Below are positions 1 to 64,000 of a DNA stretch of 64,000 bases, piece after piece. How positions within the stretch are numbered: position 1 is the stretch's first letter; every line of letters begins with the position of its first letter. The notes below the pieces were generated by a model, which was not told the DNA's origin, searched no databases, and was given only the letters and a program-made list of their open reading frames with translations. The stretch is from Pseudomonas fluorescens Q2-87 (GTDB lineage: Bacteria > Pseudomonadota > Gammaproteobacteria > Pseudomonadales > Pseudomonadaceae): NCBI RefSeq assembly GCF_000281895.1, contig NZ_CM001558.1:2422556-2486555 (forward strand), given 5' to 3'. A program made the translations under genes and the position numbers.

Positions 1-730
1 TGAGGTAACTGCCGTCTTCTTGGGCGACCGGGGCGCCTTCGCGGGTGCCGATGCCCAACATCAACCATTGCGTGGCGGAGCCGTCCAGGACCTGACGGAT
101 GCCTTGGCGCTCTTGTTCGTTCAACGACGAACCAATCAGCAGGATCCGACCGTGACCCAGCTCGCCCTGGTTCAGCAGGGCAATGGCCTTGTTGATTGCG
201 AGATCGGCACGATGGCCGCTTTGCGGCATGATCGATGGCGCGAGGGCTTCGAGCAGGTTGGCGCTGGTGGACAGGTCATCGGACAGCGGCACCAGCGTGT
301 GGGCACTGCCGGCATAGACGATGATGGCGGTCTGGGCATCGCTGCGGCTTTGCAGCAGGTCCAGCACCTTGCGCCGGGCCTGTTCCAGGCGTGTGGGAGG
401 AACGTCGGTGGCGAGCATTTCCGGGGTCAGCTCCAGCACTACCACCAGCGGGTCGGCGGGTTTCTGGCTGGTCTGTTCGACCCGCGCCCAGCTCGGGCCC
501 AGCAATGCGAGCACGATCAACAGCCAACCCAGGCCCAGGGCAATCCACGGCAGTTTGCTTTCACGGCCGTTGCCGCCACTGAGCAGCGCGGCATGAAACG
601 CGGCAGGCAGGATCATCTGCCAGCGGCCCACCCGTTTCTGCCGATGCCACAGTTGCCAGAGCAACCAACCGAGCAGCGGTAGCAGCAACACAAACCAGGG
701 GCGCAGCCAATGCGGCCATAAAGCGATCAT
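1..730 (-). CDS. BatB-like von Willebrand factor A domain protein (5' part, runs off the left edge)
   Basis: Reading leftward from an ATG at 730, the frame stays open to the window edge. The N-terminus (MIALWPHWLRPWFVLL) is a hydrophobic membrane anchor. A second hydrophobic stretch and a VWA-like region containing a VVLELTP strand follow. In a canonical VWA domain that strand carries the DxSxS metal site; here it reads LELTP, so the MIDAS looks degenerate, as is common for BatB-type partners. The start overlaps the batA stop by 4 nt (ATGA), so translation is probably coupled. In Pseudomonas the family member often has C-terminal TPR repeats; these would lie outside the window. It probably acts with BatA at the inner membrane under the MoxR ATPase; the precise function is not established. 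Confidence 0.8.
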   Translation of the reverse strand, partial: MIALWPHWLRPWFVLLLPLLGWLLWQLWHRQKRVGRWQMILPAAFHAALLSGGNGRESKLPWIALGLGWLLIVLALLGPSWARVEQTSQKPADPLVVVLELTPEMLATDVPPTRLEQARRKVLDLLQSRSDAQTAIIVYAGSAHTLVPLSDDLSTSANLLEALAPSIMPQSGHRADLAINKAIALLNQGELGHGRILLIGSSLNEQERQGIRQVLDGSATQWLMLGIGTREGAPVAQEDGSYL

Positions 731-1806
731 CGGCGCCTCCGCAAGCGCAGGCGCTTGAGGCGCTGGCGCCATTCGGTGTGTTGGGTCGGCTGGAACAGCG
801 GTTGCGTAAACAGGCGCTGCAATGGGTTGTCAGGCCAGCGTACCCGGACCACCAGCAACACGCTCAACAACAGCGCAATGGTCAGTGGCCAATGATAAAG
901 CGCCAGGGCGGGGCGGGCCTGGGTCGGTTGCTGGGCCACCGGTTCAAGCTGGTCGAGGGTGGTCTTGATCGTCAGTAATTGTTCACCATCCTGGGCGCGG
1001 AAATAACGGCCGCCCGTGACCTGAGCGATGTCCTTGAGGGTTGGCTCGTCGAGGTCCAGGCTCGGGTTGACCCCCAGGAAGCCTGCGGTGCCGCTTTGTT
1101 CCGGATCGGCGCCGATGCCGATCGGATAGATTTTCACGCCTTCTTCAGCGGCCAGCCGCGCGGCGGTCAACGGGTCTATTTCGCCGCCGTTGTTGGCGCC
1201 ATCGGTGACCAGGATCAGCACGCGGCTGTGGGCCGGGCGCTGGCGCAGGCGCTTGAGGGCCAGGCCGATGGCATCGCCGATGGCGGTGTTCTTGCCGGCG
1301 ATGCCGATGCGTGCTTCGTCGAGCCAATGTCGCACGGTGCGGCGGTCGAACGTCAGCGGGGCCTGCAGGTACGCCTGGCTGCCAAACAGGATCAGGCCGA
1401 CCCGGTCACCTTCGCGACCTTCGAGGAAATCCCCCAGCATGTGCTGGACCAGCGAGAGGCGACTGATCTCCTCGTCCTTCCACTGCATGTCAGGGAAATC
1501 CATGGAACCGGAAACGTCCACCGCCACCAGCAAGTCGCGGCCGCTGGAGGCAATGGGCAACGGCTCCCCCAGCCACTGCGGTCGGGCGGCAGCCATCAGC
1601 AACAGCAGCCACAGCAGCATGAAGGGGGCTTGTTGGCGCCAGGTCGGCAGGTTGGCCCTCGCTCGACGCCCGACGAGGCCTTCGAGGTCGTCCAGGAAGC
1701 TGACCTTGAGCGCTGGCTCGCCGCTGTCGGCCGCCGGCAGCACCAGGCGCATCAGCCAGGGCAGCGGCAACAGGGCGAACATCCACGGCCAGGCGAATTC
1801 AAACAT
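727..1806 (-). CDS. BatA-like VWA domain membrane protein
   Basis: 359 aa. The start ATG at 1806 overlaps the end of the upstream DUF4381 gene by 8 nt. Hydrophobic segments lie near residues 5-22 and 60-75, and a C-terminal membrane helix near 305-325 is followed by a very basic tail. The VWA domain (about 90-270) has an intact metal-ion-dependent adhesion site, DVSGSMD, then a TDGANNGG motif. This is the Bat (Bacteroides aerotolerance) / MoxR-associated VWA family: periplasmic or membrane-bound proteins whose metal-dependent interactions are thought to be remodelled by the MoxR AAA+ ATPase. It is the fourth gene of a tightly packed five-gene operon. The substrate is unknown. Confidence 0.9.
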   Translation of the reverse strand: MFEFAWPWMFALLPLPWLMRLVLPAADSGEPALKVSFLDDLEGLVGRRARANLPTWRQQAPFMLLWLLLLMAAARPQWLGEPLPIASSGRDLLVAVDVSGSMDFPDMQWKDEEISRLSLVQHMLGDFLEGREGDRVGLILFGSQAYLQAPLTFDRRTVRHWLDEARIGIAGKNTAIGDAIGLALKRLRQRPAHSRVLILVTDGANNGGEIDPLTAARLAAEEGVKIYPIGIGADPEQSGTAGFLGVNPSLDLDEPTLKDIAQVTGGRYFRAQDGEQLLTIKTTLDQLEPVAQQPTQARPALALYHWPLTIALLLSVLLVVRVRWPDNPLQRLFTQPLFQPTQHTEWRQRLKRLRLRRRR

Positions 1807-2293
1807 GTTTGCGAATCCAGGTTTCGACTGCCTGGGTCAGGCCAGCAATGGCTTTGTCGTCGAGCTTGCATTCGGGTTTGTAGGCACCTTCAACGAGCAC
1901 CATCCAGCGGGTCAGGCCGGCCGCCGGGCAGCGGTTATCCAGGAAGGCCAGCCATTTACGCCCGTTCAGGGTATGACTCTGGCTGTAGGGATAATGGTTG
2001 CGGCACAGGCGCTTGAGCAGCCCGTTGAGTTGTTGCAGCCAGGCGCCTGCCGGCGCGCCGTCGTAGGGCTTGGGCAGCAGGGCGAGTTCGGCCAGGGCAG
2101 CCAGGCGCACCGGGTCCAGGGGCTGATCGGCACGGGCAGCGGTGCGCTTGGCGGGTATGAACCGACGCAGTTGCCACAACCCCAGGCCCAGCAGCGGCAA
2201 CATCACCAGCAGCAACCACCAGCCCGGCGCCGGGGGCCAGAAACCGATAGGGGGCGGCGCCATCAGGGGCTGCAATTGATCCAGGCTGCTCAT
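1799..2293 (-). CDS. DUF4381 domain-containing membrane protein
   Basis: 164 aa from the ATG at 2293, which overlaps the DUF58 stop by 4 nt (ATGA). An open frame continues upstream, but that part lies inside the DUF58 gene. One transmembrane helix sits near residues 22-42 (WWLLLVMLPLLGLGLWQL), followed by a cytoplasmic helical domain rich in Leu and Arg with a conserved-looking GRKWLAFLD segment. DUF4381 proteins occur almost only between DUF58 and BatA genes in MoxR operons and are presumed membrane partners of that complex. No catalytic motif is visible. Confidence 0.85.
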   Translation of the reverse strand: MSSLDQLQPLMAPPPIGFWPPAPGWWLLLVMLPLLGLGLWQLRRFIPAKRTAARADQPLDPVRLAALAELALLPKPYDGAPAGAWLQQLNGLLKRLCRNHYPYSQSHTLNGRKWLAFLDNRCPAAGLTRWMVLVEGAYKPECKLDDKAIAGLTQAVETWIRKHV

Positions 2294-3234
2294 CGGCTTT
2301 TCCCGGCCCGCTTGGGGTTCAGGTATTCGCGCAGCTGTTCGACCATGTCGCCTTGGGTGCTGAGGGGCATCATCAGGATCCGCAACTTTTGCGCCAGCAT
2401 CTCCCAGCGCTCCTGGCGAGCCTCGGCCTGGGCGCGATAGGCCTGGCGCAGTTCGAAGTTCAGCGTATCGAGTTCCAGTTGCGCGTCGCGTTGGGCGAAA
2501 CGCAGCAAGCCGGCGGCCGGCAAGGCATGGTCCAGCGGGTCCGACAGCGGCAGCAGCAACAGGTCGCAATGACGCGACAGCAGGCTCAGTTGCTGCTCGG
2601 CGCTGTCGGACAGCGCGCGCTCGTCGCAAATCACGATCACCAGGCTACCGGGCCGCAGCACTTCCCGGGCCCGACGCAGGGCGATGCCGAACGAGTCGCG
2701 GTCCGGCTCGCCTTCGGTGTGCAATGACTGATTGACCCGCACCAGACGGTTGAGCAGTTGCAGAAGGCTCTGCTTGCTGCGCCGGGGCTTGACCTCGTAA
2801 TGGGTGTTATTGCCGAACACCAGGCCGCCGACCCGATCATTGTGCCCCAGCGCGGCCCAGCCGATCAGGCTGGCGGCCTGGGCGGCGAGTACCGACTTGA
2901 ACACCAGCCCCGAACCGAAGAACAGCCGATGGCTTTGCTCGATCATGATGAAGATCGGTCGTTCCCGTTCTTCGTGAAACAGCTTGGTGTGGGGTTCCTG
3001 GGTCCGGGCGGTGACGCGCCAGTCGATGGTGCGCACGTCGTCACCGGCCTGGTAGACCCGCACCTGATCGAAGTCCACCCCGCGCCCGCGCAGCTTGGAG
3101 TGATGCAGGCCGATCAACGGGCTGCGCTGGCCCGGCGTCGAGAACAACTGCACTTCGCGCACGCGATGGCGCATCTCGATCAGCTCCGAAAGGCTGACGC
3201 GGATGCCCGGTGCGGGCGCCAGTGGATTATTCAT
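2290..3234 (-). CDS. DUF58 domain-containing protein
   Basis: 314 aa, ATG at 3234, 9 nt after the moxR stop. The central region contains the DUF58 hallmark G-x-G-x-(D/E)F, here RGRGVDFDQVRVYQAGDDVR, followed by IDWRVTARTQEPHTKLFHEE. This is the conserved block shared by all DUF58 proteins, which have a cryptic VWA-like fold. DUF58 genes sit directly after moxR in this operon type. The role is probably as adaptor or effector of MoxR in envelope-protein maturation; the molecular function is unproven. The family assignment is secure. Confidence 0.92.
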   Translation of the reverse strand: MNNPLAPAPGIRVSLSELIEMRHRVREVQLFSTPGQRSPLIGLHHSKLRGRGVDFDQVRVYQAGDDVRTIDWRVTARTQEPHTKLFHEERERPIFIMIEQSHRLFFGSGLVFKSVLAAQAASLIGWAALGHNDRVGGLVFGNNTHYEVKPRRSKQSLLQLLNRLVRVNQSLHTEGEPDRDSFGIALRRAREVLRPGSLVIVICDERALSDSAEQQLSLLSRHCDLLLLPLSDPLDHALPAAGLLRFAQRDAQLELDTLNFELRQAYRAQAEARQERWEMLAQKLRILMMPLSTQGDMVEQLREYLNPKRAGKSR

Positions 3235-3243
3235 GACGCATGC

Positions 3244-4203
<960 letters not shown>

Positions 4204-4395
4204 CGATGACTGTTCCTGGAAGGGGTGGCCCCGCACGTCTGGATAACGCCGGGGCTGGGGGCAATACTTTAATGCATGGCAGGGGGTGGCGACTAACGGG
4301 ATTTTGATCGGCCGTGTGAATTGTGATCGGCTTGGAAAGATTGTGGGGGTGGGTTTGCTTGCCATAAATACCACCCCGACAGGCGCACTTACCCC

Positions 4396-4419
4396 GTGGC
4401 GAGGGAGCTTGCTCCCGCT
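4396..4419. repeat. Single REP-type palindrome
   Basis: GTGGCGAGGGAGCTTGCTCC plus four bases. The same unit occurs as inverted pairs at 5181-5311, 7424-7552 and 12928-13059. It lies upstream of moxR in otherwise non-coding DNA. This is the extragenic REP sequence class mobilised by RAYT transposases in Pseudomonas; no RAYT gene is in this window. Confidence 0.85.
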
Positions 4420-4675
4420 TGACCGGGCTGGCGCTCCAGTGCGAAGCACTAACAAAATGAAGGGGTGTTTATCTGGATGTAGGAGTGTTCTGTATCGGGC
4501 TACGTTGTCTTGCGCCATTGCCTACGACTGCGCCAGAATCCGCCGGCTTGTGCGCTTGGGAGGCAGGTTTTATCGTTTCCGGGTCGCTGAGGAATCAGCG
4601 ATCGGGTTTGGTAGCCCGGTTTTCTACATGACGCAAGCGTCACTTTTTACAAGTGCATCTCAGCATTTGTATTGA

Positions 4676-4806
4676 TGGTGGCCATGCGTAGGGCGCTTTC
4701 GAGCGCGCCGGAGTTCATGTGGGCCGGTCTACCAACCTTCGTATGGCCGCCACCCTCGTTTGGTAGCGAGGTGGTGGTTTCTCCTATCCCGCATGAGATT
4801 CCATTT
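4676..4806 (+). promoter_or_regulatory. Structured leader in front of the DUF6124 gene
   Basis: The 130 bases before the start codon contain two hairpins. The first is a perfect 5-bp stem with a UUCG tetraloop at 4693-4706 (GCGCT TTCG AGCGC). The second, at 4750-4774, pairs CCACCCTCG with CGAGGTGG with one bulged C. The motif GGTCTACCAACC between them and TTTGGTAG inside the second loop are partly complementary (CTACCAA/TTGGTAG), so an alternative pairing is possible. This suggests a cis-regulatory RNA, but no known riboswitch class is recognised. The rest of 4204-4675 holds only a REP unit and no supportable gene. Confidence 0.45.
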
Positions 4807-5175
4807 ATGTTCAAAGCTACCCCGAATCCCCCGGACACCGATCCGACCTCACCGCGCCCAAAAACCAAGTCCCAAAAACACGACAAAGTCACCGACCGAG
4901 TCCTCAACCATTACCTGAACCCCAAACCGGGCAAACCCGAAGCGGAACCCGCCCCCGGCCAACTCTTCACCGTCAACAAAGACATCGACACCGAATGCCT
5001 GCTTGCCAACCTCAGCGAAACCCTGGCTTCGGCCAACGTCATGGTTAATGACCTGGCCTTCGACTTGGATGGTTCACGCCGGCATTTCCTCCTGGGCATC
5101 CAACAGCTGATCGAACTGGGCAGCCTGCTGGCGAACCGTGCTCTGGACAACATCGAAACCCGTCAGCCGACATAA
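4807..5175 (+). CDS. DUF6124 family small protein
   Basis: 122 aa from the ATG at 4807 (MFKATPNPPDTDP). The opening motif MFKxTPNPPxTDP and the ending LLANRALDNIE are characteristic of a Pseudomonas-specific family of short proteins (DUF6124, formerly in DUF3077), often found in multiple copies per genome. There is no signal peptide or membrane segment. The N-terminal 45 residues are Pro- and Lys-rich and probably disordered; the C-terminal half is predicted helical (TECLLANLSETLASANVMVNDLAF). The start was chosen over an upstream in-frame ATG at 4672 because the family begins with MFK and the upstream DNA forms a structured leader. Function unknown. Confidence 0.85.
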   Translation: MFKATPNPPDTDPTSPRPKTKSQKHDKVTDRVLNHYLNPKPGKPEAEPAPGQLFTVNKDIDTECLLANLSETLASANVMVNDLAFDLDGSRRHFLLGIQQLIELGSLLANRALDNIETRQPT

Positions 5176-5180
5176 CCCCC

Positions 5181-5311
5181 GTGGCGAGGGAGCTTGCTCC
5201 CGCTGGGCTGCGCAGCAGCCCCAAACCGAGCCGGCGCGGTTCCCCAGACACACCGCGCCGGGCGGGCCTGCGACTGCTGCGCAGCCGAGCGGGAGCAAGC
5301 TCCCTCGCCAC
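5181..5311. repeat. REPIN: inverted pair of REP palindromes
   Basis: The unit GTGGCGAGGGAGCTTGCTCC starts at 5181 and is mirrored by its reverse complement ending at 5311. The inner arms GGCTGCGCAGCAG and CTGCTGCGCAGCC also pair, giving a long cruciform-capable element of about 131 bp. It lies directly after the DUF6124 stop and could act as a transcription end or mRNA stabiliser. A half-similar sequence (GGGAGCGAGTCTGCTCC) lies close by near 5360. Confidence 0.9.
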
Positions 5312-5422
5312 AAGGGATTTGTGTCATTCCGTAAGTGCTGGGTGAACCGCAAAACCTTGGGAGCGAGTCTGCTCCGGGCGGCGATCCGACGATGACGGCA
5401 GCAGATCCAGCACCCTATTTCG

Positions 5423-7171
5423 CTAGTTCTGCGTCCGAATCTCATCCACCAGCAGCTTGACTGCGGGCCTGTCGAGCAGCTCCCGCCACGGACCATCGTC
5501 CACGATTGCTCCTTCATGTATCACGATGACCCGGTCAAACCGATGCAGGTGGTCAATGTCATGGGTGACACAGATCAAACCCTGCCCGGAGAAAACGTCG
5601 AATAACAGGTCCCAAAGGGGCGTGGTCAGCCTGGGTTCGATGGATGCGCTGGGCTCGTCGAACAGATTGAATTTTCCGGGCTTGTTGATCAGGCGCAGCA
5701 GCGACAAGCGTTTAGCTTCGCCTCCGGAGATATTCGATGCATTTTCGCTGACCTGCCGTGTCGTCACGAGCTCATCCAGTTCCAGTTGCCGTATGGCTCT
5801 GGGCAAATCCGGCGATGCGCTGCCTCCGAACAGAACCGATTGTTCAAAAGAGCCTTCCAGAAACCGTGGTTGTTGAGGACAGTATCTCAAGGCGTCCAAG
5901 TGCGCTTGACCGGTCAAAAATGAGACCGGCACCGCGTCGATACTCAGTTGGTCTCGCGTTAATGCATCAAGCCCGGCGAGGGCTTCCAGAAAAGTGGTCT
6001 TGCCTGCGCCGCTAGGGCCCGTAACGGCCACTGACTGCCCTTGGGTAAACGCCAGGGAGCGCTTGATCGACAGGCGAAGCGATCCCGTTCCTGCCACTTC
6101 GCAGGCTCCGAGTTCCAGGACAGAGGACCGCTGCAAATCAACCCGCGCCAGCCGATTGCTGCAATCGAAATTCGGAAGTGATAGCAGACCCTGAAATTGA
6201 CGCTGGTCTGCAAGGAACTGATCAAGCACACGATACCCTTCAGTCAAAGTTGAAATACTGACCAGATAACTCCCCGCGATTGAAAAAATGGCAACCAGCT
6301 GCCCGACACTGATACTGGGCTGCCCCGACAGTTGGTCCACGACGCCCCAGTAGAGCAAGCCCCCAGTGGAAAGGCTTACGAACAGTATCTTGGCGGTGCT
6401 CAGCAGGCCGCCGGATGATGCCGTCGTCACCGCCGCGTTGGCATAACGTCCGAACGCCGCATTCAACGGGTGCAGGGCCGTAGGTATGGCACTTTCCAGT
6501 TTTATGATTTTCCCCGCGTTGAGGGTGTTGTAGAGGTGGGCACTTAAATCGTCTTCCTGCTCATTGACAGCATCGATGTGTTTTCTCCGCCATCTGATGA
6601 TTTTATGGGTGGCAGCCAGATAGATCATTCCGAATGCCGTCATGCTCAAGAAAACTCCAATGCCCCCTATGTAAATAAAAGCAGTCCCAACAACTATGAA
6701 TTCCAACAGTACGGGGAGCGCAATGGTCACCATGAACGTCAGTAGTTGTTCGTGAGCAGTAATTCCGCGCTCAACCGATTTGATGAAGTGGCCGATTCTC
6801 CAAGAATTGAATAACGAAAACTCCTTGCCGATGAGTTCGGTGATCCACTCCTTGGAAGCGTTCATGATAATGCCCTGTACCAGTTTGGACAGTGCATGGA
6901 TTTGCAGTGGAGTGATGATCGCGTGAATACATCCCGCGACAATCAGGCCTGTCGTCAGTGCGAGCAGTGTGCTGGAGGTTGGACTTTTATTGCCTTGCAG
7001 GGTGTCGATGATGGTTCCAAGTAACAATGGAGGGGCGAGCGTGATGAGTTTGAGTGCGATGATTGTTGCGACGGTTAATATCAGAAGCGACGTATGTTTT
7101 TCGCATGCGGTTTTAATAAGCATTTGTATAGATAGCATACGACCGTCCATGAGGAGCTGCGGTTTAGGCAT
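5423..7171 (-). CDS. ABC transporter, fused permease and ATP-binding protein (exporter type)
   Basis: 582 aa, one half-transporter. About five or six hydrophobic segments lie between residues 25 and 310 (for example LLILTVATIIALKLITLAPP). The nucleotide-binding domain follows from about 345: Walker A GPSGAGKTT, signature NISGGEAKRLSLLR, Walker B KFNLFDEPSAS and switch His in CVTHDIDHLHR. This fits an ABCB/peptide- or lipid-type exporter that works as a dimer in the inner membrane. An alternative ATG exists at residue 12 (MLSIQ). It stands alone between REP elements, with no adjacent biosynthesis or membrane-fusion gene. Its 5' half and upstream DNA are visibly more AT-rich than the neighbours, which hints at transfer. 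Substrate unknown. Confidence 0.85.
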   Translation of the reverse strand: MPKPQLLMDGRMLSIQMLIKTACEKHTSLLILTVATIIALKLITLAPPLLLGTIIDTLQGNKSPTSSTLLALTTGLIVAGCIHAIITPLQIHALSKLVQGIIMNASKEWITELIGKEFSLFNSWRIGHFIKSVERGITAHEQLLTFMVTIALPVLLEFIVVGTAFIYIGGIGVFLSMTAFGMIYLAATHKIIRWRRKHIDAVNEQEDDLSAHLYNTLNAGKIIKLESAIPTALHPLNAAFGRYANAAVTTASSGGLLSTAKILFVSLSTGGLLYWGVVDQLSGQPSISVGQLVAIFSIAGSYLVSISTLTEGYRVLDQFLADQRQFQGLLSLPNFDCSNRLARVDLQRSSVLELGACEVAGTGSLRLSIKRSLAFTQGQSVAVTGPSGAGKTTFLEALAGLDALTRDQLSIDAVPVSFLTGQAHLDALRYCPQQPRFLEGSFEQSVLFGGSASPDLPRAIRQLELDELVTTRQVSENASNISGGEAKRLSLLRLINKPGKFNLFDEPSASIEPRLTTPLWDLLFDVFSGQGLICVTHDIDHLHRFDRVIVIHEGAIVDDGPWRELLDRPAVKLLVDEIRTQN

Positions 7172-7423
7172 TAACTGGCGTGTTAGCGGTGCGCGAAGGG
7201 CGTGCGCGTATGAAGTTATATGAATAGCAGTCGGTTTTTGGATGTGCTAGATCCCAACATCCGACGTTGTTGTGGGGGGCTTCCTGATAATCGGTAAGAC
7301 GTATCTGAAGGAAAAGCTGCCGCGGATTTTTATGTGCATTTGTCAGGGCAGGATTTGTAGGGGGTTAACTTAAGGGGCGTCCACACACCCTGAAAGTCGG
7401 CCGTATTTTTCGGCTAACCCATT
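7172..7423. other. AT-rich intergenic stretch without a gene
   Basis: Upstream of the ABC exporter and before the REPIN. It is conspicuously richer in A+T than the coding DNA and presumably holds the exporter promoter. I see no supportable ORF, tRNA or strong hairpin here. Confidence 0.5.
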
Positions 7424-7552
7424 GTGGCGAGGGAGCTTGCTCCCGCTGGGCTGCGCAGCAGCCCCGAAGCCCCACCTCGGTGTATCAGGCTGGCCGCATC
7501 CAGCCCTTTAGGGGTCGCTTCGCAACCCAGCGGGAGCAAGCTCCCTCGCCAC
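7424..7552. repeat. REPIN: inverted pair of REP palindromes
   Basis: GTGGCGAGGGAGCTTGCTCC at 7424 is matched by its reverse complement ending at 7552. It is the same element as at 5181-5311 and 12928-13059, with a different centre. It lies 20 nt beyond the kguD stop, at the end of the kgu operon, a typical REP position. Confidence 0.9.
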
Positions 7553-7572
7553 AGCTGTGCTTGGCTGATTGC

Positions 7573-8550
7573 TCAGCCCACCCAAGCCCCCGCATTCACC
7601 AGATTCACCGGCCGTTCACCCGCCAATGCCGCCAACAGATTGTCCACCGCACAGCGCGCCATCGCTTCCCGTGTCTCGTGGGTGGCCGAGCCCATGTGCG
7701 GTGTCGCCACCACGTTATCCATTTGCAACAGCGGCGAATCCGCATCCAAGGGTTCACGCTCGAACACGTCCAGCCCCGCACCACGGATCTGCCCGCTGCG
7801 CAGGGCGTCGATCAGTGCGGCTTCATCCACCACCTTGCCCCGGGAGATATTGATGAAGATGGTCTCGGGACGCATCCGGGCAAACGCCTGCGCGCCGACC
7901 AGCCCTTGGGTTTCAGCCGTCAGGGGCAAGGTCAGGCAAATGAAGTCGGCCTGCCGAAACAATGTTTCGAGGCTGCAATAGCGCGCATTGAAACGCTGCT
8001 CGACTGCCGGCTTGGCCGAATGGCTGTGGTAGATCACCGGCATGCCGAAGCCGAAGTGACCGCGCTGGGCCAGGGCTTCGCCGATGCGGCCCATGCCGAT
8101 GATGCCCAGGGTCTTGCCATGGACATCGCTGCCAAAATGCTTGGGGCCGATGCTCTGTTGCCAGCCGCCAGCACGCACCAGGTTGGCCAGCTCCACCACG
8201 CGGCGGGCCGTTGCCAGGATCAGGGCAAAGCCGGTGTCTGCGGTGGTTTCGGTGAGCACGTCCGGGGTGTTGGTGAGCAGGATCCGGCGTTCGGTCAGGT
8301 AGTCGATGTCGTAGTTGTCGACCCCCACCGAGACGCTGGCAATGGCTTGCAGGTTCGGCGCCAGGTCCAGCAACGGTGCGTCCAGCTTGAGGCTGGCCCC
8401 CAGCAAGCCATGGGCGCTGGACAGGGCCTCGCGCAGTTGCGCCAGGCCCTGCGTGTCGAGGCGCTCGATGAGCGTGACCTGGGCCTGCGCTTGCAGACGG
8501 GCCATCAGTTGCGCTGACAGCGCTTTGTACAACACCACGTGCTTTTTCAT
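7573..8550 (-). CDS. kguD: 2-ketogluconate-6-phosphate reductase (D-2-hydroxyacid dehydrogenase family)
   Basis: 325 aa. The D-isomer-specific 2-hydroxyacid dehydrogenase fold is clear: Rossmann motif LGIIGMGRIGEALA near 148-161, the Arg loop FINISRGKVVDE, Glu in FEREPL, and catalytic His in ATPHMGSATHETR. In Pseudomonas this enzyme reduces 2-keto-6-phosphogluconate to 6-phosphogluconate with NAD(P)H, feeding the Entner-Doudoroff pathway in the cytoplasm. It is the last gene of the kguE-kguK-kguT-kguD order known in P. putida and P. aeruginosa, starting 14 nt after kguT. Enzymes of the GhrB/TkrA type share the sequence; operon context decides the name. Repression by PtxS is expected. Confidence 0.92.
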   Translation of the reverse strand: MKKHVVLYKALSAQLMARLQAQAQVTLIERLDTQGLAQLREALSSAHGLLGASLKLDAPLLDLAPNLQAIASVSVGVDNYDIDYLTERRILLTNTPDVLTETTADTGFALILATARRVVELANLVRAGGWQQSIGPKHFGSDVHGKTLGIIGMGRIGEALAQRGHFGFGMPVIYHSHSAKPAVEQRFNARYCSLETLFRQADFICLTLPLTAETQGLVGAQAFARMRPETIFINISRGKVVDEAALIDALRSGQIRGAGLDVFEREPLDADSPLLQMDNVVATPHMGSATHETREAMARCAVDNLLAALAGERPVNLVNAGAWVG

Positions 8551-8564
8551 GGGCAGGTCTCGAT

Positions 8565-9863
8565 TCAGGAATGGGCGGACGCCGAGCGTGGCGTCGCGGT
8601 TTTGGACACGGCCCGGTCACTGGCGCCGGGCTTGAGGGCGAGGGTCAGCACCACTGACATCAACAAGGCGCCGCTCATCAGCAGGAAGGACATGCCAGGG
8701 GAGCCGGTGGAGCCGTTGAGGTAACCCACCAGGTAGGAACCGCCGAACGAACCCAGCGCACCCATGCTGTTGATCAACGCCATGGCACCGCCGGCGACAT
8801 TGGCGGGAAGAATTTCTGGAACGATGGCGAAGAACGGCCCGTACGGGGCGTACATGCAGGCCCCGGCGATCACCAGCAGGCTATAGGACCACCAGAAATG
8901 CTCAGGCCCCAGCAGGTAGGAGGCGTAGAACGCGATGGAGGCGACCAGCAGCGGTGGCCAGACGAAGCGCTTGCGTTTTTGAGCCTTGTCCGATGCCCAG
9001 GACACGCCCAGCATGCCGATCACCGCCGCCAGGTAGGGCAGCGACGACAGCCATCCGGCCTCGACCATGCTCATCTGCAAGCCGGCCTTGAGAATTGATG
9101 GCAACCACAGCACAAAGCCGTAGACGCCGATGCTCCAGCAGAAAAATTGCAACGCCAGGATGATGACCTTGGGCGAGCGGAAGGCTTCGGCATAGTTCTT
9201 TACGGCCTTGATGCCGACCTGTTCGGCTGCCAGTGCGCTTTCCAGGTCCTGTTTTTCCTGGTCGCTGAGCCACTTGGCCTGGGCCGGACGGTCATCAGCG
9301 AGGCGCCACCAGATAAAGGCCCAGAGCACTGCCGGCAGGCCTTCGATGATGAACATCCAGCGCCAGTCGAATTGCTGCACCAGGTAACCCGACACCACCG
9401 ACATCCACAGCATGGTCACCGGGTTGCCGAGGATCAGGAAGGTATTGGCGCGCGAGCGTTCTGCCCGGGTGAACCAGTGACACAGATATACCAGCATCGC
9501 CGGCATCACGGCGGCTTCGACCACGCCGAGCATGAAGCGGATCACGATCAGCCAATACGCGTTGGAGACCACGCCTGTCAGCGTTGCCAGTGAACCCCAG
9601 AGGATCAGGCTGACGAAGATCAGCTTCTTCACGCTGTGCTTTTGCGCGTAGATCGCCCCCGGTACTTGGAAGAAGAAGTAGCCGAGGAAAAACAGCGCCC
9701 CCAGCAATGACGACAGCCCAGGGGTAATCATCAGGTCCTTGGCCATGCCCGAAGCGGCGGCGAACCCGTAGTTGGCCCGATCCAGATAGGCCAGGCTGTA
9801 GGTGATGAACACGATGGGCATGATGTACCACCAGCGACGGGTGGCGAGGTTGAGCGTTTGCAT
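8565..9863 (-). CDS. kguT: 2-ketogluconate transporter (MFS)
   Basis: 432 aa from the ATG at 9863 (MQTLNLATRRWWYIMP), which has an AGGAG ribosome site 9 nt upstream; an open frame further upstream lies inside kguK. It has twelve hydrophobic segments and the family opening ITYSLAYLDRANYGFA, typical of the anion:cation symporter branch of the major facilitator superfamily. Its position between kguK and kguD identifies it as the inner-membrane 2-ketogluconate importer. A 58-nt gap that includes part of a REP palindrome separates it from kguK, the widest gap in this operon. Confidence 0.92.
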   Translation of the reverse strand: MQTLNLATRRWWYIMPIVFITYSLAYLDRANYGFAAASGMAKDLMITPGLSSLLGALFFLGYFFFQVPGAIYAQKHSVKKLIFVSLILWGSLATLTGVVSNAYWLIVIRFMLGVVEAAVMPAMLVYLCHWFTRAERSRANTFLILGNPVTMLWMSVVSGYLVQQFDWRWMFIIEGLPAVLWAFIWWRLADDRPAQAKWLSDQEKQDLESALAAEQVGIKAVKNYAEAFRSPKVIILALQFFCWSIGVYGFVLWLPSILKAGLQMSMVEAGWLSSLPYLAAVIGMLGVSWASDKAQKRKRFVWPPLLVASIAFYASYLLGPEHFWWSYSLLVIAGACMYAPYGPFFAIVPEILPANVAGGAMALINSMGALGSFGGSYLVGYLNGSTGSPGMSFLLMSGALLMSVVLTLALKPGASDRAVSKTATPRSASAHS

Positions 9864-9921
9864 GTCTTTGACTCCTGAGCTTGTTGTTTTTGTTTGCAGC
9901 AGGTGTGTTTTGCGGTGGCCT

Positions 9922-10890
9922 CTATCGCGAGCAAGCTTGCTCGCGATGGGCGGTTTCAAATTCAGCCAGTAACTCCGCTCGGGTCGGCAAACCCTCCATG
10001 TCTCCGCGGCTCTGTACTGCGCGGCTGCCAATCCAGTTGGCGCGCTGCACGGCCTCGGTGATGGCGCGGCCTTCGAGCAACGCACTGACCAGACCGACGG
10101 CGAAGCCATCGCCGGCGCCCACGGTGTCCACCACCCGGGCCACCGGCACGCCGGCGATAACGCCTTCGTCCAGGAGCGTGCGGTAATAGGCGCCGTCCGC
10201 GCCGAGCTTGATCACCACGGCTTCGGCGCCTTGGTCCAGATAAAACGCGGCGATGTCGGCCGGGTCATCGAACCCGGTCAGCAACCGCCCTTCGCTGAGC
10301 CCCGGCAAGACCCAGTGGGCGAGGGCGGCGAGGCGATTGATTTCGCTGATCATCGTCGACTCGCTGGCCCACAGGCTCGGTCGCAGATTGGGGTCGAACG
10401 ACAGGCTGCGACCGGCCTCGCGCATACGTGTCATCAGTTCAAAGGACATGCCACGGGCCGTAGCCGACAGCGCCGGCACGATGCCGGTCGCGTGCAAATG
10501 ACGGGCGCCAAGCAGCGGTGGCGCGATGGATTCGATCGACAGGCAACTGGCCGCCGAACCACGGCGGAAATACTCGACCTGCGGGTCGCTACCATCGTCG
10601 GTACGGGATTTGAACTGGAACCCGGTGGGGCGCTCCGGATCGACTGCCACATGGCGACAGTCCAGGCCTTCGTTCTCCAGCGTCCGGGTGACGAAACGCC
10701 CCAGGGAATCGGCGCCGACCCGGCTCAGCCACGCCACGTTGAAGCCAAGCCGCGACAGGCCAATGGCGACATTGCTGTCGGCCCCGGCGATGCGTTTGTG
10801 AAAGTGATCGACGCAGGCCAGGTCACCGTTCTGGTCGGCCACCAGCATCGCCATGGTTTCGCCGAACGACAACACATCGTACTCAGACAT
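9922..10890 (-). CDS. kguK: 2-ketogluconate kinase (PfkB family)
   Basis: 322 aa from the ATG at 10890 ([12 protein letters not shown]), overlapping the kguE stop by 8 nt. PfkB/ribokinase signatures are present: an N-terminal [14 protein letters not shown] block and the C-terminal signature [13 protein letters not shown] holding the catalytic Asp. It phosphorylates 2-ketogluconate to 2-keto-6-phosphogluconate in the cytoplasm. Oddity: the last residues (HREQACSR) and the TAG stop (9922-9924) are encoded by a perfect REP palindrome (9924-9947), so the C-terminus appears to have been rewritten by REP insertion. Confidence 0.93.
9924..9947. repeat. REP palindrome at the kguK 3' end
   Basis: A perfect 24-bp palindrome (arms ATCGCGAGCAAG / CTTGCTCGCGAT). 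It overlaps the final codons and the stop codon of kguK and precedes kguT by about 60 nt. In mRNA it would form a stable hairpin inside the operon and could alter kguK/kguT stoichiometry. Confidence 0.85.
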
Positions 10891-11665
10891 GGGCAGGCTC
10901 CCGGCGTGGCTGCCCGAGGCGGGCAAGGGTGGCGACATGTTCGGCGGTCAATTGCAGCAAGTCGTCGCCTTGCAAGGGGTACTCGGCGGCGCGCATCACG
11001 CCGGTTGGCATCTGCTTGAGCAACTGCTCCCAAAGATGCAGGTCCGCCATTGCCGGGGGCACCGCAACCAGTTTGCCGTCGGCGCGCCGGGCCACGGCCT
11101 TGCAGTGCACATAAACCACATGCCGTCCGAGCTGCCGGGCCGCCACGGCGGCCGATTGGTCCTGCCATTGCCAGTTGCCAATGTCGAAGGTCATGCCGAT
11201 GGGCAACCCAAGCTGCTCAGCTGCGGCGAAGAACCGTTGCAAGGGTTCGATTCGCCCGCCCTGCAAGGTCTGGTCGTTTTCCACCAGAAGCTGTACCGGG
11301 CTTGTGGCGAGCGCATCCGCCAGGGCTGACAGGTCATGGGAGTCGCTGAAATGACCGAGTGAGACTTTCAGCCAAGTCGAGCCGAACGTCTCGGCGCGTT
11401 GCAAGGCAGGCGTCAGGGCGGCATTAGGTTTGGACCGGCCCGCCAGCCACAGCTCGAGCGGGGATGAAAAAATGCTTTGCAGACCTTGGGCCTGGGCATT
11501 GGCGGCCAGTTCGGCGGGCTGTTCGGTGGTGAGCAGTTCTTCGCGCCATTCGATCCGCGAGGCCCCGGCGGCCGCCAGCAGAGGGATGAAGCTGCCTTGG
11601 CCATGTTGCCGCACCAGGTCGGCGCCGTAGCTGGAAAGGCTGATGGAAACGTCTGGTTTGTGCAT
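10883..11665 (-). CDS. kguE: KguE, sugar-phosphate isomerase/epimerase-like TIM-barrel protein
   Basis: 260 aa from the ATG at 11665 ([14 protein letters not shown]); the frame extends upstream but that part would include the PtxS operator. The AP-endonuclease-2/xylose-isomerase-like TIM barrel is recognisable from [33 protein letters not shown] and VHCKAV, with Glu, Asp and His in the usual metal-ligand positions. It is the first gene of the ptxS-controlled kgu operon. Its exact reaction in 2-ketogluconate use is not firmly established; epimerase is the customary label. Confidence 0.9.
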
Positions 11666-11679
11666 TGTTGTTATACCTC

Positions 11680-11693
11680 TGAAACCGGTTTCA
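11680..11693. promoter_or_regulatory. PtxS operator upstream of kguE
   Basis: TGAAACCGGTTTCA, a perfect 14-bp palindrome 14 nt before the kguE start. It matches the PtxS operator described for P. putida and P. aeruginosa. An identical copy lies upstream of ptxS at 12800-12813. PtxS dissociates with 2-ketogluconate, so this site should control the kguEKTD operon. Confidence 0.93.
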
Positions 11694-11736
11694 GTTTGGT
11701 TCAAAAAAATTTATGGGGTGTGCTTCAGGGCCTCAA

Positions 11737-12762
11737 TCACCGAAGAACGCCAGACGTCGACCCGCGCACAATCAACCGCGCCGCAAAATCCAGGGTCCGT
11801 ACCGGCCCGGTGTCGCCGCGCAGGCGCTTGAGCAGACACTCGAAGGCTTGGGCACCCATTTCCGCCGTGGGTTGGGCGAGGGCGGTGATGCCGCTGCCGA
11901 CCAAGGGGTACCAGTCCAGATCGTCGAGCGCGATCAGGCCGATGTCGTCGAACAAATGGCAGCCCAGTTCACGCAAGACTTGAGTGGCAGCCAACGCGGC
12001 AATGCCATTGGCGCAGAACAGCGCCTTGGGGCCGTGGCCTGGCTGGGCGAGAAAGGTCTTGATGCGCGTGGCCAACTGGTCGCAGATCTCCACGACGACG
12101 CCGGCCAAAGCTGGGCGTCGAGCGACTCCGTTGGTGAAACTGTCGACCCGCTCGATCCGCGAACTGGTGCCGTCGAACGGCTCGGTCACCAGCAGCAGAT
12201 CGCGGTAGCCTCGTTGTTCAAGATGTTCGAGCGCCATCTCGACAGCGGCAGGGTTGTCCAGCCCCACCAAGTCGCTTTCGAGCCGGTCGACCTTGCGATC
12301 CACCAGCACCAGGGGCATTTCACGGCGTAGTTCCAGCAGTTCGTCACGATGATGGCCAAGGGTGTTCACGATCAGGCCTTCGATGTTGTACGCGCGCAAC
12401 AGCGCCAGGTGCTGGCGTTCCTGCTCGTCATCGCGGTCGGTGTTACACACCACCAGGCTATAGCCATGGCGGCGGCAAGCGGTTTCCACGCCATGCATGA
12501 CGGCAATTGAATAGGGGTTGCGGATATCGGCCACCAGCATGCCGATCAGACGGGTGCGGCCGCGCTTGAGGCCACGGGCCATCTGGTTTGGGCGATAGCC
12601 CAGCTCGCTGATCGCCTGCTCGATGCGTCGGGCGATGGCCTCGGAGAGCAGGGCGCGGTCTTCGCCAATGAAGCGCGAGACGCTGGCCTTGGATACCCCG
12701 GCGCGCTCGGCGACATCAAGCATGGTCACGCGACTGCGCTGGGCGGCGGAGAAAGAATTCAC
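11737..12762 (-). CDS. ptxS: PtxS, LacI-family repressor of the 2-ketogluconate operon
   Basis: 341 aa, starting with GTG at 12762. The nearest in-frame ATG (12723) lacks a ribosome site and would begin right at the helix-turn-helix, so GTG is preferred. The N-terminal HTH TMLDVAERAGVSKASVSRFIG and hinge YRPNQMARGLKRGRT are classical LacI. A periplasmic-binding-like effector domain follows from about 72. It is a homodimeric repressor inactivated by 2-ketogluconate. Palindromic operators before kguE and before ptxS itself indicate control of the operon and autoregulation. The gene is co-directional with the kgu genes but has its own operator, so it is probably a separate unit. Confidence 0.95.
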   Translation of the reverse strand: MNSFSAAQRSRVTMLDVAERAGVSKASVSRFIGEDRALLSEAIARRIEQAISELGYRPNQMARGLKRGRTRLIGMLVADIRNPYSIAVMHGVETACRRHGYSLVVCNTDRDDEQERQHLALLRAYNIEGLIVNTLGHHRDELLELRREMPLVLVDRKVDRLESDLVGLDNPAAVEMALEHLEQRGYRDLLLVTEPFDGTSSRIERVDSFTNGVARRPALAGVVVEICDQLATRIKTFLAQPGHGPKALFCANGIAALAATQVLRELGCHLFDDIGLIALDDLDWYPLVGSGITALAQPTAEMGAQAFECLLKRLRGDTGPVRTLDFAARLIVRGSTSGVLR

Positions 12763-12799
12763 GGATAGAAACCTGCTTATTGGAATTATTGAGCGGTTC

Positions 12800-12813
12800 T
12801 GAAACCGGTTTCA
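12800..12813. promoter_or_regulatory. PtxS operator upstream of ptxS
   Basis: TGAAACCGGTTTCA, identical to the site at 11680-11693, 37 nt before the GTG start of ptxS. Its position fits autorepression. Confidence 0.93.
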
Positions 12814-12927
12814 GGAAACATCAGAATCCAGATGCCCGTCAAGCGGATCTCGACATGAGTGCGACCGACGGTGGTGAGCTCTAAGCGACGAATCAGCGGG
12901 AGGAGGGAAGAAAGGCCCCGACATACT

Positions 12928-13059
12928 GTGGCGAGGGAGCTTGCTCCCGCTCGGCTGCGCAGCAGTCGCCATTCGTGCTGGCGCGGTTTAGCTGCCAGAT
13001 CGCGGTGTGTGGTTTTTGGGGCTGCTGCGCAGCCCAGCGGGAGCAAGCTCCCTCGCCAC
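12928..13059. repeat. REPIN: inverted pair of REP palindromes
   Basis: GTGGCGAGGGAGCTTGCTCC at 12928 and its reverse complement ending at 13059, with inner arms GGCTGCGCAGCAG / CTGCTGCGCAGCC as in the 5181 copy. It lies between ptxS and the small acidic protein gene. Confidence 0.9.
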
Positions 13060-13082
13060 ATGTGTTACCGACGCCATTGCTC

Positions 13083-13108
13083 TGTGGGAGCGAGCTTGCT
13101 CGCGATGG
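13083..13108. repeat. Single REP palindrome
   Basis: TGTGGGAGCGAGCTTGCTCG plus CGATGG. It is a different REP subtype (GCGAGC core) from the adjacent REPIN (GGGAGC core) and resembles those at 9924 and 35185. It lies 20 nt downstream of the 3' end of the small acidic protein gene. The region 12814-13128 has no gene. Confidence 0.8.
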
Positions 13109-13128
13109 CGCCTATGAAAACGCTGGAA

Positions 13129-13482
13129 TCAGTCCTGTCTTACATAGGTCCCTGTACCCCGCAGAATGTTCTGCAACGTCAGTTCCACTTCGGCCAAGTC
13201 CGCCGCATCGCTGTCATGAGTGATTTCCAAGACGTCATCGCCATTGAGCGCATCGGCGTCCGCTGCGGCAATTTCGATCTTCAGCAGGGTCGGGCTGAGC
13301 GTCACCTTCACCCCATCAAGCGTCGAAGGCTCGCCATCCAGAGTGATTTCCAGTTCATCTTCGTCGGGGTAGCGGGTCATCAGGAACATGTCGCCCTGGG
13401 CGCTGTGGCAGCAGAGCATGGCCATGTTGTCTTCTTCTTCATCACACGGGTTGGCGATCAGAAGGGCGGTGGTCATTTTCAT
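13129..13482 (-). CDS. Small acidic conserved hypothetical protein
   Basis: 117 aa from the ATG at 13482 (MKMTTALLIANP), with GGAG about 9 nt upstream; the open frame reaches 13521 but the first candidate lacks a ribosome site. The protein is strongly acidic (CDEEEDN, YPDEDELEITLDGE, AAADADALNGDD), with alternating hydrophobic residues suggesting beta strands. There is no signal peptide. A Cys pair occurs in MLCCHSAQG. It sits divergently from gdhB, the arrangement I associate with the hypothetical gene next to gdhB in other pseudomonads. No function can be assigned. Confidence 0.8.
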   Translation of the reverse strand: MKMTTALLIANPCDEEEDNMAMLCCHSAQGDMFLMTRYPDEDELEITLDGEPSTLDGVKVTLSPTLLKIEIAAADADALNGDDVLEITHDSDAADLAEVELTLQNILRGTGTYVRQD

Positions 13483-13702
13483 GGTGATGGCTCCAGGATC
13501 GAGTGCACCTGCGGGGTGCAAAAAGTGGATTCTGCCAGTGCGAACGATTTTCTGCTGGTTTACCGCCTCGGGGTGCCGTTTGGTCCCCAGCCTGCTAGGG
13601 TTGTCCGGTGCGTACCGGCTGTTTAGCTAGCCGATGACCGAATATGTCGCAGCGCTGCAAGCAGGCACGTTGTCGCACTCGTTAAGCTGCGCAACGGATG
13701 TG

Positions 13703-13740
13703 CACCTGCAAAAGCCACCTCCGGGTGCTTTTTGCAGGTG
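13703..13740. terminator. Strong hairpin with A/T tracts, candidate bidirectional terminator
   Basis: CACCTGCAAAAGC pairs with GCTTTTTGCAGGTG around a GC-rich loop (GCCACCTCCGGGTGC), giving a long near-perfect stem flanked internally by A and T runs. It lies in the 430-nt gap between the divergent small acidic gene and gdhB. No recognised gene ends here on either strand, so it may terminate a short untranslated RNA encoded around 13520-13700 or form part of a gdhB leader. Confidence 0.5.
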
Positions 13741-13912
13741 TCCATGACATGAAATTACATGGAAAAGGATGTGACCTGCGGGTCTCGTCCAGCTTCACCC
13801 ACCTGTCATCCTGTTTCCTCTGCCCGAGAATCAGGAACGGGATGGCCGACAGCCCTGCAAGGGGTTGCACGCGACGCTTTCATCAATAACAAGCCCAAGC
13901 GGAGTACCACAG

Positions 13913-15571
13913 ATGGCGTTCTTCACCGCAGCCAGCAAAGCCGACTTCCAGCATCAACTGCAAGCGGCACTGGCGCAGCACATCAGTGAACAGGCACTGC
14001 CACAAGTGGCGCTGTTCGCTGAACAATTCTTCGGCATCATTTCCCTCGATGAACTTACCCAGCGCCGGTTGTCTGACCTCGCCGGCTGCACCTTGTCCGC
14101 CTGGCGCCTGCTTGAGCGCTTCGATCACACGCAACCGCAAGTGCGTGTCTACAACCCCGATTACGAACGCCACGGTTGGCAGTCGACCCACACCGCGGTC
14201 GAAGTGCTGCACCACGACCTGCCGTTCCTGGTGGATTCGGTACGTACCGAGCTGAACCGCCGCGGCTACAGCATTCATACCCTGCAAACCACCGTGCTGA
14301 GCGTGCGTCGCGGCAGCAAGGGCGAGTTGCTGGAAATCCTGCCCAAAGGCACCCAGGGCGACGACATCCTGCAAGAGTCGTTGATGTACCTGGAGATCGA
14401 CCGCTGTGCCAACGCCGCCGAACTCAATGTCCTGAGCAAGGAACTTGAGCAAGTGCTGGGCGAAGTGCGGGTCGCGGTGGCTGATTTCGAACCGATGAAG
14501 GCCAAGGTCCAGGAAATCCTGTCGAGCCTGGACAACAGTGCCTACGCCACCGATGCCGATGAAAAAGCTGAAATCAAAAGCTTCCTGGAATGGCTGGTGG
14601 GCAACCACTTCACCTTCCTGGGCTACGAAGAGTTCGTGGTGCGCGATGAAGCCGACGGCGGCCACATCGAGTACAACCCCGATTCGTTCCTCGGCCTGAC
14701 CAAATTGCTGCGCGCCGGCCTCACCGCCGATGACCTGCGCATCGAAGACTACGCGGTCAATTACCTGCGCGAACCGACCCTGTTGTCGTTCGCCAAGGCC
14801 GCGCACCCGAGCCGCGTGCACCGTCCGGCCTACCCGGACTACGTGTCGATCCGCGAGATCGACGCTGACGGCAAGGTCATCAAGGAATGCCGCTTCATGG
14901 GCCTGTACACCTCCTCGGTGTATGGCGAGAGCGTGCGGGTCATTCCGTACATCCGCCGCAAGGTCGCGGAAATCGAGCGTCGCTCCGGCTTCCAGGCCAA
15001 AGCGCACCTGGGCAAGGAATTGGCCCAAGTGGTGGAAGTACTGCCGCGTGACGATTTATTCCAGACCCCGGTGGACGAGCTGTTCAGCACCGTCATGTCC
15101 ATCGTGCAGATCCAGGAGCGCAACAAGATCCGCGTGTTCCTGCGCAAAGACCCGTATGGCCGGTTCTGCTACTGCCTGGCCTATGTGCCTCGTGATATCT
15201 ATTCCACCGAAGTGCGCCAGAAGATCCAGCAAGTGCTGATGGATCGCCTGAAGGCGTCGGACTGCGAATTCTGGACCTTCTTCTCCGAATCCGTGCTGGC
15301 CCGTGTACAGCTGATCCTGCGGGTGGACCCGAAGAACCGTCTCGACATCGATCCGGTCCTGCTGGAAAAAGAAGTGGTCCAGGCCTGCCGCAGCTGGAAG
15401 GACGACTACGCCAGCCTGGTCATCGAAAGCTTCGGCGAAGCCCAGGGCACCAACGTACTGTCGGATTTCCCGAAAGGCTTCCCGGCCGGCTATCGTGAGC
15501 GTTTCGCCGCGCACTCGGCCGTGGTCGACATGCAGCACCTGCTGAGCCTGAACGAAAAAATCCGCTGGTGA
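13913..15571 (+). CDS. gdhB: NAD-specific glutamate dehydrogenase, N-terminal part (frameshifted)
   Basis: 552 aa from the ATG at 13913 (MAFFTAASKADFQHQ), with GGAG 8 nt upstream. This is the N-terminal regulatory region of the giant (about 1620 aa) NAD-dependent glutamate dehydrogenase of the GDH-180 class, which oxidises glutamate to 2-oxoglutarate and ammonia in arginine/glutamate catabolism. ACT-like segments are recognisable (HHDLPFLVDSVRTELNRRGY). The frame ends at TGA 15569-15571 after AAC GAA AAA ATC CGC TGG. One extra A would restore NEKNPLV and join the next ORF without interruption. So this is half of a gene broken by a single-base deletion in an A6 tract: a real mutation, a sequencing error or a slippage site. 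Confidence 0.9.
   Translation: MAFFTAASKADFQHQLQAALAQHISEQALPQVALFAEQFFGIISLDELTQRRLSDLAGCTLSAWRLLERFDHTQPQVRVYNPDYERHGWQSTHTAVEVLHHDLPFLVDSVRTELNRRGYSIHTLQTTVLSVRRGSKGELLEILPKGTQGDDILQESLMYLEIDRCANAAELNVLSKELEQVLGEVRVAVADFEPMKAKVQEILSSLDNSAYATDADEKAEIKSFLEWLVGNHFTFLGYEEFVVRDEADGGHIEYNPDSFLGLTKLLRAGLTADDLRIEDYAVNYLREPTLLSFAKAAHPSRVHRPAYPDYVSIREIDADGKVIKECRFMGLYTSSVYGESVRVIPYIRRKVAEIERRSGFQAKAHLGKELAQVVEVLPRDDLFQTPVDELFSTVMSIVQIQERNKIRVFLRKDPYGRFCYCLAYVPRDIYSTEVRQKIQQVLMDRLKASDCEFWTFFSESVLARVQLILRVDPKNRLDIDPVLLEKEVVQACRSWKDDYASLVIESFGEAQGTNVLSDFPKGFPAGYRERFAAHSAVVDMQHLLSLNEKIRW
15555..15560 (+). other. A6 homopolymer frameshift site inside gdhB
   Basis: The sequence AACGAAAAAATCCGCTGGTG has six consecutive A residues. 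Seven would keep the GdhB reading frame (N-E-K-N-P-L-V-M-S-F-Y). With six, translation stops seven codons after AAC, and the downstream ORF is in the other frame. A homopolymer is the usual place both for sequencing indels and for ribosomal or transcriptional slippage. Confidence 0.85.
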
Positions 15572-18500
15572 TGAGTTTCTACCAGCCGCTGGGCCAGGTC
15601 TCCGGCCAGCGCGAGTTGCACTGCAAGCTGTATCACGCCGACACGCCGCTGGCGCTGTCCGACGTGTTGCCGATCCTGGAAAACCTCGGTCTGCGGGTGC
15701 TGGGCGAGTTCCCGTACCGCCTGCGCCACACCAATGGCCGCGAGTTCTGGATTCATGACTTCGCATTCACCGCTGCCGAAGGCCTGGACCTGGATATCCA
15801 GCAGCTCAACGACACCTTGCAGGACGCTTTCGTCCACATCGTGAGCGGCGATGCCGAAAACGATGCGTTCAACCGCCTGGTGCTGACCGCCGGCCTGCCG
15901 TGGCGCGACGTGGCGCTGCTGCGTGCCTACGCCCGTTACCTGAAACAGATCCGCCTGGGCTTCGACCTGGGCTACATCGCCAGCACCCTGAACAACCACA
16001 CCGACATCGCTCGTGAGCTGACCCGGTTGTTCAAGACCCGCTTCTACCTGGCGCGCAAGCTCAGTGGCGACGACCTGGAAGACAAGCAACTGCGTCTGGA
16101 ACAGGCGATCCTCACGGCGCTGGACGACGTCCAGGTGCTCAACGAAGACCGCATCCTGCGTCGCTACCTGGACCTGATCAAGGCCACCCTGCGGACCAAC
16201 TTCTACCAGACCGACGCCAACGGCCAGAACAAGTCCTACTTCAGCTTCAAGTTCAACCCGCACCTGATCCCGGAACTGCCGAAACCGGTGCCCAAGTTCG
16301 AGATCTTCGTGTACTCGCCACGGGTCGAAGGCGTGCACTTGCGCTTCGGTAACGTGGCTCGCGGCGGCCTGCGCTGGTCCGACCGTGAAGAAGACTACCG
16401 CACCGAAGTGCTCGGCCTGGTAAAAGCCCAGCAAGTGAAGAACTCGGTCATCGTGCCGGTGGGCGCCAAGGGTGGTTTCCTGCCGCGTCGCCTGCCGCTG
16501 GGCGGCAGCCGGGACGAGATCGCGGCCGAGGGCATCGCCTGCTACCGCATCTTCATCTCGGGCCTGTTGGACATCACCGACAACCTCAAGGACGGCGCCC
16601 TGGTGCCACCGGCCAACGTCGTGCGTCATGACGACGATGACCCGTACCTGGTGGTGGCGGCGGACAAAGGCACCGCGACCTTCTCCGACATCGCCAACGG
16701 CATCGCCATCGACTACGGCTTCTGGCTCGGCGATGCGTTTGCGTCCGGCGGTTCGGCCGGTTACGACCACAAGAAAATGGGCATCACCGCCAAGGGTGCG
16801 TGGGTGGGCGTGCAGCGCCACTTCCGTGAGCGCGGCATCAATGTCCAGGAAGACAGCATCACCGTGGTGGGCGTCGGCGACATGGCCGGCGACGTGTTCG
16901 GCAACGGCTTGCTGATGTCCAACAAGCTGCAATTGGTGGCCGCGTTCAACCATCTGCACATCTTCATCGACCCGAACCCGGAGCCGGCCAGCAGCTTTGC
17001 CGAGCGCCAGCGCTTGTTCGACCTGCCGCGTTCGGCCTGGACCGACTACGACACCAGCATCATGTCCGAAGGCGGCGGTATCTTCTCGCGCAGCGCGAAG
17101 AGCATTGCCATTTCGCCACAGATGAAAGAGCGCTTCGACATCAAGGCCGACAAGCTGACCCCGACCGAACTGCTCAACGCCTTGCTCAAGGCGCCGGTGG
17201 ATCTGTTGTGGAATGGCGGTATCGGCACCTACGTCAAGGCCAGCAGCGAAAGCCACGCCGACGTTGGCGACAAGGCCAACGATGCACTGCGCGTGAACGG
17301 CAACGAACTGCGCTGCAAGGTGGTGGGCGAGGGCGGCAACCTGGGCATGACCCAACTGGGTCGCGTCGAGTTCGGCCTCAATGGCGGCGGTTCCAACACC
17401 GACTTCATCGACAACGCCGGTGGCGTGGACTGCTCCGACCACGAAGTGAATATCAAGATCCTGCTCAACGAAGTGGTGCAGGCTGGTGACATGACCGACA
17501 AGCAACGCAACCAGTTGCTGGCGAGCATGACCGACGAAGTCGGTAACCTGGTGTTGGGCAATAACTACAAGCAGACCCAGGCCCTGTCCCTGGCGGCACG
17601 CCGCGCCTTCGTGCGGATCGCCGAATACAAGCGCCTGATGAACGACCTGGAAGCCCGCGGCAAGCTGGATCGCGCCATCGAGTTCCTGCCGGCTGAAGAG
17701 GCGATCAACGAGCGCGTCTCGGCGGGCCATGGCCTGACCCGTGCCGAACTGTCGGTGCTGATCTCCTACAGTAAAATCGACCTCAAGGAAGCGCTGCTCA
17801 ACTCCCTGGTTCCGGACGACGATTACCTGACCCGTGACATGGAGACGGCGTTCCCGCCGACGCTGGTGAGCAAGTTCTCCGAGGCCATGCGTCGCCATCG
17901 CCTCAAACGCGAGATCGTCAGCACCCAGATCGCCAACGACCTGGTCAACCACATGGGCATCACCTTCGTTCAAAGGCTCAAGGAGTCTACGGGCATGAGC
18001 CCGGCGAACGTGGCGGGCGCGTATGTAATCGTTCGGGATATCTTCCACCTCCCGCACTGGTTCCGTCAGATCGAAGCCCTGGACCATCAGGTTTCCGCCG
18101 ACGTGCAACTGGAGCTGATGGATGAGCTGATGCGCCTGGGTCGTCGCGCGACGCGCTGGTTCCTGCGTAGCCGCCGCAACGAGCAGAACGCTGCCCGTGA
18201 CGTCGCTCACTTCGGTCCGCACCTGGCGGCGTTGGGCCTCAAGCTCGACGAACTGCTGGAAGGCCCGACCCGCGAAGGCTGGCAGACCCGCTACCAAGCG
18301 TACGTGGCAGCCGGGGTGCCGGAATTGTTGGCGCGCATGGTTGCTGGTACCGCCCACCTGTACACCTTGCTGCCGATCATCGAGGCGTCCGACGTCACCG
18401 GGCAGAATGCTGCCGATGTGGCCAAGGCCTACTTCGCCGTGGGCAGCGCCCTGGACATCACCTGGTACCTGCAACAGATCAGCGCACTGCCGGTGGAAAA

Positions 18501-18780
18501 CAACTGGCAGGCCCTGGCCCGCGAAGCGTTCCGCGATGACATCGACTGGCAGCAACGGGCGATCACCATCTCGGTCCTTCAGGAAGGCGATGGCACCCAG
18601 GACGTGGAAACCCGCCTGGCGCTGTGGCTGGAGCAGCATCACGAAATGGTCGAGCGCTGGCGCGCCATGCTGGTGGACATCCGTGCCGCCAGCGGCACCG
18701 ACTACGCCATGTACGCGGTTGCCAACCGCGAGCTGCTGGACCTGGCGTTGAGTGGTCAGGCGGTCGTGACGGCCAACTGA
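15571..18780 (+). CDS. gdhB: NAD-specific glutamate dehydrogenase, C-terminal catalytic part (frameshifted)
   Basis: 1069 aa if begun at the ATG at 15571 (MSFYQPLGQVSGQREL), which is an internal Met of the intact protein and not a natural start. It carries the catalytic and NAD-binding regions: RGGLRWSDREEDYRTEVLGL, the substrate Lys region VGAKGGFLPRRLP, NGIAIDYGFWLGDAFASGGS, the Rossmann-type VVGVGDMAGDVFGNGLL and GEGGNLGMTQLGR. Its length plus that of the N-terminal part matches the normal GDH-180 size, so nothing else is missing. The sequence after the shift shows full conservation and no further stops, which argues for a recent mutation, read-through by slippage, or an assembly error. 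It ends at a strong terminator. Confidence 0.9.
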   Translation: MSFYQPLGQVSGQRELHCKLYHADTPLALSDVLPILENLGLRVLGEFPYRLRHTNGREFWIHDFAFTAAEGLDLDIQQLNDTLQDAFVHIVSGDAENDAFNRLVLTAGLPWRDVALLRAYARYLKQIRLGFDLGYIASTLNNHTDIARELTRLFKTRFYLARKLSGDDLEDKQLRLEQAILTALDDVQVLNEDRILRRYLDLIKATLRTNFYQTDANGQNKSYFSFKFNPHLIPELPKPVPKFEIFVYSPRVEGVHLRFGNVARGGLRWSDREEDYRTEVLGLVKAQQVKNSVIVPVGAKGGFLPRRLPLGGSRDEIAAEGIACYRIFISGLLDITDNLKDGALVPPANVVRHDDDDPYLVVAADKGTATFSDIANGIAIDYGFWLGDAFASGGSAGYDHKKMGITAKGAWVGVQRHFRERGINVQEDSITVVGVGDMAGDVFGNGLLMSNKLQLVAAFNHLHIFIDPNPEPASSFAERQRLFDLPRSAWTDYDTSIMSEGGGIFSRSAKSIAISPQMKERFDIKADKLTPTELLNALLKAPVDLLWNGGIGTYVKASSESHADVGDKANDALRVNGNELRCKVVGEGGNLGMTQLGRVEFGLNGGGSNTDFIDNAGGVDCSDHEVNIKILLNEVVQAGDMTDKQRNQLLASMTDEVGNLVLGNNYKQTQALSLAARRAFVRIAEYKRLMNDLEARGKLDRAIEFLPAEEAINERVSAGHGLTRAELSVLISYSKIDLKEALLNSLVPDDDYLTRDMETAFPPTLVSKFSEAMRRHRLKREIVSTQIANDLVNHMGITFVQRLKESTGMSPANVAGAYVIVRDIFHLPHWFRQIEALDHQVSADVQLELMDELMRLGRRATRWFLRSRRNEQNAARDVAHFGPHLAALGLKLDELLEGPTREGWQTRYQAYVAAGVPELLARMVAGTAHLYTLLPIIEASDVTGQNAADVAKAYFAVGSALDITWYLQQISALPVENNWQALAREAFRDDIDWQQRAITISVLQEGDGTQDVETRLALWLEQHHEMVERWRAMLVDIRAASGTDYAMYAVANRELLDLALSGQAVVTAN

Positions 18781-18793
18781 TCCTGCGTTGAAT

Positions 18794-18829
18794 AAAAAAG
18801 CCCCGCATCGAGAGATGCGGGGCTTTTTT
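18794..18829. terminator. Rho-independent terminator after gdhB
   Basis: A-run plus GCCCCGCATC, loop GAGA, then GATGCGGGGC followed by TTTTTT, starting 13 nt after the gdhB stop. A perfect 10-bp GC-rich stem with extended A/T flanks; it would work in both directions. Confidence 0.95.
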
Positions 18830-18888
18830 CGTTTTTTTCTCGAAATTGACAGATAAAGCCGTTGCGGCATGCCTGTCGGTGGACCGCG

Positions 18889-19131
18889 CTAGGGTTTTGT
18901 CTTCGCGTCGGTCGAGACGACGCGATCATAACCGACAGGGTGTGACGCCTCGGTGGGCACCCATAGCCGTTCGCTTCGACATTTCAATTTCACGCCTTTG
19001 CGCGGTGCCATGACCCGGGTGGTCTCCAGGCACATTTCCTTGGTCGCGTAGGTTGGCTGCATCTTTCGTTCCTCCACGCAACCTTCGATACCACTGCAGA
19101 TAGTCATGACCACAATGTATACCGTCATCAT
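18889..19131 (-). CDS. Small cysteine-containing hypothetical protein
   Basis: 80 aa; the start is either of two adjacent ATGs (19131 or 19128), preceded by AGGA. The short hydrophobic N-terminus (MTVYIVVMTICSGIEGC) could be a weak signal or anchor. It is followed by a polar segment with further Cys (EMCLETTRV, LKCRSERLW). The spacing of Cys resembles small exported Pseudomonas proteins with disulfides, but I do not recognise the family with certainty. It converges on the gdhB terminator. The coding status is only moderately supported by length and amino-acid balance. Confidence 0.5.
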   Translation of the reverse strand: MMTVYIVVMTICSGIEGCVEERKMQPTYATKEMCLETTRVMAPRKGVKLKCRSERLWVPTEASHPVGYDRVVSTDAKTKP

Positions 19132-19429
19132 CCTGGTATTGCTCCCATCGAAACGATGCGATTGATGCGTCCTGCGTCAGCCTTCTCTGGCTTAAACGAG
19201 TAGCAATGACAGGCGGATGATGAGCCTGTATCCAAGCTCCCAGCAATGGCGTATTGATGCCTTCTGTCGGGAAAATGACGATATTTTCACAATTGTTATT
19301 TATGTCAAAAATGCCGCCAATATGTTGGCGAAAAAAAGATGTCGGGCGGGTTAAAGCTATGGGCAAAGCTGCCAGTTACGTGTCGATGGATGTCGCGAGC
19401 CGAGCCCACATCCGTCAGGCGCGACACGC
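19132..19429. other. Intergenic region, no gene seen
   Basis: About 300 nt between the small hypothetical gene and the 3' end of the MFS gene. The available frames on both strands are short and without family likeness. No strong hairpin was seen. Confidence 0.5.
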
Positions 19430-20668
19430 TTACCGTGGGCCTTTACCCGCATTCGGGGCTTCGCCCGAAGGTGCTGGAAAGCCATGATGCTTCGCGGACC
19501 ACACCACCACTAACGTCACCAGCAGAAGACCCACTAGCACAGGGGCGAATACCGCGACACCGCGGTGATCGAGCAGCAAGCCTCCGATGATCCCCCCACC
19601 GGCGATGGCCAGGTTCCAGGCCGTGACCAGCATCGATTGGGCTACATCTGCCGCCTCTCCCCCCGTCTTGGCAATTGCGGTTTGGAACAGTGTTCCCGCG
19701 CCGCCAAAAGCGATCCCCCAGGCGCCCGCCGCGATATAGACCGCAACCAGGCTATCGCTGAGCCCCCACAGCATCAGCGCCGCGATGGCGAACAGGCACG
19801 TGCCGGCGAGCGTCAATGGCCGAAGGTGCCGGTCAATCAGTACGCCGACGATCCAGATACCCACCAGTGACGCGACGCCGAAAACCAGCAATACGCGTTC
19901 TGTCCGGTCCGCCAGCCCGGCCGCGCCCAGGAACGGGGCGATATAGGTAAACAGAATGTTGTGCGCCAGCACGAACGAAAGCACCACGAGCAGTACGGGC
20001 CGAACGCCGGGCAGCGTGACGACATGACCCAAGCCAAAGCGCTTGTTCGCGGCTTGCCCAGGAAAATCAGGCACCTTGAGGCGCACCCAGACCATCAAGG
20101 CCACGGCGAATAGACTCATGATCGCGAAGCTCATGCGCCAACCGATCAGGTTGCCCAGCAAGGTGCCGGCAGGTACGCCCAGGGATAACGCCAGTGGCGC
20201 ACCGACCATGGCTATCGCAATGGCCCGGCCTTTCTGGTGCTCGGGCACCATGCGCGCGGCATAGCCTGCCAGCAAGGCCCAGAGCAGCCCGGCTGATACC
20301 CCGCCCAACAGCCGGGCGATGATCGTCAAGACGTAGCTGGTGGAAAGTGTGGTGACCGTGTTGGCGACGGCGAAACCGGCGATGGCGAGCAACAGAAGAG
20401 ACCGGCGCCGCACGCCCTGGGTCGCGGCCGTCAGTGGAATGGCCGCCAGCAGCGAGCCGATTGCGTAGACCGTCACCAGTTGGCCGGCCAGCGCTTCGGA
20501 AATGGCCAGGCCTTCACTGATTTGGGGCAGGAGGCCAGCGGGCAGCGCTTCGGTCAGGATCGTGACGAAGGCCGCCAAGGCCAGGGCAAACAGTGACCCG
20601 ATGGGCAGCGGCGCGGCTTCGACAGCTGCTTGCGCAGGTGCAGCGATATGGGGGTTTGCAATCGTCAT
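19430..20668 (-). CDS. MFS transporter (AraJ/sugar-efflux-like)
   Basis: 412 aa, ATG at 20668, twelve hydrophobic segments. Early motif FVTILTEALPAGLLPQISEGL and the segment ARLLGGVSAGLLWALLAGYAARM are typical of the DHA1 drug:H+ antiporter / AraJ-SotB branch that exports arabinose-like sugars or chloramphenicol-type compounds. It is an inner-membrane protein. It is divergent from a LysR gene across a 118-nt intergenic region, so that regulator probably controls it. Substrate unknown. Confidence 0.88.
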   Translation of the reverse strand: MTIANPHIAAPAQAAVEAAPLPIGSLFALALAAFVTILTEALPAGLLPQISEGLAISEALAGQLVTVYAIGSLLAAIPLTAATQGVRRRSLLLLAIAGFAVANTVTTLSTSYVLTIIARLLGGVSAGLLWALLAGYAARMVPEHQKGRAIAIAMVGAPLALSLGVPAGTLLGNLIGWRMSFAIMSLFAVALMVWVRLKVPDFPGQAANKRFGLGHVVTLPGVRPVLLVVLSFVLAHNILFTYIAPFLGAAGLADRTERVLLVFGVASLVGIWIVGVLIDRHLRPLTLAGTCLFAIAALMLWGLSDSLVAVYIAAGAWGIAFGGAGTLFQTAIAKTGGEAADVAQSMLVTAWNLAIAGGGIIGGLLLDHRGVAVFAPVLVGLLLVTLVVVWSAKHHGFPAPSGEAPNAGKGPR

Positions 20669-20786
20669 GTTTCACCTATCGATAGCGGGTTTCATACATG
20701 CCGACTACGGTAGGGGGCCGTCCACGACGGGACAAGAATGCTAGAGTGCCGAACACATCGGAAAAAATGTCCGTAATGGAGTGGCA

Positions 20787-21671
20787 ATGGAATCGCTGAG
20801 TGGCATTGAGTTTTTTGTCCGGGCCGCTGAAACCCGCAGCTTTTCAGAGGCCGGACGGGCGCTGGGCATTTCTTCCTCGGCGGTGGGCAAGAGCGTCGCC
20901 CGATTGGAGGCGCGGCTGGGGGTGCGTCTGTTTCATCGCAGCACGCGAAGCATCACGCTGACGGCCGAGGGCGCGCTTTTTCTTGAACGCTGTCGGCGCA
21001 TTCTCTGCGAAGTGGAGGCGGCCGAACTGGAACTGTCCGAGACCCGGAAGGCGCCCAGCGGTAAGTTGCGGGTGAGTCTGCCGCTCGTTGCAGATTTGGT
21101 GATGCCCACGTTGATAGCCTTCATGCGCCGCTATCCAAGCATTGAACTGGACCTGGATTTTTCCGATCGGCTGGTGGATATCATTGAGGAAGGCTTCGAT
21201 GCGGTCATTCGTACCGGAGAGCCGAACGATTCGCGGTTGATGTCCCGTCCATTGGGCCCGTTCAAGCTGGTGGTGGTGGGTTCACCCCGTTATTTTGCCG
21301 AACACGGTACGCCGCGGGTCCCCGCTGATCTGCTGCGCCATGCCTGCCTGCTGTATAAATTTCCCAGCACGGGCAGGTTGCAGGCCTGGCCGGTCAGGCA
21401 GGAAGGGGAGGCCGAACTCAACCTCCCGGCCACCCTGCTTTGCAATACCACCGAGGCGTTGTTGCATGGGGTGCGCGATGCCTTGGGAATTGCCTGCGTG
21501 CCGGACTTTACGGTGCGCGATGCGATCGCCGGGGGTGAGCTGGTCACCGTGCTGGACGACTTCAACCAGCATCAGAGTACGTTCCGTATGCTGTGGCCAT
21601 CCAGCAAACATCTGGCCCCGAAGCTGCGGGTGTTCATTGATTTCATGCATGCCGAGTTGTTCAAGCGTTGA
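20787..21671 (+). CDS. LysR-family transcriptional regulator
   Basis: 294 aa from the ATG at 20787, which has GGAG 5 nt upstream; an in-frame GTG lies 6 nt earlier and overlaps that ribosome site. The N-terminal winged HTH (FVRAAETRSFSEAGRALGISSSAVGKSVARLEARLGVRLF) is classical for the CrgA/DmlR-like subgroup, followed by the LysR substrate-binding domain (LRVSLPLVADLVMPTLIAF). It is transcribed divergently from the MFS efflux gene, which is its likely target. Confidence 0.93.
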   Translation: MESLSGIEFFVRAAETRSFSEAGRALGISSSAVGKSVARLEARLGVRLFHRSTRSITLTAEGALFLERCRRILCEVEAAELELSETRKAPSGKLRVSLPLVADLVMPTLIAFMRRYPSIELDLDFSDRLVDIIEEGFDAVIRTGEPNDSRLMSRPLGPFKLVVVGSPRYFAEHGTPRVPADLLRHACLLYKFPSTGRLQAWPVRQEGEAELNLPATLLCNTTEALLHGVRDALGIACVPDFTVRDAIAGGELVTVLDDFNQHQSTFRMLWPSSKHLAPKLRVFIDFMHAELFKR

Positions 21672-21783
21672 GCGAAGTGGCCTGGGCAGCTCAAGGCATT
21701 GCCCTTGCCCGGTGTGAACCTTCCGGCAACACAGCGCTCACTTGTTAAGTCGTCGCGTTTGATTTTGCCGATAAGGATTTCGC

Positions 21784-23523
21784 ATGCTGCCAACCTCTTC
21801 ATCGATTCCCTTGAGCCCTCCTGTCGAGCGCGAGTTCAGCGTGCGTGCGGTCAGCACGGGCATCGTGCTCGGTATCCTGCTGACACCCTCCAATGTATAC
21901 GCGGGGTTGAAGATCGGTTGGTCGTTCAACATGTCGATCATTGCCCTGCTGATCGGCTATGGCATCTGGCAGGGCCTGGCCCGGCGTTCAGCCGACGGGC
22001 TGCCCTGGACGCTGCACGAAAGCAACATCAACCAGACGGTGGCTTCTGCCGCTGCGTCGATCATTTCCGGTGGACTGGTCGCGCCCATTCCGGCCTACAC
22101 GTTGCTGACCGGCGAACAGTTGGATGTTATCCCGATGGTTGCCTGGGTCTTCTCGGTGAGCTTCCTGGGAATCTGGATTGCGTGGTACCTGCGCCCGTCG
22201 CTGCTCAACGACAAGGCGCTGAAATTTCCCGAAGGGATGGCGACCCTGGAAACCCTGCTGCACATCTACAACCATGGTCATGAGGCGGCGACGCGTTTGA
22301 AGGTGCTGCTCAGTGCCGCATTGCTGTCCGCAACGGTCAAGTGGGTGGACACCTTTTTCTGGGCCTTTCCACGTTGGTCGCCCAACAGCCACTTGGAGCG
22401 CCTGACCTTTACCGCTGACCCTTCGCTGCTGTTGGTGGGGTTCGGTGGGATCATCGGTATTCGGGTTGGCCTGACGCTGCTGCTTGGCGCCGTGCTGGCG
22501 TGGGGTGGGCTGGCGCCGTGGCTGCTGGAGCAGGGGCTGGTGCAATTGCCGCAAGGCAGCAGCGGCCCGCAGTTCGCTGCGTTGGTGGAATGGCTGCTGT
22601 GGCCCGGCGTCAGTCTGATGGTGTGTTCGACGCTGGCCTCCCTGGCGATTCGTCTGTGGGCCTTGCATGCGTCGACCAAGGCGGGCGGCGCGGCAATATG
22701 GACGCGGCCCAAGGCAGGGCCTGCCAGCGGTTTTCTGTTGGCGATTGTCTTGGTGGTCGGCCTGCAGACGCTATTGTTCGGTATCAGCCCGTGGATGGCA
22801 TTGCTGACCATTCCCCTGGCGATCTGCCTGGCGGCCGTGGCGGCGAGAGTGGTGGGCGCGACGGGTATCCCGCCCATCGGTGCCATCGGTCAATTGTCCC
22901 AACTGAGCTTCGGCATCGTTGCACCGGGGCAGGTGCCGATCAATTTGATGAGCGCCAACACTGCCGGAGGTTCAGCCGGCCAGTGCACGGATTTGATGAA
23001 TGATTTCAAGGTGGGCCGGGCGATTGGTGCGACGCCGCGCAAGCAGTTGTTCGCCCAGACGCTGGGGATTTTCGTCGGTAGCATTGTTGGCGTATTGGCC
23101 TATCTGGCGTTGATCCCCGATCCTCAAGCCATGCTGCTCTCCGAAGAGTGGCCGGCCCCGGCGGTCGCCACATGGAAAGCCGTGGCGCAAACCTTGACCC
23201 ATGGCCTGGATTCGTTGTCGGTGAGCATCCGCTGGGCGATTTTCGTCGGCGGTGCGGTCGGTTTGCTGCTGGGCGTTTTCGACAGCCTGTTGCCCGAGCG
23301 TCGCGCCCGTTATCTTCCCAGCACGGCGGCTTTGGGCCTGGCATTCGTCTTGCCCGCCTCGATATCACTGATGATGGCCCTCGGTGCGGTGCTCACGTGG
23401 GCTGTGAGCAGCCGCTGGCCGAGCCTTACTGAACGCTTTGCCATCACCGCTGCCGCCGGATTGATTGCCGGAGAGAGCATGACCGGCGTGGGGGCTTCGT
23501 TGTGGCAGATGATGGGCGGCTAG
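21784..23523 (+). CDS. OPT-family oligopeptide/metal-chelate transporter
   Basis: 579 aa, ATG at 21784 with AGGA 8 nt upstream. About 14-16 hydrophobic segments. The motifs FSVRAVSTGIVLGILLTPSNVYAGLKIGWSFNMS near the N-terminus and PINLMSANTAGGSAGQCTDLMNDFKVGR in the middle are hallmarks of bacterial OPT transporters, which import peptides or iron-siderophore-like chelates across the inner membrane. It is a single gene with no partner, between the LysR gene and the 3' end of the phl operon; nothing ties it to DAPG. Confidence 0.92.
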   Translation: MLPTSSSIPLSPPVEREFSVRAVSTGIVLGILLTPSNVYAGLKIGWSFNMSIIALLIGYGIWQGLARRSADGLPWTLHESNINQTVASAAASIISGGLVAPIPAYTLLTGEQLDVIPMVAWVFSVSFLGIWIAWYLRPSLLNDKALKFPEGMATLETLLHIYNHGHEAATRLKVLLSAALLSATVKWVDTFFWAFPRWSPNSHLERLTFTADPSLLLVGFGGIIGIRVGLTLLLGAVLAWGGLAPWLLEQGLVQLPQGSSGPQFAALVEWLLWPGVSLMVCSTLASLAIRLWALHASTKAGGAAIWTRPKAGPASGFLLAIVLVVGLQTLLFGISPWMALLTIPLAICLAAVAARVVGATGIPPIGAIGQLSQLSFGIVAPGQVPINLMSANTAGGSAGQCTDLMNDFKVGRAIGATPRKQLFAQTLGIFVGSIVGVLAYLALIPDPQAMLLSEEWPAPAVATWKAVAQTLTHGLDSLSVSIRWAIFVGGAVGLLLGVFDSLLPERRARYLPSTAALGLAFVLPASISLMMALGAVLTWAVSSRWPSLTERFAITAAAGLIAGESMTGVGASLWQMMGG

Positions 23524-23580
23524 CGGATTTGGCCGGATGATTATCCGTGTCTTCGTCGAAAACCTCCCAGCGCCAAGCCT

Positions 23581-24504
23581 CTAGAACTTTTTAGGCGCCG
23601 ACAGGGGATGTTCGCTGCACGGATTGTGCGAAGCGTGCGGCTTGGGCAGGGGAAGCAGCGACGCCAGTTCTTCCTCGACGATTTGATTGCTCATGGTCAA
23701 TTCCAATTCGGGGCAATCAATGCTGAGCCAATCGCCATGCTGCAGTGGCACCGGCGTAGTGCGGTGGCTCAAGCTATGGAAGACATAGTGAACCAGCCCA
23801 GGTTCGAGAAATTGCTCATGTTTCTCCAGGAAGCCTTGCGAATACCGACGCAGGCTTTGCCAGCGGTGCACGCTCATCCGATGGTGGCTCGCCGCCAGGG
23901 GCAGGCCGTCGCGTTCTATCTGGACGTTGATGGCCAAGTCAGCCTGTAACTCTCCCAGGATCAGGGCGGGGGCGATGGCGCAGGTCCGCAAACGCGCATG
24001 GGTGGAGGAAACGGCGTCACGGCTGTGCAGCACATGATCCTGGATATCGGTGCCCAACGTAAAACCAATGAAGCGCAGCGCGCCAAAATGGTCGACCCAG
24101 TAAAGGCAGACAATGCATGGCTCGCTGCTGATGCTTTGGGCGTGGTAAGGAATCTGCAACGGGTCCCCGTCAGTCTTGAGCAATCGACCGTTGCCTTTGT
24201 AATACCAGGCCTGTTCCGTCTTGGCGGTGCACAGTGTGATCTCGCTGACCTGAACAGCCAAGTTGTCATCGGGTTTGAGCGGCGGCCTGTATTTCGCGCC
24301 TGTGGGCGAGAGCGGATAGGGCGTCGATGGGAGGCTCCTGAGGTAGGATTCCCAATCCATGTTCAGGCGAGCGCAGTGGCTCAGGGCTTCATAAAGGTTT
24401 CCCTGCGGTGATCGTACTTCCAGGCTTTGCCCGGATTTGAAGTCGAATACACCCAGCCCGCGCAGCGGCTGCGGCGAGTCCAATAGCATTACGTAATGCG
24501 TCAT
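23581..24504 (-). CDS. FAH-fold (AraD1/GguC-like) protein at the end of the phl operon, altered metal site
   Basis: 307 aa from the ATG at 24504, which overlaps the phlE stop by one base (TGATG), with GGAGG 7 nt upstream. It is therefore translationally coupled to phlE and part of the DAPG operon. Residues 98-157 (AWYYKGNGRLLKTDGDPLQI, then GFTLGTDIQDH) align by eye with the AraD1/GguC branch of the fumarylacetoacetate hydrolase superfamily, whose consensus is FYKG...EPE...GFxLGNEFSDH. The second metal-binding Glu of EPE is Cys here (Glu128-Pro-Cys130), the N-E-F-S-D loop is altered to TDIQD, and the usual AHSK is THAR. The superfamily cleaves C-C bonds of diketones or dehydrates sugar acids. 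Some authors name a gene next to phlE phlI; I am not certain this is it. Confidence 0.75.
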   Translation of the reverse strand: MTHYVMLLDSPQPLRGLGVFDFKSGQSLEVRSPQGNLYEALSHCARLNMDWESYLRSLPSTPYPLSPTGAKYRPPLKPDDNLAVQVSEITLCTAKTEQAWYYKGNGRLLKTDGDPLQIPYHAQSISSEPCIVCLYWVDHFGALRFIGFTLGTDIQDHVLHSRDAVSSTHARLRTCAIAPALILGELQADLAINVQIERDGLPLAASHHRMSVHRWQSLRRYSQGFLEKHEQFLEPGLVHYVFHSLSHRTTPVPLQHGDWLSIDCPELELTMSNQIVEEELASLLPLPKPHASHNPCSEHPLSAPKKF

Positions 24505-25775
24505 CACTTATCCTCCAGCGTCAAGCGAGCGGGCAGGGGGCCGTAGTCCGCACGGTCATTGAAAACAGGGCTGGCTTCCTTGAGCCGCAGGGACAGCAAC
24601 CCGCCCATCAAACTACCAGCCAGTGCCAGAAACAGAATGGCGGTAAGCCCCCAGTTCACGGCGATGTACCCGGCGACCACGGGCGCAACGCCACCGCCCA
24701 GGATTTCTCCGCAACCCACCACCAGGCCCGTAGCGGTGGCCAGTAAACTGGGTGGCACTGATTCGCTGGTCAGTGGGCCGACGGTGATGCAGATCAGGCT
24801 GAAATTGATGAAAGATAAAAAGAACAGCTGGAGGAACAGTAGCCACGGTAACGGCGGGGAAATGATGAGCAAGCCGACCAGTAGTGTGCTGATCAGGAAG
24901 CAGATGGAAACGACAGGCTTGCGGCCCAGTTGGTCAGACAAACCGGGAATGACGAGCTGGCCGAAAAAACCACCCAGGCCGATCGCGGAGATGATCATGG
25001 CCATGGAGAAATTGCTCAGGTGCAAGACGTCTGTCAGGTAGCTGGGGAGCAGGGCGCACAGGACGAATTGGCACGTCAGTATGCATAGCATCAAGGCAAT
25101 GTTGAGGCGCACGTTGCCGCTGGACAGGGCTGTTCGCCATTGGCTGCCGGAGGGTTCTACGAGCGGCCTTGGATGGGGCGCCTGGCTCGGTTGGTAGGTT
25201 CGATACAGATACCAGGCCACCAGCAGGCCCGGCAACGAGATGATGGCGAACACGGCGCGCCACGATCCGAACATTTCAAACAATACGCCCGCCAGCAGCG
25301 GCCCCAGGCACAGGCCGATGATGGGAAACAGTGCCTGCTGGATGCCCAGGTTGAGCCCGCGTCGGCACGGCTGCGAAACTTCATCGGTGACAATGATGCT
25401 GACCGGGGTGAAGGCGCCTTCGCAGATCCCCATCAAGGCGCGCAGGAGCACCAGGCCCATAAGGCTTGAGATCAACGCAGATGCGCCGGCCAGGAGCGAT
25501 ACCAAGGTAATCGAAAGCACCAGCAGTTGCTTGGTGCCCAATCGCCTGATAGCAACGCCCATGAAGAGGGCCGAGCCTCCCCAGGCAAATGCCAGGATCG
25601 CCGATAACAGGCCCAGGTCCTGATAGTCCAGGGCCAGGTCATGCATGATCACCGGGAACAACGGCATGATAATGAATCGATCAAGTCCTACCAGCCCGAA
25701 GCTCAGCGACAAAAGAACGACCATGCGTCTTTCGTAGCCACCCCAAGGTCGAGTGGCAAGATACGTACTCTCCAT
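24504..25775 (-). CDS. phlE: PhlE, MFS transporter for DAPG export/resistance
   Basis: 423 aa, ATG at 25775, twelve membrane segments. The opening YERRMVVLLSLSFGLVGLDRF and the internal LGTKQLLVLSITLVSLLAGASA match the MFS protein encoded after phlD in every known phl cluster. PhlE is an inner-membrane efflux protein linked to tolerance of DAPG pathway products. It starts 124 nt beyond the phlD stop; that gap holds a perfect 16-bp palindrome and a weaker inverted repeat. It is coupled to the following FAH-like gene. Confidence 0.95.
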   Translation of the reverse strand: MESTYLATRPWGGYERRMVVLLSLSFGLVGLDRFIIMPLFPVIMHDLALDYQDLGLLSAILAFAWGGSALFMGVAIRRLGTKQLLVLSITLVSLLAGASALISSLMGLVLLRALMGICEGAFTPVSIIVTDEVSQPCRRGLNLGIQQALFPIIGLCLGPLLAGVLFEMFGSWRAVFAIISLPGLLVAWYLYRTYQPSQAPHPRPLVEPSGSQWRTALSSGNVRLNIALMLCILTCQFVLCALLPSYLTDVLHLSNFSMAMIISAIGLGGFFGQLVIPGLSDQLGRKPVVSICFLISTLLVGLLIISPPLPWLLFLQLFFLSFINFSLICITVGPLTSESVPPSLLATATGLVVGCGEILGGGVAPVVAGYIAVNWGLTAILFLALAGSLMGGLLSLRLKEASPVFNDRADYGPLPARLTLEDK

Positions 25776-25854
25776 GTTCTTCCCCTTCTTTCCTTAGCCC
25801 TTTCGACGTTTTCTCGAAACGGGTGAACGCTTGTGTTCGATACTCCTGTAGCCA

Positions 25855-25870
25855 GGGGCGGATCCGCCCC
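25855..25870. terminator. Palindrome between phlD and phlE (possible attenuator)
   Basis: GGGGCGGATCCGCCCC, a perfect 16-bp palindrome 30 nt downstream of the phlD stop, without a following T-run. A second inverted repeat (TTTCGA/TCGAAA) at 25801-25818 lies nearer the phlE start. These could reduce or process the transcript between the biosynthetic genes and the exporter. Confidence 0.5.
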
Positions 25871-25899
25871 CGGCTTGGTGCGTGCAATGTGTTGGTCTG

Positions 25900-26949
25900 T
25901 CAGGCCACCCACTTGCCCACGGCCATTTCAGCTGTGAAGCCAGGGCCGAAGGCTGCCAGCATGCCGGTCGCTCCATTGGCCGGCCCGCTGTCGAACTGGC
26001 GCTTGAGGACGTCGAAGACCACCACGCTGGCAATATTGCCGGCCTCGCTCAAGCTGTCGCGAGACTGCGCGACCCTGCCAGGTTCCAGATCGAGCTGCAG
26101 CACCAGCTCATCAAGAATTTTTCGTCCACCGGTGTGGAAGATGAAAAAGTCATTTTGAGCGCAATGTTGGTTGAAGGTCTCGAAGTTCAATTCCTCCATC
26201 ATCGGGGCCACGTCTTTAATGGAGTTCATGACGGCTTTGTCCAGGGTGAAGTGAAAGCCGCTGTCCTTGACGTCATATTTAATGTAGTGCTCGCTGTCAG
26301 GCAGGAAATAAGAGCCGGTTTTGGCGATCTTGAATCCCGGCGCCTTATCGTCGGCGCGCATTACGCAGGCCGAGACGGCATCGCCGAACAGCGCTGCGGA
26401 TATGAACGCGTGCAACTTGGTGTCCTGTGGTTGATAGCAGAGTGACGAGAACTCCAGCGAGACAATAAGGGCGTGGTTGTCTGGAGACAGGCTGGCAAAG
26501 TCGTTGGCTCGATTAATCGCCGCGGCGCCTGCCACGCATCCCAATTGAGCGATCGGCAATTGTACGGTCGACGTTCGCAGTCCCAAGTCATTGATCAGGT
26601 GGGCTGTCAGCGATGGCATCATGAACCCGGTGCAAGAGGTAACGGCGACCATCCGGATGTCGTCCGTGGTCAAGCCCGCGTTTTCAATGGCCTGGCGCGC
26701 GGCGATTGAAGACATGCGGCGAGCCTCTCGCTCATACACGATGCTGCGGTGGGTAAAGCCGGTATGCACCGCAAGTTCATCGATGGGCAAGACCAGATAC
26801 CGTTCATTGACTTGGGTGTTTTGAATCATCCGTTTAGCCAATGCCATGCGCGGATGATCGTCATGCAACTGTTCCAAGTGATCGATCATCTGTTGTTGGG
26901 TAATTTTGTAATGCGGGAAAAGCAAGCTGGGTTTGCAAAGAGTAGACAT
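25900..26949 (-). CDS. phlD: PhlD, type III polyketide synthase (phloroglucinol synthase)
   Basis: 349 aa from the ATG at 26949 ([15 protein letters not shown]), exactly the length of known PhlD. It condenses three malonyl-CoA into phloroglucinol, the DAPG core. The chalcone-synthase-type triad is intact: Cys138 in QLGCVAGAA, His272 in FHTGG and Asn305 in SEAGN. The C-terminal GFGPG-type loop ([11 protein letters not shown]) is present. A 156-nt gap with a small CCGGttggCCGG hairpin precedes it after phlB. The protein looks like the P. brassicacearum/F113-type PhlD, though strain assignment needs alignment. Cytoplasmic. Confidence 0.98.
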
Positions 26950-27105
26950 GACAAGTCCTCGGCTGAAAGCCAATAAAGAGTAGAAAACCACGTTTAAGGC
27001 AATGGCAAAGCAGGACTCTGAAAAGCAGAATCAAACAACGGGCCGGTTGGCCGGAAATAGCGACTGTTGTTATGGATGGCGCGGTATGCAGCAGTAACTT
27101 GTTTG

Positions 27106-27546
27106 TTATTTCGCCAATACGAATTTATAAGCGTATTGCCACGCCAGGTTGCTTTCCCGAACGTGCTTGCGAATAACCATTCGCACTGGTGCTCCAGTCA
27201 CGACTTGCCGGGGATCGACGACATCGACGATTTCCGAGGCGATCACCAAGCCATCGTCCAGGCGCACCATTGCCATGAAGCGCGGGACGGTTTCGCCATA
27301 TCCCATGGCCGCGAGAATGGGGTTTTCAGCATGGGCGCTGACCTGGATCGTGCCGGTGCGTGCGCAGCGATACGGTTCCACGTTCAATGAGTTGCATGCG
27401 CCGCAGACGGTGCGCCGTGGGAAGAAGATTTCTTCGCAATCCTGGCAGCGGCTGCCTTCGAGACGATATTTTCCGCCATGTTCGCGCCATTCGCGCAACA
27501 TGCTGGCGGTGGTCATGCGGTGTATTTGTTCTGGGTAAAGGGACAT
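27106..27546 (-). CDS. phlB: PhlB, OB-fold/zinc-ribbon subunit of the phloroglucinol acyltransferase
   Basis: 146 aa from the ATG at 27546, 10 nt after the phlC stop; the upstream open frame lies inside phlC. The DUF35 zinc ribbon Cys34-x2-Cys37...Cys48-x2-Cys51 ([18 protein letters not shown]) is complete and is followed by an OB fold ([22 protein letters not shown]). PhlB holds PhlA and PhlC together in the PhlACB complex that converts phloroglucinol to mono- and diacetylphloroglucinol. The complex resembles the archaeal thiolase/HMG-CoA synthase/DUF35 complex. Confidence 0.97.
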
Positions 27547-27556
27547 GGTCGGCTCC

Positions 27557-28753
27557 TTAATCGTTGGAAAGCACAATGACGCTGTTATGCGCGGCGTAAC
27601 CGCCCAAGTTCTGCGAGACGCCAATGCGAGCGTCCTTGACTTGGTTGTTGGACTCGCCGCGAAGTTGTCGGAACAGCTCGGTAATGTGCAGGATGCCGTC
27701 GCAACCAGAGGCGTGGCCGCGGCCAATATTGCCGCCATCGGTGTTTAATGGCAGTTGCCCGTCGAGGGCTATGCCGCCTTCCAATACAAAGTCGCCTGCC
27801 TGGCCTGGACCACATACGCCCATGGATTCCATCTGAATCAATCCGGCACCCAGCAAGTCGTAGACTTGGGCCACATCGATATCCTTGGCGGTGATGCCGG
27901 CTTTTTTGTAGGCGATTTCGGCGCAAGCAATGGAGTTGGCGGAAACCGCCATGCCGACGTCTTTTGGCAGGCCTGGATATTTCAGGGTCGGGTTGTGATA
28001 GCGCGTCCCGAAATAATGGGATACGCCGGTATAGGCACAACCACGGACGAATACCGGTTGGGTCGTGTAGCGGTGCGCCAGGTGTTCGGCGACCAGGATG
28101 GCGCAACCGCTGGCTTCACCCCAGGCCAGCATCGAGCCACATGCTTCGCTGTTCTTGAGGGTTTCAAGGGATGGCACCGGCACGCCATAGCGGGTTGCCG
28201 TGGGCGTGTTGTGCGCATAGATGCGCATTTGCCGACCAAACGTTGCCAGGACATCCGCTTCGCGTCCTGCATAGCCAAATTTTTCAAAATATTCGGCGGT
28301 TGCGAGGGCAAAGGCGTCGGTGTGCGAAATGCCCAGGAAATAATCGTACTCACATTCGGTACTGGAGCCGATGTATTCGGCATAGTTGAAGTGGTCGGTC
28401 ATTTTTTCAAAGCCACCACACAGGACGATGTCGTACTCACCCGAGGCGACCATCTGATGGGCCATCTGAAAGGAAACCGAGCTGCTGGTGCAGTTGGCAG
28501 TGCTCATGAACGTCGGGGCAGGGCTGATGCCCAGGGCATCGGAAATAGTCGGGCCCAGGCCGCCGTATTCGGAAATACCTTCACCGTGATATCCATAAGC
28601 GACTGCCTGAAGTTCACGGGGATGCATCTTGATGGCGTTGAGCGCCTGATAGGCGGACTCGACGATCATCTCCTTGAAGGTTTGACGGACTCTGGAGCTG
28701 CCGGGTTTGGAAGTATAGGCAGCCGAAACGATAGCAACGCGTCGTGCGCTCAT
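27557..28753 (-). CDS. phlC: PhlC, thiolase-like catalytic subunit of the acyltransferase
   Basis: 398 aa, the same size as described PhlC. Thiolase fold with catalytic Cys88 in STANCTSSS and a C-terminal GHASGCDG block holding the catalytic His. It carries out Friedel-Crafts-type C-acylation and deacylation of phloroglucinol derivatives as part of the PhlACB complex. It lies 30 nt after phlA and 10 nt before phlB, so co-translation in one operon is expected. Confidence 0.98.
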
Positions 28754-28783
28754 TGGAAGTGCTCCTTGCTGGATGGTTGGGAA

Positions 28784-29866
28784 TCAGAGGTAGGCTGTCA
28801 GGGCGTAGTCAGGCCGCAAGTATTTGAACTCGTACTTGATCGACGTCCCGTAATCCACGTAATACTTGTCTTCCAGCAGCGTGCGCAGCGCAACGTTGGT
28901 CTTTTGGTAGGCTTCGATGGCATCGGTCACTGTCAACGCAATCGCATCGCTGCCCGCACCAAACCCGTACGACACCAAGAGGATTTTTTCACCCGGACGC
29001 GCTCGGTCCAGTACGCTCACCAAGCCCAGCAACGGACTCGCGGCCCCCGCATCACCGACACTCTGGGCATAAATGCCAGGTTCGATCTGCGCTTTGGTGA
29101 AGCCCAGGCCTTTGCCAAGAGAGAAGGGGGTCGAAACCAGGTTTTGCTGGAATACGACATAGTCGAAATCGCTGGCCTGTACATTCATCTTGGCCATCAA
29201 TCCCGACGCAGCACGATGGGTCTGGTCTTCAAGGCCAATGCTGTTCTTGTCGGAGCCCAGCCCCATTCCTGAGCGAATGTAGCGGTCTCCCTGGGGGCGG
29301 ATGTTGTCAGCCACATCGGCGGCGCAAGAAAAGCTGGCATCGAAATGCGCGATCACATTTTCAGTACCCAACAACAGTGCGGCGGCTCCCGCTCCGGCGT
29401 AGGACTCGGTCAAGTCGCCGGGGGCGGTGTTGCGGTTGATCGTATCGGCGCCTATTGCCAGTGCATTGCCGGCCATGCCCGAGGCTACCAGGGCATAGGC
29501 GATCTGCAGGGCGCTGGTGCCTGATTTGCCGGCAAACTGTACGTCCGCGCAGAAGGCGTCATAACCGCAGCCGAGCATTTCCAGAATGACCGCGGCCGAG
29601 GCGCGGGAGTCATATGGGTTGGTGCACGTACCCAGGTACAGCGCTTCCAGGTCGCAAGAAGGGGCTTTGTCCAGCGCACGTTGAGCGGCCAGGACACTCA
29701 AGGTAATGACGTCCTCATCGGGTTGGAGTACAGCCCTTTCAACGACGCCCAGTTGGTTGGTGACCAGACTCAAGTCTGTGTTTTTCCAGACGTGGATCAC
29801 GTCTTCCACTTTAAGGCGGCACACCGGGATGCCCGCGCCATAGCTCACAATTCCTACTTTATTCAC
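28784..29866 (-). CDS. phlA: PhlA, HMG-CoA-synthase/KAS III-like subunit of the acyltransferase
   Basis: 360 aa, starting with GTG at 29866 behind a strong GGAGGA. KAS III/HMG-CoA synthase fold. The segment [14 protein letters not shown] matches the archaeal HMG-CoA synthase motif (ExxFACKAGT) except that the catalytic Cys is Gly (residue 113). The known PhlA is likewise a non-catalytic scaffold of PhlACB, so this is not a mutation peculiar to this strain. It is the first gene of phlACBDE, with a leader of about 190 nt downstream of the PhlF operator. Confidence 0.97.
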
Positions 29867-30059
29867 GTGTACTTCCTCCAGATTCCTTTCTTCACCTGCC
29901 AGCGGATAGCCGTGACCGATGCATGAAATATTTAGAAACTATCTAACGGTGCCCGCAAAGTGTCGTTGGCAGTCCTATGCCCGGAAATCGGGCTCCTCAA
30001 GGGGGAAAACTACAGTTCCTTTGAGGGAGAACGGGTTTATTATCCTTCTATTATTATGT
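29867..30059 (-). promoter_or_regulatory. phlA untranslated leader
   Basis: Region between the PhlF operator and the GTG of phlA, read on the minus strand. It has a GCCCG ATTTC CGGGC hairpin (about 29979-29993) and several GGA motifs (GAAGGATAA, AAAGGAAC, AGAAAGGAATC, TGGAGGAAG), the last covering the ribosome site. Gac/Rsm control of phlA through RsmA/RsmE binding to leader GGA motifs is known in fluorescent pseudomonads; binding to these exact motifs is my inference. Confidence 0.5.
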
Positions 30060-30089
30060 ATGATACGAAACGTGCCGTATCGTTAAGGT
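30060..30089. promoter_or_regulatory. phO, PhlF operator controlling phlACBDE
   Basis: A 30-bp sequence beginning ATGATACGAAACGTGCCGTA and ending in TTAAGGT, with inverted arms GATACG...CGTATC. It matches the PhlF operator widely used from P. protegens/F113 sources, as I remember it, except for one base in the centre (G for A). PhlF bound here blocks phlA transcription; DAPG releases it. Confidence 0.93.
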
Positions 30090-30191
30090 CTTGTTAAAAA
30101 TTGATGACTATTTATCGGGTTTCTTCCTATCTAGTGGCAAGTTCCGCTATTGAGGTGTGCAGTTAAGCAGAAACTTAGATCATAAAAACAT

Positions 30192-30216
30192 ACAAAACGA
30201 AACGATCCGTTTCATT
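30192..30216. promoter_or_regulatory. Second PhlF-operator-like inverted repeat, upstream of phlF
   Basis: Contains the perfect inverted repeat GAAACG-ATC-CGTTTC (30199-30213). Laid over the first 25 bases of phO it is identical at 18 positions, including the CGAAACG and CCGT blocks. It ends 65 nt before the phlF ATG, next to a possible -10 TATACC at 30234-30239, so it could mediate phlF autoregulation. Function inferred from similarity only. Confidence 0.6.
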
Positions 30217-30281
30217 GCTTTTCGAGAGAATCCTATACCTTGCGTCTCTTTTGTCAAGCGCCATATTGGAGATTTTGAATT

Positions 30282-30890
30282 ATGGCCCGTAAACCGTCTC
30301 GGAGCTCCATTGGCTCATTGAGGAGCCCACATACGCACAAAGCGATCATCATCTCCGCTATAGAAACACTCAAGGAGTGCGGTTATTCAGGGTTGAGTAT
30401 CGAGGCTGTGGCTCGCCGTGCCGGCGCGAGCAAGCCGACCATCTATCGATGGTGGGGTAACAAGGCGGCTTTGATCGCCGAAGTCTACGAGAGCGAAAGC
30501 GAGCAGATTCGCAAGGAGCCTGATAAAGGATCCTTCAAGGAGAACCTCAATTTCCTGCTGCTCAATCTGTGGAAGGTCTGGAGAGAAACGATTTGCGGGG
30601 AGGCGTTTCGGTGTGTCATCGCTGAAGCCCAGCTCGACCCCAGTACGCTGCCCAAGCTGAAGGATGAATTCATGGAGCGTCGTCGGGAATTGCCGCGAAA
30701 GCTGGTGGAAAACGCCATCCAGCAAGGTGAGTTGCCCAAGGACACGTCCCGTGAGTTGTTGTTGGACATGATCTTCGGATTTTGCTGGTACAGGCTGTTG
30801 ACTGAGCAACTGGAAGTGGAGGGTGACATCAATGAATTCACGACGCTTCTGTTGAACGGCGTGTTGCGTACGACTTCGGCGGCGGAGTAA
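30282..30890 (+). CDS. phlF: PhlF, TetR-family repressor of DAPG synthesis
   Basis: 202 aa, ATG at 30282 with GGAG about 11 nt upstream. The TetR HTH lies at about 38-60 (LSIEAVARRAGASKPTIYRW); the C-terminal ligand domain has the RGELP-like and DMIFGFCWYRLL segments typical of PhlF. It is a homodimer that binds phO and is released by DAPG, giving autoinduction of antibiotic synthesis; salicylate stabilises the repressor-DNA complex in strains studied. Divergent from phlA, with 415 nt of AT-rich regulatory DNA between the two start codons. Confidence 0.97.
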   Translation: MARKPSRSSIGSLRSPHTHKAIIISAIETLKECGYSGLSIEAVARRAGASKPTIYRWWGNKAALIAEVYESESEQIRKEPDKGSFKENLNFLLLNLWKVWRETICGEAFRCVIAEAQLDPSTLPKLKDEFMERRRELPRKLVENAIQQGELPKDTSRELLLDMIFGFCWYRLLTEQLEVEGDINEFTTLLLNGVLRTTSAAE

Positions 30891-30902
30891 GGCGCCGCCG
30901 AA
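30875..30902. terminator. Hairpin at the convergent phlF/phlG ends
   Basis: TTCGGCGGC (30875-30883) pairs with GCCGCCGAA (30894-30902), a 9-bp stem spanning the phlF stop codon. There is no T-run. It is placed between the convergent genes phlF and phlG, so it may limit read-through in both directions. Confidence 0.55.
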
Positions 30903-30927
30903 GCCTGTTCAAGGGTGAGGATTGGCC

Positions 30928-31809
30928 TTACGCCGCGCCGCTGAACTGTGCATGAAGGCCAGGCAGGATACTGGCCAGGTGGTTGAACTCACACAGATCA
31001 TGCACAGCAAATTCATAAGCCAGGGTTTCCAGTTCGGCTTCCCCAAACCCGTTTTCCTTCAACAACTGCGCGGCGCGTTCGGCACCGGGAAAACGCAGCA
31101 TCGCTGGGTGGCTGCCCACCCAGTAACGGCTGGTCAGGTACAAGCCTTCGGGGCATTCCTTGAACAAGTGCACCATGAGCGATATCGGCACTTGCGGCTG
31201 ATCCGCCAGGCTCATCAAGGCGCTGACGCTGCCGTCTATTTTTGATTCGCGATACAGGTCCGCAGAGAAACCCAGCTCGCATGGATCCCTGAAGTGGATG
31301 TGCAGGTGCATAAGGCGGTCACCGACGTATTCGGACGCGCAGAAGGTGTTTCCATACAAGCTCTGTTCAAAGTTCAGGGTGTCATCGGTGAGGCGTTCGT
31401 TATGGACGCAGGGGTTTTCCACATGGGCATAGGGGAACCACAGGGTATAGCGTTCGGCCTCCAGTGGATGCCACATGAACCACCACTTGAGCATGTTGGC
31501 GGTGCAGTTAGGGAAAAACTTGCGACTTTGCACATAGGCCATCGGACCGGGCAGCAGGGCGTATCCGGCCTCTTCGCTGACGAAATCCGCCGCCAGCATG
31601 CGATTGAGGTCTTCAACACTTGGAGTCAGGGTATCGGCCAGGGGCATCGGTCCTTGCTGGATCTTCTCCACTGCGCTGAGCGGCACATTGATCTTCGAGC
31701 GGAAAAATTTGGCGTAGGGCTTACCCTGTACGGCTTTATGATTGACCAGGAACTGCTTCTGCATCGGCAATGAGAAGTAGGTGAAAGGTGTCATTACGCG
31801 CGCTTCCAT
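30928..31809 (-). CDS. phlG: PhlG, 2,4-diacetylphloroglucinol hydrolase
   Basis: 293 aa, ATG at 31809. A zinc enzyme with a Bet v1-like fold that hydrolyses a C-C bond of DAPG to give monoacetylphloroglucinol and acetate. All four zinc ligands of the characterised enzyme are present at the same numbering (His129, Glu160, His270, Glu274), as are the substrate-site residues Tyr121, Asn132, His214 and Tyr229. It is convergent with phlF and divergent from phlH, whose product is reported to repress it. Expected to be fully active. Confidence 0.97.
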
Positions 31810-31937
31810 GACGATGATTCCTTGCTGAGGCGTGAAAACCTGCAGATATCCGGGGCAGAGCCTTCACGCGGTGTTGTAAAGGGACAATGACGGGACCAAA
31901 ATAGGTAGCCCGAAATAAAAAGTCAAATTTGAATTAT

Positions 31938-31951
31938 AACTATCGAGAGTT
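31938..31951. promoter_or_regulatory. Candidate PhlH operator between phlG and phlH
   Basis: AACTATCGAGAGTT is a near-perfect 14-bp palindrome (12 of 14 positions) ending 6 nt before the phlH ATG. A perfect 10-bp palindrome TCAAATTTGA lies just upstream at 31923-31932. TetR-type repressors commonly bind such sites in the divergent region. Which of the two, if either, is bound by PhlH is not shown by sequence. Confidence 0.4.
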
Positions 31952-31957
31952 GAGCTC

Positions 31958-32629
31958 ATGGACAATGCCATTGGCAAGCCTTCCCCATCCCGCGCGTCGC
32001 GGCTCGATGGGCGAGCAACGCGGCTGCAAATCCTGGAAAAAGCGGGCGAGTTGTTTGCTGAACAGGGGCTGGCCAATACCACCAGCAAGCAGATTTGCGA
32101 GCATTCACACGCCAACAGTGCGGCTGTGAATTACCATTTCGTCAACAAGGAAGGGTTGTATCGTGCGGTGTTGCTCGAAGCCCATGCCCGACTCGTGCAA
32201 TTGCAAACGCTGATTTCCCTCAGCGAGCAGCCAGGCTCGCCGCAAGACAAACTGCGCGCGCTCATCACACTGTTGGTCGAGCGCGTGCATAACCACCCGG
32301 ATGGTTGGGCGCTGAAAGTGCTGACACGTGAACTGCTTTCGCCGTCTCCCGAATTCGAGGCGGTGCTCAAGGAGCAGTCTTTCCCCAAGGCACACATACT
32401 GCGGGGCTTGCTTGGCCAAATCATGAACCTGCCGGCCGACCATCCCACCACGCTGCGCAGTGCAATCAGTGTCTTCGCGCCCTGTCTTTTCTTGCTGATA
32501 GCGCATCAGCCTTTGAAGCGACATGTGCTGCAAGGATTGAGCATCGAGCCGCAGGGGCTGATCGAGCACATGATGAGCTATGCCCTCGGTGGCCTCCAGG
32601 CGGTGGCGGCCACGGCGCATGGAACATGA
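31958..32629 (+). CDS. phlH: PhlH, TetR-family regulator of phlG
   Basis: 223 aa, ATG at 31958. N-terminal HTH (TRLQILEKAGELFAEQGLANTTSKQICEHSHANSAAVNYHF), then a DUF1956/CerR-type C-terminal domain (LRALITLLVERV, WALKVLTRELLSPSPEFEAVL). PhlH represses phlG and responds to mono- and diacetylphloroglucinol in studied strains, setting DAPG turnover. Divergent from phlG across 148 nt that contain two palindromes. Confidence 0.95.
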   Translation: MDNAIGKPSPSRASRLDGRATRLQILEKAGELFAEQGLANTTSKQICEHSHANSAAVNYHFVNKEGLYRAVLLEAHARLVQLQTLISLSEQPGSPQDKLRALITLLVERVHNHPDGWALKVLTRELLSPSPEFEAVLKEQSFPKAHILRGLLGQIMNLPADHPTTLRSAISVFAPCLFLLIAHQPLKRHVLQGLSIEPQGLIEHMMSYALGGLQAVAATAHGT

Positions 32630-32640
32630 TATTGGGTAAA

Positions 32641-32660
32641 GACCCCGGCAAGACGGGGTC
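32641..32660. terminator. Hairpin between phlH and the tautomerase gene
   Basis: GACCCCG (32641-32647) pairs with CGGGGTC (32654-32660) with a 6-nt loop. On the minus strand it is followed by TTTACCC. It fits a terminator shared by the convergent phlH and the tautomerase gene. Confidence 0.6.
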
Positions 32661-32684
32661 GATGGCTTCGGCGGTGCGAGCGCG

Positions 32685-32903
32685 TTAACGGCCTTTTGCA
32701 GGCAAGCCCATTTTTTCAAGTGTCAGTGTTTCATCGGCACGTCCCCAGCCGCCGTCTGCGACCTCTTCGACCAGGACCATGCTGAAAGGGCGGACCTGCT
32801 CGCCAAAGTACTCGACGAACATCTCGGTCGTACGATGGATGATTTCCTCTTTGCGAGCGTGGTCGAGGATCCCTTCAGGGAATTTGTAGTTGGCGAATGG
32901 CAT
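32685..32903 (-). CDS. 4-oxalocrotonate tautomerase-family protein
   Basis: 72 aa, ATG at 32903 with GGAG 7 nt upstream. It begins Met-Pro, leaving the catalytic N-terminal Pro1 of the tautomerase superfamily after Met removal. The body (LDHARKEEIIHRTTEMFVEYFGEQVRPFSMVLVEEV) fits the beta-alpha-beta tautomerase unit with the characteristic GGWGRADETLT ending. Such proteins ketonise enols in aromatic catabolism, as small oligomers. It is convergent with phlH. A link to the keto/enol chemistry of phloroglucinols is attractive but unproven. About 215 nt without a gene separate it from the AraC gene upstream. Confidence 0.88.
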   Translation of the reverse strand: MPFANYKFPEGILDHARKEEIIHRTTEMFVEYFGEQVRPFSMVLVEEVADGGWGRADETLTLEKMGLPAKGR

Positions 32904-33117
32904 GGTTCTACTCCGTTGGCTTGATCAGATTGGGCGCTGAGCCCCGGAGCGCATTCTTCTGGGTCGGATCCATGGGATAAATCCCTGAAAGTTGCCATGT
33001 GAATTCAATGACGACGAACAATCGATACCTGAAATGGCGTTCCTTCGCGTCAGCCGGCTATCCGTAGCGTTGAGCTCAGATGCCATGAGCTGGATCGTAA
33101 AAGCCTCTGTAGATCCC

Positions 33118-34062
33118 TCACCCTTGGCGGTAGGCGCTGGGCGTGAGACCGATCTGGCGACGAAAGACCTGTGAAAAATGGCTGGGGCTGGAATACCCCA
33201 CCTCCAGCCCCACGTCGATGACGCTGCGGTCGGTCTCGACCAGCAGACGCCGGGCCCGATCCATGCGCAGGCGGATGAAGTACTGCGATGGCGACAGCCC
33301 CGTGGCGCGCTTGAACATCCGGCTGAAGTGGTACTCACTCAAATCGGCAATCTGTGCCAGGTATCCGAGGCTGAAGTCATCGGCCAGCCGCTCATTCATC
33401 GCCTCGAGGACGCGTCGCAGCTTGTACGCTTGAAGCGCATTGCTGCGTCGCGTATTGCCGTGTGGGTCGGGATAACGGCGGATCAGATGCACGGCCAGCG
33501 CCTGGGCGAGGCTGTTTACGAATAACGGGCTGGGGTGGCGTTCTTCGATCAGCTCGATGCGCAGCTGATTGACGATGAAACTCACCCGCTCATCCTGGGC
33601 ACCGGAAATGTCGGCGAAGCTTACCGCAACCGCGTGCTCACCCAGCAGATCGCGGGCGGCCATGTCGATCAGCGGCAGGCCGAGGTACAGGTGCATCACT
33701 TCGAAAGTTTCGCATTCGATTGTCTGCCAGCGCATCTCGTAGGGCTCACGGGTGCTGGTGAGAAAAAAACCGCCAGCCCGCACGATGGCCGCTTCCCACT
33801 CGCCGCCGAGGACACGCTCCTCGACCCTTGCCGTGCCTGCCAGCACCAGGACCAGCAAAGGCTCCGCTACGGCGGGCACCCGTATCGGTTCGACAATGCT
33901 GTGATGGCTGAAGAACTGCAGCACGACATCCTGCATCGGTGCCAGCGGTGGTAACGCCTTCGCCGTTCCCGGCAAGTGACGGGGCATCGATTCGGCTGTG
34001 ACGCGCGGCACATTGGCGGCAGCCGGATCTTCATGTTCGTGTGGGTGCACAGCAGGCTCCAT
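33118..34062 (-). CDS. AraC-family transcriptional regulator
   Basis: 314 aa, ATG at 34062. It has an N-terminal cupin-type domain of the AraC_N kind (VPAVAEPLLVLVLAGTARVEERVLGG) and a C-terminal double HTH: ADDFSLGYLAQIADLSEYHFSRMFKRATGLSPSQYFIRLRMDRARRLL, then SVIDVGLEVGYSSPSHFSQVFRRQIGLTPSAYRQ. It is divergent from an SDR gene. The 285-nt intergenic region holds a GCGCTAggtTAGCGC inverted repeat at 34091-34105 that could be an operator. Inducer unknown. Confidence 0.92.
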   Translation of the reverse strand: MEPAVHPHEHEDPAAANVPRVTAESMPRHLPGTAKALPPLAPMQDVVLQFFSHHSIVEPIRVPAVAEPLLVLVLAGTARVEERVLGGEWEAAIVRAGGFFLTSTREPYEMRWQTIECETFEVMHLYLGLPLIDMAARDLLGEHAVAVSFADISGAQDERVSFIVNQLRIELIEERHPSPLFVNSLAQALAVHLIRRYPDPHGNTRRSNALQAYKLRRVLEAMNERLADDFSLGYLAQIADLSEYHFSRMFKRATGLSPSQYFIRLRMDRARRLLVETDRSVIDVGLEVGYSSPSHFSQVFRRQIGLTPSAYRQG

Positions 34063-34090
34063 CGACGACGCCCCTCAACCGGGGCTGGCG

Positions 34091-34105
34091 GCGCTAGGTT
34101 AGCGC
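34091..34105. promoter_or_regulatory. Inverted repeat upstream of the AraC regulator gene
   Basis: GCGCTAGGTTAGCGC: 6-bp arms around a 3-nt centre, flanked by GGCT...AGCC-type bases, 28 nt upstream of the regulator start. Hairpin or operator; function unknown. Confidence 0.35.
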
Positions 34106-34347
34106 AGCCACCGTACCCCGGATCAAGCAACTCGCTGGGTCAGTTCGCCCAGGGCGGGAATGGAAACGCGCGGGACGATGGCGGCGGCGCATTGGCACTC
34201 ACCTTGGCGCAAAACTGCGACAGTTCCGGCAATTCAGCGAAAGCTCGTTCTCCTGCATTGCGAGACAGTGAAGCCGTCGATAACGACAGCGCCTCACAGG
34301 CGCCGAGCCGGCGAATGTCTCTTCGGCTCGCAACGCAGGAGAGCACC

Positions 34348-35112
34348 ATGACTGATATCAAGCAAACCCATCCCAACGAAGTCGAAGGCAAAATCGCGCT
34401 GGTCACCGGCGCCGCCAGTGGCATCGGCAAGGCCATCGCATTGCTGCTGCACGCGCGTGGCGCCAAGGTCATCGCCGAAGACCGCAATCCCGCCGTCGAA
34501 GAACTCGCCCGCCCCGGGCTGGTGCCACTGGTGGCCGACATCACCGAAGATGGCGCCGCGGAGCGCGCGGTCGGCTTGGCTGTCGAGCGATTTGGGCGGT
34601 TGGATATCCTGGTCAATAACGCCGGAATCATCATCAACAAGTTGGTCGTCGATATGACCCGTGAAGATTGGGAACGCATCCAGGCGGTCAACGCCACAGC
34701 GGCCTTCCTGCATTGCCGCGAAGCGGTCAAGGCGATGATGCCCAACCAGTCTGGAGCCATCGTCAATATAGCGTCCTACGCGTCCTATTTCGCCTTCCCG
34801 ACCATTGCTGCCTACACCGCGTCGAAAGGTGCACTGGCCCAACTGACCCGCACATTGGCGCTCGAAGCGATCGGGCACGGGATTCGCGTCAACGCGGTGG
34901 GCGTCGGTGATGTGGTGACCAACATCCTCAACGACGTGGTCGATGACGGTCCAGCCTTCCTGGCCCAGCACGGCGAAGCCGCGCCCATTGGCCGCGCAGC
35001 ACAGCCTGAGGAAATCGCCGAGGTCGTCGCATTCCTTGCCTCGGACCGCACGAGCTTCATCGTCGGCTCGGTGGTCATGGCCGACGGTGGAATGACTGTC
35101 ACGGCGGGTTGA
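34348..35112 (+). CDS. Short-chain dehydrogenase/reductase (SDR)
   Basis: 254 aa from the ATG at 34348 (MTDIKQTHPNEVEGK), with AGGAG 7 nt upstream; the frame is open earlier but without likeness to the family. Classical SDR: cofactor motif TGAASGIG, NNAG, catalytic Ser in NIASYAS and Tyr-x3-Lys in YTASK, and the C-terminal GSVVMADGGMTV. The acidic residue after beta-2 (AEDRNP) suggests NAD preference. It oxidises or reduces an unknown alcohol or ketone. It is probably controlled by the divergent AraC regulator. Confidence 0.9.
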   Translation: MTDIKQTHPNEVEGKIALVTGAASGIGKAIALLLHARGAKVIAEDRNPAVEELARPGLVPLVADITEDGAAERAVGLAVERFGRLDILVNNAGIIINKLVVDMTREDWERIQAVNATAAFLHCREAVKAMMPNQSGAIVNIASYASYFAFPTIAAYTASKGALAQLTRTLALEAIGHGIRVNAVGVGDVVTNILNDVVDDGPAFLAQHGEAAPIGRAAQPEEIAEVVAFLASDRTSFIVGSVVMADGGMTVTAG

Positions 35113-35184
35113 CCGACCTTCCTGCTCGTCGGGTCTGACGTGCCGGGCCGGCCGCAAGCGATCGAGGTGTTGGCTGGCCGTCGG

Positions 35185-35208
35185 CTATCGCGAGCAAGCT
35201 CGCTCCTA
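35185..35208. repeat. REP palindrome
   Basis: CTATCGCGAGCAAGCTCGCT plus CCTA, the same subtype as at 9924 and 13083. It lies in the 146-nt gap between the convergent SDR and lipoprotein genes. Confidence 0.75.
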
Positions 35209-35258
35209 GCCCAATGAGTTCATGGCATTGAGATTTCCACGAGCCCATCGGATGACGA

Positions 35259-35528
35259 TTACTCTTCGGAGTCCCGCGGATGAAAAATGGTGTAAGGCAG
35301 GATCAACGTATCGGCGACGAAACTCAAAGGCAGGTCGATGATCGCAAACGGGGTCAACGCCCCGTAGGCTCCGGCGTTGCCCTCCGTCGAGGATTTTATT
35401 ATTTCGATATCGGTAGAAACGCCGCAATAGGGATGGAGGCCGCACATATGCCCATAGCTGGAGCTTTCGTTGATCGTCGCGCAGCCTGTCAGCAGCGTTG
35501 TTGCCAAAGCCATTGGTACGATCCGCAT
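35259..35528 (-). CDS. YceK/YidQ-type small lipoprotein
   Basis: 89 aa, ATG at 35528. The signal peptide with lipobox MRIVPMALATTLLTGC gives a mature N-terminal Cys16. The following CATINESSSYGHMCGLHPYCGVSTDIEII and the hydrophobic FAIIDLPLSFVADTLILPYTI are hallmarks of the DUF1375 (YceK/YidQ) family of outer-membrane lipoproteins. It is a single gene between a REP element and the dehydratase gene. Function unknown; the family is widespread in gamma-proteobacteria. Confidence 0.88.
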   Translation of the reverse strand: MRIVPMALATTLLTGCATINESSSYGHMCGLHPYCGVSTDIEIIKSSTEGNAGAYGALTPFAIIDLPLSFVADTLILPYTIFHPRDSEE

Positions 35529-35570
35529 GACATCGCCTCATCCTGATAAGTGCGCGACTGTAGCATTTTG

Positions 35571-37355
35571 TCAGTGCGAATGACGCGGCTCACCGCTACG
35601 GGCGATCACCCGCAGATGCAACGTGGCCGGCTCCAGGCACCCCCCTGTGGAAAGCTGTCCCACCAGTTGCCGATACAACTCCTGCCAAGGCGTTTGCGAC
35701 GGCGGGATATTGGGCGTCCACTCCAGTCGACGCTGGGCCATTTCAGCCTCGTCGATGAGCAGGTTCACGGTGCGTGTGTTCAAGTCCACTTTCAGCCGGT
35801 CGTTGGTTTTCAGCAACGCCAGGCCGCCGCCTACCGCTGCTTCCGGGGACATGTTGAGGATCGACGGGCTGGCCGAGGTGCCGCTCTGGCGGCCGTCGCC
35901 GAGGCAGGGCAGGGAGTCGATGCCTTGTTTGATCAGGGCGGCGGGCGGGGCCATGTTCACCACTTCGGCGCTGCCCGGGTAGCCCACCGTGCCGGCACCG
36001 CGAATGACGAGAATGCAGCGCTCGTCGATGTCCAGCGCCGGGTCGTCAATGCGCGCGTGATAATCCTCCGGGCCTTCGAACACGATGGCTCGGGCTTCGA
36101 AGCTGTTTTCAGCGCCGGGTTCGGACAGGTAGGTCTTGCGAAACGCCTCGCCCACCACCGACATCTTCATGATCGCGCTGTCGAAAAAATTACCGCTGAG
36201 CACGATGAACCCGGCACGGTGCTTGAGCGGGGTTTCGAACGGATGGATGACATCGGCGTTGCTGGTCAGGCTGCTGCTGACGATTTCGCCAATGGTCTTG
36301 CCGCTCACCGTGGCGCAGTCTTCATGGAGACGCCCGGCTTTTTGCAGTTCATGCATGACCGCTGGCACGCCGCCGGCGCGATGGAAACCTTCACCCAAAT
36401 ACTTGCCGGCCGGCATGCAATTGACCAGCAGCGGCACGTCCTCGCCTATCCGTTGCCAATCATCCAGGCTCAGCTCGACGCCCATGTGCCGGGCGATGGC
36501 GATCAGGTGTGGCGGGCAATTGCTGGAAGCACCCAGCGCCGAGGCGACAGCGATGGCGTTCTCGAAAGCCTCGCGGGTCATGATCTGCGAAGGTCGCACG
36601 TCTTGCAGCACCAATTCGCAGATGCGCTTGCCGGTGGCATACGCCATTTGCCCGCGCTCGCGATAGGGCGCCGGAATGCTCGCGCAACCGGGTAGCGACA
36701 TGCCCAAGGCTTCGGCCAGGGCATTCATCGACAAGGCAGTGCCCATGGTGTTGCAGTGACCCACCGACGGCGATGCGGCGGTGGTCATTTCCATGAAGCC
36801 TTCGTAATCGATCTCGCCGGCGGCCATCAGGTTGCGAGCGTGCCAGAGCACGGTGCCTGAACCGATCAGTTCGCCCTTGTGGTGACCGTCGAGCATCGGG
36901 CCACCGGACAGGACAATGGCGGGCAGGTCGGTGGTCGCAGCGGCCATCAGGCAGGCTGGGGTGGTCTTGTCGCACCCGGTGGTGAGCACCACGCCGTCCA
37001 AAGGATAGCCGTGAAGGATCTCCACCAATCCCAGGTAGGCCAGGTTGCGATCCAGCGCGGCGGTGGGGCGACGCGACTGTTCGGCGATCGGATGCACCGG
37101 GAATTCCATCGGAATGCCGCCGGCATCGCGAATACCGGCCTTGACCCGTTGTGCCAGCTCCAGGTGATGACGATTGCAGGGCGTCAGGTCGCTGCCGGTC
37201 TGGGCGATGCCGATGATCGGGCGCCCCGATTGCAGCTCCTCGCGGGTCATCCCGTAGTTCATGTAGCGCTCGACATACAACGCGGTCATGTCGGCGTGGG
37301 CAGGGTCGTTGAACCATTGCTCGCTGCGCAGGCGGCGTCTTGGTGTGTCACTCAT
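35571..37355 (-). CDS. IlvD/Edd-family sugar-acid dehydratase
   Basis: 594 aa, ATG at 37355. [2Fe-2S]-type dehydratase: ligand cysteines Cys60 (LTPCNRHH), Cys128 (TTGCDKTTP, with Lys130) and Cys201 (SVGHCNTMG). Overall it resembles L-arabinonate/D-xylonate/L-fuconate-type dehydratases rather than IlvD or Edd proper. It converts an aldonate into a 2-keto-3-deoxy aldonate. It is second in a two-gene operon behind the FAH-like gene (46-nt gap) and divergent from LysR. The precise sugar cannot be told from sequence. Confidence 0.9.
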   Translation of the reverse strand: MSDTPRRRLRSEQWFNDPAHADMTALYVERYMNYGMTREELQSGRPIIGIAQTGSDLTPCNRHHLELAQRVKAGIRDAGGIPMEFPVHPIAEQSRRPTAALDRNLAYLGLVEILHGYPLDGVVLTTGCDKTTPACLMAAATTDLPAIVLSGGPMLDGHHKGELIGSGTVLWHARNLMAAGEIDYEGFMEMTTAASPSVGHCNTMGTALSMNALAEALGMSLPGCASIPAPYRERGQMAYATGKRICELVLQDVRPSQIMTREAFENAIAVASALGASSNCPPHLIAIARHMGVELSLDDWQRIGEDVPLLVNCMPAGKYLGEGFHRAGGVPAVMHELQKAGRLHEDCATVSGKTIGEIVSSSLTSNADVIHPFETPLKHRAGFIVLSGNFFDSAIMKMSVVGEAFRKTYLSEPGAENSFEARAIVFEGPEDYHARIDDPALDIDERCILVIRGAGTVGYPGSAEVVNMAPPAALIKQGIDSLPCLGDGRQSGTSASPSILNMSPEAAVGGGLALLKTNDRLKVDLNTRTVNLLIDEAEMAQRRLEWTPNIPPSQTPWQELYRQLVGQLSTGGCLEPATLHLRVIARSGEPRHSH

Positions 37356-37401
37356 GATTCGTTCTCTCTTGTAATTAGTAGAATCGCCAAACTCTGTTGC
37401 G

Positions 37402-38583
37402 TCAGCGGGCGAGCAACCCTCGCGATGCCAGGTTGCGCAGCAGGGCGCCCACGCCGAAGGTCCAGGGCGCGGCGTCAGAGCTATGGGTCACCTGGTTGTG
37501 CAGGCTTCCCAGCAACGGGCTGCTGATGCTGACCCGGTCACCCAGTTTGTGGGTGAAACCGCTGCCGGCATGGTCACGGTCTTCAGTGGGGGCGAACAGA
37601 GTACCCAGAAACAGCAGGAAACCATCCGGGTATTGGTGATTGGCGTTGAGTGTCTGCTCCACCAGATCCTGCGGGTCGCGACTGATCTGGCTCATGGAGC
37701 TCGATCCTCGCATGCGGTAGCCGTCTTCACCTTGGACTTCCAGGTCCACCACGCAGGCCCGCACATCATCCAGGCTGAAATGTTCGTCGAACAGGCGAAT
37801 GAACGGACCGATGGCGCAGGACGCATTGTTGTCCTTGGCCTTGCTCAACAACAGCGCGCTGCGGCCTTCGAAGTCCCTCAGGTTGACGTCGTTGCCCAGG
37901 GTTGCACCGTGGATCCGGCCACGGCTGTCGACGGCCAGCACCACCTCCGGCTCCGGATTGTTCCATTGGGAATCTGGGTGAATACCGATCTGGCTTCCGC
38001 TGCCGACGGCAGCCAGCACCGGCGCCTTGGTGAAGATTTCCGCGTCCGGGCCGATGCCGACTTCCAGATATTGCGACCACATGCCCTGTTCGATGAGCAG
38101 GGCCTTGAGGCGCATGGCTTGCTGGGAACCCGGCACGATGGCGCGCAAGTTGTCGCCGATCACACTGCGCACGCTGGCCCGCACGGCTTCGGATTTCGCT
38201 GCGTCACCGCCGGCTTTTTCCTCGATCACCCGCTCGATCATGCTGGCGGCAAAGGTCACGCCAGCGGCCTTGATCACTTGCAGGTCCAACGGCGGCAACA
38301 ACGATGGTTTGGACGGGTCGGCGCCAGCCCCCGTATTGGCCAGCAGGGCTTCGACAGTGGTTATGAAGGTGCCAGGCGTCTGTTCCACGGCTGCCAGTGG
38401 CGACTCGGTCTCCAGCAAGTCACTCAACGTCGCAAAATGATCCGATAGATCGAACACGCCGTCACTGCGCAGCACGATCGGCGATGGCCCGGCGATCCGG
38501 CCAGGCACCCAGGCGCGGCCAATCAGCGTTGCGGCCAAGCCATCGACCGGCAGGGTGTTTTCGGGAGTAAGCAGTAGCGACAT
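37402..38583 (-). CDS. FAH-family protein, probable 2-keto-3-deoxy-sugar-acid dehydratase
   Basis: 393 aa, ATG at 38583 with AGGAAG upstream. The fumarylacetoacetate hydrolase fold includes the metal motif NNPEPEVVLAVDSRGRIHGATLGNDVNLRDFEGR, with both Glu of EPE and the Asp retained. The long N-terminus and AAGVTFAASMIERVIEE are typical of the 380-390-aa branch next to IlvD/Edd dehydratases, which includes 2-keto-3-deoxy-pentonate dehydratases. It is the first gene of the operon with the dehydratase, so it probably acts on that enzyme's product. It differs clearly from the degenerate FAH protein at 23581-24504. Confidence 0.85.
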   Translation of the reverse strand: MSLLLTPENTLPVDGLAATLIGRAWVPGRIAGPSPIVLRSDGVFDLSDHFATLSDLLETESPLAAVEQTPGTFITTVEALLANTGAGADPSKPSLLPPLDLQVIKAAGVTFAASMIERVIEEKAGGDAAKSEAVRASVRSVIGDNLRAIVPGSQQAMRLKALLIEQGMWSQYLEVGIGPDAEIFTKAPVLAAVGSGSQIGIHPDSQWNNPEPEVVLAVDSRGRIHGATLGNDVNLRDFEGRSALLLSKAKDNNASCAIGPFIRLFDEHFSLDDVRACVVDLEVQGEDGYRMRGSSSMSQISRDPQDLVEQTLNANHQYPDGFLLFLGTLFAPTEDRDHAGSGFTHKLGDRVSISSPLLGSLHNQVTHSSDAAPWTFGVGALLRNLASRGLLAR

Positions 38584-38697
38584 GGAAAGTCTTCCTGATT
38601 CGTGAAGCTTTCACGCTAGGGCGGGCAGCCGATAAACTCCAATGAGATATATTCAGTATTTGATAACGCCCGGTTATTGCCTGTCCGAGGGATGTTC

Positions 38698-39648
38698 ATG
38701 TCCGATCTGTCGTTCTCCAGCTTTTGTGGCTGGCTCAAGTTTCGTCATCTGGTGCTGATCGATACCTTGGGACGCACCTGCAACATGCACTTGGCAGCCC
38801 AGCAAATGAACCTCAGCCAGCCGGCCATCAGCAAGATGCTCAAGGAAATCGAAAGCCTGCTCGGCTTTGCCCTCTTCGAGCGGCGACCGCGCAGCATGCC
38901 GCCCACTGCGTTGGGCGAGCACGTGCTGCGTTATGCGCAGATTGCCTTGAACGATGCACGTTCGTTCGTCGAGCAAATCAGTAGCCTGCGCGAAGGCGGT
39001 CATGGCTATCTCAAGGTCGGCGGGATTTTTGCCGCCACGGCGGTGGCCTTGCCCGAGGCTATCCTGCAGATCAAACAGCGCTGGCCGCTGCTGTCGATCG
39101 AGGTGGTGGAGCAGACCAGCAATCATCTGATGGAAATGCTTGAGGAGAAAAAACTCGATCTCGCGGTGGCGCGTTTTACCGATCAAAGCCAGCAGCAGCG
39201 CTATGACTTCCAGCCACTGGCGCCGGAACCGTTCTGCATCGTGGTGAACAACCGCCACCCCCTGGCAAATACCGGGCCCACCGCTCTTGAACAACTGGTG
39301 GACCTGCCATGGATTCTCTATCCGGTCGGGACGCCGATTCGCGCGCGCATGGAATTGGCGTTTGCCGAAGCCGGGGTGCGGATGCCGCGTAATACGATCG
39401 ATACCATCTCCATGCAGACCTTCCTCCAGGTACTGCAACGCGGCCCCATGATCGGCATGTTGCCCAACGCGATGGTCGATCCGCTGCTTGAGAGCGGCCA
39501 GCTCAACACCCTCGACACTCCCTTGCATCTGGTGCCGCAGGATTACGGCATCCTCACCCGAAAGGACGAACCCCTGGCCGGGGCGGCGCTGGAGTTCGCC
39601 GAAATCCTCAAGGAAAACGCTCGCCTGGGCGCGATGCCACCTGTTTAA
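38698..39648 (+). CDS. LysR-family regulator (GbpR/CbbR-like) of the sugar-acid genes
   Basis: 316 aa from the ATG at 38698 (MSDLSFSSF), with GAGGG about 6 nt upstream; in-frame TTG and ATG codons lie 21 and 6 nt earlier. HTH: LVLIDTLGRTCNMHLAAQQMNLSQPAISKMLKEIESLLGFALFERR. The effector domain is standard. It is divergent from the FAH-dehydratase operon (114-nt region) and followed by the MFS-SDR-FAH operon in the same direction. It is well placed to control both arms. Confidence 0.9.
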   Translation: MSDLSFSSFCGWLKFRHLVLIDTLGRTCNMHLAAQQMNLSQPAISKMLKEIESLLGFALFERRPRSMPPTALGEHVLRYAQIALNDARSFVEQISSLREGGHGYLKVGGIFAATAVALPEAILQIKQRWPLLSIEVVEQTSNHLMEMLEEKKLDLAVARFTDQSQQQRYDFQPLAPEPFCIVVNNRHPLANTGPTALEQLVDLPWILYPVGTPIRARMELAFAEAGVRMPRNTIDTISMQTFLQVLQRGPMIGMLPNAMVDPLLESGQLNTLDTPLHLVPQDYGILTRKDEPLAGAALEFAEILKENARLGAMPPV

Positions 39649-39663
39649 AGGCTGGGGTGAACT

Positions 39664-39693
39664 TGTGGTGAGGGGATGAATCCCCTCACCACA
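39664..39693. terminator. Long perfect hairpin after the LysR gene
   Basis: TGTGGTGAGGGGA, loop TGAA, TCCCCTCACCACA: a perfect 13-bp stem 16 nt after the stop codon, with no T-run. It may be a REP-like element or an intrinsic terminator separating the regulator gene from the MFS operon. Confidence 0.6.
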
Positions 39694-39861
39694 GTGATTT
39701 ATCTATTCGATAACTTGGAGTTATTGCCTAATCCAAAAATGCCATTGGGAAAGAATCGTTTCCCGACAGTAGAGTCCCCTTTCAATCGCCGGATGAGCTG
39801 CTCATTCGACGTGACCCAATAAAAACAATCAGGCATGTCCACATGCCCCAGGGGTTACCTC

Positions 39862-41244
39862 ATGCAAACCATATCCGAGCATTTGCCCGCCCAGGCGCAG
39901 GCCGGCGAACTCGACTTCGAAGACCGCACCTACCGCAAAGTCATCTGGCGCATCCTTCCGGTGCTGCTGCTGTGTTACATGGCGGCGTACCTCGATCGGG
40001 TCAACATCGGTTTCGCCAAGCTCGATATGCTCAACGAGCTGCAATTCAGCAACACCGTCTATGCCTTGGGCGCCAGCATGTTTTTCTGGGGTTATTTCCT
40101 CTTCGAAGTGCCCAGCAACCTGCTATTGCATCGCTTTGGCGCACGGTTCTGGATCGCGCGGATCATGCTGACCTGGGCGGTGGTCTCCATGGCCGTGGCC
40201 TACACCGTGCCGTTGGCGGCCTTTTTCCACATTGAATCGAGCAGCATGTTCTACGTGCTGCGCTTCCTGTTGGGCATCTGCGAAGCCGGGTTCTTCCCTG
40301 GTGTCATCCTTTACCTCAACTACTGGTTTCCGACCCACCGACAAAGCCGCGTGATGTCCGGTTTCCTGCTCGCGCTGCCGGTCAGCCTGACCCTCGGCGG
40401 CATATTGTCCGGTTGGCTGATGAACAGCATGCAAGGGGTACATGGCCTGTCGGGTTGGCAGTGGATGCTGCTGATCGAGGGCATTCCTTCGATCATCATG
40501 GCGTTCGTGGTGATCGTCTGCCTGGCGGACAACATCGATAAGGCCAAATGGTTGTCCGCAGCGGAAAAAGCCATGCTCAAGGCCAACCTGCACACCGACA
40601 ACCAGGGCAAGGCCACGCGTCTCAGTGAGGTGTTCTTCAACCCTCGGGTGTGGTTGCTGGTGTCGATCCTGTTGACGTTCAACACCGGTTTCTACGGCCT
40701 GGCCTTCTGGATGCCCTCGATCATCAAGAGCACCGGTATCACCAACAGCCTGCACATCGGTTTGCTCACCGCTATTCCGTATTCGGTGGCGGTGGTGGCG
40801 ATGCTGCTCAACGCACGGCATTCCAACCGCACCGGCGAGCGACGCCTGCACGCGGCCATTCCGGCTTTTATCGGCGGTGCCGGGCTGATCCTCAGCGCTT
40901 ACTTTGCCAACAACCTGGTGTTGTCGGTGCTGTTCCTCAGCGTTTCTGCCTCGGGGATCCTCAGCCTGATGCCGATCTTCTGGACCTTGCCAGGCACAGT
41001 ACTGTCAGGCGTCGCCGCAGCTGCCGGCATCGGCATGATCAACGCGATCGGCAACCTCTCGGGCTTCACCGGCTCGATGATCACGGCCGTGGCCGAAACC
41101 CTGACGGGCAACATCAACAATGGCACTTACGTGTTGGCCTTGTGTCTGCTGGTTAGCGGCGGATTGATTCTGGCCATCCCTGCCTCGATGCTCGCCAGGA
41201 CACCCAAGCCCGCCGCCACTGCAGCGGAACTGGAGACGGCATGA
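39862..41244 (+). CDS. MFS transporter, anion:cation symporter family (sugar acid uptake)
   Basis: 460 aa from the ATG at 39862 (MQTISEHLPAQ), with AGGGG upstream. Twelve membrane segments. The opening LPVLLLCYMAAYLDRVNIGFAKLDM and FFWGYFLFEVPSNLLLHRFGARFWIARIM are the hallmarks of the ACS family (hexuronate, tartrate and phthalate type importers). It is the first gene of an operon with an SDR (4-nt ATGA overlap) and an FAH hydrolase. It probably imports the sugar acid that the dehydratase uses. Confidence 0.92.
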   Translation: MQTISEHLPAQAQAGELDFEDRTYRKVIWRILPVLLLCYMAAYLDRVNIGFAKLDMLNELQFSNTVYALGASMFFWGYFLFEVPSNLLLHRFGARFWIARIMLTWAVVSMAVAYTVPLAAFFHIESSSMFYVLRFLLGICEAGFFPGVILYLNYWFPTHRQSRVMSGFLLALPVSLTLGGILSGWLMNSMQGVHGLSGWQWMLLIEGIPSIIMAFVVIVCLADNIDKAKWLSAAEKAMLKANLHTDNQGKATRLSEVFFNPRVWLLVSILLTFNTGFYGLAFWMPSIIKSTGITNSLHIGLLTAIPYSVAVVAMLLNARHSNRTGERRLHAAIPAFIGGAGLILSAYFANNLVLSVLFLSVSASGILSLMPIFWTLPGTVLSGVAAAAGIGMINAIGNLSGFTGSMITAVAETLTGNINNGTYVLALCLLVSGGLILAIPASMLARTPKPAATAAELETA

Positions 41245-41981
41245 ACATGCAGAACAAGCGGGTCCTGGTGACCGCGGCGGGACAGGGCATCGGCCTGGCC
41301 AGCGCCATGGCGTTCGCCGAGGCGGGCGCCGAAGTATTCGCCTGTGACATCGATATTCGCGGGTTGGCAGGTCTTGAAGGGATCACTGCGCTGACGCTCG
41401 ATGTCACATCTGCCGAAGGCATCAGCGCCGCGTGCGAACGGATCGGCGGCCTCGACGTGCTGTTCAACTGCGCGGGCTACGTGCACAGCGGCACCCTCCT
41501 GGACTGTGACGAAGCGGCCTGGGCTCGTTCGCTGGACCTCAATGTCACGGCCATGTACCGGATGATCCACGCGTTCCTGCCCGGCATGCTGGCCCGTGGC
41601 GGCGGCTCGATCATCAACATGTCGTCGGTGGCTTCCAGCATCAAGGGCGTGCCGAATCGCTTTGCCTACGCTGCCAGCAAGGCGGCGGTGATAGGCCTGA
41701 CGAAGTCCGTCGCCATCGACTTCGTCGGCCAGGGCATTCGCTGCAATGCGATCTGTCCGGGTACCGTGGACTCGCCGTCGCTGCGTCAGCGCATTGCCGC
41801 CCAGGCGGCTCAGCAGGGCGTCGATGAAGCGCAGGTCTACCGGCAGTTCCTCGAACGCCAACCCATGGGCCGTATCGGCAGCACTGAAGAAATCGCGCAG
41901 TTGGCCTTGTACCTGGGCAGCGATGCGTCGACCTACACTACCGGTGGCGTGCATGTCATTGATGGCGGCATGAGCCTCTGA
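41241..41981 (+). CDS. SDR, probable 2-keto-3-deoxy-sugar-acid dehydrogenase
   Basis: 246 aa, overlapping the MFS stop by 4 nt. Motifs: TAAGQGIG cofactor loop, NCAG, catalytic MSSVASS, YAASK, and GGVHVIDGGMSL. The body (FACDIDIRGLAGLEGI; CNAICPGTVDSPSLRQRI) resembles the 3-hydroxybutyrate dehydrogenase type 2 / 2-keto-3-deoxy-L-fuconate 4-dehydrogenase branch. Asp after beta-2 suggests NAD. With the next gene it would oxidise C4 of a 2-keto-3-deoxy acid so that the 2,4-diketo product can be cleaved. Confidence 0.85.
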   Translation: MNMQNKRVLVTAAGQGIGLASAMAFAEAGAEVFACDIDIRGLAGLEGITALTLDVTSAEGISAACERIGGLDVLFNCAGYVHSGTLLDCDEAAWARSLDLNVTAMYRMIHAFLPGMLARGGGSIINMSSVASSIKGVPNRFAYAASKAAVIGLTKSVAIDFVGQGIRCNAICPGTVDSPSLRQRIAAQAAQQGVDEAQVYRQFLERQPMGRIGSTEEIAQLALYLGSDASTYTTGGVHVIDGGMSL

Positions 41982-42013
41982 ATCCGGATTCACGTTGAGA
42001 ACAGGAGAACTTC

Positions 42014-42862
42014 ATGAAACTGTTGCGTTACGGCGAAAAAGGCTCGGAAAAACCCGGCCTGCTGGATGCCGACAATCAGATCCGCGACCTGTCGGCCCAT
42101 GTACCGGACATCGCCGGCCAGGTGCTGACGCCGGACAGCCTGGCCGCGCTCGGCGCCCTCGATCCGCGCAGCCTGCCGATTGTCGCCGGCCAGCCTCGGA
42201 TCGGCGCCTGTGTCGGACAGGTCGGCAAATTCATCTGCATCGGCCTGAACTATGCCGACCATGCCGCCGAGTCGAACATGGACGTGCCGAAAGAGCCGAT
42301 CATCTTCAACAAATGGACCAGCGCCATTTGCGGGCCGAACGACGACATCCAGATTCCCCGCGGCTCGCTCAAGACCGACTGGGAAGTGGAACTGGGCGTG
42401 GTCATCGGCAAAGGCGGGCGCTACATCGACGAAGCCAATGCAATGGAGCACGTCGCCGGTTATTGCGTCATCAACGACGTATCTGAGCGCGAATGGCAAC
42501 TGGAACGCGGCGGCACCTGGGACAAAGGCAAGGGCTTCGATACCTTCGGCCCCCTTGGACCGTGGCTGGTGACGCGGGACGAGATCGCCGATCCCCATAC
42601 GCTGGACCTGTGGCTGGAAGTCGACGGGCACCGCTATCAGAACGGCAACACCCGGACGCTGATCTTCAGCGTGCCGCAGTTGATCGCTTATCTGAGCCGG
42701 TGCATGAGCCTGCAACCAGGGGATGTGATTTCGACTGGAACGCCACCCGGTGTCGGCCTGGGCATCAAGCCTGATCCGGTGTTCCTGCGCCCGGGGCAGA
42801 CCATGCGGTTGGGGATTGCCGGGCTGGGTGAGCAACGCCAGGTCACGGTGCAGGCGGACTGA
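42014..42862 (+). CDS. FAH-family hydrolase (2,4-diketo-3-deoxy-sugar-acid hydrolase-like)
   Basis: 282 aa, ATG at 42014, 32 nt after the SDR stop. Complete FAH motifs: ICIGLNYADHAAES, DWEVELGVVIGKGG with metal Glu residues, and CVINDVSEREWQ with the Asp ligand. The C-terminus GDVISTGTPPGVGLG is typical. The branch is often annotated ureidoglycolate lyase but includes 2,4-diketo-3-deoxy-L-fuconate hydrolase, which yields pyruvate plus L-lactate; operon context favours the latter type of reaction. Its 3' end overlaps the convergent LysR gene by 20 nt. Confidence 0.87.
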   Translation: MKLLRYGEKGSEKPGLLDADNQIRDLSAHVPDIAGQVLTPDSLAALGALDPRSLPIVAGQPRIGACVGQVGKFICIGLNYADHAAESNMDVPKEPIIFNKWTSAICGPNDDIQIPRGSLKTDWEVELGVVIGKGGRYIDEANAMEHVAGYCVINDVSEREWQLERGGTWDKGKGFDTFGPLGPWLVTRDEIADPHTLDLWLEVDGHRYQNGNTRTLIFSVPQLIAYLSRCMSLQPGDVISTGTPPGVGLGIKPDPVFLRPGQTMRLGIAGLGEQRQVTVQAD

Positions 42863-43808
42863 GCTGCTTTATTCGCTGCCTCACGTGGGCGCTGTTCGGT
42901 GAATCCCCCTCCGATACGCTCCGGGCGGGATGATCGACTTGCAGATTGGGCTTTAGGTACCGCGCGAATTCACGTGCCAGTTGCGACGGCTCTTCCTGCG
43001 TGGGAAGCAGCAGCGCAATGGCGTATTTGATCGCTGGCTTGAAGGGCCTCAGGACGAGGTCGCGGGTGAAGGGCCGGCTGACCACCGGATCGACGATCCC
43101 GACGCCCAATCCTGCACGGACCAGTTCGCATGCCGTGGCGAAGAACTCTGTCTCGGCCACCACGTTCCAGGATGACCCGTACGCCGAAAACGCCATCGCC
43201 AACTGCTGGTAGATGGGATCACCCTTGAACAGCGAAACGAAGGGCACGCCGTCCAGGTCCGCCGGGGTAATCATCTCCAAGGCTGCAAGCGGATGGTCGA
43301 TTGGCAGCATGCATTGGCATTCGTAGGACAGCACTTCCATGCTGGAGGTCGGGTAGTCGAGCGGCAGTTCGGCAATGGCCAGGTCGAATTGCTGTGTAGT
43401 CACCAACTCGCGAACGGATTGTGAATTGCGAGTGATGATCTTGAGCTCCAGGCCCGGGCGCTCCTTGGCGAATTCAGCCATCAGGCGCGGCAGGAGGCTG
43501 ATCGAGATGCTGGCGTAGGCGGCAATCGCCAAGTGGCCTCGTTTGCCCGTGCGAATTTCCTTGGCGATGCGCTGGGTTTTCTCCACGGCTTCCAACGCAC
43601 GTTGCGCCTCGACAAAAAACAGCCGGGCTTCGGGGGTGGGTTGCAGGCGACCGCCCTTGCGCACGAACAACGTCAGGCCTGTCTCATGTTCCAAATTGGC
43701 GATGGTGCTGCTGATGGCCGGTTGGGAGATATTCAGCAGCTCTGCCGCACGGGTCATCGTGCCGTGGATCATCAAGGTTCTGAAGCACTCCAACTGCCGG
43801 ATCCGCAT
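42843..43808 (-). CDS. LysR-family transcriptional regulator
   Basis: 321 aa, ATG at 43808. HTH: LECFRTLMIHGTMTRAAELLNISQPAISSTIANLEHETGLTLFVR; standard LysR effector domain. The C-terminal 30 residues (DHPARSVSEGDSPNSAHVRQ) are polar and run over the 3' end of the convergent FAH gene, which suggests an extended tail. It is divergent from the DUF1989 gene (126-nt AT-rich region), its most likely target. Confidence 0.9.
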   Translation of the reverse strand: MRIRQLECFRTLMIHGTMTRAAELLNISQPAISSTIANLEHETGLTLFVRKGGRLQPTPEARLFFVEAQRALEAVEKTQRIAKEIRTGKRGHLAIAAYASISISLLPRLMAEFAKERPGLELKIITRNSQSVRELVTTQQFDLAIAELPLDYPTSSMEVLSYECQCMLPIDHPLAALEMITPADLDGVPFVSLFKGDPIYQQLAMAFSAYGSSWNVVAETEFFATACELVRAGLGVGIVDPVVSRPFTRDLVLRPFKPAIKYAIALLLPTQEEPSQLAREFARYLKPNLQVDHPARSVSEGDSPNSAHVRQRIKQLSPPAP

Positions 43809-43934
43809 CGGTCACCCTATAGATTCAACTTATACTGAAGCCACTTTATATTATTGGTTTGCGGTTTTCTCTTATGTTTTCCTTGATGGCAGGTACACGG
43901 TCGGCCGCCTATCAGCGCAGAGGAAAACAGCCCC

Positions 43935-44549
43935 ATGAACACAATGACTTCGATTGGCCCCGGCGAGGGCATCCTCCTGCCTGCACGGCAGGGGGTAGCG
44001 ATCCAACTGCACCAGGGGCAGGTCCTTAAGGTGATCAATACCCATGGCAAACAGGTCGTGGACACCTGGGCATTCAACCCGGGCGACCTGAGGGAAGCCA
44101 TGTCGATGGAGCATAGCCGTCCCTTCTGGCTGAAGCTCAACCCCCGCGAAGGTGATAGCTTGCTGACCAACAAGCGCCGCAAGATCCTGACGCTGGTTGA
44201 AGACACAACTCCGGGTGTCCACGATACGCTGGTGGCCGCGTGCGACCCGACGCGTTACGTTCAACTCGGGGTCGTCGGCCACCACGCCAGTTGCAATGAA
44301 AATCTCTTCCAGGCCTTGGAAGTCATTGGCCTGCAAGCGCCCGACACGCCGAGCCCCTTGAATCTTTTCATGAATGTTCCGGTGCACCAGGACGGGCGTA
44401 TCGAGTTTGTCGAGCCGGTCAGCCAGCCAGGGCAATATGTTTGCCTCCAGGCGGAAATGGACGCTGTGGTGGTCCTCTCCGCCTGCCCCCAGGACGTTAC
44501 GGCGGTCAACGGTAAGCGGCCCCAGGACATCCATTACTGCATCCTCTGA
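43935..44549 (+). CDS. DUF1989 (urea carboxylase-associated) family protein
   Basis: 204 aa, ATG at 43935 with AGGAA upstream. Family features: LLPARQGVAIQLHQGQVLKVINTHGKQVVDTWAF near the N-terminus, MEHSRPFWLKLNPREGDSLLTNKRRKILTLVEDT in the middle, and Cys/His-containing HASCNENLF. DUF1989 proteins accompany urea carboxylase, guanidine and other nitrogen-compound genes; the fold is cupin-like and the activity is unknown. It lies between two LysR genes and precedes the amidase/creatininase region. No urea carboxylase gene is in this window. Confidence 0.85.
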   Translation: MNTMTSIGPGEGILLPARQGVAIQLHQGQVLKVINTHGKQVVDTWAFNPGDLREAMSMEHSRPFWLKLNPREGDSLLTNKRRKILTLVEDTTPGVHDTLVAACDPTRYVQLGVVGHHASCNENLFQALEVIGLQAPDTPSPLNLFMNVPVHQDGRIEFVEPVSQPGQYVCLQAEMDAVVVLSACPQDVTAVNGKRPQDIHYCIL

Positions 44550-44635
44550 CGGACCGACAAACCTGCTGGCAAATGTCGCTCGCCGGCAGGACACTGGCTA
44601 TATCGCAAGCACTCAGTCGGGTGCCGGAGAACACC

Positions 44636-45577
44636 ATGCGCAAAATACCGCCCCTGAATTCCGTGCGAGCATTTGAAGCGGTCGCGCGCCACCAGAGTTT
44701 TTCTGCCGCGGCGAACGAACTCTCTGTGACCGTCGCCGCGGTCAGTCATCAAGTCCGGCAGCTGGAAGAGGGGCTGGGGCAAAAGCTCCTGGAAAGAGGA
44801 CGGATGGTGACCCTCACGCCTGCGGGAAAAACCATCTATCCGCTGCTGCGGGATGGCTTCGACCAGATTGCCCAGGCGTTCACCCTGTTAGGCGGGGATA
44901 AGGCCGGCGATGCCATTCAGGTGTCGACCACACGGGCGTTCGCCGAGCGTTGGCTAATGCCGCGCCTGGCGAAGTTCAACGAGATTCATCCAAACATCCT
45001 GGTGTCCATTCACGCGTCGGAGAAGCTGGTGGACCTGCGGTCCGAAACCGTCGACCTGGCCATTCGATACGGTCCGGTCGATGCCGACGTGCGGGGTCCG
45101 GTGTTGTTCGAGGACCGGTTTATCGCGGTCGCGGACAAGAGCATTTGCCCGGTTGAGCACAACGCGACGATCGGCGATTTTCATAATCGCCCGCTGCTGG
45201 CATTCAAGTGGAAGAACCAGGCCCTCGAAGCGCCTTCATGGTCCGCCTGGTTGGCCGGGGTCAAGCACAACGCCGTCGGGGATTTGCGCATTTCCTGGTA
45301 CAGCGAGGAAACCCTCGCGCTGCACGCTCTGGAGCGGGGCCTGGGGCCTTTGCTGTGCAGCGATGTGCTGATTGACGATGAGCTTCGTTCCGGGCGGATC
45401 CGGCGGGTGGAGGGACCGGCCTTGTCGGGGTTCACTTATCACCTGATCGAAGACAACCATGGCCGCCCACGACGCAGCCTTGCGTTGTTCAGGGAATGGC
45501 TGCTGGACGAGGCCAAGTCATTCAGGGCCAATACCCTCAATGACTTGGCCGCGCCTCAGCGGCTACTCACTACCTGA
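44636..45577 (+). CDS. LysR-family regulator, GcvA-like
   Basis: 313 aa from the ATG at 44636 (MRKIPPLNSVRAFEAVARHQSFSAAANELSVTVAAVSHQVRQLEE), with GGAG 7 nt upstream; the frame is open from 44573 without family likeness. The opening PPLNSVRAFEAVARH is the signature of the GcvA/AmpR-type subgroup. It lies 86 nt after the DUF1989 gene, in the same direction. Its end overlaps the convergent amidase gene by 15 nt. The target is probably the DUF1989 gene or the amidase/azoreductase genes. Confidence 0.9.
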   Translation: MRKIPPLNSVRAFEAVARHQSFSAAANELSVTVAAVSHQVRQLEEGLGQKLLERGRMVTLTPAGKTIYPLLRDGFDQIAQAFTLLGGDKAGDAIQVSTTRAFAERWLMPRLAKFNEIHPNILVSIHASEKLVDLRSETVDLAIRYGPVDADVRGPVLFEDRFIAVADKSICPVEHNATIGDFHNRPLLAFKWKNQALEAPSWSAWLAGVKHNAVGDLRISWYSEETLALHALERGLGPLLCSDVLIDDELRSGRIRRVEGPALSGFTYHLIEDNHGRPRRSLALFREWLLDEAKSFRANTLNDLAAPQRLLTT

Positions 45578-46921
45578 GGCCTGCCGGGAGAGGCTTGACT
45601 CTATCGCCAGGCATGCACCGAGCAATGTGTCATCACGGCCTCGGGTCGTCGAGAACAGGACAGAGGTGGCAAGCCCGAGGGTGTCCTTGCCGGACGGAAT
45701 GGCCACTCCTGGCATGTCCAGCAAGCTGCCGATCATGGTGAGTGACAAGGTTTCGAGGTTGACGGTCGCGAACAGCGTGTCGTCATTTTCCAGAGGCGCC
45801 ATGGGCGGGGCGACGTGCTTGACCGTCGGCATGACCAGGAAGGCGCCGTCGAGCTCTTGCTCGATGGCCGACATCAACACTGCGCGGGACTGTCGAATCC
45901 CGGCTTCGGCGGCTGGGTCGATACCCTTGGCCGAACGCAGCCGCGCGCCCACGCGCCTGTCCATCCGAGCCCCTTCCGGGCTTTCCACGATCGAGCCCAG
46001 GAGGCGCCAGGCTTCTATCGCCCCCAACCAGCCCGAGCGGCCAATCAATTCACGGGTAAGGGCGACGGCGGCAATCGTCCTAAATTCGACCCGGGCACCA
46101 GCGGCGCGCAGCCGGGCCATCATCGAGAGCAGATTCTGCCGTACCACTGGCTGTAGCGTTGGATTGGACAGCACGCCGTCGTCGACCACAAAGCGCAGTT
46201 TCGAAAGCTTCGCAGCCTGGGCAGTTGGACCCTTGAACCCGCGCATGGCCCCATCGAGGGCGGCGCAATCGGCCACGGTATGGGCGAAAACGCCCAGGCT
46301 GTCGAGCGTGACGGCAAGGGGATGAACACCTTGCATGCTGTAGCGGTCGGTGGAGGCCTTGTAGCCAACCAAGCCGTTGAACGCTGCCGGAATGCGTATC
46401 GAACCGGCCGTGTCCGTGCCGATGGCGCCGTTGACAATGCCCCGTTGCACCGCGATGGCCGAACCGGAAGAGGAGCCGCCGGGCACACGGATTTCATCGA
46501 CCGTGAAATCGGCGATCGGTGTGCCGAAATGCGGGTTCAAACCCAGGCCGGAATAGGCAAACTCGGTGAGGTTGGTTTTTCCCAGTGGGATCATGCCCTG
46601 GGCCGTAAGCGCTGCGATGACTGCCGCATCCTCGACGGCCATGGCCGCGTCGACCCGTGTGATGGAGCCGGCCGTTGTACGGCTGCCGACAATGTCCAAC
46701 AGGTCTTTGACTGCATAGGGGATGCCATCCAAGGCGCTTAGCGCGACGCCTTGCTGCCAGCGCCGGGTCGAGGCGCTGGCATCGTCGAGGGCACGTTGTT
46801 CCAGCAGCGAAATAAACACATGCTCCGCGTCTTTCGCCGTCGCCAATGCGGACGCGATCAACTCATCAGGTGTCGTGAGCCCCTGCCTCAATCGCTCGGC
46901 GGTTTGCAGCATCGTGATCAT
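45563..46921 (-). CDS. Amidase (amidase signature family)
   Basis: 452 aa from the ATG at 46921 (MITMLQTAERL), with GGGAG 5 nt upstream; an in-frame start at 46981 would overlap the azoreductase gene. Amidase-signature Ser-cisSer-Lys triad: Lys72 in YAVKDLLD, the GGSSSGSA block (148-155), and nucleophile Ser174 in DTAGSIRIPA. The family hydrolyses small amides, carbamoyl and malonyl-amide type substrates in the cytoplasm. It follows the azoreductase gene by 38 nt, so they may be co-transcribed. The GGSSSGS variant replaces the usual GGSSGGS. Substrate unknown. Confidence 0.88.
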   Translation of the reverse strand: MITMLQTAERLRQGLTTPDELIASALATAKDAEHVFISLLEQRALDDASASTRRWQQGVALSALDGIPYAVKDLLDIVGSRTTAGSITRVDAAMAVEDAAVIAALTAQGMIPLGKTNLTEFAYSGLGLNPHFGTPIADFTVDEIRVPGGSSSGSAIAVQRGIVNGAIGTDTAGSIRIPAAFNGLVGYKASTDRYSMQGVHPLAVTLDSLGVFAHTVADCAALDGAMRGFKGPTAQAAKLSKLRFVVDDGVLSNPTLQPVVRQNLLSMMARLRAAGARVEFRTIAAVALTRELIGRSGWLGAIEAWRLLGSIVESPEGARMDRRVGARLRSAKGIDPAAEAGIRQSRAVLMSAIEQELDGAFLVMPTVKHVAPPMAPLENDDTLFATVNLETLSLTMIGSLLDMPGVAIPSGKDTLGLATSVLFSTTRGRDDTLLGACLAIESSLSRQASGSE

Positions 46922-46959
46922 GTTGTCTCCCTGTTTGGATGGACGGCGATGCCTGGCGT

Positions 46960-47628
46960 TCACGCTGGAGACAGCTGGCATTGCCTTTCCTCGACCATCT
47001 GCCGGACCAGGACCGGAACCGCGTCGAAGGCGTTGGCGATGGACGCCTCATGGCGCGCGTCGGCAAACTCCTGGTAATCGATGGAGATGGCGTGGGTTTC
47101 ATTCACGCCCAGGTAGTGCGCGCAGGTCTGGATATGCGTGTCCAGATGATTCATGGTCTCGCGAATGCCGCCAGGACCAAACCCGAACTCACCCCGGGAA
47201 GTCAGAATGACCAGCTTCTTGCCACTCATGATGGGCTCCAGCGGGTGGTCGCCGCGCTCCAGATCGAAGGTGAAGGTTTTGCCGATGCGAATCACTTTGT
47301 CAAACCAGGACTTGAGCGCGGCCGGCATCCCATAGTTGTACATCGGCGTACCAATGACGATCACGTCGGCGCGGTCGATCTCCTCGATCAGTTCGTCCGA
47401 GAGACGGATTTCCTCACGTTTCTGCGGCGTCAGGTGTTCTTCGGGAGTAAAGACCGCGGCAATCCACGCCTCGGTCACGAAGGGGGGCGGATTCAGGCCA
47501 ACGTCACGGGTGATGACTTGGGCCCCGGCATCGCGCTCAAGCCAGGCGTCGACAAATGCCTGGGACAGTTTACGGCTGAGGGAGCGGTCGGTTCGTGCGC
47601 TGGCATCAATATGGAGAAGGGTGCTCAT
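46960..47628 (-). CDS. azoR: FMN-dependent NADH-azoreductase / quinone reductase
   Basis: 222 aa, ATG at 47628. Flavodoxin-like fold: the N-terminal phosphate loop DASARTDRSLSRKL, the flavin motif GTPMYNYGMPAALKSWFDKV and the TSRGEFG segment are typical of AzoR, a homodimeric FMN enzyme that reduces quinones and azo dyes with NADH. Pseudomonads have several copies. It is co-directional with the amidase gene. The 332-nt region upstream separates it from the divergent NCS1 permease gene. Confidence 0.9.
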   Translation of the reverse strand: MSTLLHIDASARTDRSLSRKLSQAFVDAWLERDAGAQVITRDVGLNPPPFVTEAWIAAVFTPEEHLTPQKREEIRLSDELIEEIDRADVIVIGTPMYNYGMPAALKSWFDKVIRIGKTFTFDLERGDHPLEPIMSGKKLVILTSRGEFGFGPGGIRETMNHLDTHIQTCAHYLGVNETHAISIDYQEFADARHEASIANAFDAVPVLVRQMVEERQCQLSPA

Positions 47629-47960
47629 GTGGTTTTTTCCTGCTAAGCCTGGGGCGGAATTACCCCAGTGACGAGAGCAAGTTGGCCACGACGCTCAATC
47701 TTTACACCATTGATATTTCTTTGACCTGCGTTAAGTAAAACTCAACCAACGATTATTCTTTTCCGAACGACCCCAGACGTTTCTCGTTTTTGGGTTTGAA
47801 GTGGATGCTTCATGTTGGGAAGCAACGTTCAGTTGAGAAAAACTTAATCGGCACGTTTTCTAAAGGGCGCTTTAGTTATCGTCAATTACCTAAATTGGCA
47901 GACCTCGCTTTAATGGCTGCGGGCGATACACGTGGTCGCCGCTCAGCGAGGAAAACAATA
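47629..47960. other. Divergent promoter region azoR / NCS1 permease
   Basis: AT-rich intergenic DNA between azoR (leftward) and the NCS1 permease (rightward). A frame in phase with the permease is open from 47790, but those residues have no family likeness, and a clear ribosome site GAGGA precedes 47961. No strong palindrome was seen. Confidence 0.5.
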
Positions 47961-49391
47961 ATGTCAATGCGTCGCGAATCTGAAAAAAGCTTAATCAATG
48001 AGGCCAACTACGATGCGCTCGGGCTTGAGCCCGTGCCCGATAGCCATCGTACTTCTACGCCCCTGGATCAGTTCTGGATCTGGGCCGGGGCGAATGTGGC
48101 TCCGATCAATTGGGTGCTGGGCGCCATCGGCATCCAACTGGGTTTGAGCCTGCTCGAAACCCTGCTGGTGATCGTGGTCGGCAATCTGTTGGGCGCCGCC
48201 CTGTTCGGCGGCATCTGCATCATGGGGCACCGCACCGGGGTGCCTCAAATGGTGCTGTCCCGGCTGGCGTTCGGCCGTCGTGGTGCCTATCTCCCTACCT
48301 TCATGCAAGTGCTGATGCCGATGGGGTGGGTGGCCACCAACACTTGGATCGTGCTGGACCTTGCAGTGGCCGCCCTGGACAAAATCGGTATCAGCGGTGG
48401 CATGGAACTCAAATACGGCATCGCCCTGGCCGTCATGGTGCTGCAGGTCGGTATTGCCGCCTGGGGCTTCAATGCCATCAAGTGCTTCGAGCGCTACACC
48501 ATGCCGGCGATCCTGCTGATCATGGTGGTGATGACCGGCCTGGCCTTCACCCATGTGGATATCCAGTGGCAGCGTTCGACGATCGAGGGCATCGGCAAGC
48601 TCTCGGCCATGAGCAGCCTGATGACGGCAATCGGGATCGGCTGGGGCATTTCGTGGCTGGTGTACGCCTCGGACTACACCCGCTTTACGCAGAGCGAGCT
48701 GTCGGATGGGCAAGTATTTCGCTCGACCTTTCTCGGCATGTTCCTGCCTACGGTGTGGCTGGCATTCCTGGGCGCCGCGATCGCGTCCGCCGGCGCCGGC
48801 TCGGACCCCGCGCAACTGATCATTGCGGTCTTCGGCACGATGGCGTTGCCGGTTCTGCTGGTGCTTCTACATGGTCCGGTGGCCACCAATATCGTGGTCA
48901 TCTACTCGGCGGCGCTGGCGACGTTGTCCCTGGACCTTAGGGTTGCGCGCTGGGTGGTTTCGATGGTCTCGGGCGTGGTGGCGCTGTTCATCCTCTATCT
49001 GTTCCTGCAATCGGGCGAGTTTGTGCATGCCTTTGAAAACCTGATGGTGTTTTTCGTGGTGTGGATCAGTCCATGGGCGGGTATCACCTTGGTCGACTTT
49101 TTCCTGATTCGCCGGGGCAAAGTCGATGTGAAGTCACTTTATTGCCATCACTCTCGAAGTTCCTGCACTGATGTGAACTGGCGGGGTGTGTTTGCACTTG
49201 CGGTGGGTGTATTGGCGGCCTGGTTATTTCAAGTAGGCACCATTAAATCGCTGCAAGGTCCTCTTGCGATGGCATTGGGCGGTATTGATCTTTCGTGGTT
49301 GGCGGGGTTCTGCGTAGGCGGCGGTATGTATTACGCATTGCACCGCTCGCGGCGAACTGAAGTTGTTCGCTCGTCAGTCATGGCTAAGTAA
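47961..49391 (+). CDS. NCS1-family permease (cytosine/purine/hydantoin type)
   Basis: 476 aa from the ATG at 47961 (MSMRRESEKSLINEAN), with GAGGA 8 nt upstream. Twelve membrane segments. FWIWAGANVAPINWVLGAIGIQLGLSL and the MLSRLAFGRRGAYLP segment are hallmarks of the NCS1 nucleobase:cation symporters (CodB, Mhp1). It is the first of three co-directional genes with the VOC protein (46 nt on) and creatininase (90 nt on). It may import creatinine or a related cyclic amide rather than cytosine; that is inferred from context. Confidence 0.9.
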   Translation: MSMRRESEKSLINEANYDALGLEPVPDSHRTSTPLDQFWIWAGANVAPINWVLGAIGIQLGLSLLETLLVIVVGNLLGAALFGGICIMGHRTGVPQMVLSRLAFGRRGAYLPTFMQVLMPMGWVATNTWIVLDLAVAALDKIGISGGMELKYGIALAVMVLQVGIAAWGFNAIKCFERYTMPAILLIMVVMTGLAFTHVDIQWQRSTIEGIGKLSAMSSLMTAIGIGWGISWLVYASDYTRFTQSELSDGQVFRSTFLGMFLPTVWLAFLGAAIASAGAGSDPAQLIIAVFGTMALPVLLVLLHGPVATNIVVIYSAALATLSLDLRVARWVVSMVSGVVALFILYLFLQSGEFVHAFENLMVFFVVWISPWAGITLVDFFLIRRGKVDVKSLYCHHSRSSCTDVNWRGVFALAVGVLAAWLFQVGTIKSLQGPLAMALGGIDLSWLAGFCVGGGMYYALHRSRRTEVVRSSVMAK

Positions 49392-49437
49392 ACGTAAGTG
49401 CTGTGCAACGATTCATTCATCAAAGAGGTTATTGCAA

Positions 49438-49989
49438 ATGTCTCATCTTGAACAAACCAATGTGCTGGCTGCGTTGAACGGCGGCGCCGAGATCGATGGG
49501 TTCCTGGGCAACGTCGTGGAGATCGCCATCGTGACCCGTGATCACAAACGCACCATGGACGGCTTGCTCAAGCTGGGGATCGGCCCATGGCGGGTTTACA
49601 CCTTCAGCCCGGAGAACACCGAAAACCAGACTTACCACGGTGAACCAGCCGACTTTGTCCTGAAGGTCTGCTTCGCCCAATCCGGAAATATGGTCTGGGA
49701 GCTGATGGAGCCCGTCTCCGGGCCGACGATTTTTGCCGATTTCCTGGACAAGCATGGCGAAGGCATCCAGCACGTGGCCTATGACTGCAACAACATCCCG
49801 TTCGAGGAGCGCATCGCCGAGTTGCAGCGACGCGGTTTCAAATGCGTGCAGTCCGGCTCCTGGATGGGCGTGAATCATTTCGCCTTCTTCGGCACCGAGG
49901 CGGATACCACTACCGTATTCGAAACCTATGCCTTCCCTGGCGACTGGGATTACCCGGAACCAGAGTCGTGGTATCCGCCACGGGCATAA
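49438..49989 (+). CDS. VOC (glyoxalase/bleomycin resistance) superfamily protein
   Basis: 183 aa from the ATG at 49438 (MSHLEQTNVLAALN), with GAGG upstream; the frame is open from 49363. The paired beta-alpha-beta-beta-beta units of the vicinal oxygen chelate fold begin with VVEIAIVTRDHKRTMDGLLKLGIGPWRVY. A second unit has EGIQHVAYDCNNIPFEERIAELQRRGF and ends FETYAFP. His, Glu and Glu at the usual metal positions look retained. It resembles methylmalonyl-CoA epimerase-like VOC proteins. It lies between the permease and creatininase genes, so it may act on the same catabolite. Confidence 0.85.
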   Translation: MSHLEQTNVLAALNGGAEIDGFLGNVVEIAIVTRDHKRTMDGLLKLGIGPWRVYTFSPENTENQTYHGEPADFVLKVCFAQSGNMVWELMEPVSGPTIFADFLDKHGEGIQHVAYDCNNIPFEERIAELQRRGFKCVQSGSWMGVNHFAFFGTEADTTTVFETYAFPGDWDYPEPESWYPPRA

Positions 49990-50079
49990 CCCGCCGCGGC
50001 ACCACGCAGCTTCGCCTGGGCGTTGGCAGCATCAGCACCCAGGCTTGGCCACTTCGCAACGACACGGGAGTAGAGCCTC

Positions 50080-50868
50080 ATGAACAACGTCCGGATGGAT
50101 AACATCAGTTGGGTCGACTATGAACGTCGAGTGCAATCGGGGGCGGTGGTCTTGCTGCCCATCGGTGCCACGGAGCAGCACGGGCCCCATTTGCCCCTGG
50201 GCACCGATGCCTTGTTGGCCAGTGCAATCAGCGAAGACGTGGCCAGGGAAATCGGCGGCGTGGTAGCCCCGGCCTTGTCCTATGGCTATAAATCCCAGCC
50301 CAAATGCGGTGGTGGGCAGCACTTCTGCGGCACTACCAGCGTGGACGGTGCGACCCTGATCGCCATGGTTCGCGATGCCGTGCGCGAGTTTCATCGCCAT
50401 GGCGTGAAGCGTCTGGTCCTGGTGATCGGGCACTACGAAAACCAGTGGTTCGTGACCGAAGGCATCGAGCTGGCGATGCGTGACATCGGCGCGCAAGCGG
50501 GGCTGGAAGTCATGCGCCTTGAGCATTGGGAGTTCGTGAAATCGCAAACCCTGGACAGGATCTTCCCGAACGGCTTTCCGGGCATCGCGCTGGAGCACGC
50601 GGCGGTCATCGAGACGTCGATGATGCTGCACTATCACCCGGAGCTGGTGTGCCTGGAGAAGATTCCTGACCACGGGCCGGCTGAGTTCCCGGTCTATGAC
50701 ATGTACCCGACACGAACAGAATGGGTCCCGGCCAGTGGCGTGCTGTCCTCCGCGCTGGGGTCCAGCGCAGAGAAGGGACGCCTATTGGTGGTGGATGTGA
50801 TCAGTGGCATTGCCCAGGCCGTCCGATCAGAGTTCCGGCTTGCTGCGACTCTGCCGTCGCTCTTCTGA
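50080..50868 (+). CDS. Creatininase-family amidohydrolase (creatinine amidohydrolase-like)
   Basis: 262 aa, ATG at 50080 with GGGAG upstream. It closely resembles characterised Pseudomonas creatininase: metal motif GATEQHGPHLPLGTD (Glu32, His34, Asp43), YGYKSQPKCGGGQHFCGTTSVDGATL, and VIGHYENQWFVTEG with the second His/Glu pair. It hydrolyses the cyclic amide of creatinine to creatine, or a similar lactam. No creatinase or sarcosine oxidase gene is in the window, so either those lie elsewhere or the substrate differs. Same direction as the NCS1 permease and VOC genes. Confidence 0.87.
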   Translation: MNNVRMDNISWVDYERRVQSGAVVLLPIGATEQHGPHLPLGTDALLASAISEDVAREIGGVVAPALSYGYKSQPKCGGGQHFCGTTSVDGATLIAMVRDAVREFHRHGVKRLVLVIGHYENQWFVTEGIELAMRDIGAQAGLEVMRLEHWEFVKSQTLDRIFPNGFPGIALEHAAVIETSMMLHYHPELVCLEKIPDHGPAEFPVYDMYPTRTEWVPASGVLSSALGSSAEKGRLLVVDVISGIAQAVRSEFRLAATLPSLF

Positions 50869-51027
50869 GTGTCGACAGCTCCTGCCGCACTTCGGTGGTC
50901 ATGGATGAATGGGTCATGTGTTGCACTGTTCGCCACCGGACAGTTGATCAACAGCGTTGTCCCCGTGCAGGCATTTCCAATGGATGGGGTTATTATCTAA
51001 CCGACTGTATTTAAACGAATAATTACT

Positions 51028-51044
51028 TGGCATGAATCGTGTTG
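51028..51044 (+). promoter_or_regulatory. Weak sigma-54-like sequence before the LLM monooxygenase gene
   Basis: TTGGCATGAATCGTGTTG around 51028 keeps the -24 TGGCA block and 10-nt spacing, but has GT instead of GC at -12. About 60 nt upstream of the LLM start. The presence of a sigma-54 activator in the cluster makes it worth noting; it is not a consensus site. Confidence 0.3.
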
Positions 51045-51101
51045 ATAGTGCATTGAGAGGCACCGGGAAAGTGGTGCTGAACCTATCGAGCAGGAGTCAC
51101 C

Positions 51102-52520
51102 ATGCCACGGGAAATTCGTTTGAATGCCTTCGAGATGAACTGTGTCGGTCATCAGTCGCCGGGTCTTTGGAGGCACCCCAAGGATCGTGCCTGGCAATAT
51201 AAGGATCTGGACTACTGGACCGACCTGGCCAAGCTGCTGGAGCGCGGCAAGTTCGACGGCATTTTCATTGCCGATGTGATCGGCATCTACGATGTGCTCG
51301 GCGGCAATGGCGATGCGGCCATCCGCCAGGCGACTCAGGTGCCGGTCAACGATCCGCTGGCGTTGATCACGCCGATGGCGCTGGTGACCGAACACCTGGG
51401 TTTCGGCCTGACTGCTTCGCTGACTTTCGAGCACCCGTATCCTTTCGCCCGCCGCCTCTCCACCCTGGACCACCTGACCAAGGGCCGCATCGGCTGGAAC
51501 ATCGTCACGTCCTACCTCGACAGCGGCGCGCGCAACCTCGGGCAAAAAGCCCTGAGCGACCACGACGCGCGTTACGACTACGCCGATGAATATCTGGAGG
51601 TGCTCTACAAGCTGTTCGAAGGCAGTTGGGAGGAGGGCGCCGTGGTGCGTGACCGCCAGCGCGGTATTTTCACTGACCCAAGCAAGGTTCACGAGATCCG
51701 TCACCAGGGCACGCATTTCCAGGTGCCGGGCATTCACCTTTGCGAGCCTTCGCCGCAACGCACGCCGGTGCTGTACCAGGCCGGGGCGTCGAGTCGCGGC
51801 AAGGACTTCGCCGCCGGGCACGCCGAGTGTGTATTCGTTGCCGCGCCGTCCAAGGTGATCCTCAAGAAGACCGTGGCGGATATCCGTCGTCGCGCCGCCG
51901 AGGCCGGGCGTGATCCGCGCAAAGTGCTGATCTTCAACCTGCAAACGGTGATCGTCGACGAGACCGACGCCAAGGCGCAGGCCAAATGGCAGGAGCTGAA
52001 ATCCTATAGCAGCTACGAGGGCGCATTGGCGCTGATCTCCGGCTGGACCGGCATTGACTTCGGGCAGTACCGACCCGACCAGGTGCTCAAGCACATCCAT
52101 ACCAACGCCATTCAATCGGCGGTGGAAACCTTTTCCACCGCCGACCCGGACAAGCAGTGGACCGTACAGGAACTGGCGGACTGGGTCGGCATCGGTGGTT
52201 TCGGGCCGTTGATTGTCGGCAGTGCGCAGACCGTGGCTGACGAGTTACAGGCCTGGGTCGAAGACACCGATGTGGACGGTTTCAACCTGGCTTATGTCCT
52301 GGCCCATGAAACCTTCAGCGACGTGGTCGAGTTGCTGGTGCCGGAGTTGCAAAAGCGCGGTGCCTACAAAACCGAATACCGCCCCGGCACCCTGCGCGAC
52401 AAGCTGTTCGGCGATGGACCGCGACTGCCGGCCAACCACCCTGGCGCGGGCTATCGGGACTTGGGCCGCAAGACCCCGCGGGCCAGCGTAGTTGAGCCGG
52501 CCTTGGCCGGCGAGGAGTAA
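51102..52520 (+). CDS. LLM-class flavin-dependent monooxygenase (NtaA/SnaA/DszA type)
   Basis: 472 aa, ATG at 51102 with AGGAG 6 nt upstream. A luciferase-like TIM barrel of the long (about 450 aa) NtaA/SnaA/DszA/SoxA branch: LNAFEMNCVGHQSPGLWRHP, AKLLERGKFDGIFIADVIGIYD, LSTLDHLTKGRIGWNIVTSYLDSGARNLG, and VLYQAGASSRGKDFAAGHAECVFV. These enzymes use FMNH2 from a separate reductase to cleave C-S or C-N bonds. It heads an operon with the AMP-ligase-like gene (4-nt gap) and the ABC transporter. The substrate is presumably an organosulfur compound, given SfnR, SfnB and SsuD-like genes nearby. No dedicated flavin reductase gene is seen in the window. Confidence 0.9.
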   Translation: MPREIRLNAFEMNCVGHQSPGLWRHPKDRAWQYKDLDYWTDLAKLLERGKFDGIFIADVIGIYDVLGGNGDAAIRQATQVPVNDPLALITPMALVTEHLGFGLTASLTFEHPYPFARRLSTLDHLTKGRIGWNIVTSYLDSGARNLGQKALSDHDARYDYADEYLEVLYKLFEGSWEEGAVVRDRQRGIFTDPSKVHEIRHQGTHFQVPGIHLCEPSPQRTPVLYQAGASSRGKDFAAGHAECVFVAAPSKVILKKTVADIRRRAAEAGRDPRKVLIFNLQTVIVDETDAKAQAKWQELKSYSSYEGALALISGWTGIDFGQYRPDQVLKHIHTNAIQSAVETFSTADPDKQWTVQELADWVGIGGFGPLIVGSAQTVADELQAWVEDTDVDGFNLAYVLAHETFSDVVELLVPELQKRGAYKTEYRPGTLRDKLFGDGPRLPANHPGAGYRDLGRKTPRASVVEPALAGEE

Positions 52521-52524
52521 CCGC

Positions 52525-53496
52525 ATGAGCATCTACGAACTCAATGCGCCGCTGCCCGACGTGGTCACCGACAGTGCCTTGGTGGCGTTGCAGCGCTGGG
52601 CCCGGGAACGGCCGACACAAATTGCCCTGCGTCATCGACGTCTCGGCGCGTGGAAGGCTTGGCGCTGGATCGATGTGCAGCGCGAGGTCGATCGCATGGC
52701 CGATGGTTTACGCCAGCAAGGCTTTGGCCCCGGTGCGCGACTGGCACTGAGCGGCGCTTTCGAACCGAGCCTGTTGATCCTGGCGCTGGCCGCCCGCCAA
52801 TTGGACGGGCACAGCCTGGTGATCGACCGCGACAGCCGCGGTGAAGATTTGCAACGACAGTTGCGCCTGGCTCGCCCGGCGTTTGCCTTCGTCCAGCATC
52901 GCGAGAGCGTGTCCCACTGGCTCAACTGCGGTCTGGATCAGCAGTGGCCGCTGCGGCTGTACTCAACCCAGGTCAACGCCGCCGCCAGCGGTTTATGGCA
53001 AGTGCAGTCGTTGTCGGTGCTGTTCGTCACGCAGGCGCCGCAGGCCCAGCGCCAGGGTTGGGCACAAGCCGCAGCAGACGAGGTGGTGTGGGTCGATGAA
53101 GGCACCGAGTGGCACGAGGGTCTGGGCCATTTGCTCAGCCGTTGGCTGGAGCATGGCGAAGGCCTGGCGTTTCCGGAGACCCGTGAATCGGCGAGCCGCG
53201 ACCGCCGCGAAATCGCCCCGACTGGCTTGCTGCTGTCCAGCGCACGTGTCGAGTCGCTGGCGGCGGAAATCGAAGCGCGCCTGCCACAGCAGGGCAGTTG
53301 GCAGCGGCGCCTGTGCGAATGGACCCTGATTGATCCGCGACGTGGTTTTCGCCGCTGGCTCAAGGCGCGGGTACGGCATCTGCTGGGCTTGCGGCGATTG
53401 CGTCGGATCGAGGTGCCGAGCGCGCCGGCCGGCGTCGCAGTGGGCAACCCGACACACCCATCCTGGTTGCATGAATACCTGGAGCGGGCGGCATGA
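52525..53496 (+). CDS. Truncated acyl-CoA-synthetase-like protein lacking the adenylation core
   Basis: 323 aa from the ATG at 52525, with GAGGAG upstream. The first 130 residues resemble the N-terminus of long-chain acyl-CoA synthetases (QIALRHRRLGAWKAWRWIDVQREVDRMADGLRQQGFGPGARLALSG; DSRGEDLQRQLRLARPAFAFVQH). The ATP-binding motif (YTSGTTGxPKG), the A8 region and the C-terminal lid are absent. The rest is Arg/Leu-rich (RWLKARVRHLLGLRRLRRIEV). It overlaps the ABC ATPase gene by 4 nt and so is expressed with it. It is either a degenerate ligase kept for a non-catalytic role in the importer complex or a decaying gene; the intact frame and tight coupling favour selection. Confidence 0.75.
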   Translation: MSIYELNAPLPDVVTDSALVALQRWARERPTQIALRHRRLGAWKAWRWIDVQREVDRMADGLRQQGFGPGARLALSGAFEPSLLILALAARQLDGHSLVIDRDSRGEDLQRQLRLARPAFAFVQHRESVSHWLNCGLDQQWPLRLYSTQVNAAASGLWQVQSLSVLFVTQAPQAQRQGWAQAAADEVVWVDEGTEWHEGLGHLLSRWLEHGEGLAFPETRESASRDRREIAPTGLLLSSARVESLAAEIEARLPQQGSWQRRLCEWTLIDPRRGFRRWLKARVRHLLGLRRLRRIEVPSAPAGVAVGNPTHPSWLHEYLERAA

Positions 53497-54263
53497 ATGC
53501 CTTGCTGGAGGTGCGTAACGTGTCGCTGTCGTTCAAAGGCGTAAAGGCGATTTCCGACCTTTCGTTCAGCGTGCGGCTGGGCGAAATCTGCGCGCTGATC
53601 GGGCCGAACGGTGCGGGCAAGAGTTCGCTGCTGAACATTCTCAACGGGGTCTACCGGGCCGATGCAGGACAGTTGTTCTTCGCGGCCGAGCCCCTGCGTC
53701 GGCCGCATCCGTTGAAGGCGGCCCGGCTCGGTATTGGCCGGACATTCCAGAACAATGCGCTGTTCAAGAAGATGAGCGTGGTGGACAACCTGCTCACCGG
53801 CCTGTCGCGTTTCCAGCGCACGTTCTTCCTTGAACAGGCGTTCGGCCTGCCGCGTGCCCGGCGGGAGGCGCGAACATTCGCCGAGCGTGCCGAGCGGGTG
53901 CTGGAGTTCCTCGAATTGCAGGCCTGGCGCGATGTCGCGGTGGGCAGCCTGGCCTACGGCCTGCAAAAGCGCGTGGAGCTGGGTCGGGCGCTGATTGCCC
54001 AGCCGACCCTGCTATTGCTCGACGAGCCGATGGCTGGGATGAACGCCGAGGAAAAACAGGAGATGAGTCGCTTCATCGCCGACGTCAATCGCGACCTGGG
54101 CACCACGGTGATTCTCATCGAGCACGACATTCAGGTGGTCATGGGGTTGTCCAGCCATGTGGTGGTGCTGGACTACGGACGCAAGGTCGGCGATGGCACG
54201 CCGGCTGAAGTCCAGGCCAATCCCGACGTGATCGCGGCCTATTTGGGGGCGCCTCGTCCATGA
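53493..54263 (+). CDS. ABC transporter ATP-binding protein, LivG-like
   Basis: 256 aa, ATGA overlap with the preceding gene. Walker A GPNGAGKSS near 38-46, LivG-type GIGRTFQNNALFKKMSVVDNLLTG, signature region LAYGLQKRVELGRAL, Walker B LLLLDEPMAGMN, and switch His in LIEHDIQVVM. It is one of two ATPases of a branched-chain amino-acid-type (HAAT) importer encoded here. Immediate overlap (4 nt) with the permease gene. Confidence 0.93.
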   Translation: MNALLEVRNVSLSFKGVKAISDLSFSVRLGEICALIGPNGAGKSSLLNILNGVYRADAGQLFFAAEPLRRPHPLKAARLGIGRTFQNNALFKKMSVVDNLLTGLSRFQRTFFLEQAFGLPRARREARTFAERAERVLEFLELQAWRDVAVGSLAYGLQKRVELGRALIAQPTLLLLDEPMAGMNAEEKQEMSRFIADVNRDLGTTVILIEHDIQVVMGLSSHVVVLDYGRKVGDGTPAEVQANPDVIAAYLGAPRP

Positions 54264-55141
54264 ACTTCTTTTTTGAAACCCTGATCGGCGGGCTGTTGGC
54301 CGGCACCATGTACTCTCTGGTCGCCATCGGCTTCGTGCTGATCTATAAGGCCAGTGGCGTGTTCAACTTCGCCCAGGGCGCCATGCTGTTGTTTGCCGCG
54401 CTGACCTTCGTCAGTTTGCGCGAGCAGGGCCTGTCGTTTGCCTTGGCGCTGGTCTTGACGGTGCTGGTGATGATCATCGGTGCGCTGCTGATCGAGCGGC
54501 TGGTGTTGCGGCCGCTGGTCAACCGTTCGCAGATCACCTTGTTCATGGCCACGCTCGGCCTGTCGTTCGTCATCGAAGGCCTGGCCCAGGGATTGATGGG
54601 CGCCCAGGTGCGCGCGTTGGACCTGGGCATCGAGGACGTCCCGCTGTTTGTCGGCGAGATCATGGTCAGCCAGTTCGACTTGATCGCCGCCGGAGTGTCG
54701 GCGCTGCTGGTGGCGGTGCTGGCCTTGCTGTTCAACAAGACGCGCATCGGTGTCGCCCTGCGCGCGGTGGCCGACGATACCCGTGCAGCGCTGTCGCTGG
54801 GCATCAACCTCAACCGCATCTGGCAGATCGTCTGGGCCGTGGCCGGGGTGGTCGGGCTGGTCGCCGGGTTGCTCTGGGGCGCACGCCAGGGCGTGCAGTT
54901 CTCGCTATCACTGGTGGTGCTCAAGGCGTTACCGGTGCTGATCATCGGTGGTTTCACCTCGATCGGCGGCGCTATCGTCGGCGGATTGATCGTCGGTGCG
55001 GCCGAGAACCTGGCCGAAGCCTATATCGGCCCGCTGGTTGGCGGAGGCATCACGCCCTGGTTTGCCTATTTCCTCGCGCTGATTTTTCTCTACATCCGCC
55101 CGGCCGGCCTGTTCGGCGACCGGGTCATCGAGCGGGTATGA
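54260..55141 (+). CDS. ABC transporter permease, LivH-like
   Basis: 293 aa, overlapping the ATPase gene by 4 nt. About eight membrane segments. The N-terminal LLAGTMYSLVAIGFVLIYKASGVFNFAQGAML is the LivH hallmark, as is the loop RIGVALRAVADDTRAALSLGINLNRIW near 170-196. It forms the inner-membrane channel with the LivM-like protein encoded 4 nt downstream. Confidence 0.94.
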   Translation: MNFFFETLIGGLLAGTMYSLVAIGFVLIYKASGVFNFAQGAMLLFAALTFVSLREQGLSFALALVLTVLVMIIGALLIERLVLRPLVNRSQITLFMATLGLSFVIEGLAQGLMGAQVRALDLGIEDVPLFVGEIMVSQFDLIAAGVSALLVAVLALLFNKTRIGVALRAVADDTRAALSLGINLNRIWQIVWAVAGVVGLVAGLLWGARQGVQFSLSLVVLKALPVLIIGGFTSIGGAIVGGLIVGAAENLAEAYIGPLVGGGITPWFAYFLALIFLYIRPAGLFGDRVIERV

Positions 55142-55145
55142 CCTT

Positions 55146-56204
55146 ATGACCAATCCTGTTGCGACCCTCAACGCCAGCTTCGATGAAGCACCGCTGACCC
55201 TCGTGCGTCGCCGCTGGCAACCCGGCTTGTTGGTCCTGCTGCTGGTGGCCTTCGTCGGGTTGCCTTGGTTGGGCAACGACTACTGGCTCAACGCGATTCT
55301 GATTCCTTTCCTGGTGCTGTCGCTGGCGGGCCTGGGGCTGAACTTGCTGACCGGCTACACCGGCCAGACGTCGGTGGGTGCGGCCGGCTTCATGGCCGTC
55401 GGCGCCTTCGCCACTTACGGCTTGCTCTTGCGGGTGCCAGGGCTGCCGCTGGCACTGATCGGCGGTGGCGTGATTGCCGGGCTGGTGGGGCTGGTGTTCG
55501 GCATACCCAGTTCGAGGATCAAGGGTTTCTACCTGATGGTTACCACGCTCGCCGCGCAGTTCTTCCTGGAATGGGTGTTCGCCAAGTTTCCCTGGTTCTA
55601 CAACTACGCTTCGTCCGGCACCATCAGTGCCCCGCGCCTGGAGCTGTTCGGCCACAACCTGAGCACCCCGGTCGGTCGCTACCTGTTGACCCTCAGTTGC
55701 GTGGTGCTGTTGACCTGGGTGGCGGTCAACCTGGTACGCAGCCAGGTCGGCCGCAACTGGATGGCGATCCGCGACATGGACACGGCGGCCGCCGTGATCG
55801 GCATTCCGGTGGAGCGCTACAAGCGCATGGCCTTCGCCGTCAGTTCCTTTTACCTGGGCGTCGCCGGGGCGCTCTGGGCGTTCGCCTACCTGGGCACGGC
55901 CAGTGCCAGCAGCTTCGACATCAACCGCTCGTTCCAGATTCTCTTCATCATCATTATCGGTGGCATGGGCAGCATAGCCGGCAGCTTCATCGGCGCCGCG
56001 TTCATCAGCCTGACGCCCATCCTGCTCAGCCATGCGGGGCTATGGCTGTTCAACGGCAACGTCGATGGCGGGCAATTGCAGAACCTGCAAAAAGTTCTCT
56101 TCGGCGGCTTGATCGTCTGGTTCCTGATCAGGGAGCCGGAAGGACTGGTGCGCCTGCTCGGCGACCTGCGCGAACGCATCAAGGCCTGGCCGCTGCGGTT
56201 CTGA
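55146..56204 (+). CDS. ABC transporter permease, LivM-like
   Basis: 352 aa, ATG at 55146, directly after the LivH-like gene. About nine membrane segments. LivM hallmarks: LTGYTGQTSVGAAGFMAVGAFATYGLL, IPSSRIKGFYLMVTTLAAQFF, and the cytoplasmic loop GRNWMAIRDMDTAAAVIGIPVERYKRMAFAVSSFYLGVAGAL. It is the second membrane subunit of the importer. Confidence 0.94.
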   Translation: MTNPVATLNASFDEAPLTLVRRRWQPGLLVLLLVAFVGLPWLGNDYWLNAILIPFLVLSLAGLGLNLLTGYTGQTSVGAAGFMAVGAFATYGLLLRVPGLPLALIGGGVIAGLVGLVFGIPSSRIKGFYLMVTTLAAQFFLEWVFAKFPWFYNYASSGTISAPRLELFGHNLSTPVGRYLLTLSCVVLLTWVAVNLVRSQVGRNWMAIRDMDTAAAVIGIPVERYKRMAFAVSSFYLGVAGALWAFAYLGTASASSFDINRSFQILFIIIIGGMGSIAGSFIGAAFISLTPILLSHAGLWLFNGNVDGGQLQNLQKVLFGGLIVWFLIREPEGLVRLLGDLRERIKAWPLRF

Positions 56205-56277
56205 TTTCAACTCACCCTGACGGACCTTGACCCAACCCTGGGAGAGGAGTCTCAACCTTTCATAAGAAGTGCATTCC

Positions 56278-57615
56278 ATGCGTAAAATCTTGCCTCGCTT
56301 GCTGTTTTCCAGCCTCTTCGTATTGGGTGCCCAGGCCCTGCTACCTGCCGCTACCCAGGCGGCGGCCAACCAGCAATTCTTCCCACTGGCCACCTACCGG
56401 GTCGGCGCCTATGCCTCCAGCGGCATCCCGGTTTGGGCCGGCATGATCGACTACCTGCGCTACATCAATGAGGTGGAAGGCGGCATCAACGGCGTAAAAC
56501 TGGTCTGGCAGGAATGCGAGACCGAATGGACGGCGGAGAAGGGCATCGAGTGCTACGAGCGCTTCAAGAACGGCCTCGATGGCGCACCCGTGGCGATCTA
56601 TTCGCCCAACGGCGCGCCGGCTGCCTATGCCCTCGCGGACAAGGCCGAAGCCGACAAGATTCCCTTGATCACCCTCGGCTACGGCCGTACCGAAGCCACC
56701 GATGGCCGGGTGTTTCCCTATAACTTCCCGGTCATGTTGACCTTCTACAGCGAAGCCTCGGCGTTCATCAATTACGTGGCCGAGCGCGAAGGCGGGTTCG
56801 ATAAGCTCAAGGGCAAGAAAATTGCCACGGTCTACCACGACTCCGCCTACGGCCGGGAAACCCAGGGACCGCTGGCGCTGCTGGCGCAGAAGTACGGCTT
56901 CGAAAACATCCAGATTCCGGTGGCTGATCCGGGCAATGAGCAGGCGGCGCAATGGCGCCAGGTGCGGCAGGTCAAGCCAGACTGGGTATTCCTGCGCACT
57001 TGGGGCGTGTCCACCCCGGTGGCGATCAAGACCGCGGCGCGGTTCGGCTTCCCGGTGGATCGCATCGTCGGCGACATCTGGGCCAGCTCCAACGAAGACG
57101 TGCTGCCGGCCGGTGAGGCGGGTAAGGGCTATTTGGCCCTGACGCCTTATCCGGGCGGCGCCGAGTTCGACATCCACCGGCGCATTCGTCAGTACATCCT
57201 CGATACCGGCAAGAGCGACCTCAAGGATCCGAAGAGCTTCGGCAGCGTGTACTACAACTCCGGCCTGGTGAACGCGGCCATCGCCGTCGAGGCGATCCGC
57301 ACCGGACAGAAGAAATTCGGCAATCGTCCACTCAACGGCGAAGAAGGCCGCTGGGGCCTGGAGCACCTTGATCTCAACGACGCGCGCCTCAAGGAGATCG
57401 GTTACCTGGGGCTGATGCAGCCGCTGAAGTTGTCATGCAGCGACCATGAGGGCGGTGGCGCGGCCAAGGTACAGCAGTGGGACGGCCAACAGTGGAAGCT
57501 GATCACCGACTGGGTCCAGGCCGATCGCGCCACGTTGCGTCCGTTGATCGACGCCAAGGCGGCCGAGTATGCGAAGGAAAAAGGTGTGACCGCCCGTGAT
57601 TGCGCAGCGCAGTAG
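56278..57615 (+). CDS. ABC transporter substrate-binding protein, LivJ/HAAT type
   Basis: 445 aa from the ATG at 56278 (MRKILPRLLFSSLFVLGAQA); a GTG lies 9 nt upstream. It has a Sec signal peptide with probable cleavage after ATQAAA near residue 30. The type I periplasmic-binding fold of the Leu/Ile/Val family is recognisable: ASSGIPVWAGMIDYLRYINEVEGGINGVKLVWQECET, and KGKKIATVYHDSAYGRETQGPLALLAQKYGF. It is longer than LivJ and similar to binding proteins of HAAT systems for urea, amides and aromatic acids. It gives the importer its specificity; the ligand is unknown, possibly a sulfur-containing organic acid. Confidence 0.92.
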   Translation: MRKILPRLLFSSLFVLGAQALLPAATQAAANQQFFPLATYRVGAYASSGIPVWAGMIDYLRYINEVEGGINGVKLVWQECETEWTAEKGIECYERFKNGLDGAPVAIYSPNGAPAAYALADKAEADKIPLITLGYGRTEATDGRVFPYNFPVMLTFYSEASAFINYVAEREGGFDKLKGKKIATVYHDSAYGRETQGPLALLAQKYGFENIQIPVADPGNEQAAQWRQVRQVKPDWVFLRTWGVSTPVAIKTAARFGFPVDRIVGDIWASSNEDVLPAGEAGKGYLALTPYPGGAEFDIHRRIRQYILDTGKSDLKDPKSFGSVYYNSGLVNAAIAVEAIRTGQKKFGNRPLNGEEGRWGLEHLDLNDARLKEIGYLGLMQPLKLSCSDHEGGGAAKVQQWDGQQWKLITDWVQADRATLRPLIDAKAAEYAKEKGVTARDCAAQ

Positions 57616-57678
57616 GCAGCGCATGCTTGGAAAATCCAAAGACAACCGGGCGCCAGTGCGCCCAAGGGGTAGGAAACA

Positions 57679-58455
57679 ATGACCAGTGCGATCCTTCCTG
57701 TCACCCAGGGCAACGAGTTGCTGGCGGTAGACGACATCGAAGTGATTTACGACGGCGCGATCCTCGCCGTGGCCGGGGTTTCCCTGCGGGTCGGACAGGG
57801 CGATATCGTTGCTCTGCTTGGCGCCAATGGGGCCGGCAAGAGCACCACGCTCAAGGCCATCTCCGGGCTGGTCCAGGCCGACCGGGCGCAAGTCAGCCGG
57901 GGCCATATCCACTTCCAGGGCCGCGACACTGCCGGCGTGGCGGCCAATGTGCTGGCCCGCCAGGGCATCGTCCATGTCCTGGAAGGCCGGCATGTGTTCG
58001 CCCACCTGACCGTCGAGGACAACTTGCGCAGCGGCGGCTTCCTGCGCAAGCCGACGCGACGTGAGCTGGAGCAGGACCTGGAGCGCATCTATGCCTGGTT
58101 CCCACGCCTGAAGACCAAGCGCAAGACCCAGGCCGGGCTGACGTCGGGCGGCGAACAGCAGATGCTCGCCATCGGCCGCGCCTTGATGACCCATCCGCGC
58201 CTGGTGTTGTTGGACGAGCCTTCGATGGGCCTGGCGCCGATCCTGGTCGAGGAGATCTTCGCCATCGTCGCTCAGCTCAATGCCCAAGAGGGCATGAGCT
58301 TTCTCATCGCTGAGCAAAACATCAATGTCGCGCTGCGCCACGCCAGCTACGCCTACATCCTGGAAAACGGCCGGGTGGTAGGCGAGGGTGGCGGGGCCGA
58401 GCTGGCGGCGCGGGAGGATATCCAGCATTTCTATTTGGGAGGCAAGGCCGGTTGA
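57679..58455 (+). CDS. ABC transporter ATP-binding protein, LivF-like
   Basis: 258 aa, ATG at 57679 with AGGAAA 5 nt upstream. Walker A GANGAGKSTT, LivF-type IVHVLEGRHVFAHLTVEDNLRSG, signature LTSGGEQQMLAIGRAL (intact), Walker B LVLLDEPSMGLAP, and switch Gln/His region LIAEQNINVALRHA. It is the second ATPase of the importer and the last gene of the transport operon. 63 nt separate it from the binding-protein gene. Confidence 0.93.
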   Translation: MTSAILPVTQGNELLAVDDIEVIYDGAILAVAGVSLRVGQGDIVALLGANGAGKSTTLKAISGLVQADRAQVSRGHIHFQGRDTAGVAANVLARQGIVHVLEGRHVFAHLTVEDNLRSGGFLRKPTRRELEQDLERIYAWFPRLKTKRKTQAGLTSGGEQQMLAIGRALMTHPRLVLLDEPSMGLAPILVEEIFAIVAQLNAQEGMSFLIAEQNINVALRHASYAYILENGRVVGEGGGAELAAREDIQHFYLGGKAG

Positions 58456-58571
58456 TGCGTGACCGACGCACTGTTTGCCCGGCAACAGCGAATCTGCAAT
58501 TTGCCGCTCCAGAGGCTTTTTCGTGTTGTTGATTGTCTTTCAACCAATTGAAAACAAAGGATTTTATAGGT

Positions 58572-58587
58572 TGGTACGGGCTGTGCT
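58572..58587 (+). promoter_or_regulatory. Sigma-54 (-24/-12) promoter of the SfnB-like gene
   Basis: TGGTACGGGCTGTGCT has GG at 58573-58574 and GC at 58585-58586, exactly ten bases between, and near-consensus surroundings (TGGYACG-N4-NTGCT). It lies about 37 nt before the ATG at 58624. The SfnR-like activator encoded at 62475-63578 is the obvious partner. Confidence 0.85.
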
Positions 58588-58623
58588 TAGGCCTAGGAGA
58601 ACCCGTTACGCATGGAGTAGCAC

Positions 58624-59856
58624 ATGACCCAGTCAACGATTTTGGACTTGCCCCAACAGGCCCGCCCGGCGCCCCGCAGCCCGGCCCATATCATCCGCAG
58701 CGACGCCGAGGCCATTGAGGTGGCGCAGCGTCTGGCCGAGGATTTCGCTCGCGAAGCGGCGCTGCGCGATCGTGAGCGGCGCCTGCCTTGGGACGAACTC
58801 GAGCGTTTTTCCCAGAGCGGATTTTGGGCGATCACTGTGCCGAAAGCCTACGGTGGCGCTGGGGTGTCCTATGTCACCCTCAGTGAGGTCATCGCTACCA
58901 TCTCTGCGGCCGATTCGTCCCTTGGCCAGTTGCCGCAAAACCATTTGGGCGTGCTCAGCAACCTCGGCCTGACCGGCAGCGAGGAGCAGAAGCAACGCTA
59001 TTACGCCAAGGTGCTGCAAGGCTATCGCTTCGGCAATGCCTTCTCCGAGGCGCGCAGCCAATACGTCACCACGTTCCAGACGCAGATCCGTTTCGACGCT
59101 GACACGGCGGTACTCGACGGCGAGAAGGCCTACTGCACTGGGGCGCTGTTCGCTCATATCGTCCCGGTTGCCGGGGTGGACGAGGCGGGTCATGTGCACA
59201 TCGCATTGGTTGCGCGCGACGCGGCGGGCCTGACGGTGCTCGACACCTGGGATGGTTTTGGCCAGCGAATCACCGCCAGCGGCCAGGTGCGCATCGAAGG
59301 CGTACGGGTGCCTGCCAGCGATGTGGTGCCGGCCGGCAAGGCCTATGAGCAACCCACCGCCGACGGCCCGATCTCGCAAATCATCCAGGCCGCGGTCGAC
59401 ACCGGCATTGCCCGTGGCGCTTTTGCCGAGACCTTGCGCGTCGCCCGCCAGGCACGTCCGTGGGTGGACAGTGGCCTGCAACACGGCTGGCAGGACCCCC
59501 TTGGGCAAGCGCTGATCGGTGAGCTGGCCTGGCGCCTGCAAGCGGCCGAGGCGATTTTGCATCGTGCGGCACAGGCAGTCGACCGTGCCGTCGCCGAACC
59601 CACCGAGGAGCGGGTCGCCGAAGCGTCGGTTATCGTCGGCCAGGCCAAGGTGCTCTCTACGGAAATTTCCCTGGAAGCCTCCAGCCGCCTGCTGGAGCTG
59701 GGCGGCACGCGCAGCGTCTCGGCCAGTCAAGGCCTGGACCGTTTCTGGCGCAACGCGCGGACCCACACCCTGCATGACCCGGTGCGTTGGAAATATCACC
59801 TGGTGGGCAACCAGCTTCTCAACGGCGTCAAGCCGCAACGTCATTCCTGGAACTGA
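58624..59856 (+). CDS. sfnB: SfnB-family sulfur acquisition oxidoreductase (acyl-CoA dehydrogenase-like)
   Basis: 410 aa, ATG at 58624 with GGAG upstream. Acyl-CoA dehydrogenase fold of the DszC/SfnB flavin-monooxygenase branch: ERFSQSGFWAITVPKAYGGAGVSYVTLSEV, SSLGQLPQNHLGVL, FGNAFSEARSQYVTTFQT, SRLLELGGTRSVSASQGLDRFWRNARTHTLHDPVRWKYH. SfnB proteins take part in sulfur scavenging from dimethylsulfone and related compounds in P. putida. The catalytic acyl-CoA dehydrogenase Glu is not evident, in keeping with a monooxygenase-like role. It is transcribed from a clear sigma-54 promoter. Confidence 0.88.
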   Translation: MTQSTILDLPQQARPAPRSPAHIIRSDAEAIEVAQRLAEDFAREAALRDRERRLPWDELERFSQSGFWAITVPKAYGGAGVSYVTLSEVIATISAADSSLGQLPQNHLGVLSNLGLTGSEEQKQRYYAKVLQGYRFGNAFSEARSQYVTTFQTQIRFDADTAVLDGEKAYCTGALFAHIVPVAGVDEAGHVHIALVARDAAGLTVLDTWDGFGQRITASGQVRIEGVRVPASDVVPAGKAYEQPTADGPISQIIQAAVDTGIARGAFAETLRVARQARPWVDSGLQHGWQDPLGQALIGELAWRLQAAEAILHRAAQAVDRAVAEPTEERVAEASVIVGQAKVLSTEISLEASSRLLELGGTRSVSASQGLDRFWRNARTHTLHDPVRWKYHLVGNQLLNGVKPQRHSWN

Positions 59857-59866
59857 GGTATCGAGC

Positions 59867-60259
59867 ATGTCCAACGTACATTCTCAAGGTCGCAGCGACC
59901 TGGCCCATGCCCGTCATGTCGAGGCGGCACTGCTTGAATACCTGCGCGGGCAGAGTGCTCGTCACGAGGCGCTGGTGATCGCCGCGGTCGGCGAACTGCG
60001 CATCCGCATCGACGCCGCCGATGCCTTGCTTGAACGCGCCGACCAGTCCCAGTCAGCGGCGATTGCCTTTCGCTTGGCGGCGGCCGAGGCGGCGCGCCTG
60101 TCCGGCCATCTTTACTTCGAACTGGCCGGCCGTAGCCTGCCGCGACCGCTGCCGGACAGCGCCGAACCGGCGCTGCTGACCCAGCGTCGGCTGTTGGGGG
60201 ATCATTACCTCAATGGCGCGGCGTTGGCTGATGGGCAAGAAGCTGGATCGAACGGATGA
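59867..60259 (+). CDS. Small helical protein resembling an acyl-CoA dehydrogenase C-terminal domain
   Basis: 130 aa from the ATG at 59867 (MSNVHSQGRSDLAHARH), with GAGG 8 nt upstream; it begins 10 nt after the SfnB-like gene, so the two are co-transcribed. The sequence is almost all helix, Ala/Leu/Arg-rich (VEAALLEYLRGQSARHEALVIAAVGELRIRIDAADALLERAD; AAEAARLSGHLYFELAGRS). Its pattern recalls the C-terminal four-helix bundle of acyl-CoA dehydrogenases without the FAD-binding parts. It may be a partner subunit. I do not recognise a named family. Confidence 0.7.
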   Translation: MSNVHSQGRSDLAHARHVEAALLEYLRGQSARHEALVIAAVGELRIRIDAADALLERADQSQSAAIAFRLAAAEAARLSGHLYFELAGRSLPRPLPDSAEPALLTQRRLLGDHYLNGAALADGQEAGSNG

Positions 60260-60283
60260 AGCATCCAGATTGAGACCGTATGC

Positions 60284-60323
60284 GCCACAGGGGATTTGCG
60301 TCCAACGCATCCCCCCCTGTGGC
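60284..60323. terminator. Large hairpin between convergent sulfur-cluster genes
   Basis: GCCACAGGGGAT...GCG (60284-60300) pairs with CGCATCCCC...CTGTGGC (60306-60323). It lies between the convergent small helical protein gene and the amidohydrolase gene. A second inverted repeat (GAGCTTGCGCAAGCGACCTC) follows. Terminator or REP-like. Confidence 0.6.
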
Positions 60324-60348
60324 ACGAGCTTGCGCAAGCGACCTCGCT

Positions 60349-61197
60349 TCAGCTCAGGCCGAATAACCTTCGTGCGTTACCGTGGAAAAACTTCTCCAGC
60401 GCCTCGTCCTTCAACCCCAGTTGCAGGGCGTCTTCGATGCTCTGACGGATCGGGCGGAAGGTGTAGGACGAGCCAAACAGCAACTGATCGGCCAGGTAAC
60501 CATTGGCGGCCTGCACGTAACCCTCACTCCCCGGCAGGAACAGGTACATGTCCGGCACCAGGTGAACGTTTTCGTAGCGGAACGCGATGCCGAGGGCCTG
60601 TTGCACATTGGGCCAATAGCCGTGATAGACGACGATCGCCAAGTCCGGGAATGCGCGGGCGACCGCGGCCAGGCGCGCCGGGTCGTTATAGGTTGGGTTC
60701 GGCGTGGTCGGCCCGCTCATCAGGAACAACGGGATGCCGCGCTTTTGCAGGTGCTCGTAGATCGGCCAGTACAGCGCATCGTCGGGATGCCGGGCCGGTT
60801 CGGCGAAGCCCGGTTCCAGGTCGATGCCGGCCAGGCCCAGCGAGTCGATGGCCCGGTCGATTTCTGCCAGGGCGCCTTCGATGCCCTGTAGCACCGGCTC
60901 CACCGCGCCGATGCCGATCAGTGATGCATGACCGTGGACGATTTCGTGGATGCGCTCATTGGGCAGATGCTGCCCCGGGGTGTGGCGCCCGACCACCACG
61001 GCTTTGTCCAGCCCGGCATCACGCACCTCGGCGAGAAAACCCTGTGGGGTCAGCGAACGCTCGAAATGATCATCCGCGCCGCGGGTGCCGACGCGCCGAT
61101 TGAGCCAGCGCGCCACGTCATGCTCGGGCGAGCCCGGGACGCCACCGAAGAAAGGATGCAGGTAGGCCGGGCGACAGCGCAGGTCGATGATTTTCAT
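60349..61197 (-). CDS. Amidohydrolase_2-like protein without the usual metal ligands
   Basis: 282 aa, ATG at 61197 overlapping the SsuD-like stop by 4 nt. The metal-dependent hydrolase TIM barrel is recognisable from its strand order and the ending [14 protein letters not shown]. However, the N-terminal HxH is Arg7-Cys-Arg9 (IDLRCRP), the His after strand 5 is missing (FLMSGPT), and the final Asp is Ser244 (FGSSYTF, usually GSDxPF). Only His192 (VVYHGYW) remains. It may be a non-metal enzyme or a binding protein. Coupling to the SsuD-like gene ties it to organosulfur use. Confidence 0.8.
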
Positions 61198-62324
61198 GCG
61201 ACTTTCTCCTGGCCGGCACGCACATCGAAGGCGCCGCCGGTGAAGGCGCCATCCACGGTGACCTTGCCTTTGCCCGGCAGCAACGGAAACACCAGCTCGG
61301 CAAAGCGGTACGCCTCTTCCAGATGTGGGTAGCCGGACAGTACGAAGCTGTCGACGCCCAGGTCGGCGTATTCCTGCAGGCGCGCGGCGACGGTTTCTGG
61401 ATCGCCCACCAGGGCTGTGCCGGCACCGCCACGTACCAGGCCGACGCCGGCCCAGAGGTTAGGCGCCACTTCCAGCTGGTTGCGATCACCGCCATGCAGC
61501 GCGGCCATGCGCCGCTGGCCTTCGGAGTCCATTTTGGCGTAGTTGGCCTGGGCGGCGGCGACAGTGGCGTCATCGAGGTGGCTGATCAGTTCATCGGCGG
61601 CGGCCCAAGCGGCTTCGCTGGTTTCCCGCACGATCACATGCAGGCGCACGCCGAAGCGCACGCTGCGGCCATGCCTGGCGGCGCGGGCGCGCACGTCGGC
61701 GATTTTCTCGGCCACGGCCGCCGGTGGTTCGCCCCAGGTGAGGTAGGCATCGACATGCTTGGCGGCCAGCTCGTGGGCGGCCTCGGACGAGCCGCCGAAG
61801 TACAGCGGCGGATAGGGCTTTTGCAAGGGGGCGAAGAAATTCTGTGCGCCCCGGACCTTCAGATGCTTGCCGTCGAAGTCGACGGTTTCGCCTTGCAGCA
61901 GGCGGCGCCAGATGGTCAGGAACTCATCGGAGGCTTCGTAGCGCTCATCGTGGGCAAGGAACACACCGTCGGCTTGCAGTTCGGTAGCGTCGCCGCCGGG
62001 AACCACGTTGAGCAGCAGGCGACCGCCGCTGGCCTGGTCCAGGCTGGCGGCCTGGCGCGCCGAGGCGGTGGGGTTGCCGAGCGACGTGCGCAGCGCCACC
62101 AGCAGCTTGATGCGCTGGGTCACTGGAACCAGGCTGGCGGCGGTCACCCAGGGATCGAGGCAACTGGCACCGGTGGGAATCAGCAGGCCGTCGTAGCCGA
62201 GCTGGTCGGCGGCCACGGCGATTTGCCGCATATAGGCGTTGGTCGCCGGTCGGCCACTGCCGGAATGCCCCAAGTAACGGGTATCGCCGGAGGTGGGAAG
62301 GAACCAGAAAATATCCAGGCTCAT
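61194..62324 (-). CDS. ssuD: SsuD/MsuD-like FMNH2-dependent alkanesulfonate monooxygenase
   Basis: 376 aa from the ATG at 62324 ([19 protein letters not shown]), with AAGGA upstream; the frame is open earlier without likeness. It is very close to Ssu[20 protein letters not shown] (Cys55 at the SsuD Cys54 position), [94 protein letters not shown]. It desulfonates alkanesulfonates to aldehyde and sulfite, using FMNH2 from a separate reductase not encoded here. It is slightly shorter at the C-terminus than SsuD. MsuD (methanesulfonate) is an alternative name. Operon with the amidohydrolase-like gene. Confidence 0.9.
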
Positions 62325-62354
62325 GGGGTTTGATCCTTTTGCTGTTGGGAGTCT

Positions 62355-62375
62355 GGAAGGGCGCTGGGCCCTTCC
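62355..62375. terminator. Hairpin between sfnR and the SsuD-like gene
   Basis: GGAAGGGC, loop GCTGG, GCCCTTCC: a perfect 8-bp stem located 31-51 nt upstream of the SsuD-like start and 100 nt after the sfnR stop (both on the minus strand). No T-run follows. It may end sfnR transcription or act in the leader. Confidence 0.5.
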
Positions 62376-62474
62376 GGTATCGCAACGCTTGGCATTTTGG
62401 AAGGGTTGGCCGGTCACCCTGTGGCTACGGCTGGGGCCGTTGCGGCGGGCGGGGCATTGCCCGGTTTTTTGTTA

Positions 62475-63578
62475 TCAGATCGACAATTGAATGGCCCGGG
62501 TGGGCCGTTCCTGGGTGTCCGGGCGGCGGCGATTGACCACCAATTCGCCAATGGCGATCAGGCGTGCGCGGGTGACGTTGCGACTGAGGCCAAGCAGGTT
62601 GGCGGTGCGCACCTGGTTGCAGTGGCAAAAGCGGTAGGCGGCCCGCAGCAGGCTGTCTTCGACTTTCTCGTGAAGGCCGCCGGACTGTTCTTCGAACAAT
62701 CGGTGAAAGGTCCGCAATAACTGTTCATCGGCGCTTTCGCCGGCGCTTGCCTGTGGCTGTTCCTGGCGTTCGATGCGGATCGGCGACAGGCGCAGGTCGT
62801 CTTCCTGCACCAGGCCGTTGCGGCACACCAGAAGGGTGTGGTGGAGGACATTCTCCAGCTCGCGGATGTTGCCTGGCCAGCTGTAGTCCACCAGTTTGCG
62901 CTCGGCCTGCGGGGTCAGGCGTACTTCGCCGTAGCCCAGGCGCTGGCAGTAGGTTTTGATGAAGTGGCGCGTCAGCGGCACGATGTCGCCCGGTCGCTCG
63001 CGCAGTGGATAGAGTTGCAGACTCACCACATCGAGGCGGTAGTAGAGGTCTTCGCGAAAGTTGCCGGCACTGATGGCCTTGTCCAGTTGCACGTTGGTGG
63101 CAGCGACCACGCGCACGTTGATCGCAATGCTCTTGCGTGAACCCAGGCGCACCACCTCGCGTTCCTGCAACACACGCAGCAACTTGACCTGGATGGCCAT
63201 GGGCAAGTCGCCGATCTCGTCGAGGAATAGGGTTCCGCCGTTGGCTTCCTCGAACCAGCCGGCCTTGGCGGCGAGGGCACCGGTGAACGCGCCTTTTTCA
63301 TGGCCGAACAGCTCCGCCTCTACCAGCGATTCGGAGAACGCACCGCAGTTGACCGCGACAAAGGGACCGTTGCGCCGGCCGCTGAGGTTGTGGATGTGGC
63401 GTGCGACCAGCTCCTTGCCCGTGCCTGTCTCGCCAATGATCAGGACGCTGGCCTCACTGGGGGCGACCTGTTGCACGTGAGCGAGAAGCGCCTGCGATCT
63501 AGGGTCTTCGAAGACCTGCGCGGTCGCCCGGATCGAGGTGGCCAATGTCGGCGAAGGTGGAAGGGTCAGCAGTTGCAT
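62475..63578 (-). CDS. sfnR: SfnR-like sigma-54-dependent transcriptional activator
   Basis: 367 aa from the ATG at 63578 (MQLLTLPPSPTLA), with AGGGA 5 nt upstream. An AAA+ enhancer-binding protein with no N-terminal sensory domain: Walker A GETGTGKE (49-56), sigma-54 contact loop GAFTGA (96-101), Walker B GGTLFLDEIGDLP, Arg-finger region FREDLYYRLDVVSLQLYPLRER. The C-terminal Fis-type HTH is QVRTANLLGLSRNVTRARL. Lack of a receiver or GAF domain is typical of SfnR, which is itself made only under sulfur starvation and activates sfn genes. Its likely target is the -24/-12 promoter at 58572. It starts 9 nt after the partial gene upstream. Confidence 0.92.
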   Translation of the reverse strand: MQLLTLPPSPTLATSIRATAQVFEDPRSQALLAHVQQVAPSEASVLIIGETGTGKELVARHIHNLSGRRNGPFVAVNCGAFSESLVEAELFGHEKGAFTGALAAKAGWFEEANGGTLFLDEIGDLPMAIQVKLLRVLQEREVVRLGSRKSIAINVRVVAATNVQLDKAISAGNFREDLYYRLDVVSLQLYPLRERPGDIVPLTRHFIKTYCQRLGYGEVRLTPQAERKLVDYSWPGNIRELENVLHHTLLVCRNGLVQEDDLRLSPIRIERQEQPQASAGESADEQLLRTFHRLFEEQSGGLHEKVEDSLLRAAYRFCHCNQVRTANLLGLSRNVTRARLIAIGELVVNRRRPDTQERPTRAIQLSI

Positions 63579-63586
63579 GGGCATCC

Positions 63587-64000
63587 CTATGAGTAGAAGG
63601 AGGGGGTGGGCCGCGTCTGGCTCAGCGCCCATTCACCCAGTTCGTGGAGTTTGTAATCCACCGGATCGTGCAGGCTCTGGGTGCGCAGGTTGCGCCAGTG
63701 GCGGTCCAGGCGCAGCGACGCATGGGTGGCGCGGGCGCCGGTGACTTCGAACAGGCGGCTGCAAATGTCCAGGCCGGTGCGCACGGCAGCGACCTTGGCG
63801 GTGGCGATGGACAGCGCCAGTTGCGCGCGTTCCTCGGCGCCCAGGGCATGGCCCTTGTTCCAAGCGGCATCGAGCTGCTCGGCGGCGCGTTCCACCAGCA
63901 GGCGCACCCCCTCCAGGCCGACCCAGAACTCGCCGAAGTGGCGCAAAATGTACGGGTCTTCGCTGACATGCTGGGCCTTGGAGCGGAACCACGGTCGACC
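63587..64000 (-). CDS. Acyl-CoA dehydrogenase/DszC-like monooxygenase (3' part, cut by the right edge)
   Basis: The frame is open from the window edge to the stop at 63587, giving about 137 residues. It is the C-terminal helical domain of an acyl-CoA-dehydrogenase-like flavoprotein: RPWFRSKAQHVSEDPYILRHFGEFWVGLEGVRLLVERAA, ALSIATAKVAAVRTGLDICSRLFEVTGARATHASLRLDRHWRNLRTQSLHDPVDYK. It resembles SfnB/DszC-type enzymes and is distinct from the SfnB-like protein at 58624. The stop lies 9 nt before sfnR, so the two are probably co-transcribed. The true start is outside the window. Confidence 0.85.
   Translation of the reverse strand, partial: GRPWFRSKAQHVSEDPYILRHFGEFWVGLEGVRLLVERAAEQLDAAWNKGHALGAEERAQLALSIATAKVAAVRTGLDICSRLFEVTGARATHASLRLDRHWRNLRTQSLHDPVDYKLHELGEWALSQTRPTPSFYS

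What the first reader, a model, noticed from the sequence alone, without database searches (positions are those of the whole stretch)
51102..64000. Sulfur-acquisition island built around a complete branched-chain-amino-acid-type importer
Seen: one strand carries an LLM monooxygenase, AMP-ligase fragment, LivG/H/M-like proteins, a large periplasmic binding protein and LivF, followed by an SfnB-like gene with a sigma-54 promoter and a small helical protein. The other strand carries an SfnR-like activator, an SsuD-like monooxygenase, an atypical amidohydrolase and a second DszC-like flavoprotein. Known: Pseudomonas sulfonate and sulfate-ester uptake uses SsuABC, AtsRBC or TauABC importers, which are not Liv-type. 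Inference: the set imports and desulfurises a bulkier organosulfur acid or amide (for example a sulfur-containing amino-acid conjugate or thioester/sulfonamide) through a route I cannot match to a described pathway.
Basis: partly seen in the sequence, partly recalled or inferred. Interest (0 to 1): 0.75.

Follow-up and report, generated by a model that had tools for sequence, protein, structure and literature searches.

The report
Sulfur-starvation importer with dead ligase partner
A soil Pseudomonas carries a gene cluster, apparently built to be made when sulfate runs out, that pairs a transporter of the amino-acid-importer type with enzymes that strip sulfur from small organic molecules, and it may supply the still-missing uptake system for compounds such as dimethyl sulfone.

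Summary
The sulfur role is well supported by sequence; the proposed substrate and the "unmatched pathway" are not. The minus strand is the known msuE-msuC-sfnR-msuD route, plus an amidohydrolase. The plus strand is a conserved cassette (DmoA-like LLM, AMP-fragment, LivGHM, binding protein, LivF, SfnB, small helical protein); of 80 relatives examined, 71 show the LLM and 70 SfnB. Evidence for sulfur: conserved sigma-54 elements and a shared CTGTTG-N6-CAACAG palindrome; strong Cys/Met depletion (1.36% against 3.68% in flanking ORFs); and a paralogous set directly downstream of sfnFG, the dimethyl-sulfone genes, in the same genome. Of 119 congeners 26 have this binding protein, and all 26 have SfnG (54 of 119 overall). 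Two oddities are real: the "AMP-ligase fragment" is a conserved pseudo-ligase where distant cassettes have full-length ligases, and the small protein is a stand-alone acyl-CoA-dehydrogenase C-terminal domain without Cys or Met. Best reading: an SfnR-regulated importer for small sulfones, sulfoxides or related compounds. A paper states that dimethyl-sulfone transporters are uncharacterised. The substrate is unproven; predicted ABC transporters in the P. putida sfn region are mentioned in print.

The parts
50926..50954 (+). candidate activator site upstream of the LLM operon (CTGTTCGCCACCGGACAG followed by TTGATCAACAG)
   Evidence: alignment of upstream regions; one search lists 50926-50943 with 3 mismatches to the sfnB form
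51028..51043 (+). sigma-54-like -24/-12 element of the LLM-Liv operon (TGGCATGAATCGTGTT); the -12 GC reads GT here
   Evidence: same position in most aligned relatives (not L009); in L013 and L023 the -12 element reads GC
51102..52520 (+). LLM flavin monooxygenase, NtaA/DmoA family
   Evidence: TIGR03860 570 bits; best solved relative is dimethyl-sulfide monooxygenase 6ak1, 554 bits
52525..53496 (+). pseudo-acyl-CoA-synthetase (AMPf), 323 aa, catalytic motifs and C-terminal half absent
53493..54263 (+). LivG-type ATPase; start overlaps the end of the pseudo-ligase
54260..55141 (+). LivH-type permease
   Evidence: PF02653
55146..56204 (+). LivM-type permease
   Evidence: PF02653
56269..57615 (+). 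periplasmic binding protein, Peripla_BP_6
   Evidence: close relative solved as PDB 4ru0, 836 bits
57679..58455 (+). LivF-type ATPase
58471..58488 (+). palindromic upstream site CTGTTTGCCCGGCAACAG before sfnB
58572..58587 (+). sigma-54 element of sfnB (TGGTACGGGCTGTGCT)
58624..59856 (+). SfnB-family group D (acyl-CoA-dehydrogenase-fold) oxidoreductase
   Evidence: TIGR04022 606 bits, cut-off 431; 1 Cys, no Met beyond the start in 409 residues
   Evidence: no Cys or Met beyond the start
60349..61197 (-). amidohydrolase (Amidohydro_2), overlaps the end of the msuD-like gene
   Evidence: relative 3irs, 159 bits
61194..62324 (-). MsuD/SsuD alkanesulfonate monooxygenase
   Evidence: TIGR03565 607 bits; 7jv3 567 bits against E. 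coli SsuD 536 bits
62475..63584 (-). SfnR-type sigma-54 activator (named by domain and place; not compared with a known SfnR sequence)
   Evidence: Sigma54_activat; no dedicated SfnR model among the hits
63587..64000 (-). MsuC-like (methanesulfinate monooxygenase), cut by the window end; continues to about 64789, followed by an MsuE-like FMN reductase
   Evidence: 6u76 728 bits; MsuE TIGR03566 255 bits, cut-off 212.5

Best explanation
The plus-strand cassette is a sulfate-starvation importer and desulfurisation unit. Shown: gene content, conservation, sigma-54 and palindrome architecture, sulfur-sparing composition, and a paralogous cassette behind sfnFG. Inferred: when sulfate is short, SfnR with sigma-54 switches on the Liv operon, sfnB and msuE-msuC-sfnR-msuD-amidohydrolase. 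The binding protein captures a small organosulfur compound, most likely neutral or weakly polar (a sulfone, sulfoxide or related dialkyl compound, dimethyl sulfone or a homologue), and LivHM with LivG/LivF bring it in. SfnB, of the fold of enzymes that oxidise sulfides in two steps, takes it to the sulfone; the DmoA-like LLM cuts the C-S bond to a sulfinate; MsuC makes the sulfonate; MsuD releases sulfite; MsuE supplies FMNH2. The pseudo-ligase is a former acyl-CoA synthetase of the ancestral cassette that kept a non-catalytic part, perhaps one that docks on LivG, after the substrate ceased to be a carboxylic acid. The small helical protein is a detached C-terminal domain that probably partners SfnB. 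Confidence is about 0.93 for the sulfur-starvation role, 0.75 for import of an organosulfur source by this Liv set, and 0.45 for the sulfone/sulfoxide class. The number given is for the statement taken as a whole with its details allowed to vary.
For: Conservation: of 80 relatives (the best 80 of 166 confirmed) LivH, LivM and LivF in 80, LivG 79, AMPf 78, LLM 71, SfnB 70 at the thresholds (loci). Regulation: palindrome upstream of sfnB/LLM in 62 of 71 loci, 71 sites against 4.0 expected from the rest of the loci; in 53 of 59 loci not used to draw the motif; sigma-54 element before sfnB in 47 of 68; the stricter 15-base form has exactly 3 perfect matches in 6.37 Mb, before sfnB, before msuE, and between sfnF and a divergent DszC-like gene. 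Sulfur sparing: nine plus-strand proteins hold 40 Cys+Met in 2933 residues (1.36%); 0 of 100,000 random sets of nine of 50 flanking ORFs were as low (lowest 2.16%); other Liv-type ORFs of this genome (L001, L003, L005, L007, leaving out one opposite-strand ORF at 9.44%) run 2.35-4.84%. Paralogue MsuE-SfnG-AMPf2-LivG-LivH-LivM-SBP2 at L117. All 26 congeners with the binding protein have SfnG against 54 of 119 overall, hypergeometric 1.6e-11. Pseudo-ligase dN/dS 0.12-0.19 in 5 of 6 comparisons.
Against: No ligand, expression or growth data. 28 of 54 SfnG genomes lack the binding protein at the threshold used, so it is not required wherever SfnG is. The sfnFG-linked cassette has no LivF in this genome. 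The palindrome is missing in 9 of 71 loci, among them L019-L021 and L024 (MAGs, two of them titled Malikia and beta proteobacterium) and Azotobacter L025. With one mismatch the palindrome occurs 39 times genome-wide against 29 for the reversed pattern, and the stricter form with two mismatches shows no excess over its control, so alone it is not specific. The sigma-54 scan of the region gives 109 sites against 58-68 in five shuffles, so a site by itself means little. LivG is hardly sulfur-poor in the relatives (2.94% against 3.02% in other ORFs). The LLM is nearly as close to an alkane monooxygenase (511 bits). The msu/sfnR half is adjacent in few relatives. The co-occurrence test ignores phylogeny.
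Confidence: 0.5

Rival explanations
1. The set imports a larger organosulfur acid, amide or conjugate, which the amidohydrolase and the LLM then open.
For: The binding protein (448 aa) is longer than its 343-position Pfam profile; an amidohydrolase overlaps msuD; distant related cassettes carry a full-length acyl-CoA ligase, so the ancestor may have handled a carboxylic acid.
Against: The ligase has lost its catalytic motifs in this lineage; the amidohydrolase is with msuD, not in the Liv operon, and no relative of it was found in the fetched stretches of the 80 loci; the paralogous cassette is behind sfnFG.
Confidence: 0.25
2. The importer takes up sulfonates or sulfinates (methanesulfonate, methanesulfinate or longer), feeding MsuC/MsuD directly.
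For: MsuC and MsuD are next door in this genome.
Against: Only 4 of 80 relatives show an SfnR of at least 60% in the fetched stretch, 4 MsuC and 3 MsuD, whereas 71 show the LLM; sulfonates have known Ssu-type importers (established knowledge, not tested here).
Confidence: 0.12
3. An ordinary branched-chain amino acid, amide or urea importer with a nitrogen or carbon role that happens to lie among sulfur genes.
For: Fold and subunit set are those of Liv/Urt importers.
Against: The four membrane and ATPase subunits fall well below the curated Liv and Urt cut-offs; sulfur-sparing composition; shared palindrome and sigma-54 architecture; conserved linkage to LLM and SfnB.
Confidence: 0.04
4. The AMP fragment and the small helical protein are decaying pseudogenes with no role.
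For: Both are truncated forms of larger enzymes; the fragment evolves faster than its neighbours; in L082 it is broken into two frames.
Against: In 79 of 80 loci the AMPf match lies in one frame (three of these reach the contig end and are partial), and a stand-alone small-protein gene is found in 62 of 80; dN/dS mostly 0.08-0.19; Cys+Met is 0.73% on average in 24 AMPf members and zero in all 30 small-protein members, against 3.46% in 10 full-length ligases.
Confidence: 0.05

Closest known systems
sfn cluster of Pseudomonas putida (sfnFG, sfnECR, sfnAB)
   Same: MsuE-type reductase with group C and group D flavin monooxygenases and a sigma-54 activator; the legend of Fig. 1 of PMC8234197 (seen as a passage) says the P. 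[quoted passage not shown] The order sfnE-sfnC-sfnR is recalled and comes from no call.
   Different: Here the importer is identified as Liv-type, complete, with a pseudo-ligase and its own DmoA-like LLM; a second set lies behind sfnFG. The papers seen give no function for these transporters.
msuEDC with sfnR of Pseudomonas (methanesulfonate use)
   Same: MsuE, MsuC and MsuD matches; SfnR by domain and place.
   Different: Order is msuE-msuC-sfnR-msuD, plus an amidohydrolase.
Liv/HAAT importers with an adjacent acyl-CoA ligase (ligase-LivGHM-SBP-LivF)
   Same: Same order and subunits; a full-length ligase next to LivG in 11 of 17 distant regions fetched.
   Different: Ligase reduced to a non-catalytic fragment; flavin monooxygenases and sulfur-sparing composition added.
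DmoA, dimethyl-sulfide monooxygenase
   Same: Closest solved relative of the LLM (554 bits).
   Different: Activity untested; the alkane monooxygenase 3b9n is only slightly further off (511 bits).
Dms1-3 of Acinetobacter baylyi ADP1 (PMC13352529, sections and passages read)
   Same: Group D flavin monooxygenases that oxidise DMS to DMSO and dimethyl sulfone, with MsuE as reductase.
   Different: Orthology of SfnB here to Dms1-3 was not tested; their sequences were not fetched.

Membership tests
Liv/HAAT-type ABC importer | two Liv-type ATPases, two BPD_transp_2 permeases, Peripla_BP_6 binding protein | tested here: met
High-affinity branched-chain amino acid importer LivFGHMJ (equivalog level) | scores above the curated NCBIfam cut-offs | tested here: not met
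   LivG 231.9 of 362, LivH 77 of 379, LivM 85.9 of 366, LivF 224.1 of 441; binding protein no hit
Liv/HAAT-type ABC importer | substrate is an amino acid, amide or urea | not testable with these tools
   needs ligand binding
SfnB family sulfur-acquisition oxidoreductase | TIGR04022 above cut-off | tested here: met
   606 bits, cut-off 430.9
SfnR regulon | sigma-54 element with an upstream palindrome, conserved | tested here: met
   that the palindrome is SfnR's site is inferred
SfnR regulon | SfnR-dependent induction under sulfate starvation | not testable with these tools
   expression data needed
SfnR | sequence match to a characterised SfnR | not tested
   no SfnR model or sequence was at hand; sigma-54 activator domain only
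msu desulfonation route | MsuE, MsuC and MsuD matches | tested here: met
   MsuE 255 of 212.5; MsuC 6u76 728 bits; MsuD/SsuD 607 of 518, 7jv3 567 bits
DmoA dimethyl-sulfide monooxygenase | NtaA/DmoA subfamily | tested here: met
   TIGR03860 570 bits, cut-off 279.7
DmoA dimethyl-sulfide monooxygenase | DMS cleavage activity | not testable with these tools
   enzyme assay needed
ANL acyl-CoA synthetase (AMPf) | ANL fold, N-terminal part | tested here: met
ANL acyl-CoA synthetase (AMPf) | phosphate-binding motif TSGTTG-x-PKG, YGxTE motif and C-terminal half (motif names recalled) | tested here: not met
   0 of 80 ORFs with either motif; alignment to 9 full-length ligases
Acyl-CoA dehydrogenase fold (small helical protein) | homology to the C-terminal domain | tested here: met
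   family HMM hits SfnB C-termini, e.g. residues 284-427 of the L021 SfnB; Pfam Acyl-CoA_dh_1/2 in 17/14 of 30 members at E up to 1, but not in the window's own member; Foldseek top rows are ACADs, with best E only 0.4
Acyl-CoA dehydrogenase fold (small helical protein) | flavin-binding N-terminal and middle domains | tested here: not met
   130 aa, five helices and no strands in the model

The most novel reading that the evidence does not exclude
This is the missing uptake system for dimethyl sulfone and related sulfones or sulfoxides: a Liv-type importer that arose from a carboxylate-importing cassette with an acyl-CoA ligase. When the substrate changed, the ligase lost its catalytic half but was kept as a dedicated, nearly sulfur-free structural subunit of the importer, and a detached acyl-CoA-dehydrogenase C-terminal domain became a subunit of SfnB.
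Probability: 0.35. Interest if true: 0.78.

Novelty: new variant of a known kind. Interest (0 to 1): 0.6.

Why it matters
PMC8234197 (figure legend) states that transporters for dimethyl sulfone have yet to be characterised. This cassette, with its sfnFG-linked paralogue and a relative of the binding protein already solved (4ru0), makes that question directly testable. It would also be an unusual case of a metabolic enzyme reduced to a non-catalytic importer partner, with selection against sulfur amino acids as a readable mark of when the protein is made.

Tried and rejected
A nitrogen/carbon importer was considered and set aside on composition, regulation and linkage. The palindrome in its relaxed form was tested genome-wide and is not specific. 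The sigma-54 scan alone was uninformative. A search for papers on PDB 4ru0 listed 20 of 29, none on a protein by title. Literature searches (listings, the listed titles only) showed no study of the importer's function; passages were read in PMC10256816, PMC12581299 and PMC10949508 and do not describe it. One search, on the low-sulfur-protein principle, gave no source that I used, so that principle is stated from established knowledge. The LivG comparison with L010 was dropped because no LivG orthologue was found there and the hit is a paralogue. The binding pocket was not analysed. Foldseek E-values for the small helical protein are weak, so its assignment rests on the HMM match.
Full report
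What is there. The window lies at 2,422,556-2,486,555 of a single 6.37 Mb contig. The plus strand from 51102 reads LLM, AMP-fragment, LivG, LivH, LivM, binding protein, LivF, then sfnB with its own sigma-54 element and a 130-aa protein; the minus strand holds amidohydrolase, MsuD/SsuD, a sigma-54 activator and a DszC-like gene that leaves the window. The next stretch of chromosome completes that gene (728 bits to MsuC 6u76) and adds an MsuE-type FMN reductase (255 bits, cut-off 212.5). In order of transcription the minus strand is msuE, msuC, sfnR, msuD, amidohydrolase. SfnR is named by its domain and place; it was not compared with a characterised SfnR. MsuC and MsuD are described enzymes (PMC8234197, passages seen; PMC13352529, abstract and outline, passages, sections 18, 19, 22 and 29).

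Conservation. One scan for the binding protein in genome contigs gave 166 confirmed relatives, of which the best 80 were kept. At the thresholds, LivH, LivM and LivF are present in 80 of 80, LivG in 79, AMPf in 78, the LLM in 71 and SfnB in 70. Seven of the ten loci without SfnB and seven of the nine without LLM are stretches that begin less than 4.1 kb before the binding protein (positions); the others are L024, L065 and L074 for SfnB and L017 and L074 for the LLM. The 80 include Azotobacter, Azomonas, Zoogloea, Malikia and Ideonella by record title. In many Pseudomonas the order is sfnB, small protein, LLM, AMPf, LivGHM, binding protein, LivF; in the window sfnB and the small protein are last. 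Fifteen of 80 have two or three binding-protein genes in the fetched stretch, mostly in tandem. An SfnR of at least 60% identity is within the fetched stretch in only 4 of 80, so the two halves of the island are usually separate.

Regulation. Sigma-54-like elements lie 52 nt before sfnB, 74 nt before the LLM and shortly before msuE. A comparable element lies within 67 nt of the aligned sfnB start in 47 of 68 relatives. A palindrome CTGTTG-N6-CAACAG (at least 10 of 12 matches) lies upstream of sfnB or the LLM in 62 of 71 loci, 71 sites against 4.0 expected from the rest of the loci. Twelve of the 71 had been in the alignments from which the motif was drawn: 9 of those 12 and 53 of the other 59 have a site; the nine without are L017, L019-L022, L024-L026 and L028. 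The stricter form ACTGTNNGCNNGGCAACAG, drawn from the sfnB and msuE sites, has exactly three perfect matches in the genome: those two and one at 2,844,179, between sfnF of the second locus and a divergent DszC-like gene. With 15 fixed bases and even base composition about 0.01 chance sites are expected (my own arithmetic). Against this, with up to two mismatches there is no excess over the reversed pattern (17 against 23), and the relaxed palindrome gives 39 sites against 29 for its control. That SfnR binds it is inferred; there is a second SfnR-like activator, 77% identical, in the genome.

Sulfur sparing. Proteins made under sulfur starvation tend to avoid Cys and Met (established knowledge, no source from a call). 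The nine plus-strand proteins have 40 Cys+Met in 2933 residues, 1.36% without start Met; 50 flanking ORFs, picked mechanically, average 3.68%, and none of 100,000 random sets of nine was as low. SfnB has one, the small protein and MsuE none. In the relatives the means are SfnB 0.31% (69 sequences), AMPf 0.58% (76), LLM 1.44% (70), LivM 1.61%, LivF 2.02%, binding protein 2.04%, LivH 2.09% (80 each) and LivG 2.94% (79), against 3.02% in 415 other ORFs; LivG is thus hardly depleted. All 30 examined members of the small protein have none beyond the start; 10 full-length ligases average 3.46% (one of the ten, from L143, is not from a Liv cassette). Other Liv-type ORFs of this genome run 2.35-4.84% (L001, L003, L005, L007, leaving out one opposite-strand ORF at 9.44%).

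A sister cassette behind sfnFG. At 2.84 Mb the same genome has an MsuE-type reductase (249 bits, cut-off 212.5), SfnG (628 bits, cut-off 383), an AMPf paralogue, LivG, LivH, LivM and a binding protein 58% identical, without LivF. In 119 congeners (our own included) 26 have the binding protein, of either type, and 54 have SfnG; all 26 are among the 54, 11.8 expected, hypergeometric 1.6e-11, phylogeny ignored; 28 SfnG genomes lack it. In 7 of the 26 the two lie within about 7 kb (read). Two further genomes of one distant genus (L142, L143) have a relative of the binding protein without detected Liv genes, near a sigma-54 activator and a DmoA-like LLM or SfnG/SfnF-like genes.

The small helical protein. 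Its family HMM finds stand-alone genes in 62 of 80 loci and the C-terminal domain of SfnB. dN/dS is 0.08-0.13 in five comparisons, 0.34 for L015. Pfam sees the ACAD C-terminal domain in 17 of 30 members at E up to 1, not in the window's own. The model is a helical bundle (pLDDT 86) whose top Foldseek rows are ACADs at weak E-values.

Mechanism. The best reading, import of a small sulfone/sulfoxide-type compound followed by SfnB, LLM, MsuC and MsuD to sulfite, is inferred from family roles. PMC13352529 reports that group D enzymes of Acinetobacter oxidise DMS to dimethyl sulfone and that MsuE supplies all monooxygenases of that pathway; whether SfnB here is their orthologue was not tested. PMC8234197 says in a legend that transporters for dimethyl sulfone have yet to be characterised and that the P. 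putida sfn region contains predicted ABC transporters; no paper listed or 53 appeared, by title, to test them. Two papers likely to bear on it were not held and not read.

Noticed in passing
L117:4770-13483 (own genome, 2.84 Mb): sfnFG operon followed by an AMPf paralogue, LivGHM and a binding protein but no LivF; it may borrow LivF from the window's cassette.
   Followed up: partly
L118:4887-8835 (own genome, 6.06 Mb): Two SfnB-family genes in tandem followed by a second LLM of the NtaA/DmoA family (52% identical), near other ABC genes.
   Followed up: no
L011-L018, L021-L026, L029: Two or three binding-protein genes per fetched stretch in 15 of 80 relatives, the extra tandem copy about 70% identical to the window's: one importer may serve two ligands.
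   Followed up: no
L142:4012-10074 and L143:7112-12959: Relatives of the binding protein without detected Liv genes, beside a sigma-54 activator with a receiver-like start (judged by eye) and LLM or SfnG/SfnF-like genes: perhaps a sensor or shared receptor.
   Followed up: partly
L139:13260-15132 and L141:13253-15269: Full-length ligases of related cassettes whose P-loop motif deviates from the consensus: possible intermediates toward the pseudo-ligase.
   Followed up: partly
window 60349-61197 (-): Amidohydrolase whose start reads IDLRCRP where an HxH metal motif would be expected (motif recalled); related to 3irs of unknown function.
   Followed up: no
window 49438-50868 (+): Glyoxalase-like and creatininase-like genes directly upstream of the LLM operon; whether they belong to it was not tested.
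   Followed up: no
own genome 2621821-2622918 (-): Second SfnR-like activator, 77% identical to the window's.
   Followed up: no
L010: No LivG orthologue of at least 45% found in an otherwise complete cassette; not checked whether it is a break or an assembly fault.
   Followed up: no
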